Below are positions 1 through 64,000 of a stretch of DNA of 64,000 bases, in pieces. Numbering within the stretch: the stretch's first letter is position 1; every line of letters starts with the position of its first letter. The DNA comes from Bugula neritina (lineage: Eukaryota; Bryozoa; Gymnolaemata; Cheilostomatida; Bugulidae): positions 5,171,733-5,235,732 of the forward strand of contig OZ037772.1 of assembly GCA_964035545.1 (NCBI GenBank), read 5' to 3'. The notes beneath the pieces were generated by a model. It searched no databases. It was not told the DNA's origin and worked only from the letters and a program-made list of their open reading frames with translations. Position numbers and translations under genes: made by a program.

Positions 1-1
1 G

Positions 2-2155
2 GTAAAGAAATGGCTCAAAGTCAAGCAGCAATGTCCAAGCGCGTTTTTATACGCCAGCATCAAGGACAAACTAAATCGCTATGGGATGCCAGCAACTGGC
101 GACAAAGAAGAGTTAAAGCATCGCCTACTCAAAAAGTTTGAAAGTCATCAAACACAGGTGGACAAAAGTACAAATGATAAGTGTAAGGTAGAAGTAAGTT
201 CACAAAAAGACACACCTTCAAATACCAAACATGAAGACTCAGTGCAGCACAATGATTTCAACTCTCGTGACCACAGAAAGGCTGCAAAGGCAAGAAGAAA
301 AGCTGAAATACGAAAACTGCTGGGTGAGATGGACAGATCTAGTGATGAGGACTCATCAGGTCACAAAAAGGAAAATTACCACTTGCAAGAAGCTTGTGTT
401 CATGGAAGTCCAATGATGTTTGAGAGGTTACCAGCACCTACCCCGCCTGTATTTAATGGCAACGTACTTGAATATCATGATTGGAAGGTAGCATTTGATG
501 GATTGATTGGTCATCTCCCTTTACAACCAAGCCAGAAGTTCTACTACCTAAAGCAGTATTTGAGTGGTAGAGCACTCAATGCTGTAAGCAGTTTTCTTTT
601 AATAAACACAGAGAAGGCATACATGAAAGCACGAAATCTCCTAGACAAGAGATATGGAGATCCTTATTTACTCAGTAGAGAGATTCAAACAAAGTTGAGA
701 GCTTGGCCAAAAATAGCTACAAGAAACACCGAGGGACTACGTGACTTTTCTGACTTCTTAACCAAATGCCTCACAATGAAAAATGAAACAAAATCCTTAA
801 ACTATCTTGACAGTGTTTTTGAAATCTTAGAGTTAACTCGGAAACTCCCAGAATGGGTCATAAACAAAAGGAATGACAAGGCCTATGAATATAGAGAAGA
901 AAATGGAGAACATCCTGATTTTAACAAGTTCGTAAAATTTTTGCGCATGGAGTCAGATAAGGCATGTATTTCTGTGTATTCGTTAGCAGCAGTGAGACAA
1001 ACTACTGAATCTAATAAAAGGAGGGATATTTATACCAAGGCAATACCAGAAAGAAAGTCTATGATGATGAACAACATTTTTGATGAGAAAACCACACATT
1101 TAACCAGGAAACGTGAAAAGTGTGTTATTTATTCAAAGAAGCATCCTACAGTATTACACCAAGAGGACCAGTGGAAGAAACCTGAAAATACTATATGTTA
1201 TGAAGATGAATCTCCAACAAAAGAAGTGGTGGCTGCTCAAGATATTCTACGGACTGTAGACCAAGACTTTAAGTACGTAGATAATCAGTCTTCAACAGTT
1301 TTTGGACAAGTTGGCAACGTATCACAAGATGACATGAAGTGTATGAATATTGAAAAAGAAAACGTAAAGCAAAATGTATCTAGTTGCTTGTCCATGAAAG
1401 ACGACATTGAGCCATCGCATGAAAGTAAAATAACAGTATTTACCCGAAAAGAGGTAAAGTTTCAAAAATTTGTAGATCCAGCTATTCAGGACCTGTATGA
1501 TTTTGCTGATGCAAATTGGTTGGGATGCATCTCAAGGAAGTTTAGAGGAAATTCACATCAAGGAAATGAAGAAAGGAGAAATTCATTCCATCTTTTAAGG
1601 GCCAAAGCACGTACAACACCATCGATGATTACCACTGTATCTCGCTTAGAGTTGAAAATAGCAACTCATTTGAGCAAATTAGTTAGACCTGAACAAGTGT
1701 TTGCGTACAATAGTTTTAAGATAGAACTAGAATATATAGCAAATAAAACTTGGCCATCTCAAGCATTAGTCTCAAATGACATTCAACAAGTAAAGAATCG
1801 CACCAACATGTTTCAATTGACACATGTCTCAACTAGAAATAGTCTAGCTCAGTTACAACTTATGGAACTAACGTTTGAAAAACATGAACAGTCAACCTCG
1901 TTTCATAGACCAACATGTCTCTGCTCTATAACAGAAGATCGCTCATCTCCTACATGTTTAGCAAGCTATGAATCTATGGCAGACTATGCAATGAAGTCAA
2001 GGTATAATGATGCCTTGCAGTTAAAAGGACTAGCAATCGCGAAGTTTGTAGAATGGTTTACAGGGTTCACAATGTTTCACTTAACACTTTATGCTTGCAA
2101 ACTAATACTTAGGAAAATACTTAGACGCTATAAACAAGATATGGCAGGTGACTAA
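2..2155 (+). pseudogene. BEL/Pao retrotransposon Gag with fused RNase H remnant, 5' end outside the window
   Basis: The frame is open from base 2, so the ATG at 86 is internal and the protein is partial at its N-terminus. The first 40 or so residues look like a SAP-type DNA-binding helix pair (WLKVK then IKDKLNRYGMPATGDKEEL). Next comes a DUF1759-type BEL/Pao Gag core (about residues 120-310 counted from base 86; FERLPAPTPPVFNG, YYLKQYLSGRA, LLDKRYGDP). A damaged zinc knuckle follows (CVIYSKKHPTVLH, one Cys lost). The C-terminal third holds a degraded Pao RNase H segment (LYDFADANWLG, then RAKARTTPSMITTVSRLELK) and an unrecognised tail. Protease and reverse transcriptase are missing, so an internal deletion joined Gag to the RNase H region without breaking the frame. 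The 689-codon stretch is uninterrupted, which is unusual for a deleted copy. Family assignment is by motif recognition; domestication is only a possibility. Confidence 0.75.
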
Positions 2156-2379
2156 AGATAAAACGGAACCAAACTAAGACAGTCGTCGTAAGGGGCGAAC
2201 TTTCACTTAGGATTAGCTCTATGTATAATTGTATTTAAATGCTATTCCTTAGTTTTTTTTGTTAAGTATGTTGTTATATGTATTTATATGTTTGTTTTGT
2301 GTCATTTTTGGTTAACGATTCACTAAAAATCTAAGCTGTTATCAAATGTTTGAGAAATCGGAGCGATTTCTGGGGGGTG
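2156..2379 (+). other. BEL element non-coding region between ORF and LTR
   Basis: AT-rich sequence without an open frame, lying between the Gag/RNase H stop codon and the polypurine tract. It is probably the remains of deleted pol and 3' untranslated sequence. Confidence 0.4.
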
Positions 2380-2683
2380 TGTAGTGAAATTAGTGCTAGT
2401 TTGCTAAGCTATTTTAGCTACACTAAGACAAGCTTTCTACAGCACAGCCAGTGCTAACTCTGGCACTTGGCAATAGTTGGTGCTAGTGAACTGGTGTAAT
2501 TTTAGGAAAGCAAAATAAGTAAGTTATTTACATTAATTATATTGTTTCCTTTTTTTGTTTATTGTTTATTTATGTTTATCCTGATCATGTAAGTTTGAAT
2601 TGCAATAATTGTAGTCTTGACGATGTCAACCAGATGTCAATAGAAGTATAATAAAACATAATAATCCTTAAATATTGACTACA
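2380..2683 (+). repeat. 3' LTR of the BEL/Pao element
   Basis: A 304-bp segment starts TGTAGTGAAA and ends TTGACTACA, so its ends are the perfect inverted repeat TGTAGT/ACTACA. It is preceded by a purine-rich tract (TGGGGGG at 2371-2377), as expected for the plus-strand primer site. It contains an AATAAA-type poly(A) signal near 2650. The matching 5' LTR would lie left of the window, so identity and target duplication cannot be checked here. Confidence 0.7.
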
Positions 2684-2933
2684 TCATGTGACAACGATTA
2701 ATGTTTTATAGATGGATGGAAAATGTTGACTGTAAGCCTGGTATAAATAGGACTGTTGTTGACACTTTAGTAGCAAAGAAGAGTAGCCAACAACTTTACA
2801 CTTAGTAGGTTGGGTTATACTTCGAAATATGTTTAGATTACTCCAAATTACATTTATTTTCAAATGAGCAAAATAATTTGAGATGTATGCTGCAACGGAA
2901 AACCTTATGTAAACCCTATAAATTTTCAGTGTT

Positions 2934-3522
2934 TTGTATTTACTCAATTGTTGTTTGACCTTTGATGCCACGAGTATCCGGCAAATGCTGAGCTTTGACC
3001 CAAGATCCAAAACAATGCTAGGCTATTGCGACCTGAGTTTAGGCCCCGAAGAAGACGGGCAGGTAGCAACTGAAGTTAGGGTGTTTTTGCCGACAGGCTT
3101 AAGGGGATCATGGAAGGCTCCAGTGGCATATTTATTTACCTCAAGTTTGTGCTCAAAAACCCTTCAACAGCTACTTCTTCACACTTCAGCATCTTCATTC
3201 GCATGCTTTTTCAGTTGATTGCGTGACTATGAATGGGCATGCTTTAAATCTTGCGGTCTGTAAGGGTTTGGGGGCAAAAATAAACTTGGATAAAGATGTT
3301 CAATCATTCTTTTTTGTTAATGATGGGAAAATCTTCATTTTACTCAACTCTTGTTATATGATCAAACGGGTACGAAACATGTTACGTGCTCTTGGGACTA
3401 TTCAAAGTGAAAACGGTCAGAATCAGTGGACTTACATTGACACACTCCACAGCAAGCAGGGTGAGATTGGGCTGAGATTGGGTAATAAGATTACTGCGCA
3501 ACATGTCATTTCTTCCTTTTAA
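2934..3522 (+). pseudogene. P-element/THAP9-like transposase fragment (copy A)
   Basis: Two adjacent frames, 2934-3218 and 3223-3522, together match the catalytic core of P-element/THAP9 transposases by eye. The first reads MLSFDPRSKTMLGYCDLSLG, then VFLPTGLRGSWKAPVAYLF. The second reads DGKIFILLNSCYMIKRVRNM, then a WTYIDTLHSKQGEIGLRLGNK block like the THAP9 segment that follows the RNase H-like core. A stop and frame change separate them at about 3218. There is no THAP zinc finger and no C-terminal part, so this is a dead internal fragment of about 200 codons. Copy B retains only a short piece of it. Confidence 0.7.
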
Positions 3523-3939
3523 ATTTACTTATTGAAATATACCATGACTTACTCTAGCAACACATTGATACAAAAAGATATTGCAATGCACAAACTAAAT
3601 TTCAGGCAATGTAGCAACAAAAATGTACTGTTTAGAGGCCAATAATAAAGGCGTGGGTAATTATTAGTTTAAAAGTTATTACAACAGTATTTATATTATA
3701 ACATTAGATAATCACAAGTACTGTTGGTGCATGTTATTGCAATATAATATTATTTTTTGCTTATTCTGCATTTCTATTTTAACCACTTTAAGTTTTCGAA
3801 TTTTCCTCAGATCAACTGATACTAGTAACTGATTAGGCTGTAAGCTGCTAGTCAACCTTTGGCTAAGCAATGACTTCCTATAAGTGTTAATCCTGACCAT
3901 TTTCTCCAGGTAACACCTACCAATACCCGAAGATTTTAG

Positions 3940-4848
3940 TTGCACAAAAATTACACTTATTTTGATGTTGGCCTGGTAATTGACTGCTTTTCAGTATTTT
4001 TATATCCAAATAAATGGCACGTGATTAAAAACAAACTTTGTTTGTCAAATTGTTGCCGGGCCTTCAGGCAAACACAGAGAAGCAGAGGCCAAAAAAACAG
4101 CAAAAGGGGCACCTCCTGGCAAATCAAAAAATGCAAAAAGCAAAGAACCAGTCATAGGGTAATCACTAACCTACGGAAGGAAAAGATGATAAATACGACC
4201 GATGGAAAAGGCCTAGCTGATCCTGATAAGGTACCACAAGCACACCGATGGACACGAGAGCCAACAAGAATATTGAGCGGACGGGATTATATTAGAATTA
4301 ATCACCTAAGATATAAAACACTAGTAACCAACTCGCTAAGGAATAGAATAAATAAAGGTGTTTCGGCTTTTTGCCCAGTATGTATCAACACCCCACACAC
4401 ACTCAGTCACATATTACAAACATGCCCACGATCACACGTGTACACAGGCACAACACCATAGTAGAATATTTATGTAACAGGTTAGAAAAACATGGGTATG
4501 GGGTGCTTTCGGAGCCACATATCAGAGACGCATCAGGGTTGCTCAAACCAGACATAGTGTACTGGCACGAAGCCTCAGACGAGGTGAAGGTGCTAGACAT
4601 AGCCATCGTGTCTGATCATGTGGCTTGCAAAAGAAGTAAGTCAAAAGAAGAAGGTGTCGATAGCAGGATTCATCATGAATTGGAGGGGAGCAATATGCGA
4701 GAAAAGTGCGAAATTCTGTAAGGATTTCATCAGTATAAGAGAGCTACCAATACTGTCATTGCGAACAATGCAGTATGGAGTTTATATCTACGACATGTGG
4801 AATAAATCGACAGTGACATTGAATGAGATCGAGGAGATTGACTTGTAG
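3940..4848 (+). pseudogene. R2-like LINE 3' end: CCHC motif and RLE endonuclease (copy A)
   Basis: The frame 3940-4461 carries ILSGRDYIRINHLRYKT, then CPVCINTPHTLSHILQTCPR, the CCHC motif found before the restriction-enzyme-like endonuclease of R2-clade non-LTR retrotransposons. A frameshift near 4440 moves the rest into 4371-4721. That part gives RHNTIVEYL, EPHIRDASGLLKPDIVYW and VKVLDIAIVSDH, the KPD...LD pattern of the R2 endonuclease. Compared with copy B, about 65 bp are missing after 4622, destroying the end of the endonuclease. The 4618-4848 frame continues the same C-terminus. No reverse transcriptase is present, as expected for 5' truncation or decay. Confidence 0.75.
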
Positions 4849-5059
4849 GACAATTTACATTGTCATATATTTTCTAAAATTTTTCAGTTATTACCCCTGA
4901 AAGACAGGCCGGTAAAAATCCCTTTTTTTCAAAAGCCCTTCAGCCATGGGTTGACATCAAAATGGTTTAATGAACCTGTTCCTTCCCTCGGATAGAGGGA
5001 AGACAGGCGTTTAATTTTAAGCCAAAGTTCATGAAAGTTGTGGCAAGAAGGGCAAAACT

Positions 5060-5215
5060 AAGTTTGCCATTTGCAGGTGCTTGAGAGATCATTCTGCTCG
5101 GCATTATCTCAACAATAAGTGTTACAGGTGCGGGTGGAAGGGTCATACGGTCAAGGACTGCAGATTATTTTATTGTATTTGGTGCTGTGCTACTGCAGAA
5201 CACAAAACCTGACTG
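5060..5215 (+). pseudogene. Zinc-knuckle remnant in copy A
   Basis: An unannotated short frame contains clustered CCHC-like knuckles: CRCLRDHSARHY, then CYRCGWKGHTVKDC, then YCIWCCATAEHKT before a stop. This pattern is typical of ORF1 or Gag nucleic-acid-binding domains of retrotransposons. The same segment occurs in copy B at about 9075-9245. It lies downstream of the R2-like endonuclease, so it belongs to a different element or to an inserted fragment. Confidence 0.45.
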
Positions 5216-5864
5216 CAGCTACACACCTTTTAGTTTTAAGCGAAAAGCTTTAGACAGTGTTTGACTCTCAAGACCCATTACCAAAAGTAGCCCATACCAG
5301 AATTTAGATTATGTTAGTGTTGCTTTCGGTAATGTAGGAATGTCATCGAGTTACGTACATATATGCATTGAGGCTTCAAACGAAGTTGTTTGAGATATCA
5401 AATTACAATGTTGCAAATGAATTTGAAATAGCATATTAAGAAATATGTACGCAACAAAAAGGCTATGTCGGTTGATCGGATATATGAAAAATTCAACATT
5501 TAAAGGAACAATTGAGAATGCTAGGTAGTGAAGTTGATCTACCGCAAAAGATTTACAAAACCGAATTAGGACAATGTGGTCAACCATCACACAATGATCC
5601 TATATTTTGAATTTTGCGTTTTAGCCACCTAATCAACTTGTAAAAACGCGAATAAATAGTATTAAGTCCAAATTAGGCTTTTTACAGCCAATGAGCACTT
5701 GATAATATTCATGCAGTTCTGGCCCATGGAACGTAATGAATTGTACATACAACTTCTTTATCTCACTTCCGAAATACTGTCAGAAACCTTACCCTTGTCT
5801 ATGTATGTATAAGCATATATATGCTAACTTTTTTACTACAATTTAAGGTTGTTTATGTTTTCAG

Positions 5865-6593
5865 ATGTTCAACAATTGTTAGAACTCCTTGAGCAGTATG
5901 CCCTGCAGCCTCAAAGAGCACCAACGTATTTAGAGGCTAGCTCGGTTAAATGGGACAAAATCCGATCAATTCTTCATAGGAATACAATTACTAGCATGGA
6001 AACTAGGAAACTCTTGATTAGTAGGTAGTTTTTGGTAACTTTTATTTTAATTAACCAGCCATCACCAATTTTAGGTGTTGTTACTATTATTTTGCATTTT
6101 TTATACCCAACAATTTATAATGTGTTGTTTTAAGCTAAAACACTGTTTTAGCTTGTAATCTATGTTTTAGGTGAAAGGCCGTCTCTACTTCCATCAACTT
6201 GCCAATTGTGTAACAATACGATGGTTGAAAAATTTGTAGCTTATACCCTCAAGGTCATCTCTATCAATGATAAATTATTCAAGTTGTCCCATCAAATTCT
6301 AAAAAAATATTTGGTTCGTTCGTGTTTCAAATAATCGCTAGTATTTTATATTATATTTAGGTGAAGTGAAATTATTGGTCATCTATGTTTATTCAGTCAG
6401 TTGTCAATTATGCATTAATCTGTTACATGATAACTTCTAGAGTATACATATAATTTCTTAACATTTTTGCCTTATTTAGCTATTGTTATAATCTGCTTCA
6501 CACAAGTTCATATGTTGACACTATCTTTTTTCTAGGGCGCACTGAGACAGTGATTCCCCTTATTGTGAGCTATGCTCATGGACACTTGTTCAA
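5865..6593 (+). CDS. Two spliced exons of an unrecognised gene
   Basis: Exon 5865-6020 follows TTTATGTTTTCAG and reads in one frame: DVQQLLELLEQYALQPQRAP, then TYLEASSVKWDKIRSILHR, and TSMETRKLLI. It ends in phase 1 before GTAGGT. Exon 6536-6593 follows CTTTTTTCTAG, also in phase 1, and reads RTETVIPLIVSYAHGHLFK before a strong donor GTGAGTG. The protein-like composition and matching phases support real coding exons. They lie between the two composite transposon copies. I see neither a start codon nor a stop, and I do not recognise the family. The exons could instead belong to an old transposon gene. Confidence 0.4.
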
Positions 6594-7415
6594 GTGAGTG
6601 AAAATTTTCCTAAACTCAGGCTGTGGCCACGAACTCCCCAAGGGAAAGTATTTGTGAAATTCAGTTATTTGTTACACATCAGCACCTTACAGCACTATTC
6701 TCCAACTTTAAGCATGAAACGCTTGTTCTCTAGTCTAAAGTTTTTGGCAGTATTGGATGGCAGGGTTAATGTTATTAGTTTTTACTGCTTTCGAACACAT
6801 TTGTTCATTTACTATTTGTCCACTGTTAAAATGTAGCATTCATTTATAAGCTTTTTATAATCGTAAAATTGCATGCTAAAAGAAGTTAGCATAATTCATT
6901 ACTCCCCTGCACAGTTTTACTCGATGTGGAAGCTCCCTTATTAATAGTGAAATATGGCTTGATTACTTTGTATTTTTTCTCCTCTGAAAAGGTAATGAAT
7001 TAATTATGTTGACAGCCTGAAAGTGATGATAAAGAAAAACAGCCAATGCAATTATAAACATGAAGCTTTTACATGAATAGCTTATAAAACTCTATTTAAC
7101 GATTTTTAAGTAAGCCGTCTAGTCACCAAAGTCATGATCAAATAGCAATATATCTACTAGTGGCTATCAACTGACAACGATTAATGTTTTATAGATGGAT
7201 GGAAAATGTTGACTGTAAGCCTGGTAGAAATAGGGCTGTTGTTGACACTTTAGTGGCAAAGAAGAGTAACCAACAACTTTACACTTAGTAGGTTGTGTTA
7301 TACTTTGGAATATGTTGAGATTACTCTAAATTACATTTATTTTCAAATGAGCAAAAGAATTTGAGATTTATGCTGCAACGGGAAACGTTAGGGGCAAAAA
7401 TAAACTTAGATAAAG

Positions 7416-7598
7416 GTGTTCAATCATTCTTTTTTGTTAACAATGAAAAAAATCTTCATTTTACTCAACTCTTGTTATATGATCAGACTGGTACAAAACA
7501 TGTTACATGCTCTTAGGACTATTCAAAGTGAGGACAGTCTCATTCACATTGATACAAAAATATATTGCAATGCACAAACCAAATTTCAGGCAATGTAG
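7416..7598 (+). pseudogene. P-element/THAP9-like transposase scrap (copy B)
   Basis: Short frame with KIFILLNSCYMIRLVQNML, matching the same motif in copy A. Flanking transposase sequence is deleted on both sides, so only about 40 codons of the original domain survive. Confidence 0.6.
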
Positions 7599-7920
7599 CA
7601 ACAAAAATGTACTGTTTAGAGGCCAATAATAAAGGCGTGGGTAATTATTAGTTTAAAAGTTATGACAACAGTATTTATATTATAACATTAGATAATCACA
7701 AGTACTGTTAGTGCATGTTATTGCAATATATTATTTTTTGCTTATTCTGTAATTCTATTTTAATCACTTTAAGTTCTCAAATTATCCTCAGATCAACTGA
7801 TACTAGTAACTGATTAGGCTGTAAGCTGCTAGTCAACCCTTGGCTTAGCAATGACTTCTTATAAGTGTTAATCCTGACCATTTTCTCCAGGTAACACCTA
7901 CCAATATCCGAAGATTTTAG

Positions 7921-8881
7921 TTGCACAAAAATTACACTTATTTTGATGTTGGCCTGGTAATTGACTGCTTTTCAGTATTTTCATATCCAAATAAATGGCA
8001 TGTGATTAAAAACATAAACTTTGTTTGTCAAATTGTTGCCGGGCCTTCAGGCAAACACAGAAGCCGAGGCCAAAGAAACAGCAAAAGGGGCACCCCCTGG
8101 CAAGTCAAAAAATGCAAAAAGCAAAGAACCAGTCATAGGGTAATCACTAACCTATGGAAGGAAAAGATGATAAATACGACCGATGGAAAAGGCCTAGCTG
8201 AGCATGATAAGGTACCACAAGCACACCGATGGACACGAGAGCCAACAAGAATATTGAGCGGACGGGATTATATTAGAATTAATCACCCAAGATATAAAAC
8301 TAGTAACCAACTCGCTAAGGAATAGAATAAATAAAGGTGTTTCGGCTTTTTACCCAGTATGTATCAACACCCCACACACACTCAGTCACATATTACAACG
8401 ATCACACGGACCACGTGTACACAGGCACAACACCATAGTAGAATATTTATGTAACAGGTTAGAAAAACAAGGGTATGGGGTGCTTTCGGAGCCACATATC
8501 AGAGACGCATCAGGGTTGCTCAAACCAGACATAGTGTACTGGCACGAAGCCTCAGATGAGGTGAAGGTGCTAGACATAGCCATCGTCTCTGATCATGTGG
8601 CTCTGGAAGTACCCTATAAAGGCAAAGTGGATAAGTACAACGTGGAAAAGGTATGGAAATTTGCAAAAGAAGTAAGTCAAAAGAAGGTGTCGATAGCAGT
8701 ATTCATCATGAATTGGAGGGGAGCAATATGCGAGAAAAGTACGAAATTCTGTAAGGATTTCATCAGTATAAGAGAGCTACCAATACTGTCATTGCGAACA
8801 ATGCAGTATGGAGTTTATATCTACGACATGTGGAATAAATCGACAGTGACATTGAATGAGATCGAGGAGATTGACTGGTAG
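7921..8881 (+). pseudogene. R2-like LINE 3' end: RLE endonuclease (copy B)
   Basis: The frame 7921-8325 contains ILSGRDYIRINHPRYK and breaks near 8300. The CCHC region has lost the bases that encode part of the knuckle, and one cysteine codon reads TAC (FYPVC). The frame 8480-8881 is intact through EPHIRDASGLLKPDIVYW, VKVLDIAIVSDHVALEVPYK and a long C-terminal tail ending in NEIEEIDW. This endonuclease half is more complete than in copy A. Pattern and order match R2-clade elements, but no 28S rDNA flank is present, so any target specificity has been lost or differs. Confidence 0.75.
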
Positions 8882-9074
8882 GACAATTTACAATGTCATA
8901 TATTTTCTAAAATTTTTCAGTTATTACCCCTGAAAGACAGGCGGGTAAAAATCCCTTTTTTTTCAAAAGCCCCTCAGCCATGGGTTGACATCAAAATGGT
9001 TTAATGAACCTGTTCCTTCCTTTGGATAGAGGGAAGACAGGCGTTTAATTTTAAGCCAAAGTTCATGAAATTTG

Positions 9075-9245
9075 TGGCAAGAAGGGCAAAACTAAGTTTG
9101 TCATTTGCAGGTGCTTGAGAGATCATTCTGCTTGGCATTATCTCAACAATAAGTGTTGCAGGTGCAGGTGGAAGGGTCATACGGTCAAGGACTGCAGATT
9201 ATTTTATTGTATTTGGTGCTGTGCTACTGCAGAACACAAAACCTG
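9075..9245 (+). pseudogene. Zinc-knuckle remnant in copy B
   Basis: Same clustered Cys/His pattern as at 5060-5215, with minor substitutions (CCRCRWKGHTVKDC). It ends at the same stop position. Confidence 0.4.
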
Positions 9246-9892
9246 ACTGCAGCTACACACGTAGTTTTAGGCGAAAAGCTTTAGACAGTGTTTGACTCTC
9301 AAAACCCATTACCAGAAGTAGCCTATACCAGAATTTAGATTATGTTAGTGTTGCCTTCGGTAATGTAGGAATGCATTGAGGCCTCAAACGAAGTTGTTTA
9401 AGATGCCAAATTACAAAGTTGCAAATGAAAATAACCTATGTACACAACAAAAGGCTATGTGGGTTGTTCGGATAGATGAAAAATTCAACATATAGAGAAC
9501 GCTAGATAGTGAAGTTGATCTACCGCAAAAAATTTACAGAAACGAATGAGGACAATGTGGTCCACACAACAGCCAAGGAAAAATACAGTGTTGAAAAATC
9601 CATTTAATTATGTGCTAGGAACCATGTTCCACTCAGAATCATTTCAGCAAACTTAAAACAAGTATGCAGGGTAAAGTTATTTTTTCTAGGCTAACAGTTC
9701 ACCAGTAGAAAAATGGTGAAAGAGCTATGGAGCAGTCAGTTTACTGTCAGAGCTGTGAAGAGGCCCTTACAAAGCTTGATTTAAATAATGGTGTGACGTG
9801 AATAAGCATTTGAACTGATGCCAGGAGACATAAAATTATTGGCACTAGGTGGGAAGGGATTTTTATAGCAGAAGAGAAATCAAATTTGGTTA

Positions 9893-9972
9893 ATTGTATT
9901 ATAGATTGTTTAAAAAAGTTTCATGGGCTAGGTTTACAAAAAGCTAGTGAGCTTAAAACTGGCAATAACTAA
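9893..9972 (+). repeat. Dispersed 80-bp repeat, copy 1
   Basis: The segment from TTAATTGTATTATAGATTG through GGCAATAACT is nearly identical to 12763-12848. The adjacent translation LVRPHLEYAGNAVLKHC resembles the region after the reverse transcriptase in CR1/Jockey-type LINEs, suggesting a decayed LINE tail. No intact frame remains. Confidence 0.4.
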
Positions 9973-10571
9973 CTGCCTTGTTCGGCCACACTTAGAATAT
10001 GCTGGTAACGCAGTCTTGAAGCACTGCCAGGAAATGAGAAAGCAGAATAGCTGTGTTAGCATTTTTAAACATTCATATACTTAAACACATATGCTATGAA
10101 AATATAGCTAAACTACCTCAATATCAATCATTCTCACAAAAACCATCGTCACCGAACTATATTAAACAGGCAAATTAAATTTCTTTTATCAAATGAATAT
10201 GAAATGTGGATTAATACATGCCCTTTAATTTTTTAATTCAATTTTTTATTCAACTTTAATGCATCTATTGCATTTGCAACAATTTTGCTCAAACAAATGT
10301 ATCTAAATAAATCCAGATTATAGCCTTTTAGCTGTTGGCATTTGGGGTTTTGTGTTTCAGTTTTGTTATTTTGGTCATTTTACATATAGCTCAAAATCTT
10401 CAGTTTTAGCTATGTTTTACGATTTAGCTGCTAATGTATGGAGTGCCAAGTTTATAGCCATTATTCTTTCTTATATGCTCACAGACCAGTTTTATTGGTC
10501 GATAATTTGCTCTCATACTCTTATTTCTTTCTCTTTTACGCTCATTATTCAGTCCGATATGTCCATTATAC

Positions 10572-10733
10572 ATCCCCAGATTTGCTGATATTTTGAGATT
10601 TCAGAACTTCCAGCTGAGTTTTTGGCATGCTGATTAGGTTGAGGTGTTAATAACAATTAATTTTCTAAAATTCACCATTAAAACTATTTTTTGAGCCCTA
10701 AAGGATAGTACAAATCTTGCCACAGTATCACTC
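10572..10733 (+). repeat. Unclassified repeat, copy 1 of 3
   Basis: Shares TTTGCTGATATTTTGAGAT, AACAATTAATTTTCTAAAAT and the CACAGTATCACTC end with the tandem pair at 11341-11898. This copy is shorter and isolated. No coding potential is seen on either strand. Confidence 0.6.
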
Positions 10734-10734
10734 A

Positions 10735-10904
10735 AGGACACCCGCTGATATTTGTCATATGGAACAAGTGACAGCTGGTCACAGTTCCCTTCTAGACTAC
10801 TATAGATTGCAAGTGATGGCAAACTTTTAGGGTTCTCAATCTTCTGCTGCAACCTGTCATGGTCTTTGACAAGTCTTTGATGGTGCTCTCTCTCCACTGC
10901 CATA
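10735..10904 (-). CDS. Possible coiled-coil exon, unrecognised
   Basis: On the minus strand, sequence immediately beyond the repeat reads MAVEREHHQRLVKDHDRLQQ, then KIENPKSLPSLAIYSSLEGN, a charged coiled-coil-like stretch. A possible acceptor (TGATCTAG) precedes it at about 10910. No good donor is visible, because the repeat at 10572-10733 abuts the exon's 3' end. A second helical fragment with one stop codon (KELKRLKGPEEHLQLSNN) lies upstream at about 11165-11255 on the same strand. Together they could be the remains of one coiled-coil gene. The family is not recognised. Confidence 0.25.
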
Positions 10905-11081
10905 TGCTAGATCACATTGTCAAAATATTTTCAGCTGCAAAAATAGATTTAAACATTTTACATTGATTTTGAATAATGTTGCTTCACTTATTGCTCTGAA
11001 AGCAATAAAATTTAATGACTACCGCCATCGATATTTTTTCAGTCTGTGCAAAGTCCAACATCAAAATTTTGCATTGATAAT

Positions 11082-11146
11082 TGCTTGTTGCCAATTGCTT
11101 GTTGCGAATTGCTTGTTGCCAATTACTTGTTGCCAACTACTTGCTA
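11082..11146 (+). repeat. Short tandem repeat, 14-15 bp unit
   Basis: About 4.5 imperfect copies of TTGCTTGTTGCCAA, with G and C variants in later units. Confidence 0.7.
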
Positions 11147-11340
11147 ATTTGTTTTATGATTTTGTTGTTGGACAACTGCAAGTGTTCTTCTGGACCTTTC
11201 AGACGTTTCAGTTCTTTCTAGGAAGTCTCCAGCTTATACTCCTGTCATCAACAAAGTCATTCTGCACTTTTTCCTAAACAGAAATCAATCTATACTGCTG
11301 CATTCTTCATGAGAAGCATTAAACAGTACATTGTTTTAAA

Positions 11341-11898
11341 CCAAGCTCTCCGCTCTTGAAGTCTCCCCTGATTTGCTGATATTTTGAGATCACAAAGCTT
11401 CCAGCTGAGTCTTCAGCATACTGATGAGGTGGAGGTGTTCATAACAATTAATTTTCTAAAATTCATTATTGAAACTATTTCTTGAGCCTTAAAGGACACT
11501 ACAAATCTGGTCACAGCATCACTCATTATGCATTCTATAAATCAAATTACAAACAAATCAATATCTAATAATTACGGTGACAGTCAACGTCTCAAATATT
11601 TTCACTATGCCGCTCTTAAATTAAGGTTTCCACTCTGGGAGCCTCCCCTGATTTGATGGTATTTTTAAGTATCAGGATTTCCAGCTGGATCTTCGGCAAG
11701 CTGATCAGGTTGAGGTGCTCAAAACAATTAATTTTCTAAAATTTATTATTGAAACTAATACTTGAGCCTTAAAGGATACTACAAATCTGGCCGCAGTATC
11801 ACTCATTATGCATTCTATAAATCAAATAGCAAACAAATCAATATCTAATAATTATGGTGACATTGTAACATCTCAAATATTTTCACTATGCCGCTCTT
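11341..11898 (+). repeat. Tandem pair of a 280-bp repeat, copies 2 and 3
   Basis: Two adjacent units (about 11341-11616 and 11617-11898) share CTCCCCTGATTTG, AACAATTAATTTTCTAAAAT, GCATTCTATAAATCAAAT, AATATCTAATAATTA and TTTTCACTATGCCGCTCTT. They have diverged by scattered substitutions, so the duplication is old. It may be a degraded non-autonomous element; no terminal repeats were identified. Confidence 0.65.
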
Positions 11899-11904
11899 CA
11901 ATCT

Positions 11905-12215
11905 GTGATCCACACAACAAACAAGGGAAATTATACAGACAGCATTAGCAACAACTGTTTACTTCTGTGTTAAGAAAATTGACCGCCAACACTGGGTAAC
12001 AGCAGACACCCACCGCACGATCAACAGAGCGTTTGGCGAGCCGGACAACCTCTAGTGGCACAAATATAATATGTAGAAGAACAATTGAGGAAGCCAGAAT
12101 GAAACTGATCTTCTGCAAAAAAATTACAGAAAAAAATGAGCACAATGTGGACCACATAACAAACAAGGGAAATTATACAGACAGCATTGGTAGCAACTGT
12201 TTACTTCTGTGCTAA
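11905..12215 (+). repeat. Direct repeat pair related to the composite-block tail
   Basis: About 75 bp at 11905-11975 (CAACAAACAAGGGAAATTAT then ACAGACAGCATT) recur at 12145-12215. The sequence just before the second copy (ATCTTCTGCAAAAAAATTAC then ATGAGCACAATGTGG) is related to the 3' tails of the composite blocks at 5500-5582 and 9490-9565. This looks like another decayed copy of that tail. Confidence 0.5.
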
Positions 12216-12219
12216 GAAA

Positions 12220-12760
12220 ACTGCTAAAGGTAACAAAATAAATTTGATAAAGAAAGAAATAAAGAACCAATTAAGTTTGTAATGAACTATACACAAACCG
12301 CTGCAGGGCTATGCAGACCTTTGAATTGTAGACCAAGTTAGATTAACAAAAAACTGCTTGCATAATAATGGCTGAGCAAAGTATTTTAGACATGACGAGT
12401 CATGAATTAAAATGCAGTTCATCTCCACAACCAGCTAATAATTATGCTGTAAATAATAGACCAGTCAAGGCAATCAACCTTTCTACCTTAGTATTGAAAG
12501 CAAAATTAGCTTAAATTTACTCTGTGTGCTTCGAGAAATGAAGAGATCGAAGCAGTAGATGAATTACTGAGCTCATTACAAACTGGCAACTTATCAACAG
12601 TTTAAAGCTTGGACCAACTTGAATTAAATGCTCAGATCAAAGCAGATATCTATGTAAAACTAAACACGCTGTCTGAAAACACAGCAGAAAATAATAGTTC
12701 ATTGCAGTTTGAAATAATGGGGAGCACTCCGTTTTTCCCCCCGATGCGAAAGGATAGGCT
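12220..12760. other. No gene seen
   Basis: AT-rich sequence with frequent stops in all frames. No splice-flanked coding stretch or repeat was recognised apart from the dispersed repeat at its right edge. Confidence 0.4.
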
Positions 12761-12762
12761 AT

Positions 12763-12848
12763 GGTAAATTGTATTATAGATTGTTTAAAAAAGTTTCATG
12801 GGCTAGGTTTACAAAAAACCAGTGAGCTTGCAACTGGCAATAACTTGC
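12763..12848 (+). repeat. Dispersed 80-bp repeat, copy 2
   Basis: Second copy of the repeat at 9893-9972 (ATTATAGATTGTTTAAAAAA, then CATGGGCTAGGTTTACAAAA). The flanks differ, so this is a dispersed repeat and not part of a tandem array. Confidence 0.45.
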
Positions 12849-12849
12849 T

Positions 12850-13700
12850 ATGGGTACTGTTAGATTGCTGTTATATTCAACTAAAACCATTAAAAACATC
12901 AAACCAAAACTCCTTTCCTAGTGAGTAGGCAATAAAGGTAGCTACTATTTTACCTGACTCGTTGATTGCATATAGAAAATAAAACGGTCAATGTGCTCAT
13001 GTGACAAACGAATGTCATTTACAGCATTAAATTACAATAAACAAAAAAATCACTATCAATTTACTTTATACCTTTGATGATTTTAATTACTTACTTTGTA
13101 ATATTAGCTTTTGGTTGAATAGTAAAAATACCACCAACTACTTTATTCATTGTAATATATTCATACACATTTGAATTACTGCACTTAAAATAAATTTTAA
13201 TTCTAAATTACAGCTGCTGACAACTTAAAACATGTTTTACACACTATAAAGCCTGAGTTATATGCTGTGATTTCCTTCTACTCTATAGAAAACTTGGATT
13301 CAATAGACTCTTCCATAACAAAATGGTCACGAAGTTGCCTTTTTGCTATGCCAAAACAGGAAAAAAGTTGATAACATCGCACCAATGATTCTTGAAATCA
13401 TAAACTAATGCTGATGATTGCGATGCCCTGTTGATGTCCACCATCAACCGACATAGAGAGTATTTCACAAACAAGTAGTGGCATAATGGTGTAGAAAACA
13501 TAATAAATATTTTTGCCAAACGTTTTAATTGCACTGTAATTCTGAATGCTGTGAAAGGCTTTATTTAAAAACGAACGAATCAAAGCTTGAAAAAAAAACA
13601 AATCACTGTTAACAGAACAAGTTTTCAATTTCGGCAAACTCGCTCTGATATTTACTGTAACTGCAACGGTCAAAGTCAGTGTAAAGTGACAAAGCTTCAA
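12850..13700. other. No convincing gene
   Basis: Contains overlapping minus-strand frames of 60-100 codons at 13346-13700, with no recognisable domain and no good splice sites. I treat it as non-coding or a very decayed transposon. Confidence 0.35.
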
Positions 13701-13718
13701 GGAAACGAAAAAGATACT

Positions 13719-14205
13719 CTACTACTCTATTCTATACTCTACTACTCTATTCTATACTCTACTAATCCACATTCATACATACAATACAGTACATTGCATA
13801 CAATATCTTTATATTTATGTAGAAAACTGTGAATTGCTAAAAGAAGAATGCAACACTTTGCAGACCATAGAAGTAGGTTTTGTTACAATTGTAATTTGCT
13901 AATATGTATTAACAATATATATATCATAGTTATATATTTCTACCACTCTATTCTATACTCTACTACTCTATTCTATACTCTACTACTCTATTCTATACTC
14001 TACTACTCTATTCTATACTCTACTACTCTATTCTATACTCTACTAATCCACATTCATACATACATACAATACAGTACATTGCATACAATATCTTTATATT
14101 TATGTAGAAAACTATGAATTGCTAAAAGAAGAATGCAACACTTTGCAGACCATAGAAGTAGGTTTTGTTACAATTGTAATTTGCTAATATGTATTAACAA
14201 TATAT
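13719..14205 (+). repeat. Tandem duplication containing a 20-bp minisatellite
   Basis: A 20-bp unit (CTCTACTACTCTATTCTATA) is repeated about twice at 13720-13760 and about five times at 13940-14045. Each array is followed by the same 155-bp flank (AATCCACATTCATACATACA onward to CTAATATGTATTAACAATAT). The whole unit was therefore duplicated in tandem and the inner array expanded in one copy. Confidence 0.8.
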
Positions 14206-14217
14206 GTTTTGTCAGCG

Positions 14218-14754
14218 ATCGGGAGGAGGGAATGGCTATATTTGAGACATTTGATATCTCCATTGATGACTTCCAATATGGAGACCTCATCACCAAGTTT
14301 AAAGCACACTTCGAAAATTGAGAAAATAAAACCATTTTGAGGCACCGATTTTTGAATTCAAGACAACAGCAGGGAGAGGAACTCTCAGTGTTTACACAGC
14401 CTGTCATTAAACACTCCCATTCCTGTAAGTTGGCTGACCACCGGGAAGACATGGCAGCACATGTCGTGATCAATGAGATAAAAGGAGAAAAATTGAAAAC
14501 AAAGTTGCTTCAGATTCTGGACAAAAATTACAGCTATATGTGCAAAATTTGAGTTGGCCAAGAAGACTTTGGAGGAACTAGGAAAAAAAGGGAGAAGGTT
14601 AAAAAGTGAAGTGTCACGAGCCAAGGAGGTGAGAAGAAGATATTCGAAATGCAACAATACGAAACCTAACTTTGGATCATGCCCAATCTCCGTTCGTTCT
14701 CCCGAGCACCTTTTCTATTTCATTGTTATTTATTTACAATTCAAGCACACATAA
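14218..14754 (+). pseudogene. Ty3/Gypsy Gag pseudogene
   Basis: Three consecutive frames give a Gypsy-type Gag capsid pattern: FETFDISIDDFQYGDLITKF, then LRHRFLNSRQQQGEELSVFT and HSHSCKLADHREDMAAHVV, then ELAKKTLEELGKKGRRLK and CNNTKPNFGSCP, the start of a zinc knuckle region. An in-frame stop at 14319 and a frame change near 14550 make it non-functional. It begins at the edge of the tandem duplication. No LTR is evident. The match to retrotrans_gag is by pattern only. Confidence 0.65.
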
Positions 14755-17471
14755 CTCTTCAGTATACACTTCAACTATGATTATCAGTATCAGCATGGCT
14801 ACCAGAAAATAATTAAGATACTTAAGAAAATACTTGATTTGGTCACTGAGTCTGACACTAGTATCAGTACTCTAGTTTTAAATCCTAAATAGTAATACTA
14901 ATAATAAAACTAATTAGTAAATACTAAATAAACTTAATAAGTAATTGTAAAAAGTATCAATTCTAAATTAACTAATATCATTTTTATGTAGGCTATTCAT
15001 TACTTAGTTTACCTCTATAAAATTTAATCATAACGCATCAGCACTGATGGAAAATCTGACAGTAACAGTCTAACACTAAGAGTAAGTCAGTAAGATTGAG
15101 TGACTAACACTAAAATACTTACTCTAAGTCTGACACTATGACTATTAGTATTTGTATCAGTGTGAGTATCACTATGTGACTATCACTATGAGTATCAGTA
15201 TGACTATGACTATGAGTGATACTGATGCCATTGGCATTAGTATAACTATAAGTATTACTATCACTCTATGACTAGGAAGCAGCAGCAGCACTGCCACTAA
15301 CTGTAAGTGCAAAACCAACATTAACCAGCTTATGAATTGAAAAGTTACACAGCGATACTTAGTCTTACACTTACAGTTACACCGACAGTGAGTCCGAACG
15401 GTGAGTGTCAGTGTGACTCAGTTTGAGTTTCACTTTCAGAGCGAGATTGAGATTACTGATTTACTTTTAGATTAAAGTGATTACCGTTAGGGCGTTACGG
15501 ACCTCAACTTGGGATAAAGTAAAGCAAATTGAAATTCCATTTGAACAAGTGATGACAAAGTTGACTTTGTTATAGTATAAGTATAATGCATCTATTAATT
15601 GCCGTTACTGACTGTCACTATCAGCGTGGGTGAAAACGAATGTCTGCGTGCTTGGGCTGAACTGACACTATAATACTGTTTCTACTGTTGCGCGAAAACA
15701 TGCGTAATTTCATTGGTTGTGAGTAGAACGAGAATAATTAGATGCACCGTATGGTTCAGGGTCACCAATCTAATGTGCACCTTTTGAAAAGAGAGCTGCA
15801 CTATTTGACTTTGATGTTGGTGCTGCATCTAGTAATTTTATCAATAACAGTTGGCTAGACGCCGCACCAAGTCAATTTTTTTCAATACCCGATTGAGTAG
15901 CAGAGGGTAACCTACAAAGCAACTTTCGCCAAATAAAAACAAAACGCGAGTAAAAAAGTTGAAGGAATGATAACTTCTTGCATTGATCAATGACTCGCCA
16001 AGCATAATTCCGCAGCTGCATTTTTTATCAAACAGAATGTACCACTTTCGGATATCAAAAGCATCTATATAATATGTCTATAGTAAAAAATCACTTCAGT
16101 ATCTCTGAAGCTTTAATAATTATTCCATTATTATTTACCATTCACAAAAGCATGCAACTATGCATTTTCAGCTAATGCATTGATTGATTATAGCAAATTC
16201 AATTATTTTACCAACAAAAGATTTTCATATCAAGATAACAATATAGTAACTATATTATGCTTAAGCTATAGAATATCTCAAAGCCTGTAGTATGCATGCT
16301 AATCAATTTCAAATCCTATTACTGCCTGAAGTTGCTGTATACACTATAATATTACACTAAAAGAATATAATATGATAAAACCTGCCAAAAAGTTAGGCTA
16401 AAAATACTATAGGCATGTTTATATTATTTTAGTTATGTTTCCAACCCAAACTTCAAACCACTGGCTAGTAACAGAGCCTATGTAGTGGATTAAATTACAG
16501 GTAATATAGCTGTAGCATTTAAAACAACTCTTTATTGATTAAATTGACAAGGAGTTGGTTTATACACTTGTCTAAATTGTTATCAATGGCTGTGAATTAA
16601 GATTCAGGTTCTTATTGAGGATGATAAATATACACACTTATAGAAAAAGCTCATATGCCTGCTGCAGGGATCTCTTGTCCCACTCTATTATATTATATTA
16701 CTTCTTATTGCCTGTATAATTTTGTGCTGGGTAAAAATAGTCTTGTCAGCTTTTTGAAGATAAAAACCTATGAGTCTGACTCAAAACAATTGGTTTTTAT
16801 ATAGCATGAAGCTGTAAAAAGCAGAGTATTGGCATGTATAAATCGAAAATACTTCACAATTTGCGTAAACATTATACAAGAACTTTGTCTGACCACACAC
16901 TTGTGATAATCACACGGAATCGTCTGTTTGACACGAAAACCCAAACGTACTCAATCAAATTTGAGGGAATTCAAACGAAATCCTCTTTGCTCATGGGTGC
17001 ACCCAACGAAGACGATGGACGAAAAAGTGCAATTAATGATGAGCACCATTTGATTGGTCAATAGAATTTTAGTAACGGTAATTATTTCATTTTTACCTTT
17101 GTTTTTGTGCTGTTTGGCAATTTTCTGCTATGAAGGCCAAGCCTTTATAGTTCTAATGTTTTATTATAGTAACTGTAAAACATCTAGCAATATTATAGCT
17201 TATCCAGGAAAGCACTGCTTCTATAAAACTTCGACAGTGGTATTTATATATGTATGTTAATATTATATGATACAATTATTCTAAATAAGCATAAACATCA
17301 TAAGTGAATCACTAGCATAAGGAAAGGCAGTATAAAATAATAATTATAATGATGAATCAAAAGCTGACATCACAACAGTAAATATAAACATGTTTACTTA
17401 ATAGCAAGCACATGACACAACTTATCTAATTTATAACTCTCTTTAAACCCCAATTAGTAAAGCCTCGCTTA
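14755..17471. other. Gene-poor stretch
   Basis: AT-rich sequence without convincing exons. A simple-sequence patch at about 15060-15270 is built on ACTATGAGTATCAGTATGAC-like units. A 76-codon frame at 16834-17064 (IITRNRLFDTKTQTYSIKF) has no recognised domain or splice sites and is not called. Confidence 0.4.
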
Positions 17472-17814
17472 GCCTAGGGCCACACGGTGCATATTTTCGC
17501 ATGCGAAAATTGAAATCACAAGTAGCAAAGGTGTCCACTGTGCGCGTTGAGAAAACCTTCGCACTTGTCGCTCTGCATTTTCAACGCAAGTGCGAATCGT
17601 CTCTGTCGTCGTCACCTAATTGGCTGGTAGTTATTCAGCGAGCCCAATTTCTTTATTTAATGCTATATTCCAGTAAATTGCGTTTTATTGAAAGCGAGTG
17701 CGATTTAAAAATGAAAGCTTTATTTATCACGCATCACTGACGCTACAGTGGACACCTTTGCTACACGTGATTTTAATTTTCTCATGCGAAAATACGCACA
17801 GTGTGGCCCTAGGC
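17472..17814. mobile_element. PIF/Harbinger-like MITE, copy 1
   Basis: A 343-bp element with terminal inverted repeats GCCTAGGGCCACAC... / ...GTGTGGCCCTAGGC, flanked by the 3-bp duplication TTA. No coding capacity. Related copies are at 42923, 58646 and 61176. A TWA 3-bp target duplication is characteristic of PIF/Harbinger elements, so these are probably non-autonomous members of that superfamily. Confidence 0.85.
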
Positions 17815-18562
17815 TTAAGGAGGGATCAATGCAGTAATGGAGAAGGTGACATCTTGAACTCTCAATTTATGACCTAAATATTCCTTAGGAAACTCAACTA
17901 AATCATGCTACTGGTATGTGTTTGTTGTTGATCCTAAGTACATATGAGGAATTTGTCTTTGTTTACTAAAATATTCCAAATAAGCCAATTACAAGATTGA
18001 CCTTGTTTTATTATATCTGGTCAGTCTATTATATTGCCTATTGTGTTGTAATATTATATATTTTTTCGATTAGTATAGCATACTATAATATTTTATTCTA
18101 CTGTATTGAGTTACCTATATATCACTACATTAAATGCACGTGTTAGTACACTTGTGCTTACTATGAAATTTACACACTGCCAAACATTTGATACCGATGC
18201 CAAGTTTGCTTCTATACTTCAGCCAAGTTCATTAGCTGCAGGACATAATATTGACAGTTTTGATCGACCTATTTTCGTTCTGCATTTTGACACGCATCAC
18301 TGCCTATTGTATTGAATTGCGCAAGAGTAGAGGCATGTAGATTGTATAATCTAGCCTATATATACTCAGTTAGTTTATCGCAAGCCAAGGCAGTTTCATT
18401 TTGGCTATTGTGCTTGCTTAGTGATAAACTGCGTCAGTCTAAGAGCCTATGTTATTTTACTTGTCAACTAAACTAAAGGACTTTGAATCATTCGCGGAGG
18501 GTGGGTATGAATAGCTCAGTGAATAAGCAGACGTGATTCTGAATAAGCTGGGATATTTCCAG

Positions 18563-18636
18563 AAAAGAATGTATCTCTGATCAGGAGTTTAAGCCTTCCA
18601 GGAGCCCATTTTCAGTCAAACTTGAAGTTTCTTTAG
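18563..18636 (+). other. Candidate 5' untranslated exon upstream of the ankyrin gene
   Basis: A 74-bp stretch between GGATATTTCCAG and a strong donor GTAAGTAG. It is not open in a useful frame, so it could only be untranslated. Pairing with the exon at 20831 is speculative. Confidence 0.2.
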
Positions 18637-18814
18637 GTAAGTAGAATATTATGCTATTTGTGGCTTAGTATGAGCTCTGTAAACCCGATTGTCTAAACTC
18701 TTAGTATATCAATGTCTTCAGCTAGCTCTGAGCTCTAAGCCAAGGAGTAAGAGCCATGCTTCTCTGTGAAACTAATTATCTCTCTATCTGTGAGAGGGTG
18801 TCTGAAACACCCTC

Positions 18815-18945
18815 TCTGTACTGTTGAATTTACCCAGTAGCCCCTGTGGTGTAATAGTAGGTATTGCGCCTGTTTGCAAGCCAGGGGTTTCGGGTTAGAA
18901 TCCCAGCGGAGGGCAAAATTATTTTATAAGCTATTTTGGCCTTTA
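18815..18945 (+). repeat. tRNA-derived SINE
   Basis: tRNA-like head GCCCCTGTGGTGTAATAGTA with anticodon-loop sequence TTTGCAAGC, a degenerate B box (GGGTTAGAATCCC) and a GGGCAAAATTATTTTATAAG tail. The stems are imperfect, so this is a SINE and not a working tRNA gene. It belongs to the same family as copies at 19050, 42365, 48340 and 50095. Confidence 0.65.
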
Positions 18946-19049
18946 GTGAAGTGTAGTAGTACTCCGAGGGAGTTGAGAGGCCAGGGGGAGCCTGAGGACT
19001 GAAGGCTAGTAGTAGATAGGCCAGTGGAGTTCAGAGAACTGGGTGGAAT

Positions 19050-19165
19050 GTAGTGTTGAGTTCACCCAGTGACCGCTCCCCCCCCCCCCCAGTGGTGTAC
19101 TCCTACTTGCAAGCCGTAGGTCTCAGGTTCGAATCCCAGTGAGCGCTAAATTACTTCATACTCTC
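19050..19165 (+). repeat. tRNA-derived SINE with poly-C tract
   Basis: Leader TTGAGTTCACCCAGTG, then a run of about 13 C, then ACTTGCAAGCCGTAGG and the B box GGTTCGAATCCC. The 5' half of the tRNA head has been replaced by the poly-C run, so the copy is damaged. Confidence 0.6.
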
Positions 19166-19439
19166 CGATAATTTAGACTTCTATCTGAAGAGATGGGTCT
19201 AAGTGGAAGTGTGACCCTCGTTTAACAAAAAATTCTTTCAAACAAATGACTATTGTAAATCTATGCGTCAGGTCTTGTTATAGCTGGTATAGCTCTGCAG
19301 CATTTCATTTTATATCCACCACTTTCTGTCCTATCTTTTATCCACCACTTTCTAAACCTGTTGTGAGGTCGAAGGTGTATCGTCCAAGTCAAATGTTTGA
19401 CCCCTAAGGTTTCAAGGTCACTGCTAGACAGCAAGTTAT

Positions 19440-19760
19440 CAGTTCATCAGTTGATTATAATATATCTCATAGCATATATAATATACTACCAGTATTATCT
19501 ATTATATATCTCATAGCATATATGATATACTATCAGTATGCTACTATTATATTCTGCTATGTCTACTAGAGTTAGCAGGCTACTATACAAGTAATATAAT
19601 ATATATGCTATCAAATCTACTATAATATAGCATACATAGTATCATTACATATTGTAATATACTATATATACTACTATATATACTACCTATACTATCAATT
19701 TTATACTACATCTACTAGCTATAGTATACTATCAGTATCATAATAATATGTATTATACTA
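19440..19760. repeat. AT-rich low-complexity DNA
   Basis: Repeated TATATACTA/CATAGTAT motifs with short palindromes. No gene. Confidence 0.5.
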
Positions 19761-19884
19761 TAACATCTGCCAGTAGATATAGGAATTAAAGCATACAATA
19801 TCATTCAACCAGGAACTATATTATATCAACATTGAAATCATATTATGTGTTGCCAAAAACTCTATCTTTTGGCACAAGTATCAC

Positions 19885-20230
19885 CTTACTAAAACTATAC
19901 TACTGTGCTATGCTACTGTAACTGCTATAACTATACTATGCTATGCTACTACCACTACTATAATAACTATACTATACTACTGTGCTATACTACTGTAACT
20001 GCTATAACTATACTATGCTATGCTACTACCACTACTATAACTATACTATATTACTATGTGTGCTACTGTAACTGCTATAACTATAATACGCTATGCTATT
20101 GTAACTATACTACAACTAAACTATAATATGCTGCTGTAATTACTATAAGTATATTTTTACTATGCTACTGTAACTGCTATATAACTGTCCTAGATGCTAC
20201 TACAATTACTATAATATAACTATACTGTGT
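19885..20230 (+). repeat. Minisatellite, unit near 63 bp
   Basis: Repeated blocks of TGCTACTGTAACTGCTATAA followed by CTATGCTATGCTACTACCAC. The units vary in length. The open frames across it are repeat artefacts. Confidence 0.7.
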
Positions 20231-20356
20231 TATAACTCTGTGAGTTTAGAGTTTGGCCAACAATGTCTATATACGATTTCTGCCCTCAGTTACCCCGTTG
20301 CTCTGTGCTGCATCTAACAATATTTTTAGCTAGTTACTGCATCCTCGGACTTAGAG

Positions 20357-20697
20357 CAGGGCTGTTCAACAGGCTGCCCTAGGGCTGGATGTGGCCCCCA
20401 GCCTACATTTATGTGGCCCTCGAAGGCATAAAGCTAAAATAATTTTTCAAGGTGTACATGAATTAAAGTGAAAAGCCACCTTTTAAATGCCTAATTTATA
20501 CAAATAAAACAAAAAATGCAGCCGGCAGTTACTATTGGGACTTAATTGTGTAATGATTCATAAAGTTTTGGAATAAAGTAGTTTGAAAAAATTGCTGATT
20601 CTGTGGCCCCCAGCACAAGCTGAAGCTTACAATGTGGCCCTTACCATGACATATTCCATTCCTGTGGCCCTCGGTCTGAAAAAGTTGGACACCCCTG
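20357..20697. mobile_element. hAT-type MITE with perfect 8-bp target duplication
   Basis: A 341-bp element begins CAGGGCTGTTCAACAGGCTG and ends AAAAAGTTGGACACCCCTG, imperfect inverted termini of hAT type. It is flanked on both sides by the identical 8-bp sequence ACTTAGAG (20349-20356 and 20698-20705). The interior has repeated GTGGCCC motifs and no coding capacity. An 8-bp duplication with CAGGG ends is diagnostic of hAT elements. Confidence 0.9.
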
Positions 20698-20830
20698 ACT
20701 TAGAGCCTCAATGTAGAGCTTGAATTCTACTGGAAAAAAAGCACTTCTTTACTATAAACCAAATGAACCATAAAGAAGTTTTGGCTATGATTATCTTATG
20801 CAACAGCTTGAATCTTCTATTGTTTTTCAG

Positions 20831-20890
20831 GTCTCTTTGCTGAGCAAACAACCGTACGACCGTACCACCATACCTAGAGATCAGTGTTTG
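20831..20890 (+). other. Candidate upstream exon of the ankyrin gene
   Basis: Exactly 60 bp between TATTGTTTTTCAG and an ideal donor GTAAGTGAG. Read in phase 0 it is open (VSLLSKQPYDRTTIPRDQCL) and joins in phase 0 to the exon at 24897, which is itself open upstream of its ATG. It could therefore be either 5' untranslated or an N-terminal coding extension. The splice signals are strong; linkage to the downstream gene is inferred. Confidence 0.4.
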
Positions 20891-21207
20891 GTAAGTGAGA
20901 GCTCTATTCCTATACTATTAGTTTTCCATTTTACTCTGACATGCAGAGTTGTCTTCTTTCTTTATCTGTGAAACAAACAGATATTAAACTTAGAAGTGTA
21001 TTGGTTTGTTAACTCTTGTTCTATCACATGTCAGTGGCAGGTGCTATAAATGGGAATTCTGACACCTGCTAGCACTTGTTACACCAGTTTATTGAGTCTA
21101 TTGGGTATTGATCATGGAAAATATTTTATATTATAATTATATAGAAAGGTGGAAGCAATGTTGATAAGCAGAAATTTCAAAACCTATCTGGTAAAAAAAG
21201 AATTTAT

Positions 21208-21420
21208 AAGTGTTCCCTCCGTATCTCACTGAGCTACGGTCCTAAAACCTCAATTCCTGACATAGTAGAACACTATATTTAACTCATGGTTCAGTTAGAT
21301 TCGGCCATTTTGTCCCTATCTACACACACATGCCACAAAAACAGGGGGGGGGGGTACAAGCCCTCTCCTGACCTATGGATTTTTATGTGAACTATATCCG
21401 CTCGACGTAGAAGGAGCACT
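21208..21420. mobile_element. MITE with AGTGTTCCCTCCGTA termini, copy 1
   Basis: The left end, AGTGTTCCCTCCGTATCTCA, matches the inverted right end of the element at 56989-57308. Its own right end (GACGTAGAAGGAGCACT) is a degraded inverse. A poly-G run lies inside at 21346. Superfamily undetermined. Confidence 0.5.
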
Positions 21421-21853
21421 GTACTGTGCTATGCTCCCTTATTTTTTGCTTAAGCAAATGACAAGTAAAAGCTGTTAGATTCGTTAAACAAGTTACCAAG
21501 TGACTGTAGGCCTACTATTGCTTGGTAACATGGCCAACACAAAGTCTTACGACTTAGAGCTATATGCACACAATTCTTTGATAATGTTTCTTATCAGTTG
21601 CTCCGCTTGGCTAATATTTAATTTATCAGCTGTCTTTCAGTTTGCTTATACGAACACTATCTTGATTCTTAACAAATTCCACAAACTTAAAGAGTCTTAT
21701 AAACTGAAACTGTGAGATATTGCTGTTTTAACAGCATATAATGGCATTGGTGTGCATATATTAGATATTCACCTGGCTGGTTGTTATCAAAGTTTAATTA
21801 ATCAGTTTAAAATTCAATTTCTTTATTTTAACAATATGTTGCTGGCCAGCCTA

Positions 21854-22020
21854 TCACTGCGTTTCCATGACTGCACATAATGCGAATGAATGCTTCGTAC
21901 GGATTATTTGTGGTTTGTGGTTTGCATTAACTTATAGTTGTGGTTTCATCCGATGTAACTGTTTCCATTAGCCGAATGAAAAAATCCATTCGCATAATGC
22001 GATAATGGAAACGCAGTGTT
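21854..22020. mobile_element. Small MITE with CACTGCGTTTCCAT termini, copy 1
   Basis: About 165 bp bounded by CACTGCGTTTCCATGA and ATAATGGAAACGCAGTG, with inner inverted CGAATGAA/TTCATTCG pieces. Related copies are at 24386 and 43942. No clear target duplication. Confidence 0.65.
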
Positions 22021-22024
22021 TGTC

Positions 22025-24385
22025 TTTGATTTAGGTTCTACTATAGTCACTTTGAACTGCCAGTAGCTTTCTTCAACTTGATGTTTATATTTGATACAGT
22101 GAACTGCTCTGTTATGTAACCTACATGACAACCAACAGGACATTTTGTTTATTAGCTGTAATTTTAGGAAATAATCTATAAGTTGGGGGGGTAACTGAGT
22201 GCCCTAACTTCGAGTTCAAGAACTCCAACTACTGCCCACATTCACCCTCAATTCACAGCTGCTTATAGACCAATTCTAACTTTAGTAGCCAAACCCAGTA
22301 ATGTAGGATTTTTAACTCTACTTCAAATAGTATAGATCCTAAAATTTAAAGTATAAAGAGTATATATAGAGTATATATAAGTATATAAAAAGTATATATA
22401 AAGAGTATATAAGCTTAAATCGGCATCATTGTCAGCAACCCAACGTAATCTTTGACCCTTTATTCATGTGTCATGACATCTCTAGCGTTTTATAAATTTA
22501 TTACCTCATAAATGTTTTTGCCATCTACATACATAACATGTGCCTTATAGTCTTGGTGATATGAACTATAACATGGGAGTTATCACCCCTGGCACCAGTT
22601 ATACACATAGTTATAGTATAAATAACAGATGTACAACGATTGATTATTGGACATGAAGGAATTTCTAATAACTTGCTTCAAAGGCAAAAAGCATTTACTG
22701 CTTGTAGCCCAAGTATATTTACAGGAAACTATGTTGTTTGTAAGCAGGCTTTTGAGCAGAATTAAAAGCTAAAGGAACATAGCTGATATCTTTCCTCTAT
22801 ATAGGCAGTAATCTTTGGCTGGTAAATCATAAACTGGCTTAAGGGAGATAACTCTGTGCTTTCAAATTAATTACGCACCCGGTATACAATGCAGCACTTG
22901 AAAATTTTTGTTTTTTTATCATCAATCCTATAAAGCAATTTGACATAATTTATAATATATCACGAACTACACACTGTCTAACATTCAGCAGAAACTAACC
23001 ACTACAAATGATTTCCTCCTGCTTTGCAGCAATTCACAAGCAACACTAGTGTTTGCATGTGTATAACCTGGCAGGTATCTTATCTGTAGCCAGATGCCTC
23101 ATTTCTCAGTAGTCCTTTCAAGTAAAGGGTTAAAGGGCACATATTATAAAGCATTTGGGAGCAGTAGTTCAGAGGTTAAGATAGCCTAACTTTTTTATTA
23201 CGTCTTGGCTTGGGGCATGGGTTGGAATTCTTGGGAGAACATAACTTCTTTTACTAGATTTCTAATCTAGAACACAAGCTAGCTTTTCTAAATTTCTCCA
23301 TTACCAGACCAACTTCGGAATATATATTACACTGCTTTCAAGTTGCCATGCAACACATTGTGTAGTTGGTAGTATATATAAGAAGTAATAAGAGATTGGC
23401 ATTGTTTGAAGATCAAAAGGAAAAATGTCCTATTCTCTGATAAAACCAGTACTTTTGTAAGTTGACTTTAATGTAAGTGGAAATTATAAATACAATTTGC
23501 TCAGGACAATAGTCGACAAATTATTGACAAGAATATATGAAGAGAATTTATATCTGCTATTACTAATAAGGCTTTCATAATATATTAAGAGAATAATATA
23601 TTGTTGTGAATTTACCTATCCACTAATTACTGGGTATTTAGAGCTAATGTAATACTGCCAAGTTTCGAGTAAGAAAGAGTTTATTTAAGCCAAAAGATAA
23701 GCAAATAACTAACTACTCCACAAGTAAGAAAAACACTACATAATTATGGATAGCAGAGCACAACCTATCTAATTCAATGCCACTATCCAACTGCGCTTAT
23801 TCAAATGCAGTTATCCAACTGCACTTATTCAACTGCGCTTATTCAAGTGCGCTGTCAATCAACGCTAATTAGCCAGCCTCAGTTATATCGTAAGCTGCTA
23901 TTCATTGTCTGAGAGTTAGTAGACGAAGTACTAGGCTAGATGTACGACCCCTCTAGTATACTTGGAATACTAGAGAGAGATAGGCTTGGAATTGTCTGTT
24001 CGATATACCAGAGGATAACTCCATGTCCTCTTACAATATGTATGTTATTCCCTTGTCATTATTGTCTTACTCAGTAAGATCATGAGTATTTATCTTTGGT
24101 TTCCAAAAGTAATGGAATGTTTATTGTTCTATTATAAGACGATTACCTTATAAATATCACATTATTTAGTAACACCTTAGCTTTAGAAGAAATTTACCTA
24201 TAGTTACCCTGTTTAAAGTGACTACTCCATTCCATATTGAAAGTATTATCAACATTTTCAAAGCCACTCAAGGTGGGTGGATAGAGGGGGCGTATCCATG
24301 ATAAGCCTTAATTTATCAAAGATATGACGAGGTAGCTTATATATTCAGGTGTACTAAATTATGTAACTAAAATAACCCAATCTCT
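22025..24385. other. Gene-poor stretch with repeat debris
   Basis: Holds a TATATAAAGAGTATA-rich patch (22340-22410), a SINE-like unit at 23150-23300, and a short tandem patch (AACTGCGCTTATTCAA-like) at 23790-23860. No exon was recognised. Confidence 0.4.
23150..23300 (+). repeat. Second SINE family, copy 1
   Basis: Starts GGGAGCAGTAGTTCAGAGGT, has GGGCATGGGTTGGAATTC in place of a B box, and a tail with ATAACTTCTTTTACTAGATT, then TCTAGAACACAAGC. The tail matches 61618-61705, so the two are one repeat family. Confidence 0.5.
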
Positions 24386-24512
24386 AACTACATTTCCATG
24401 CCTCATGCCATGTGCGAATAGATTTTTTATTTGATGTTTGGAAGCAGTTGCATCGAAGGAAAAGGTTTTTCCCACCATTCAGATTCATAGAATACCATGG
24501 AAACGTAGTGTA
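24386..24512. mobile_element. Small MITE with GTTTCCAT-type termini, copy 2
   Basis: Bounded by AACTACATTTCCATG and CCATGGAAACGTAGTGT. Shorter and more diverged than the copies at 21854 and 43942. Confidence 0.5.
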
Positions 24513-24896
24513 CAATTAAACTCTATAGCTACTGTCATTGATTGCATTAGCAAAATGTATATATATATCTGAGTAGCGGTGAGACATATAGGAAAGATTT
24601 ACTCGCACTTTTGTCCAACTGAATGCTAGGATAATGTATGTGTCAGAAATAAAAAGAGTTAAATCGCTCACATTTGTGAAATTAAAGTATTCAATCAACG
24701 TCTGTTAGTTTTTTAGACTTACTTTAAACCCTTTTGTCTTATATATTTCTTATATTAGAGTTTTGTCTTGTCATAGGTGCTAGCGTTTTTTGTGTTAGTG
24801 TATGCTGATTGCACTTGTAAATCAGGGTAAAGAAAGCTTTAGTTTTTGTGACAGTAGAGTATAAATCATTCAACAATGTTAACTTGTTTCTTTTAG

Positions 24897-25101
24897 ATCT
24901 CAGCAGGAAGTCTGATGGCCATCACCAGTGACAAAGACACATTAAAAGAGTGTCTTCTGAAAAAAGACACAAACGGATTCGAAAAGGCGTTGGAGGATAT
25001 TCCGGATGGGGAGCTAAGAGAGTTTCTGTTACAAGACGCCTGGACAGATCTCTTTAACCAGACTCACATTGGTCTCTTCAGCCTAGTTATTTTATGCAAA
25101 G
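24897..25101 (+). CDS. Ankyrin-gene exon with candidate start codon
   Basis: Follows ACTTGTTTCTTTTAG. Reads ISAGSL before the ATG at 24915, then MAITSDKDTLKECLLKKDT. It ends in phase 1 at CAAAG before GTTGGC. The G joins AT from the next exon to encode Asp. The encoded helices look like the N-terminal cap of the ankyrin solenoid and not a separate CARD or death domain. Confidence 0.7.
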
Positions 25102-25208
25102 GTTGGCAATCTTTCTGTTATATTTAACAGCAGGTTTATGTTATAGAATCTCTAACACACTTCACTTATGCAGTACTAAAATATTCAACTATATTCAATA
25201 TATGTTAC

Positions 25209-25299
<91 letters not shown>

Positions 25300-28200
25300 T
25301 AGTTTCTGTATTCTGGTGTGTGTGTGTGTGCGTGCGTGCGTGCACGCGAGCGTGCGTGTGTGTGTTAACTGTTATTTGTGTTTATATCTTATTTTGATGA
25401 TCTTTTATTTGCTCTTATCAATATTTCTGAGCCTTTACAAAATTGCTTTTATCAACAATGCTCTTTCTGTTAGATGCGGAATGGGAGAAAATATTCGAAC
25501 AAGTAATAGTTAAACTCTCAGCAGCTGACTGCGTTTCGATTTTGGAAACAGTTGACTCCAACGGAAACAACATCTTACATTATCTCAACAAACATCAACT
25601 GACCTCTACTGCAAATTTGCTATTAGACAACCTTTCAAAGGAAGTGAAATTTCATTTGATGACAAAACAAAATAAAGATGGAAATACGCCTTTACACTCA
25701 GCTGTAGAAGGAAACAATGTCATTTGGGTTAGAACATATGTCGAGGTGTTAAAAAGCTCCGAACCAGAAGATTTAGAAGTAATTTCTGAGATGGTCAATA
25801 ACAATGGATACAGCCCTCTGCATCTGGCAGTGAGCCAAAGCACACCAGATGTGGTGAAACAATTACTCAGCGATATGACACCATGTCAACGAAAAAAGAC
25901 CATTAAAAAATGTCGTGTTAAAGAATACCAGGAGCTGTGTGCTGACTTAGGTCAGTTTGAGTACATAAATAGAAGGTATAAAGAAAATTCTTTACACTTG
26001 GCAATCAAAAGCAAGCAAGAGAAAATTATCCAAGTCTTGCTGCAAGGTCTCCTATCGAAAGATCTACTCAGCATCATCATGGAGAGAAACTCAGATGGCG
26101 AAACAGCCGTTCATTTAGCAGTAAAGGACGGTTCTTATGAGATGTTGATGTTGATGCTAAAGCCTTTAGAATTAGGTGATCTTTTGGAAGCCCTTGATGA
26201 AAAGGAACGGCTCACCAATGAAAATGTCTTACAATTAATTATTAGAAGAGAAAGAATGGAGATGTTAACACTTTTGATTGAAGTTTTATCTAAAAGTACA
26301 GCTGCACTAACTAACTTTGAAATGCAAAGCTGGCCCAAAAATATTTGTATTGCAGCGTTACGCACAGCAATTGCATTCTCAAATCAAGAGGCATTTGAAA
26401 GTTTATTGAAAGTTGTGAAAAGTATAACAAACTGTTTGACCATTGAAAGGATTGGGGATGAACAAGAAAATCTGCTTCAGTATGTTGTGAGATATGGTAA
26501 TGAAGAGTTACTTGAATCGCTGAAAGGAGTTTTAGATGTAAAAGGGTGGAGTGATGCCTTGTTGTACTGTGACAGGGCAAAAAACAATGCCCTTCAACTT
26601 TCCATTGTCCATGCTAAATTAAAAGCATTACGTTATATGCAAGACACCACTAGTTCAGATCATGAAACTTGGGAAAAGGCTCTCTTTCAACAGAACTCTC
26701 GCCAAAATAACATTTTACATGAAGCCGCAAAGTTTGGCAACTTTGAAATTTTTGAAAAATTTCTGAAGTCATTAGGTGAAGAAAAGCAATTGGAAATTAT
26801 TTCCCAACTAAATCGGACCCAAGAAACAGTACTGCATATAGCTGTGCAACATAGAAACCCAGCAATAGTTGAAAAACTGTTGGACATTTTGAGCAAGGAC
26901 CCTGAGCAGCTCAAAAAAATATATACTTCATCAAACCCAAATACTATCCTACATCTAGCAGTAAGTATTAAGCATGAAAAGATTTCATGTTTTCTACTAG
27001 AAAATCTTTCATCAATTTTGGAAGCAAATTCTGAAGAGATTTTAGAAATTTTAGGCACCGTTAATAAAAGTGGAAACACTGTTCTTCAAGCGGCTGTAGA
27101 AACTGGTTCCACAAAAATCATTGAAAAAATTCTAAAAATACTAAGCCCTAAAACTTGCGAGCAATTACTAACACACTCAAATAAAAACGGGAAAAATGCT
27201 CTCCATTTAGCAGTAATGACAAAAAAGCCAAGTATTTTGAATTTGCTTTTAAACAGTTGTTCATTGATTGAGCGAAAGAAGTTACTAAACCAAGAAGATC
27301 ATGAGAGCTTTACTCCTAGGTCATTAGCCATAAAGTTCCAAATGATAGAGGTTGTTAGCGCTATACTTTACGCGTTGCACAATGAGGAGGTTTCACCTGA
27401 GCACAATGCCCTTCAGGAGGCAATTGGCAGTGCTGACAAAAAAGCATTTATTGAAATTCTGAAGGAGACGTCTCCCCACTTAAGCTCAGATCTCAATGCG
27501 GAAGATCCCTTGATGCACTTGGCCATACAATCAGGCAACCTCCAAATGCTAAAGGTTTTATTGAAGTTTCCAATTCAGAAATATTCTGGACACTCTCAGT
27601 CAAGTATACCATTTGCAGAGCAGGAAAACTCAGATGGTGAAAATGCTATATTTGTGGCAACTCGCCTAAAAAGTGATGAAGCATTGCGATTGCTGCTTGT
27701 CAACCGAATGCCATCTCTTGTTTTCTCTAGGAATAAAAAAGAAGACACTGCATGTCATATTGCAGCTGAGAAAGATGATGTTGAAAGACTGAACATTATA
27801 TTATCATCCCTTGATGCTAACTTAAAGCTCAGAGCGTTAAAGCTATGTAACACTGATAAAAAAAATGTTCTGTGCTCTGCTGTCGGTAGTGGTGGACTAG
27901 AGTGTCTTAAGTACATCATCCGAACAGTTCCTTCAGCACAGGGTTTGGAAGACTTAATTGTAGACCCTAGAGGCACTAGTGCCCTCAAGCTAGCTGAAAA
28001 ATTACATCACAATGAAGCTTTGAGAGAACTTAGTGGCCATGTTAGAGCTCAAAAAGTGCAATACAGTGATCTGGTACCTAAAATTCAACCTGGCAATGAA
28101 CAAGAGGTGGCAGATTTTCTCAAAACTCTGAACGTATCTGAAATGACAAATGTACTTGGGGAAGAAGACGAAAATAAAAGCAATGTTCTGCATGTTGCTG

Positions 28201-31200
28201 CTCAAGTTGGCAATGCAAAAATGATGAGTTTGCTAATTGAAAAGCTTCCAGCAAAACAACAAGTAGAGTTTCTTCAAAAGGCTAATGCCAAAGGTTTCAC
28301 TCCTTTCCAACTAGCCGTGGAACAACAAAATGAATCAGTTGTAAAAGCAATGTTGGAGTTGGCTGCAAAGCACAGTAGCAATGTATTGCTGAAATCCTTC
28401 TTTAATTGTTTACCATCAAATAATCAAAAGAAAATTCTCATGGCCACACCTGAAAGCAAAAGTTTTTTGTTTTACCTTTTAGCTTTGAAAAAAGTCAATG
28501 CGATTGGAATGCTGATAAAAATGTTGCCAGAAAAGGAACGAGTGGATGTCATTTTTCAAACAGATCTAAAGAGATATTCTCTGTTACATCATGCTGTGAA
28601 GCAAGAGAATGCCGATGCTTTAGATAAGTTAATCGAGCTAGTGAAACCAGATGATTGGGAACAGTTTATTACTGAGCAGTCGAACTACCGTGAAAATTTG
28701 ATTGTCATGGCTGTGAAGTTGCCTCAAACCGGCATGATAAGCAAAATTCTGAAACCTCTGCCACAGAATCAGAGAGTTAAAGCTATTTTATCCACATCAA
28801 GTAGGGAGGTAGATGTCATGAAATGCATTATTGAAAACACGAAAATGCTGGAATCATTGCTAATGGAAGCTGCAGAAAGCAAAAAAGGGCAAATCACCGA
28901 CTTATTTGTTCCGTGTGAGTACAAGCATCAAGCAATTGAGCAAGCTTTTTATATGTCGGTGAAGTACCAATGTGCGGAGATGGTGAAAGCTCTGCTAGAT
29001 CTTATGGATCTTGATCAAAGAAGAGAAGTAATTGCTGATCGACAAAATAAAAAAGGAAACAGCATTTTTCACATTTTATCTAGTTCTAAAAATTTGGAAA
29101 TGATCAGGATGTTGCTTGAGTCGCTCTCACAATTACCACAAAGACAAAAACTTGGAGTCATTTGTTCAGCCAACAAATATGGATACAACTCAGTTTCTTT
29201 AGCGGTGGATAAAGACATAGGAGCTTTGCTTGAGTTGCTCAAGAAGAGCGCGCCATTACCATCAGACTTACGGGAGAAAATTGAAAATGAAATTGAACGA
29301 CCCGTTGTAAAAGAAGAAAGCAATTCCACTTCTGAGGAACTGCTAAGCTTTCTGGATGATAGGCAAAAGACAAGTTTATTGATCCAGCAACTCCGTTTTC
29401 GTGCCGTCGAAACTAAGAAAGACAGCTTTCTAAAAGTAACAGGATGGTGTTCCTCTTTTGCTGAAGATTGTTCAGCTTTGCAATCCTTTTCTATTCCCCA
29501 TCGAAACCTGATGCATATTGCACTCAAAATAAATTCAATGAAGAGCGATGAAGCAGATAATCAGGTAAAACGTTTTGAATTAGTGTTGGAGCAGTTGAAC
29601 ACTAGCGAGATCGAACATATGCTTACACAAAAAGATGGCGATGGATTTTACGCTCTGGAACTATCTGTTATACATCTTAACCATCGCGTGCTGTCTCAGA
29701 TTTTTGCAAAAGTAAGCCCAAGATGCATTGTACAGGTTCTTACACAGCGTAATATTCGCCAAGTCAGCATTCTTGAGATTGCAGAAGAATTGCACCGGGA
29801 TGTGAAAACTGTGTTCCAAGATATTCCTACTGAGAAACAGTGGGACGTCAAAGTCCTCCTTTTACAGAAAGCTATAGAGTTAGAAAACAGCTCCCTCCTG
29901 GAATTGATGTGCACCAACTTTGAGGAAACAGTAGTTGGTGAGCTTCCTATGCTAAAAGAGAACTTTAGTATGTCTCAATCACAGATAAGTCTGTTGAACA
30001 CCGTGAGCGATACATACGTAATACCCGCTCCTCAGCTTAAAGCTAAATGCTACGCTGTTTTAATTTATGAATCCAGTTTTGAAAATGAAAAAACCTGCAT
30101 TTACCAGCTATTAAAAGACATGGGATTTGAGACAGCATGTTGCAAATGGGACAAAAAAGATGATAGAACCGGGATATTTGATAACATGGCTATCGATGTA
30201 TGGAAACCATGCTCATTGCTACTGATGTTTGTGTTGGGAGACAGAATAGCTGGAAGTGATAAAGTTGCGCTACAAACTCTGGAGGCTTTACACTCGTGTC
30301 CTGAAACCCCAATAGTAAGTATTGAAAATGTAACTAAGTTTGTAACCATAAAAATGCTTTTACCCCAATGCTAATATCATTTAAGTTGGACTTCCAAAAT
30401 AGTTATTCCAGCTAAGAAAAAACATTTTGCCACTTGATTCAGGATTAAATTTTCCTAAAAAGTATTCTATTATCTGCATAACTAAATTTAGCTAGCTTAT
30501 TAAGAATATCAAACTTTTTATTATGAGACTTTCCAAATTATATTCAATAAATTTAGTTATACAATTGCAGCAACAAACACACTAAAATTAAACAAGTAAC
30601 TCGGATTAAAAAAACTGATTCTAATATTAAAGCTTAATAAATTTCAGTAGTTAGCAATACTCTAGTTTCAGCAACAAAACTATGCGAAGCAAAACGTTTC
30701 AGTTTCTCAAAATTTTAAGTGCACTAATAACTTTTGTAAAACACTTTTTAATGTATAATATAATGAAATATATAGCATAAGCAAGTAGTAAAATGTTTGG
30801 TATATGTTGTAATAAAAACACTGTTGATTTGTGATCTTTTGTAGGTGTTTTTCTATGAGGCATCGAATTTGGAGACTGAAAGAAAAATAATTTCTAAGAG
30901 AAAGCATTCAGCTCTGATTGGTGCTAAAGCTAGTCAACAGACTGATGGAACCTTTCTAAGACAAGTAGTTCAAGAACTCAAAGCTTCTCAGGACAAAGAT
31001 ATTGTGAAATTGGGTTTGCAAGTTGCTCAGCGGTTGGGTGAACCTGTGGAATACTGGTCCTGGCTGCTAAAGACGCCAAGTCTGCCTTCTTCATTTGGCG
31101 TCGAAGGTAATTTTAAATACACCTTGCTCATGCATTGTGATGGAGTGTTTTGCTGATGGTGTATGGTGTAAGCTTTAAAAACTTGAAATTGTATGATAAA

Positions 31201-33549
31201 TGAATTAGCATATTATATTGCGCCTATAATATATAATTAGCAGATGTAATTTAAAGTTATTGCTATTCAAAATTAATTCTGTTTTCAATTTCAGAGGCAG
31301 AGGGCGAGTTTTCGAGTGACAGTTGTTCCGAGATGACAGATGACAGTTCTGAGTTTGATTGGCAACCTATACCATCTGAAGTCTACCAAAATATTTCCGA
31401 GTATGTTCAGTCTTTTTAAAGAAAGTAGATTATGTCTAATACATATATAATTGCCTTAAAATTTGTTTTTATAGAGAAGTATATTGTTGTCGCTGTATAA
31501 ATAATGTTTAAATTATTATCTATTTTCTTTCTCAGTTGAACAGTACTCTATTTTTCGTTTACTCCTGTAGAATCTGCTCAAGACACAATGTGAAAAACTT
31601 TGCGCTCACACAAGACCCTGGTAACTGGCAAAATATAGTAATCGGTGTTGAAAACAAAACAGAAGACTTAGAAAAGGACTTTAATAAGTTGAACAATGAC
31701 TTTGCATCAGAAAACATTGGCTTTACTATTACAGTTGAAACCAGTGGTTCCCACCTTTACACTAAGTTCCACGCACCTGCAAACTTAAAACGTGAAAAAT
31801 GGGAAAACCCAAATTGGGTTAATGCTAGTAGTGATTCGGCATGTGAATTGTTTGTTCAAGCTGTTGAAAGGAGGAGAGTGGCACCAGAAAATTCAGTTTA
31901 TTCAGTTGGCCCTGCCCACGTGGTAATTGATGAGGAGATGCATGAAGAATTTTCCAATGCTGGCCAAATTGAAAATGCTAGACGAGGTGTAGAACAATTT
32001 ACCACCAACCACCGCTGTGTCTTACATCAGCAAGATGATGGTGACAGACTAGACATTGGATATCCGCCATTGATGTGCTATCGGCTTTATTGCTGGGTCA
32101 AGGAAAATATTGACATCAACGATAACGATTCGTGTCCAGATTGTCGGGAATTCGGAAGGAGGATCAACCAGCTACGTATAGAAACACAATACATAGAAAC
32201 GTCAAAAATGCACCAGGAAATTAATGGAAAAGGAAATTTTGATGAAATCAGGCTATGCACTCACCTCATAATGAACGACATGATGTTCCTACCGTTAGCC
32301 AGAGATAATGCTCATGAGTTAAGTAGAGAATTACACTATAATAACATTTATAAAGTTAGCACAATAGGTGAACTTCGTAGCTTACGAGGGAAGACAATAA
32401 AAGTTAATAACTACAAAGGCCGCATAAGTGAGATATTTGTGAAGTATCGCCGCAGTGCTGAAGGTCACAACAACATTTTCGGATTCCATGTTCAATTCAC
32501 AATTACAACTGATGAGTAAGCATATTTACTTGTTCATTTTTAATCAATTTTGAATTAATTGCATTTAGCAAAATATGTCTTAAATTTATATATTAAGCCA
32601 AAAACTTTTCAGTAACAGCAGAATTGCACTTACAGTTGTTGAATATTGTATATAACAATTGAAAACTTAAATTTTTTAATAGGTCAAACCTAACTAATAA
32701 CAATTAGGTAACATTATTCTATCAATGTACTTATTTCTTTCTTGTCACTTTTCCTGTAAAAGCTTGAGAACTGAAAGACGTAATTGGAAAACTGAAAGAC
32801 GTAATTTGAGAACTTTGGTAAAACTCTCTAAAGAGACAAACATTGACATAGGGTCTCGGAACTGGACTAATCAAATGGCTCATTTTCTACAACATATTTG
32901 AACATATAGTAGGGGGCTATAGATATGAGGTTTATTTGAAAGCAATGTAGCTGTTAGCTGTGTGAAGAAAATTATGTTTTCACTAAACTCAAAAACCTTA
33001 GAATTCTATTCAATGTTAGAAATTAAAAATACATAAAATGATAAATAGCCTAAACATTTCAAGCAGTTAAATCAAAAACAAAAAATGTTATCTGAGTATT
33101 TAATTTAAAATATAGAAGTATAGTTTTTGTCTTTTCTAAGTGATTTTTCAGAATTTGGTGCACGGTTTCAATCAATAAAATTGTAATACAACATGAATTT
33201 CCTTAAATAAAGCCAGTGCAGTTTTTGAGTCAGAGTCTGTATGAATTTTCAAACACCCGAGTGTTACAGTACATGATATAATTATAAGTAATGAAACTGT
33301 TATTTCAGCTCATTGGAAAGAGGGGACTGTGGTCGTATTCTCTACCTCAAAGCTAAAAATCCTGAAACAGAAAAGGCAGAATGGCAACCATTGGGCATGT
33401 ATGTGGGAATGAATGAACTGACGCAAAACTTGAAAAGCAAAATTTACCGTGCTGTTTTGCTACACCAAACGTTCAGAGAAATGGAGGAAGATTATCCACA
33501 TCATATTAATGAAGTCCGTCTTTTTGGTGGTAGAAGACATAGACAGTGA
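24915..33549 (+). CDS. Ankyrin-repeat / pseudo-caspase / chymotrypsin-fold protease-like protein (six exons)
   Basis: Exons 24915-25101, 25474-30314, 30845-31106, 31295-31400, 31571-32515 and 33309-33549 join with matching phases (1, 0, 1, 2, 2) into exactly 2194 codons including the TGA stop. All introns are GT-AG. Predicted order: short N-terminal helical cap; about 30 ankyrin-like repeats (residues about 80-1570); a caspase-like domain (about 1584-1763) whose SHG and QACRG motifs read LGD and EASN; an acidic linker (about 1764-1800); and a chymotrypsin-like domain (about 1800-2193) with candidate His1915, Asp2035 and Cys2121 in GDCG. No signal peptide or membrane segment, so probably cytosolic. 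The exon at 24897 is open upstream of ATG 24915, so the true start may lie further 5'. The function is unknown; the layout would fit a ligand sensor coupled to proteolysis in immunity or cell death. Exon structure is strong; the domain names rest on motif recognition. Confidence 0.8.
25216..25366. repeat. (TA)n and (TG)n microsatellites in ankyrin-gene intron
   Basis: About 78 bp of uninterrupted TA at 25216-25293, then GTGTGTG/CGTGCG repeats at 25316-25366. The open frame through it is an artefact. Confidence 0.95.
25474..30314 (+). CDS. Giant ankyrin-array exon
   Basis: A single 4841-bp exon. Recurrent units such as DGNTPLHSAVEGNN, NGYSPLHLAVSQS, DGETAVHLAVKDGS, NPNTILHLAVSIKHE, NGKNALHLAVMTKKP, NKSNVLHVAAQVGN and KGFTPFQLAVEQQN occur every 45-55 residues, longer than the canonical 33, because acidic or helical spacers separate them. 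Many units lack the TPLH core. The last 90 residues start the caspase-like domain (KCYAVLIYESSF, IYQLLKDMGFETACCKW, SLLLMFVLGDRIAGSDK). The exon ends at GTAAGT (30315). The frame would otherwise run 19 more codons to a stop at 30374. Confidence 0.85.
30845..31106 (+). CDS. Exon completing the pseudo-caspase domain
   Basis: Follows GTGATCTTTTGTAG in phase 0. It begins VFFYEASNLETER, the strand that in caspases carries QACRG; here the catalytic Cys is Ser1683. It continues with a p10-like pattern: GTFLRQVVQELKASQDKDIV, then EPVEYWSWLLKTPSLPSSF, similar to the last helix and strand of caspases. The intron therefore splits the domain at the active-site strand. The donor is GAAG then GTAATT. Confidence 0.65.
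31295..31400 (+). CDS. Acidic linker exon
   Basis: Follows TTTCAATTTCAG. Encodes EAEGEFSSDSCSEMTDDSSE, then FDWQPIPSEVYQNISE, a Ser/Asp/Glu-rich linker that could be a phosphorylation or cleavage region between the two enzyme-like domains. Ends in phase 2 before GTATGT. Too short to be detected as an open frame on its own. Confidence 0.65.
31571..32515 (+). CDS. Exon for the N-terminal part of the chymotrypsin-fold domain
   Basis: Chosen start follows TTTACTCCTGTAG, because an upstream CAG acceptor (31535) would put a TGA in frame. Candidate catalytic His is in VGPAHVVID (His1915), candidate Asp in MNDMMFLPLAR (Asp2035). Several Cys (CPDC, CVLH, MCYRLYCW) could stabilise the fold. The segment LRGKTIKVNNYKGRISEIF, then FGFHVQFTITTD, resembles the strands before the nucleophile in invertebrate trypsin-like domains. 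Ends in phase 2 at GATGA before GTAAGC. Confidence 0.65.
33309..33549 (+). CDS. Last exon with GDCG nucleophile motif
   Basis: Follows CTGTTATTTCAG. Reads DSLERGDCGRILYLKAK, then WQPLGMYVGMN, the GDSGG-like loop and following strand of a chymotrypsin-fold protease, with Cys2121 in place of Ser. Ends HINEVRLFGGRRHRQ and TGA. GxCG is the nucleophile motif of 3C-like cysteine proteases, but the host exon context makes this a cellular gene. It could also be an inactive fold. Confidence 0.65.
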
Positions 33550-34313
33550 AAATCACATATCTAAATTTACTCATTTGGTTGGTTTAGTTGAAAATATGAA
33601 TCATGAGAACTACATTTTAGTGTCTCCTTTTTGCTATTTTTGCTATTAAATTTAGATTAACTTCATGTAACATCTATGATTATTTTAATGAACTCTGCGA
33701 CTTATTTTTACAGTAAGATAAATTATGCAAATAGCATCAGTTCCTTCTTACATGACATGACATTGTGAAACCAGTTTTTCAGCTTAAACTTAAAGTGCTA
33801 ACTCCGAGTTGATCAAAAACCTACAATATTTTACTTTGAAGTACATTTCATTTTAAATCATCATATTATTGTGATAGATTTCCTCATGAGGTATACATAT
33901 GTGTGAGTGTGTATGCATTCTCTTATGTTTGTGTGTTAAATATGTTACAACACCAAGTTTCAATGTAGTTGACAGAAAACATTGTAGTTTTTTTATTATA
34001 TGGATGTTATCTATACTATACTAATCTTTAAGTACTAGAAGTACCATTTTAATCTTTAGAATTGAATTAATATATTATATGTTTGTAATTTCACAGTTTT
34101 CATAAAAAGTTTGATTCAACATTTGATTTCAATTGTTAACAGAATGCTGTGCTGGTAATATTCACTATTGTACTAGATTTGTATAATAATATATGCTTTT
34201 ATTGCATCATTTGATTTTTTCTCACCAATTGTTTGAAATTCTTTACACTACAAAATGCTTAGATTATTAAATAAAATGTTGTGTAATGCGCTACAAGTGT
34301 GGTTTTATTTTGG
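33550..34313 (+). other. Probable 3' untranslated region of the ankyrin gene
   Basis: AT-rich, no coding. An AATAAA lies at about 34267 (TTAAATAAAATGTTG) and is the most likely distal poly(A) signal before the LINE begins. The last 175 bp recur at 40697-40893. Confidence 0.4.
34137..34313 (+). repeat. Direct repeat flanking the transposon nest, left copy
   Basis: TGTTAACAGAATGCTGTG through TAAATAAAATGTTG to TGGTTTCTC corresponds to 40697-40893 with about 20-25% divergence and some indels. It bounds the LINE plus LTR nest on the left. Confidence 0.6.
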
Positions 34314-34749
34314 TTTCTCAAACGGTAATCAATCACTGTCTGGTTTAAGTCGCTTTTGTATGTATGGATCTTCTCATCAGCTTTAGTGAAAAATGTATTA
34401 GCAAGCTCCAAAACCCCATTTCTTGCATACTCTAGTATCTTCTCTCTACCATCATTCTTCCTGCCCACTGACTTTCCTCCATATCATCTTTCAAAGCCCT
34501 CTAGTCTATTTGTTCCAACATGTCCATTCAAATCACCCGCCAGTATCAGTTTTTCGGAAGCCGGGATGCGTGTAGTGATTCCTTCCAGTTGGTTCCAGAA
34601 TCGCTGCTTCTCCTCTTCACAACCTTGTTGGGTTGCATACACGGTCACTATGTCGTATGTCTTTTCAGGTGTTACTAATTTTGCTGCCATTATTCTACCA
34701 GACACTCTGTCAGTCACCATTACTTTATCTTTCCACTCCTTAGGCATAT
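34259..34749 (-). pseudogene. LINE APE-type endonuclease, 3' fragment
   Basis: Minus-strand frames 34747-34484 and 34468-34259 read VSGRIMAAKLVTPEKTYDIV, then YATQQGCEEEKQRFW, LILAGDLNGHVGTN, then ILEYARNGVLELANTFF and IHTYKSDLNQTVIDYRL. This is the middle to end of an apurinic-endonuclease-like domain of a non-LTR retrotransposon (often annotated craniofacial development protein 2-like). One frameshift near 34475 breaks it. The preceding part of the domain lies beyond the Gypsy insertion at 39922-40246. Confidence 0.75.
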
Positions 34750-35098
34750 TGTAATGGGATTACGTAGTATAACAATGGGGTTGTCCCCTCTTGTATGGGA
34801 ATACTTATAAAGTATGTTCTACTATCCAATCAGAGGGACCGGAAGGCAAGGTTCCGGTCAAGTGACTGTTCGCGGGTTAGCCAGCAGAAACCATGTGTTG
34901 TTGAGAGCAAGGACTCGTAGTAGTAACATGTGTTTGTAATTGATCAGTGTTGTATAATCGTTTGATGTGGTGTTATAATTATGTTTATCGAATTAAATAA
35001 AGGTTATCGTACGCAAGCCAGACTATTGATTGCTAGTTAAATTGACACTAAAATACGCATACAATCCACGCTTGATAATTGCGCTAAAACTCACAACA
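34750..35098 (+). repeat. 5' LTR of the Gypsy element
   Basis: 349 bp starting TGTAATGGGATTACG and ending AAACTCACAACA. Contains AATAAA within ATTAAATAAAGG near 34993, a probable poly(A) signal. Confidence 0.95.
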
Positions 35099-35133
35099 GT
35101 GGTGGCAGCGGTGGGATCTTTGCGTATATCAAG

Positions 35134-36055
35134 ATGACAGAAAGAGGCACAAAGCTACCCATTCGGAGGAATGAAGGTGAGGAAGATAACGTTGCTATAC
35201 CTATAGAACCAGAAGTGAGAGTGCATAAGGAATGTTATGAAAAGAAGTACCGGCTGAGGGTGCCCACCTTCTCAGGTGAGGAGTCGGTGGAGCAATTCGT
35301 TCAGGAATTCCAAGATGTAATGGCCGCCCAGAATAGCATTGCTCAAGCTCAGGATGGCACTGTCAGACAAAGCCAAGCCATACGGAGTGGGACCAGACAT
35401 CGACGGGATCTTTGCTTCCCTGCGGGCCCGTTTTGGTATCTCCGCTGTAGATGCACGGGCCCGTCTCCAAAGACTGCGGCGTAATCCTCACACGCCGCTA
35501 CAAGAGCACGCTACCACGGTCATGAGACTGGTGCAGATCGCGTTCCGCGATCTGCCTCAAGTAAACCGTGAGAGGTACACTTATGATGCCTTCGTGCAAT
35601 CCATCAACAACTTGGGACTCCATCACCAACTCCTGGCGAGGGGAGTCACCACGGTCGAAGGTGCACTCGCAGAAGGAGAGGCTTACCTTCTGGCGAGTCA
35701 GCTGCACCGGAACCGTGTGACTTCTCGTCAGGTAGACATGGAGCCCTCCGCTGCTCCTACCGCTCCCAACGCGAAAACTCCAGCGGTGGCCAAGGTGACG
35801 CAGATGACGGTAGCATCGAAGGTCGCACAAATGACCGACATGCTAGCCGAACTGGTCTCCGCCTTGGCTCCTCTCAGCCAGTTAGACACTACCCATGAGC
35901 TAGACGGGCCACAGGTACAGTCACCTGGTAGAGGACACCCCTCTTGCTGGGAGTGCGAAAGACCAGGACACTTCCAGAAACATTGTCCCCGAATTCAACC
36001 AGGGTTAAACTACGACGGCCCGCAAATGCTCCCACATCCGGCGGGCCGCCGATAA
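35134..36055 (+). pseudogene. Gypsy Gag, frameshifted
   Basis: 35134-35484 encodes the N-terminus (YRLRVPTFSGEESVEQFVQ). A frameshift near 35340 moves the capsid to 35339-36055 (FASLRARFGISAVDARARL, RDLPQVNRERYTYDAF, then LARGVTTVEGALAEGEAYL). A classical zinc knuckle CWECERPGHFQKHC lies near the end. The frame change is a single-base event within the capsid and not a typical programmed site, so Gag is probably broken in this copy. Confidence 0.75.
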
Positions 36056-36302
36056 ATTCCCAAGGGAGGACACAGTGGCATCCGCCACGCCGGACGTCTG
36101 TCCGACACCTCGCGGAACGGCCACCAGGACGGCAAGCAGGCTGTACAAGCCGCTCTCCGCCGGTGTTCTCAATGCCACTCTGCAACAGGTTCAACAAACG
36201 ACGGACTGCAGAGTCTGCGAGGGGAAAGGCCCAAACACCGCCACATCCTCGACAGCTGGTCCCCAGTCGTCGTCAGAAACCTAACCCCTCCACCAGGGCG
36301 AG

Positions 36303-36720
36303 GGAGATGAGGTCACCCAAGATACCACTACATCCCCACGAGAGCAGCCTGTTTCTACGAGGACAGATAGCCGGCAAGCCTGCCAAATTCCTGTTAGACA
36401 CGGGCTGCACCACCAACCACCATTCTTCGACACATTCAGCGCTCAGATCTGAAGCAGGTTGGGACCGTACAAAGGCGATCATGGCACTCTGGCAGACGGG
36501 TTGTGCATCCCCTTCTACGGTATTATTGAACTCCCTGGGAGCGTCTGTGACCAGACCATCCAGGAGAGGTTCATCGTCGGACAGCTCCAAGAGGACGCCA
36601 TCCTTGGGATGCCATTCTTACAACGACACGGATGTCGCATCGATTTTGGTAAATCTGCGATGTTTATGGGCGGCAGGGAGCTCGCCTGTGTCGATAAGTT
36701 TGGCCATCCTCTAACGGGAG
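36303..36720 (+). pseudogene. Gypsy aspartic protease, frameshifted
   Basis: The frame 35944-36714 holds LRGQIAGKPAKFLLDTGCTT, the active-site DTG. After a frameshift near 36440 the downstream frame 36459 gives LADGLCIPFYGIIELPG, then RFIVGQLQEDAILGMPFL, the flap-to-C-terminal part of a retroviral-type protease. The two halves lie in different frames, so no whole enzyme is made from this copy. Confidence 0.7.
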
Positions 36721-38158
36721 AAGAGCCGGTAGTACGTACCTGTACTATGCCCGGCCACTCCAGGGGCGCCGTCCACCGCCAGGTAGACGGTGACCTTACC
36801 TCCAGGACGGAAGTTGTAGAGAGCGCGCACCCAAGCGTCCCACCTGCCCGCAGCTCTAACCAGCTGACACGGAGAGGAAAGATCTCAGTGCCATGCCTCC
36901 ACTCCCCCTCGGAGACGGTGAACCTACCACCCACCTCTCCACCGAGCTGTACTCCTTCTGTTCAAGAAGGTAACAGCAGGCCATCGGGGGAAACCGCGCT
37001 GAGAAGTCTTCTAGAGAGCCTGTCTCTAGGGCAGAGGACTGCCTCACCCCACGCCCCGCACAGCCCGGAGACTCGTGGGGGAGAATCAGACGGTTGTGTA
37101 GATAACAAGAAGCGCCAAGAGACGGCCACGTTACTACACAAAACCGAGGCTGCACCTCACCTTGGGGACCCTGACATGCCCCCAGAGATGGCACAGGACC
37201 TCCACGCCGAACCCGTCTCAATCAATAGCGTCAAGGAGCTACGACACCTACAAGAACATCTTCCGGGAGTGGTAGCCGACGTCTATCAAATAAAACGGGA
37301 AGGGCGACGACCCAGTGACAAACAGCGGAAGCTGGGCTGCGCCAAGTGGCAGCTGTACTGCCGACATTGGAACGCACTGCAAATCAGGGCCGGATGGTCT
37401 ATTGACCATATCTTTGGCCGCTAACCACTACCAGCCAGACCAAGAGAGGACCCTCTGTCCTGCCGCCATCCGCCGGGCATTGATAGAAGAGGTACACCAA
37501 CAGGCTCACGGGGGAGCCCAACAGGTGCTCACCAAACTACAACTCTGGTGGTATTGGCCTAACATGGAGCGTGAAGTACGGCGCAGAATTAGGCAGTGCC
37601 GAGTCTGCCGGGCCAGTAAACACGGCCGCCCTCCTAAGAAGGGGGGGGCGGCGAAGGCAAAATGCAGAGAGGCCCGGGCAGACGGAGACTGCTGACCTGG
37701 TCGACAAAACGCCCAGGATGCAACCCAAAGTTGTGGCGAGGCAGGAAAAGCCACACCCGTTCAGGGAAGTGCGCTCATCGCCTTCAGCGTCCAAGCTGCC
37801 GCCACCATTTCCTAGGTCAGAAACCGACCTGGAAGTGCAAAACCCCCCCACGGGAGAGGCTCTGTACGGAGATGCTGGGGAAGCTCCATTTGTCACAAAC
37901 TGGCTGGAAGCACCACCCAGGAGACGTGACCGTCCACGGGTGAGTAAACCGCCTTGGTTGGGGACGACACCCCGAAAACGGTGTTCTAGGCAAACCCCCG
38001 CGTACCTCAAGGACTTACCACGTGCCGTTCAGGGCGCGGTCAAACGTCCTAACAGGTACCTACGGGGAAGAAGGCAAAACATGGGAGTTATGAACACCAC
38101 GGGAATATCAACTTTTGCCTCGGCGGAATCTCAAAAGAGCTTAATACGCCGGAAGTAA
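36721..38158 (+). pseudogene. Gypsy pol remnant with integrase zinc-binding domain
   Basis: 36721-37424 encodes a low-complexity linker and VVADVYQIKREGRRPSDKQR, resembling the segment just before integrase. The frame 37315-37695 then gives IEEVHQQAHGGAQQVLTKL, WWYWPNMEREV and CRVCRASKHG, the HHCC zinc-binding domain of Gypsy integrases. A frame change near 37400 separates them. The catalytic DDE core is absent. The frame 37571-38158 ends with a basic Pro-rich tail (RDRPRVSKPPWLGTTPRK) like the end of Gypsy Pol. Reverse transcriptase and RNase H have been deleted upstream. Confidence 0.65.
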
Positions 38159-38377
38159 TAAGTCCTAGCCACGTTTCACAACCACGCTGCTCGCTCTTCT
38201 ATCGCATTGATACAGCTCTGAGTAGACGTACGTAGAAATCATAAACATACCACTCTCGTTCACAATGGCTTGCCAAGAATCGAGAGGTGAGTTAGTTATG
38301 TTTTTGGTACGAGGACTAAACTGTATTAATCAGCTTTACTGTAACAGAATAAGCTGGAGACTCGGTAATAATTTTTA

Positions 38378-39293
38378 GTGGTGGAAACTCACATTGACTC
38401 TAAGACTGAACAGTCTGTCACAGCAGTGTGTGTTTTCGATCAACTATTCGTTAACTGAGTCTCACGAGTATCTAATTGAGTTAAGTACCCACCAGGCTGT
38501 ATACGCCGGTCGTACTCAGTGTACCCTCTTTACGCTGTTATACTCTTACAGATCACACTCAATCGACCAACTTCGGGTCACAAGATCTACCCCCCTCTCC
38601 TCCTTGGATAACGGACCGAAAACAGACAACGAACTGCCCGTGGCACTGCGCCGAAGACATAAATGGGTGTCACGACGGACGGAGCGACAAATTGAAGAAG
38701 CCTGGGGACCAATTGGCTCACAACGAACCTGCCACGTGTGTTATGAGGAGCTTCCCTCACACCAAGGACTGCGGCTGCATGTGAATGTACACTTCTTACT
38801 ACGCTTCTGTCCGTGCGGATTTCACGACGTATACCCATACCTTATCGTGGCACATATGATGGACTGTTTCGCAGGCAAAGGCTATGTAGTGGACGCGGAC
38901 AATTACGATCAATACCTAGAAGCGGTCAAACCAGTGGTTAAGAAGGCTTTAACCTGGGCCGCATTATCCTCCGGGTTTTATACAATGCTAACAGCCGCCC
39001 GTCAGAAATCCCCTATGGTAAAAACGGTCGCTGCAATCATACCCCGGCCAGACAACACCCCCATGGAAGCATCAGATTCTCCAGGAGAAGCGACGCCAAC
39101 TCCAACCAGGCCTAACCGACTAGCAACCGTCGAGGTAGGACTCCTACGACTGCAGGATGAATTTACCCAATTGGCCCCCGACTTACTCAGCACTACAATG
39201 AGCCTTAGTGAACTGAAGGGCTCAGTGGGATGCCTTAAGCGTAGACTACGTGCACGGCAAGCACGACACTGGACTCAGTCCCTGCAAAACTAG
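38378..39293 (+). CDS. Third ORF of the Gypsy element, C2H2-like zinc-finger protein
   Basis: An uninterrupted frame of about 300 codons lies between pol and the 3' LTR. It contains CHVCYEELPSHQGLRLHVNVH, two residues longer after a gap than a plain C2H2 finger, followed by CPCGFHDVYPYLIVAHMMDC, a second Cys/His finger-like unit. The C-terminus (LSELKGSVGCLKRRLRARQA) is helical and basic. No membrane segment, so it is not an envelope protein. No ATG precedes the fingers in this frame, but an acceptor TAATTTTTAG lies at 38368-38377, so expression may need splicing from an upstream leader such as ATGGCTTGCCAAGAATCGAG at 38264 (donor GTGAGT at 38287; phase does not fit simply). Confidence 0.55.
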
Positions 39294-39574
39294 GAGCTGG
39301 AAGTTGACAATTCTACCCCGCATATCCTCAGGGTACTACATTGTGATCGTGTAAATGCTTGATCTGCCAACAACCGATCTGTGTGACGATCCAGGTCTCT
39401 CTCTCTGTAGCTGGCCAGCTGTGTGTCGGCCGTCTGGTTATCTTACTTATATATATGTCGTACGTTTGATATTTCTCTTCTTTTTCTTTGTGGATTTTCC
39501 TTACCTATGTCATTTTTGCATTATTATACTATTTTGCTTTATCAGAAAGTAGGGCTTTCTGCTGGTGGGGGTGG

Positions 39575-39921
39575 TGTAATGGGATTACGTAGTATAATAA
39601 TGGGGTCGTCCCCTCTTTATGGGAATACTTATAAACTATGTTCTACTATCCAATCAGAGGGTTCGGAAGGCAAGGTTCCGGTCAAGTGACTGTTCGCGGG
39701 TTAGCCAGCAGAAACCATGTGTTGTTGAGAGCAAGAACTCGTAGTAGTAACATGTGTTTGTAATTGATCAGTGTTGTATAATCGTTTGATGTGGTGTTAT
39801 AATTATGTTTATCGAATTAAATAAAGGTTATCGTACGCAAGCCAGACTATTGATTGCTAGTTAAATTGACACTAAATACGCATACAATTCACGCTTGATA
39901 ATTGTGCTAAAACTCACAACA
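39575..39921 (+). repeat. 3' LTR of the Gypsy element
   Basis: 347 bp matching the 5' LTR apart from about a dozen substitutions and small indels (for example CTCTTTATGGG for CTCTTGTATGGG). Preceded by a G-rich polypurine tract. Confidence 0.95.
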
Positions 39922-39925
39922 ATAT

Positions 39926-40246
39926 TGCAACTCCATTTCTCGATCTTCCACCTCCACTATAATATAGTTTAGAACCAATTCCAATGTTTCTCACCTTCCT
40001 CCTAATTTACTATCTGTCCATCACATTTCCTGGAATGCATAGTATGTGTATTTTTCTTCTATTCGTCATATCTGCTACCCCTCTACTTTTCCCGTTAGGG
40101 TCCCTATATAAATTGAGGGATGCCAGTCTCAACTTTGTTTGACTCGCTGATTTTCTTTTCACAGCGTCAATGCATGAGTGCCGCTGTGCATCGCTTCCGG
40201 GGTATACCAAGACATTAACTGTCTCTGTTCTGACTGTCTCCGGCAT
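39926..40246 (-). pseudogene. LINE APE-type endonuclease, 5' fragment
   Basis: Minus-strand frame with TKLRLASLNLYRDPNGKSRG, then VADMTNRRKIHILCI, the N-terminal block of the same endonuclease class whose remainder is at 34259-34749. The Gypsy element at 34750-39921 separates the two parts. Upstream residues (MPETVRTETVNVLVYPG) are not recognised. Decayed; no reverse transcriptase follows. Confidence 0.65.
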
Positions 40247-40344
40247 AATTGTTTTATTATTTATGCTCTTCCTGAGTTCTAACTTCTGTGTTTACTCGCG
40301 GGCATGAGACCGGCTGTCTGCTCCGCTAGTTTGCTGAGTCTTTA

Positions 40345-40600
40345 GGCCACATGTCAATATTATTTATATTATGTTAATGTTGTCTATATTATGTCAATAT
40401 TATTTATATTACGCGAATATTATCTATCTATATTATGTAAATATCATCTATGTTATATAAATATTATTTATATTATGTTAATGATATCTATATTATGTTA
40501 TTTATTATCTATATTATGTTGATATTATCTATACTATGTGGATATTATCTATATTATGTAGATGTTATCCATGTTATAAAGATGTTAAATTACACTATTG
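40345..40600 (+). repeat. AT-rich minisatellite
   Basis: Repeats of ATATTATCTATATTATGTCA-like units of about 18-27 bp with many variants. Confidence 0.8.
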
Positions 40601-40696
40601 CAATATTAAATATTTTATTATTATATTATATTATACAATTAGTATTATACTATCTTGAACTAAAATAAGCATCACCCCTGTCTGTAAATTAAAATT

Positions 40697-40893
40697 CAAT
40701 TGTTAACAGAACGTTGTGTTATTGCTATTCACTATTGAACTAGATTTGCATAACAATATTTTTACAAGCTTTGCGTCATCATTGTTTAGAAAATTTCTCT
40801 AAATGACATTTCCTTTGATAAATAATTTTTTAATTAAATAAAATGTTGTATAATGCACTACACACGTGGTTTTATGTTGGTTTCTCTTGTGCT
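40697..40893 (+). repeat. Direct repeat flanking the transposon nest, right copy
   Basis: TGTTAACAGAACGTTGTG onward to AAATAAAATGTTG and TGGTTTCTC, matching 34137-34313 with divergence. It includes the same AATAAA. Confidence 0.6.
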
Positions 40894-42360
40894 CATACAC
40901 CATAGTGAGTCTAATTCAACATCAATCTGTAAGTCTCATCATATGTAGTATATATAATATATAGCCATGGTAAACCATATTATTTGCCTTTTTAATTTAA
41001 CTCTTCAGTTTTTCTGCAATTTACTAAACGGAAATGTATATATTATAGATGTTGCATGTGCACTTTAAATGAGTGGCACACATATTGATAAGCTAGTCCA
41101 CTAGTTAAATTGTCACTATATTATACAGCAGTACTACTAAAGATAAAGATGAAAGTAACCTTTTGATTATAGTGATTATAGATTCAGTGAGTATGGATAG
41201 TGGGTGGTTTGATTTTGCATCCACAATTCTGAACTGCAGTGTTAGGTATAATATTTATTAACCTCACAGTTTTGTTATTGTAAAATAATTGCCCCTATCG
41301 GGATTCGAACCACAGACCTCCGGCTTGCAAGCAGGCGCGCTAACCAATTACGCTACAGGGGCTTCGGGATTCCAACCAACAGGCATTGACCTTAAATGCT
41401 ATTTTTAATTATTTTCATTTTTGACGAGTTTATTATAGCTTTGGCCAAGTCAAAAACTATGACCATGTTTATTAGTCACATTTGGTTTAGAATTCAAGGT
41501 CTTAGCACACTTATAGGTTTCTATTTTTATGTCAAATAGGCTGTGGTTTTACTTTATATAAGAATCTCACCGCATTATTGTATGAGAGAATTTCTTGTGT
41601 GCATGATATTTGCTGCCTATCTTGCATTAGATGTACTTCCAAAGATGCAAAATGTAATGTTGCGCCTGGTAGTCTTGACGTAATGACTTGGTAACATTTA
41701 CAATTTCCAACTCAATAAAAGCATAATTTGTCTTATCTTATTTTTTTCAAAGTTTTATCTGAGCAAAGTAAATTTTCATTCATGTTCAGCATTTCATTAA
41801 TTCATTGACTCAATAGAGAACGAAAATTTCAAGAATGCAACAGGCATAATCACTGTTTACTATAAATTTTGTAACAATTTGGAAAAGAATATTAATAAAT
41901 AATTATCATCCAATAATCCTGTCCAATAAATTTTCTGTCATATGGGCTGTGATTTTATTCTATTAATAGTAGCTGTCCTCATGCATTAAAGAAAAAGTCC
42001 ATGCAGTATAATGTAAAGTATGAATCTACGCTATGTACTCATTATTCTCTTTTCTTGATATGATATGGTAGTACTGTGATGTTCTTTATGCTTCATTTGC
42101 TATGCTATCAATTACCACAGGTTGTAGGTTGGCTTCATTAGATTTGAGAGTGTACTGGTTTCAAAAAGCGTGTGTATTGTTGACCACTGAAGACATTAGT
42201 GACGTAAACCGTTGGGTTTATATAAAATAGTTTTAAAGTTGGTTTTGGAAAATAGCTGCCCGAGTAAGAGCTGCGCCATGCAAAATACAGAAAAGCATTA
42301 AATGGCTAAATTAGCTATAAAACTTCAATTAAAGTTGTAATGGTGTGTCTTTGCTGTTTA
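40894..42360. other. No gene seen, apart from one SINE
   Basis: AT-rich sequence with no recognisable exons; a tRNA-like SINE head lies at 41288-41362. A signal-peptide exon for the downstream receptor gene was looked for here and not found. Confidence 0.4.
41275..41365 (-). repeat. tRNA-derived SINE or tRNA pseudogene
   Basis: On the minus strand: GCCCCTGTAGCGTAATTGGT, then CCTGCTTGCAAGCCGG and B box GGTTCGAATCC. The acceptor stem (GCCCCTG with TAGGGGC) pairs well, but the T and anticodon stems have mismatches. The 3' tail AATTATTTTAC is shared with other SINE copies, so this is more likely a SINE than a functional tRNA. Confidence 0.6.
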
Positions 42361-42364
42361 TATA

Positions 42365-42475
42365 TTACTGTAGTGTTGAGTTTACCCAGTGGCCTCTGTG
42401 GTGTAATGGTAGCACACTTGCTTGCAAGCCAGAAGACTTGGGTTCGATTCCCAGTGGGGGCAATTATTTTACAAT
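42365..42475 (+). repeat. tRNA-derived SINE, well-preserved copy
   Basis: Leader TAGTGTTGAGTTTACCCAG, then GCCTCTGTGGTGTAATGGTA, TTGCTTGCAAGCC, B box GGTTCGATTCC, AGTGGGGGCA and a tail AATTATTTTACAATT. The anticodon stem does not pair. Confidence 0.7.
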
Positions 42476-42922
42476 TACTCTATGTAACAAAAGCTTTAGG
42501 TGCTCTTAGAATTTCCCAAAATTTACTCTGCTAAATTCTAGCCAATAATAAATCAAAAAAATAGCAATAAATTTGCATTAAGCAATGGCTAATGATCTAT
42601 GTAGCTATATATAATAGATAAATGACAATCAACGCAATCAACTTTTTCTTTCTTTATGATGTTATAACTATAATATTATAGCTACTGGAGAAATTTTAAT
42701 CTAAATTAAGCTGTTTATACTTTAAAATACTTAATTGAACGAGAATTATTATTTATTGCTTAGAATTTAGATATTGTAACTTACTGGCTGACTTGCTCCT
42801 ATAAATTTGGAATTTTTAGACTCTCAAATTTGAAATTTGGGATGCATAATGAGCTATGGAACTTTATAATACATGTATATATAGATATGAATAACAAAAA
42901 CATATAAGCATATTATTACTAA

Positions 42923-43266
42923 GCCTAGGGCCACACGGTGCGTATTTTCGCATGCAAAAATTGAAATCACAAGTAGCAAAGGTGTCCACTGTAACATCAG
43001 TGGTGCGTGATAAATAAAGCTTTCATTTTTAAATCGCACTCGCTTTCAATAAAATGCAATTTACTGGAATGTAGCACTAAAATAAAGAAATTGGGCTCGC
43101 TGAATAACTAACAGCCAATTAGGTGACGACGACAGAGACGATTCGCACTTGCGTTGAAAGTGCTGAGCGACAAATGCGAATGTTTTCTCAATGCGCACAG
43201 TGAACACCTTTGCCACTTGTGATTTCAATTTTCGCATGCAAAAATACGCACCGTGTGGCCCTAGGC
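42923..43266. mobile_element. PIF/Harbinger-like MITE, copy 2
   Basis: 344 bp with GCCTAGGGCCACACGGTGCG and its inverse at the ends, flanked by TAA on both sides. Internal sequence is inverted relative to copy 1. Confidence 0.85.
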
Positions 43267-43941
43267 TAATGTAATTACATCCTGGATTTTTAGTAGCTAA
43301 AATATACTCATAAAATCGGATCTATATTTACCACTGTTTATATTTTATAATACTCAAGAGGAGAACTTTCATAGCTTAAAATAGTGTAACTTACTGGCTG
43401 AACATAAGTTGGTCGTGATGCTTCTGAAATTTTTTCGAAACGTTCTATTGGCAACTCTGAGTTGGGTGTGAATGAGTGCAGCAGTTTAAGTGTCTCACAT
43501 TTGGAGTTGAGGAAGTAAGTTCAGAACTCTTATTTACTACACTGAATAACCCCCAACTGGGAGCTGCTTATATGAATTTGAGAACTTCAAATCAGCATAA
43601 CCAGGGATCCAACCAAATAGCTATCCAACTGTGCAAATGAGCTAATCAAGCCCCTCCCGCCAACCAACACAGATTGGTTCCTAGTATAGTACTAGTATAG
43701 CTTTATGTGTGTATATTATCTTCTATCTTTCAGACACATCATTATAAGTATATGGTGTACTTTATTTAGGCATGCTTCTTTATACCGCGTCAAATTCTGA
43801 ATTATTTGTTGATGAGTTTCAATGAAACCTAAACATTAACTTTGAAAGCCAAAATAGGCCAAGAAGCTGGTAAATTGTACTATATGGCTTCAAAATAGTA
43901 TAATTTAGGAGGTAAATACTTGCATTTGACCTAAAAGCTAT

Positions 43942-44104
43942 ACACTGCGTTTCCATTACTCCAAATTACGAGGATGAATGCTAGCTCCACATTGAATATG
44001 TAGTTGGAATTTACATTCTTATGGCTGGGGTTTTATTCATGCAACTGTTCCCTAACAGCGATTAAAAACTCCATTTGCTTAATGGAAGCTTGGAAACGCA
44101 GCGA
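43942..44104. mobile_element. Small MITE with CACTGCGTTTCCAT termini, copy 3
   Basis: Left end ACACTGCGTTTCCATTAC, right end AGCTTGGAAACGCAGCG. It lies 45 bp upstream of the first recognised receptor exon. Confidence 0.6.
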
Positions 44105-44148
44105 TAAAGTACTATTTGCAGCTTCATAATAGTAGCATGCATGTTTAG

Positions 44149-59812
<15,664 letters not shown>

Positions 59813-60853
59813 GACCAGCAGTCCCTGCTTCGACAGTCGATTGGAGGAAACATTTTGGCTACTTCTGACTTTGGATACCATCGCGAAACTCATACACAAC
59901 TTCTCTTTTAATTAATAGCCAGTAACTCAAACCATAAAATATGCATTGTACATTGTCGCATAAGATTTGCTTGCAAATACAATAAGAGTTGTGTGCAAAT
60001 ATTTGATGTTGACCAGTAATAATAGTAACAACTAGAACTTGTTGGTGGGAAGAAACAACTCCAATATTGATATAAATTTCATGGTTTGTTATATTTCAAC
60101 GTTCTACTGTACAAGATGTAAAATGCATTCAATACAATGATGATAACTTGGAAATCTCTACAAATTTGTTTTTCTCACTCTGTGAGATATTTTGAGAGAT
60201 TTAAACCAGTTAAACTACAAAAGTATAACTAAACAGTAAAGCGTACACGAAGCATAATTATAAATGAAAACAATAATTTTATAACAAGAGAAAAGAGAGG
60301 CACAAAAAGTGTCTGCCACGACAAGGATTTACAAGAGTTACGTTACGGTGTCGCACTCACGCTGTGGCACATTCACACCATGATGCAGTTTCATCGGCAC
60401 TCAAAAACTAGGTCACGCTCGAGTGCGCAAATAGGTCAACGTAGCACCAGCTACGTAGAGGAAGCTAGTGCTGATCTAAACTATTTACAGATAAAAATTT
60501 GACAAGCAAGACAGGTGCCTGTATGTGTGTGTTGTATGCACACTAGTTGAGCTTTGCTGGCAGAGCAGATACATGTCAGTATCTCTACACTGATTGGCCA
60601 AAGTTATATGACAAAAACAAACACTAATAACATAATAATAGAGGATGTAGATAAAACCAAGGGAGATAATAAGAGTCACACTAAGCGGGTCAGGTGGCAG
60701 TCTACAGCCATACTGACGAGTGGGGCAGGTGTTGGCAGGTGTCACAAGTGCTTGACAAGCCTGCATTCACAGTGTTTACAGCATAACGTCACATTGCTCA
60801 TTATTGTTAGCATCACCATCCAGTGCAGGTGATGAAAGGAGGCAGGTGATTGG
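59813..60853. other. Intergenic region holding two converging 3' ends
   Basis: Contains the 3' untranslated regions of the receptor (plus) and the PRRC2-like gene (minus), which converge here. No further exon seen. No canonical AATAAA was confirmed for either gene. Confidence 0.4.
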
Positions 60854-63799
60854 TTACTGCATATCGCCGACAGCCGCAGGGGGCGTGTCAGAGGAGAGGG
60901 GCGTGGCGACGGAAGAGCTGCTGTCAGCTTTGGCTAGAGAGGGGATATCTGCAGTCTTGGCAGCTGGTACAGTGGTCACCTGCAGAAGAAAATCAAACCT
61001 AATTCAAACTGAGAGTAGCAACAGCTAGACTAGCAGGTATTCAATCGGTATGTCCGCATAAATAAGGTTGACTAATTTAACAGGGGGAGGAGAAATGAGT
61101 CGGACACCAACAGCTCTGTGAGTCGGTCTCTATAAACCATGTAGGAGGAGTAGTGGAAAAATTGAGATAGTCTAAGCCTAGGGCCACACGGTGCGTATTT
61201 TCGCAAGCGAAAATTTTAACCACAAGTAGAAAAGGTGTCAACTGTAGCGTCAGTGAAATCGAAAAACTACTAGCTAATAATTTTTGCGTTAAACTTCACT
61301 GCTCGCCTTGTTGCTATAGCTACACTTGCGGGATAAATTAAGTTTTCATTTTTAAATCCCACTCGCTTTCAATAAAACGCAATTTATTGGAATGTAGCAA
61401 TAAATTGAGAAAAGTGGGCTCACTAAATAACTACTAGCCAATTAGGTGACGGCGACAGAGACGATTCGCACTTGCGTTCAGAATGCTGAGCGACAAGTGC
61501 GAATACTTTCTCAACGCATACAGTGGACACCTTTTCTACCTGTGGTTCAAATTTTCGCATTCGAAAATAAGCACAGGGTGGCCCTAGGTTAAGTTTTTTA
61601 ATTTTGTTATTAAATTTTGGTTTGGGGCGCAGGTTGAATATCTCGCCACAACATGACTTCTTTTGCTACATTTTTAATCTAGAACACAGGCTTTTCTCAA
61701 TTTCTTTCTTACTGCACCTACCTCCTATAAACTATAAAATCAAGACTTAAGTTCTCAAAATAGCAACCTGCCACTCCTGCAGAGCACCTGCGCATACATG
61801 AGACATACAAGTACCTGCAGCTGAGTGTCGCCAGCAGCATCCGCTACTTTCAGGGAAGTGTCAGTGAAGGAGGCGGAGGTTGGTGCGAGGACGCTGGCCT
61901 TAGTCGTGGGGTTGAGGAAGTTCTTAGTAACATTCAGCACATCGGCTCTGCCTTTCATCTTCTCCTCTTCAGAGCCTACAAGTATAACAGCCTCGCGTTG
62001 ATTGCCTACTGCGGACAAGCGCTGCCCAATGAGAGCGCGGGAGACAAGAGACTGTTCAATAAACAGGCTAGCGACACTCACTCTGAGAGCCCTTGTTCAC
62101 TTGTTGGCCGGCGTTGGCGGGAGGAGTATTAGAGGATCGGGTGCCGCTGGGCCGATTCTGGACCGGTCTCTGTATGGGCGGCTGAGAGAACCTGAATAAG
62201 TTGAGAAGTTGGAGTTATCAGCCCTTAGCATGTATCAGATACTCTATGATAGGTATTTAATTCCAATGAGTAATAATTTACACCCACATGCTTATACAGA
62301 AAAGTTCAAAGACAAATCAAGACACAAATAGCCACAGAGAGATACTTGTGTGAAATATGTGGTTTACTACGTGTTGCTATGGTGATTTGTTTTCTAAACT
62401 TTTATTGGCTGACACAAACACTCTGTCACAGATAATATAAACCAATAAGTGAAATAGTTCCCAGTAAGAAATAGAAAAGAATCTTTCTCTAGCAATATGT
62501 AAAATAAATGTGGCAACTTCGTGGAAATAAATACATTTTTTACAGCAAAAATGCAGTTTTGTCCAAATGTTTGATAGATTTTAGAAAGCAACTAAACATC
62601 TGAAAGCTGCCTACGATACACCGAGCACTAAACAGACCTTGACCTGGAGTGAAGGGAGGCCCCCCGAGGGTGTCCCGGAAACTGCTGCCGGGAGACGTTG
62701 AGTTGCGAGGAGGGGTGACGGCGGTTCTGCTGACCGGGCGCCGCTCCAGCTCCGGACATCTGAGGAGGCGCCATGTTCATGCGCGGGTTGAACGCGGCTC
62801 TCTGTGGCGGACCGGCGGTGGGGAAACCAGGCTTCAGGTTCTGCAAGGAGAATCAGGAGATGCGGTGGAGAAGTAGCAGAGAGGGAGAAACCGTGACAGT
62901 TGAAAGTATACGGAATGCTAACAGCAAGTGATACATAGTATGGAGGGTGAATGGCTGCCAAGTTATTGTCGTCAGGCAGCGTTAACCTTTCTACCTTCAG
63001 GTAACACAATACACTTTCACACAGTATCTGCACTCAGTCAGATTTACAAACACAACTGTTTGCTGTGAGCAATGGATCCAGTAACTGTCTCTCTGGCGGT
63101 GAGACGAGCGAGTAGGACTAGAGCTCACCTTCTGCATGGACAGCTGACTTCCAGCTGGCATCATGTTGGCCCCGCCCATCTTGGCACCGCCCATGTGACT
63201 GGCTGAGATGAGTTGACTGGCTCCGGTCACATGACTCTTGTCCACCTGCTGATTGGGTGGTTGTCCCCACTTGGGAGGAATAGGCGCAGACGGCTGCTGA
63301 AGGTGCTGGGACGCCATCCTCATGCTGTAGTCGACTCCGGCAGAGTTGGTGGGCTGACCAGTGCTGCCTGCACCTACCGTCATCTGCTGACACACACAGG
63401 AACATCAGTAACCAATAGGAAGACAGAGATGAGAATACCAACCAAACAGATGCTGAGTAGACACTGACCTGGAAAGGAGGCTGTGATGTCATCACTGCAG
63501 CGTGATTGGTTAGCTGAACCTTCATCTGATTGCCGACAGCAGTTGGAGTCGCTGCCTTGTACTGTTTGAGAGACTGAGGAGTGATGGAGGGCTGTGGCCA
63601 GGGGGAGGTGGTCTGTTGAGGCAGCACCAGGCTCCCCTGAGGCACTATGGTGGCTCCGGCTGACGGGTGAGTGGCGGACATGAGACCGATGGCAAAGCCG
63701 GACTGACTGGCTCCCTGGATGGTGCTGGGCGCCGCGTAGAAGCCGATGGGGTTCTGGTTCTGCGTGGAGGCGCCAAAGAAGGGAGACGGGTGGGGTTGC
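60854..63799 (-). CDS. C-terminal exons of a Pro/Gln-rich protein, probably PRRC2 (BAT2) family
   Basis: Six minus-strand exons: 63799-63469, 63386-63129, 62840-62638, 62191-62082, 61975-61815 and 60979-60854, all GT-AG. Phases through the last four agree, with the stop at 60854-60856. The sequence includes STQNQNPIGFYAAPSTIQGA, WPQPSITPQSLKQYKAATP, PNQQVDKSHVTGASQLISAS, RMNMAPPQMSGAG, RFSQPPIQRPVQNRPSGTR, then SSEEEKMKGRADVLNVTKNF, LNPTTK. The order of a PxRFSQP-like block, an NRPSG block and a final EEEK...R.(A/E)VL..T..F helix resembles the C-termini of vertebrate PRRC2B/C, stress-granule and translation-associated proteins. The 5' part lies beyond the right edge. The family call is from memory of motif order and should be confirmed by alignment. 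Confidence 0.6.
61176..61589. mobile_element. PIF/Harbinger-like MITE, copy 4 (longer variant)
   Basis: 414 bp, ends GCCTAGGGCCACACGGTGCG and GGCCCTAGGT, flanked by TAA. It carries an extra internal segment of about 70 bp (AAAAACTACTAGCTAATAAT onward) absent from the other copies, and lies in the last intron of the PRRC2-like gene. Confidence 0.8.
61618..61705 (+). repeat. Second SINE family, partial copy 2
   Basis: GGTTTGGGGCGCAGGTTGAA, then CATGACTTCTTTTGCTACAT and TCTAGAACACAGGC, matching the 3' part of 23150-23300. Lies directly after MITE copy 4. Confidence 0.5.
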
Positions 63800-64000
63800 C
63801 TGTGGGGAGAGAGAGAGAGCCAACTTTGAACTATCTTATCAGTACAGAACTTCAACAATATTTTTAGTGACACTAATAACTACTTAAGCCTACACTGGAA
63901 AACAATTCCCAGAGAGCTATTAGAAAATAGAAACCAACAGTTATGTTAGTACTTCATGTATGTATGTATGTTACTGCTACCTGTATCTGCCAAGGTAGTG

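Follow-up and report, generated by a model that had tools for sequence, protein, structure and literature searches.

Does this locus encode one polypeptide that joins an ankyrin solenoid to one or two protease-like domains, and what could such a protein do? We examined the question in the window, by which we mean the whole 64,000-nucleotide stretch of DNA analysed here, and in the 216-Mb genome to which it belongs.

Gene model and ankyrin solenoid

The predicted gene consists of six coding exons that together comprise 6582 nt, giving 2193 codons and a stop in a single frame. All five introns are GT-AG and all phases match across the exon model at 24915-33549, so the single six-exon frame of 2194 codons claimed in the preliminary description holds.

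24915..25101, + strand: exon 1, coding part (residues 1-63; GT-AG, phase match; the start codon is a candidate)
25474..30314, + strand: exon 2 (residues 63-1676; ankyrin array and first half of the middle domain)
30845..31106, + strand: exon 3 (residues 1677-1764; codon score 13.1)
31295..31400, + strand: exon 4 (residues 1764-1799; acidic Ser-rich linker)
31571..32515, + strand: exon 5 (residues 1799-2114; N-terminal part of the peptidase-like domain, based on the related protein P0001 and the paralogues)
33309..33549, + strand: exon 6 (residues 2114-2193 and stop; nucleophile motif, then strands)

The start had been placed at 24897. This is the first base past the acceptor, and the exon is indeed open from there, but the candidate ATG itself lies at 24915. 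Since the frame of exon 1 is open back to the acceptor, further exons may exist upstream. Exon 2 lies inside a frame that is open for 1647 codons; when the window was shuffled 20 times, the longest stop-free run was 171. With exon 2 as its only training sequence, a codon model detected exons 1, 3, 5 and 6 (scores 9.1, 13.1, 18.0 and 9.6, respectively) at a cut-off of 9, which was also passed by 13 segments elsewhere in the window. Exon 4 (106 nt) fell below this cut-off. Eleven of its 36 residues are Asp or Glu and none is Lys or Arg, which bears out the acidic linker proposed earlier and assigns it to a separate exon. The six-exon gene model, as predicted from the sequence, is real.

It could still be argued that the model merges two genes, or that the locus is a decaying copy. 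The donor of intron 1 (GTTGGC) is weak and intron 2 contains AATAAA words, though these are expected in AT-rich DNA. Against such a reading, every frame is open and every phase matches, and exon 5 lacks a usable start, the first Met in its frame being residue 1922, past the conserved His1915. Acidic frames similar to exon 4 precede exon 5 in several paralogues, and the succession of acidic exon, exon 5 and last exon recurs in several paralogues. Because exon 5 has no Met before 1922 and the exon order is repeated in paralogues, two separate genes appear unlikely, and we consider a merged or decaying locus very improbable.

The N-terminal part of the protein is an ankyrin array.

25554..29213, + strand: ankyrin-like solenoid (residues 90-1309; 28 of 29 repeat matches; Pfam Ank_2 at E 1.6e-65)

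The Ank_2 match passed its cut-off and denotes tandem ankyrin repeats. With a self-trained repeat model and a loose cut-off, 29 repeat matches were obtained (seven of them under 8 bits), in agreement with the approximately 30 repeats first described; the 29th is weak and stands apart from the array, at residues 1526-1541. The commonest step between repeats is 39 residues (11 of 28 steps; two more are of 40 residues) rather than the canonical 33-residue ankyrin period. The ankyrin solenoid is real.

The C-terminal domain and its paralogues

A search of the genome with the last exon returned 20 matches at E<=0.1, the window's own included, two of which were weaker than E 0.01. The preliminary description was incomplete in this respect, as the last exon belongs to a family. 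An alignment of 16 copies was used for the triad and zinc columns, which map to the window as follows.

31917..31919, + strand: catalytic-type His1915 in PAHVV (His in 16 of 16 aligned rows)
32133..32264, + strand: putative zinc site C1987, C1990, C2028 and H2030 (loose pattern in 15 of 16 rows)
32277..32279, + strand: catalytic-type Asp2035 in IMNDMMFLPL (Asp in 16 of 16 aligned rows)
33328..33330, + strand: nucleophile-type Cys2121 in GDCG (Cys in 13 and Ser in 3 of 16 rows)

The His, Asp and nucleophile follow the chymotrypsin order and are conserved across the 16 rows. At the Asp2035 position the paralogue motif is NDIALLPI-like, and a diverged copy, L049, reads TAAH, DTALLAL and SDSGAPVLVF. 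The pattern C-x(2-5)-C...C-x-H lies ahead of the Asp in 15 of the 16 copies. Its C2028 column is Cys in every row, C1990 is Cys and H2030 is His in 15 rows each, and the first Cys does not align between copies. The string GDCG...PLGMYVG, a pattern written after seeing the sequence, did not occur in 50,000 shuffles of residues 1801-2193 or in 26,573 residues of E. coli frames. Because the His and Asp are invariant, position 2121 holds Cys or Ser in all 16 copies and the zinc pattern accompanies them, the alignment supports a new chymotrypsin-like (PA-type) family with a presumed chymotrypsin fold and a nucleophile that is mostly cysteine. The chymotrypsin-like C-terminus originally claimed is thus upheld as a sequence family, and since H1915, D2035 and C2121 are conserved paralogue positions, the case for it is stronger than first thought.

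Pfam, NCBIfam, PADLOC and PDB gave nothing significant for the domain, also when a family profile of 12 rows served as the query, and the few rows listed for it were at chance level. Nothing significant was found for the domain or exon 5 in prokaryote genome contigs, viral contigs or phage records. In the protein collection the sole significant relative was P0001, whose exon 5 is 86% identical. The two differ at 31 of 124 residues in a fast-changing part of exon 5 and at 4 of 130 before it, and this part could be under relaxed constraint. The P0001 frame stays open beyond the point that corresponds to the donor of exon 5 in the window, with different residues that give no indication of how P0001 is spliced at that point.

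Using hhalign, we compared the family profile with three others, one trypsin-type, one of E. coli DegP/Q/S and one combining both. None of 59 column shuffles reached the score in any of the three tests, with low probabilities (1-4%) and about 20 columns covered. The best stretch was the nucleophile motif against trypsin and the Asp motif against DegP/Q/S. An AlphaFold2 model of exon 5 alone had a pLDDT of only 38, and its Foldseek list was noise.

Of the 18 paralogue regions fetched, four have ankyrin arrays upstream of the domain; upstream parts vary between copies and branches are long. For exon 5, four pairs drawn from five paralogues (the window's copy not among them) gave dN/dS values of 0.18-0.29, and the close paralogues are under purifying selection. 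We infer that the family is lineage-specific and has close to 20 member genes, which differ in their N-terminal parts.

The middle domain

The region between the solenoid and the acidic linker had been described as a pseudo-caspase without a catalytic dyad.

30009..31106, + strand: middle domain, possible dead caspase-like fold (residues ~1575-1764; end of exon 2 and exon 3, with the intron at 30315-30844)

No match at E<=10 was found for it in Pfam or PDB, nothing significant in PADLOC or NCBIfam, and likewise nothing in the protein collection with the exon 2 part as query. A search of the genome gave no second copy at E<=1. The AlphaFold2 model of the exon 2 tail had a pLDDT of only 47 and a Foldseek list that was noise. 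If the hhalign alignment is right, Leu1650 and Ser1683 occupy the caspase His and Cys places, and the His-Cys dyad is absent.

If the middle domain is a dead caspase, as proposed earlier, a single chain would hold a sensor, a pseudo-caspase of the cFLIP type able to pair with an active caspase, and a second protease. Ordered caspase blocks scored 37.0. Scores this high occurred in 41 of 1000 shuffles and in one tile each among 225 from E. coli and 27 from the ankyrin part of the protein itself. For a TIR domain, considered as an alternative for this region, the blocks gave no signal (97 of 225 E. coli tiles equal); TIR hmmsearch was near chance (109 of 1637 equal), TIR hhalign weak (24 of 400 shuffles equal in local and 8 of 400 in global mode), and no TIR match was reported by Pfam. 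Local hhalign followed caspases up to the catalytic strand and was equalled by 17 of 400 shuffles, but also by 3 of 24 of the protein's own ankyrin tiles; when the alignment was global, 140 of 400 shuffles did as well. Adding caspases from the same genome left 18 of 200 shuffles equal. In hmmsearch, for which seven caspases were used, 1446 of 2000 shuffles were reported and 190 of these were equal.

The genome itself provides context, as it has a caspase expansion in which some 39-residue ankyrin arrays lie directly upstream of caspase exons. Five such Ank39-caspase loci (L058-L062) resemble the window gene in having 39-residue ankyrin arrays, a short shared exon and then a protease domain. 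They differ from it in that their caspase exons are recognisable, with THG or SHG in all five and QAC in three, QSC in L058 and QAD in L062. Another caspase of this genome, L050, reads FFDAS where active ones have QAC, and cFLIP-L offers a precedent (PMC11121540). The middle domain is, however, not measurably closer to L058-L062 than shuffles are: its score against these five was equalled in 84 of 250 shuffles and in 41 of 136 E. coli tiles, and its score against all caspases in 59 of 250 and 26 of 136. With these profiles at best marginal, the pseudo-caspase is not established, and we keep a dead caspase within such a chain as a tentative possibility.

Possible function and likeness to known proteases

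We lean towards a large, probably intracellular protein with an ankyrin sensor, a middle module, an acidic tether and a His-Asp-Cys zinc peptidase as effector, belonging to a family of about 20 genes. The 39-residue-period solenoid would sense or bind something, the alpha/beta-looking middle domain may be an oligomerisation or regulatory module, and the acidic, disordered tether would give reach to the peptidase at the C-terminus, which would be chymotrypsin-like, use a His-Asp-Cys triad and bind zinc for structure. The protein would be a solenoid-regulated protease of a lineage-specific family that probably acts in immunity or cell death; the fold, catalytic activity, zinc, sensing and this role are what we infer from the sequence features above.

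Other readings differ mainly in what the parts would do. The C-terminal domain might have a chymotrypsin fold and yet be a binding module rather than an enzyme: the classical GDSGG of such peptidases is GDCGR in the window copy, L035 has His and L048 has Gln at the Asp position that precedes the nucleophile, and an acid and a base could persist for structural reasons. The His and Asp are nevertheless invariant in 16 of 16 rows and the Cys is swapped for Ser only, as catalysis would demand, and we regard a binding module as rather unlikely. Somewhat less probable still is that the protein serves housekeeping as a large ankyrin scaffold, with no tie to defence or cell death. Ankyrin scaffolds are common and the defence library gave no match, but close to 20 diverged copies with changing upstream parts and long branches resemble an immune-type expansion within one lineage more than a conserved housekeeping gene. 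We give similarly little weight to the boldest proposal, in which one chain combines a solenoid as sensor, a caspase that is dead and a cysteine peptidase that has the chymotrypsin fold and is active, fusing the Ank39-caspase and Ank39-PA systems, both expanded in this genome. An endogenous caspase would dock on the pseudo-caspase and release the cysteine peptidase, making a one-chain switch for death or defence.

If the sensor-tether-peptidase reading is correct, a mostly Cys-type, likely zinc-bearing family that has multiplied in an animal genome and is attached to ankyrin sensors would represent a host protease machine of a new kind. Taken with the Ank39-caspase loci, it would show that the same type of solenoid can drive two protease folds unrelated to each other, and sensor-to-protease coupling in invertebrate immunity would become testable.

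To our knowledge, chymotrypsin-type peptidases with a cysteine nucleophile are known mainly from viruses. Picornaviral 2A and 3C are chymotrypsin-fold cysteine peptidases with a GDCG-type Cys motif, 2A has a Cys/His zinc site, and structures of such peptidases are deposited in PDB. Judged from these features, the window domain shares the Cys in a GDCG-type motif with both and the Cys/His zinc site with 2A. In contrast to them it has no PDB match, its protein is much larger and it belongs to a multigene family on an animal chromosome.

With the PA-clan (cellular examples being trypsin, HtrA/Deg and FAM111A) the domain shares the order of His, Asp and nucleophile and the shapes PAH, NDIAL and GD(C/S)G followed by P.GM..G. 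It differs in lacking a significant sequence match to known members, and its family has a Cys nucleophile in most copies and a putative zinc site. The window protein has an ankyrin solenoid where PA-clan examples have UBL or PDZ domains; in FAM111A the peptidase is likewise at the C-terminus (PMC9798293). The accessible parts of the open literature searched contained no description of an architecture of ankyrin repeats, middle domain and peptidase. cFLIP-L (PMC11121540) would share a dead caspase fold as regulator, but in the window protein caspase identity is only putative, and no death-effector domain was reported by Pfam in the pieces scanned. TPR-CHAT of Craspase (PMC9729208) has another repeat, another protease fold and a CRISPR partner; the likeness, conceptual only, lies in an alpha-helical solenoid joined to a protease.

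Gene model and ankyrin repeats

The six coding exons (24915-25101, 25474-30314, 30845-31106, 31295-31400, 31571-32515 and 33309-33549) are separated by five introns, all of them GT-AG with agreeing phases, and join into 6582 nt of coding sequence with one stop, at the end. This agrees exactly with the six-exon, single-frame gene with matching phases proposed in the preliminary description. The open frame around exon 2 runs for 1647 codons and is far above chance expectation (longest run 171 in 20 shuffles). A codon model trained on exon 2 alone recovered exons 1, 3, 5 and 6 and did not pick up the short exon 4; 13 other segments of the window reached the same cut-off, several within transposable elements. 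Since the frame of exon 1 stays open upstream as far as its acceptor, the start at 24915 is a provisional 5' end.

The ankyrin repeats were matched by Pfam with an E value of 1.6e-65. At a loose cut-off, a self-trained repeat model picked out 29 matches, of which 7 scored below 8 bits; they are spaced by 39 residues in 11 of the 28 steps and by 40 in two, the canonical spacing being 33. Three long steps between matches (93, 106 and 223 residues) probably conceal unmatched ankyrin repeats, so the earlier figure of about 30 is a fair count.

The C-terminal domain and its paralogues

Residues 1800-2193, encoded by exons 5 and 6, had no significant match among Pfam, NCBIfam or PADLOC families or PDB chains. 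The decisive evidence came from the window's own genome (215.8 Mb, 295 contigs), where the domain gave 23 exon-wise matches at E<=0.001, two of them the window's own; for the last exon alone there were 20 at E<=0.1, counting that of the window, and two of these were weaker than 0.01. Eighteen paralogue regions were retrieved. Fifteen copies from them were assembled and, together with the window, make up a 16-row alignment. L046 and L047 are absent from it because they showed no long exon 5 frame, L049 because it has diverged too far, and of the tandem pair in L042 only the first copy is included.

His1915, Asp2035, Gly2119 and Gly2122 are invariant across these rows. At position 2121, 13 of the 16 carry Cys and the other three (L042, L045 and L048) carry Ser. 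The conserved His, Asp and Cys/Ser positions match the chymotrypsin triad in order and shape. The diverged copy L049 carries the motifs TAAH, DTALLAL and SDSGAPVLVF and is likewise without a Pfam or PDB match. Ahead of the Asp, 15 of the 16 rows have a loose C-x(2-5)-C...C-x-H pattern, the last three positions of which align well; it is probably a zinc site. Exon 5 dN/dS was 0.18-0.29 in four close paralogue pairs, a set outside which the window copy falls, being too diverged.

The 16-row profile aligned with trypsin-type sequences at the nucleophile motif and with E. coli DegP/Q/S at the Asp motif. In three such tests the score lay each time above all 59 column shuffles, at probabilities of 1-4% and over spans of about 20 columns. 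A 12-row family profile found nothing significant in the PDB, and the family members found nothing significant in Pfam. The putative assignment to the chymotrypsin-like (PA) peptidase clan is thus based on motifs, without a significant database match; at that level, the invariant His and Asp and the Cys/Ser nucleophile position favor the chymotrypsin-like C terminus suggested previously.

In at least 4 of the 18 regions (L035, L037, L038 and L039) the peptidase domain is preceded by ankyrin arrays, a lower bound because the fetched regions carry at most about 8 kb upstream; the 39-residue period is legible by eye in L037-L039. Several paralogues have acidic frames ahead of exon 5, some of them with motifs resembling the window's DWQPIP (DWETLPE in L037 and L039, GWKPIP in L042). 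In the family tree the window falls into one group with L040 and L041, at support 96/95 and with a long branch for each of the three; no ankyrin was found in L040 or L041 within the fetched stretch. At 2967-3506 of L041, upstream of exon 5, there is an apparent partial copy of the start of the domain together with a Cys/His-rich stretch resembling a B-box, for which Pfam gave no match.

One relative, P0001, 86% identical to exon 5, was found in a collection of 5.8 billion proteins (sources jgi and lgn; contig of 6691 nt). Its frame also spans the end of intron 4 and, because 17 of 20 translated positions are identical there, it is a very close sequence. Divergence from P0001 shifts abruptly within exon 5 (window 31572-32513): 4 of 130 residues differ in 1859-1988, which include the His, versus 31 of 124 thereafter (Fisher P 2e-7, with the border set after seeing the data). 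Compared with the intron peptide (3 of 20 differ), the first stretch gave P 0.05 and the second P 0.41. Fast evolution, conversion and relaxed constraint are candidate readings of this shift.

The middle domain and the caspases of the genome

An alpha/beta domain seems to occupy residues of about 1575-1764; no second copy of it was found in the window's own genome at E<=1. The order of its elements can be superimposed on a caspase, in which case Leu1650 and Ser1683 replace the His-Cys dyad. Among the controls for ordered caspase blocks, 41 of 1000 shuffles did as well, as did 1 of 225 E. coli tiles and 1 of 27 tiles from the protein's own ankyrin part. In hhalign comparisons with caspases, the local mode was equaled by 17 of 400 shuffles and also by 3 of 24 tiles from that part, and the global mode by 140 of 400 shuffles; the count was 18 of 200 shuffles with own-genome caspases added, 84 of 250 shuffles and 41 of 136 E. 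coli tiles against the caspases found with 39-residue ankyrin (Ank39) arrays, and 59 of 250 and 26 of 136, respectively, against all caspases. Plain hmmsearch with caspases was near chance (190/1446). A TIR domain fared no better than a caspase overall: its blocks were equaled by 638 of 1000 shuffles, and hhalign by 24 of 400 in local and 8 of 400 in global mode. The pseudo-caspase of the preliminary description is therefore not carried by the block, hhalign or hmmsearch tests, and a caspase-like fold is a tentative reading that we consider somewhat doubtful.

The 216-Mb genome has an expanded caspase family, with at least 176 PF00656 caspase exon matches, many on contigs C1 (32-35 Mb) and C6. 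As a side remark that carries no weight as evidence, this size would be small for a mollusc, the source presumed in the preliminary description. Ank39 arrays gave at least 154 matches and at several places lie directly upstream of caspase exons. Five such loci (L058-L062) read as an ankyrin frame, a short shared exon (e.g. YLDERNRDVDI) and then caspase exons, both parts being confirmed by Pfam in L058, and each pair is likely a single gene. Beside some further arrays, for example on C3 at 15-17 Mb, no caspase appears among the matches listed. The best PF00656 score in the genome belongs to L050 (G000:C4:5000900-5001900), yet it has FFDAS where active caspases have QAC and so is likely a pseudo-caspase.

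Proposed mechanism and other elements of the window

Our inference of sensing, peptidase activity and an immune or cell-death setting draws on the family's expansion, on the variation of its upstream parts and on the Ank39-caspase loci that parallel it. Most likely, the ankyrin solenoid would bind a trigger, and binding would release or cluster the cysteine peptidase on its acidic tether, with the middle domain perhaps acting as a pairing or control module. Related conflict systems that combine adaptor domains with caspase-like or trypsin-like peptidases have been described in bacteria, and the adaptors have metazoan counterparts (PMC8195603). No description of the ankyrin, middle domain, acidic linker and peptidase architecture was found in the part of the open literature searched.

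The window also contains the following elements.
86-1894: DUF1759 open frame, probably a retroelement gene
2683-5584 and 7166-9565: repeats some 4 kb apart that are 89-98% alike
17469-17829, 42920-43269, 58640-58995 and 61173-61594: a short element, present four times and bounded by terminal inverted repeats; probably a MITE
34794-39876: probable LTR retroelement, with 259-nt direct repeats, 98% alike, flanking an integrase zinc-binding frame
50228-53278: mucin-like Thr/Ser-rich frame of 1016 codons, with a 234-nt repeat present five times
54364-55040: perfect inverted repeat of 325 nt with a 27-nt spacer
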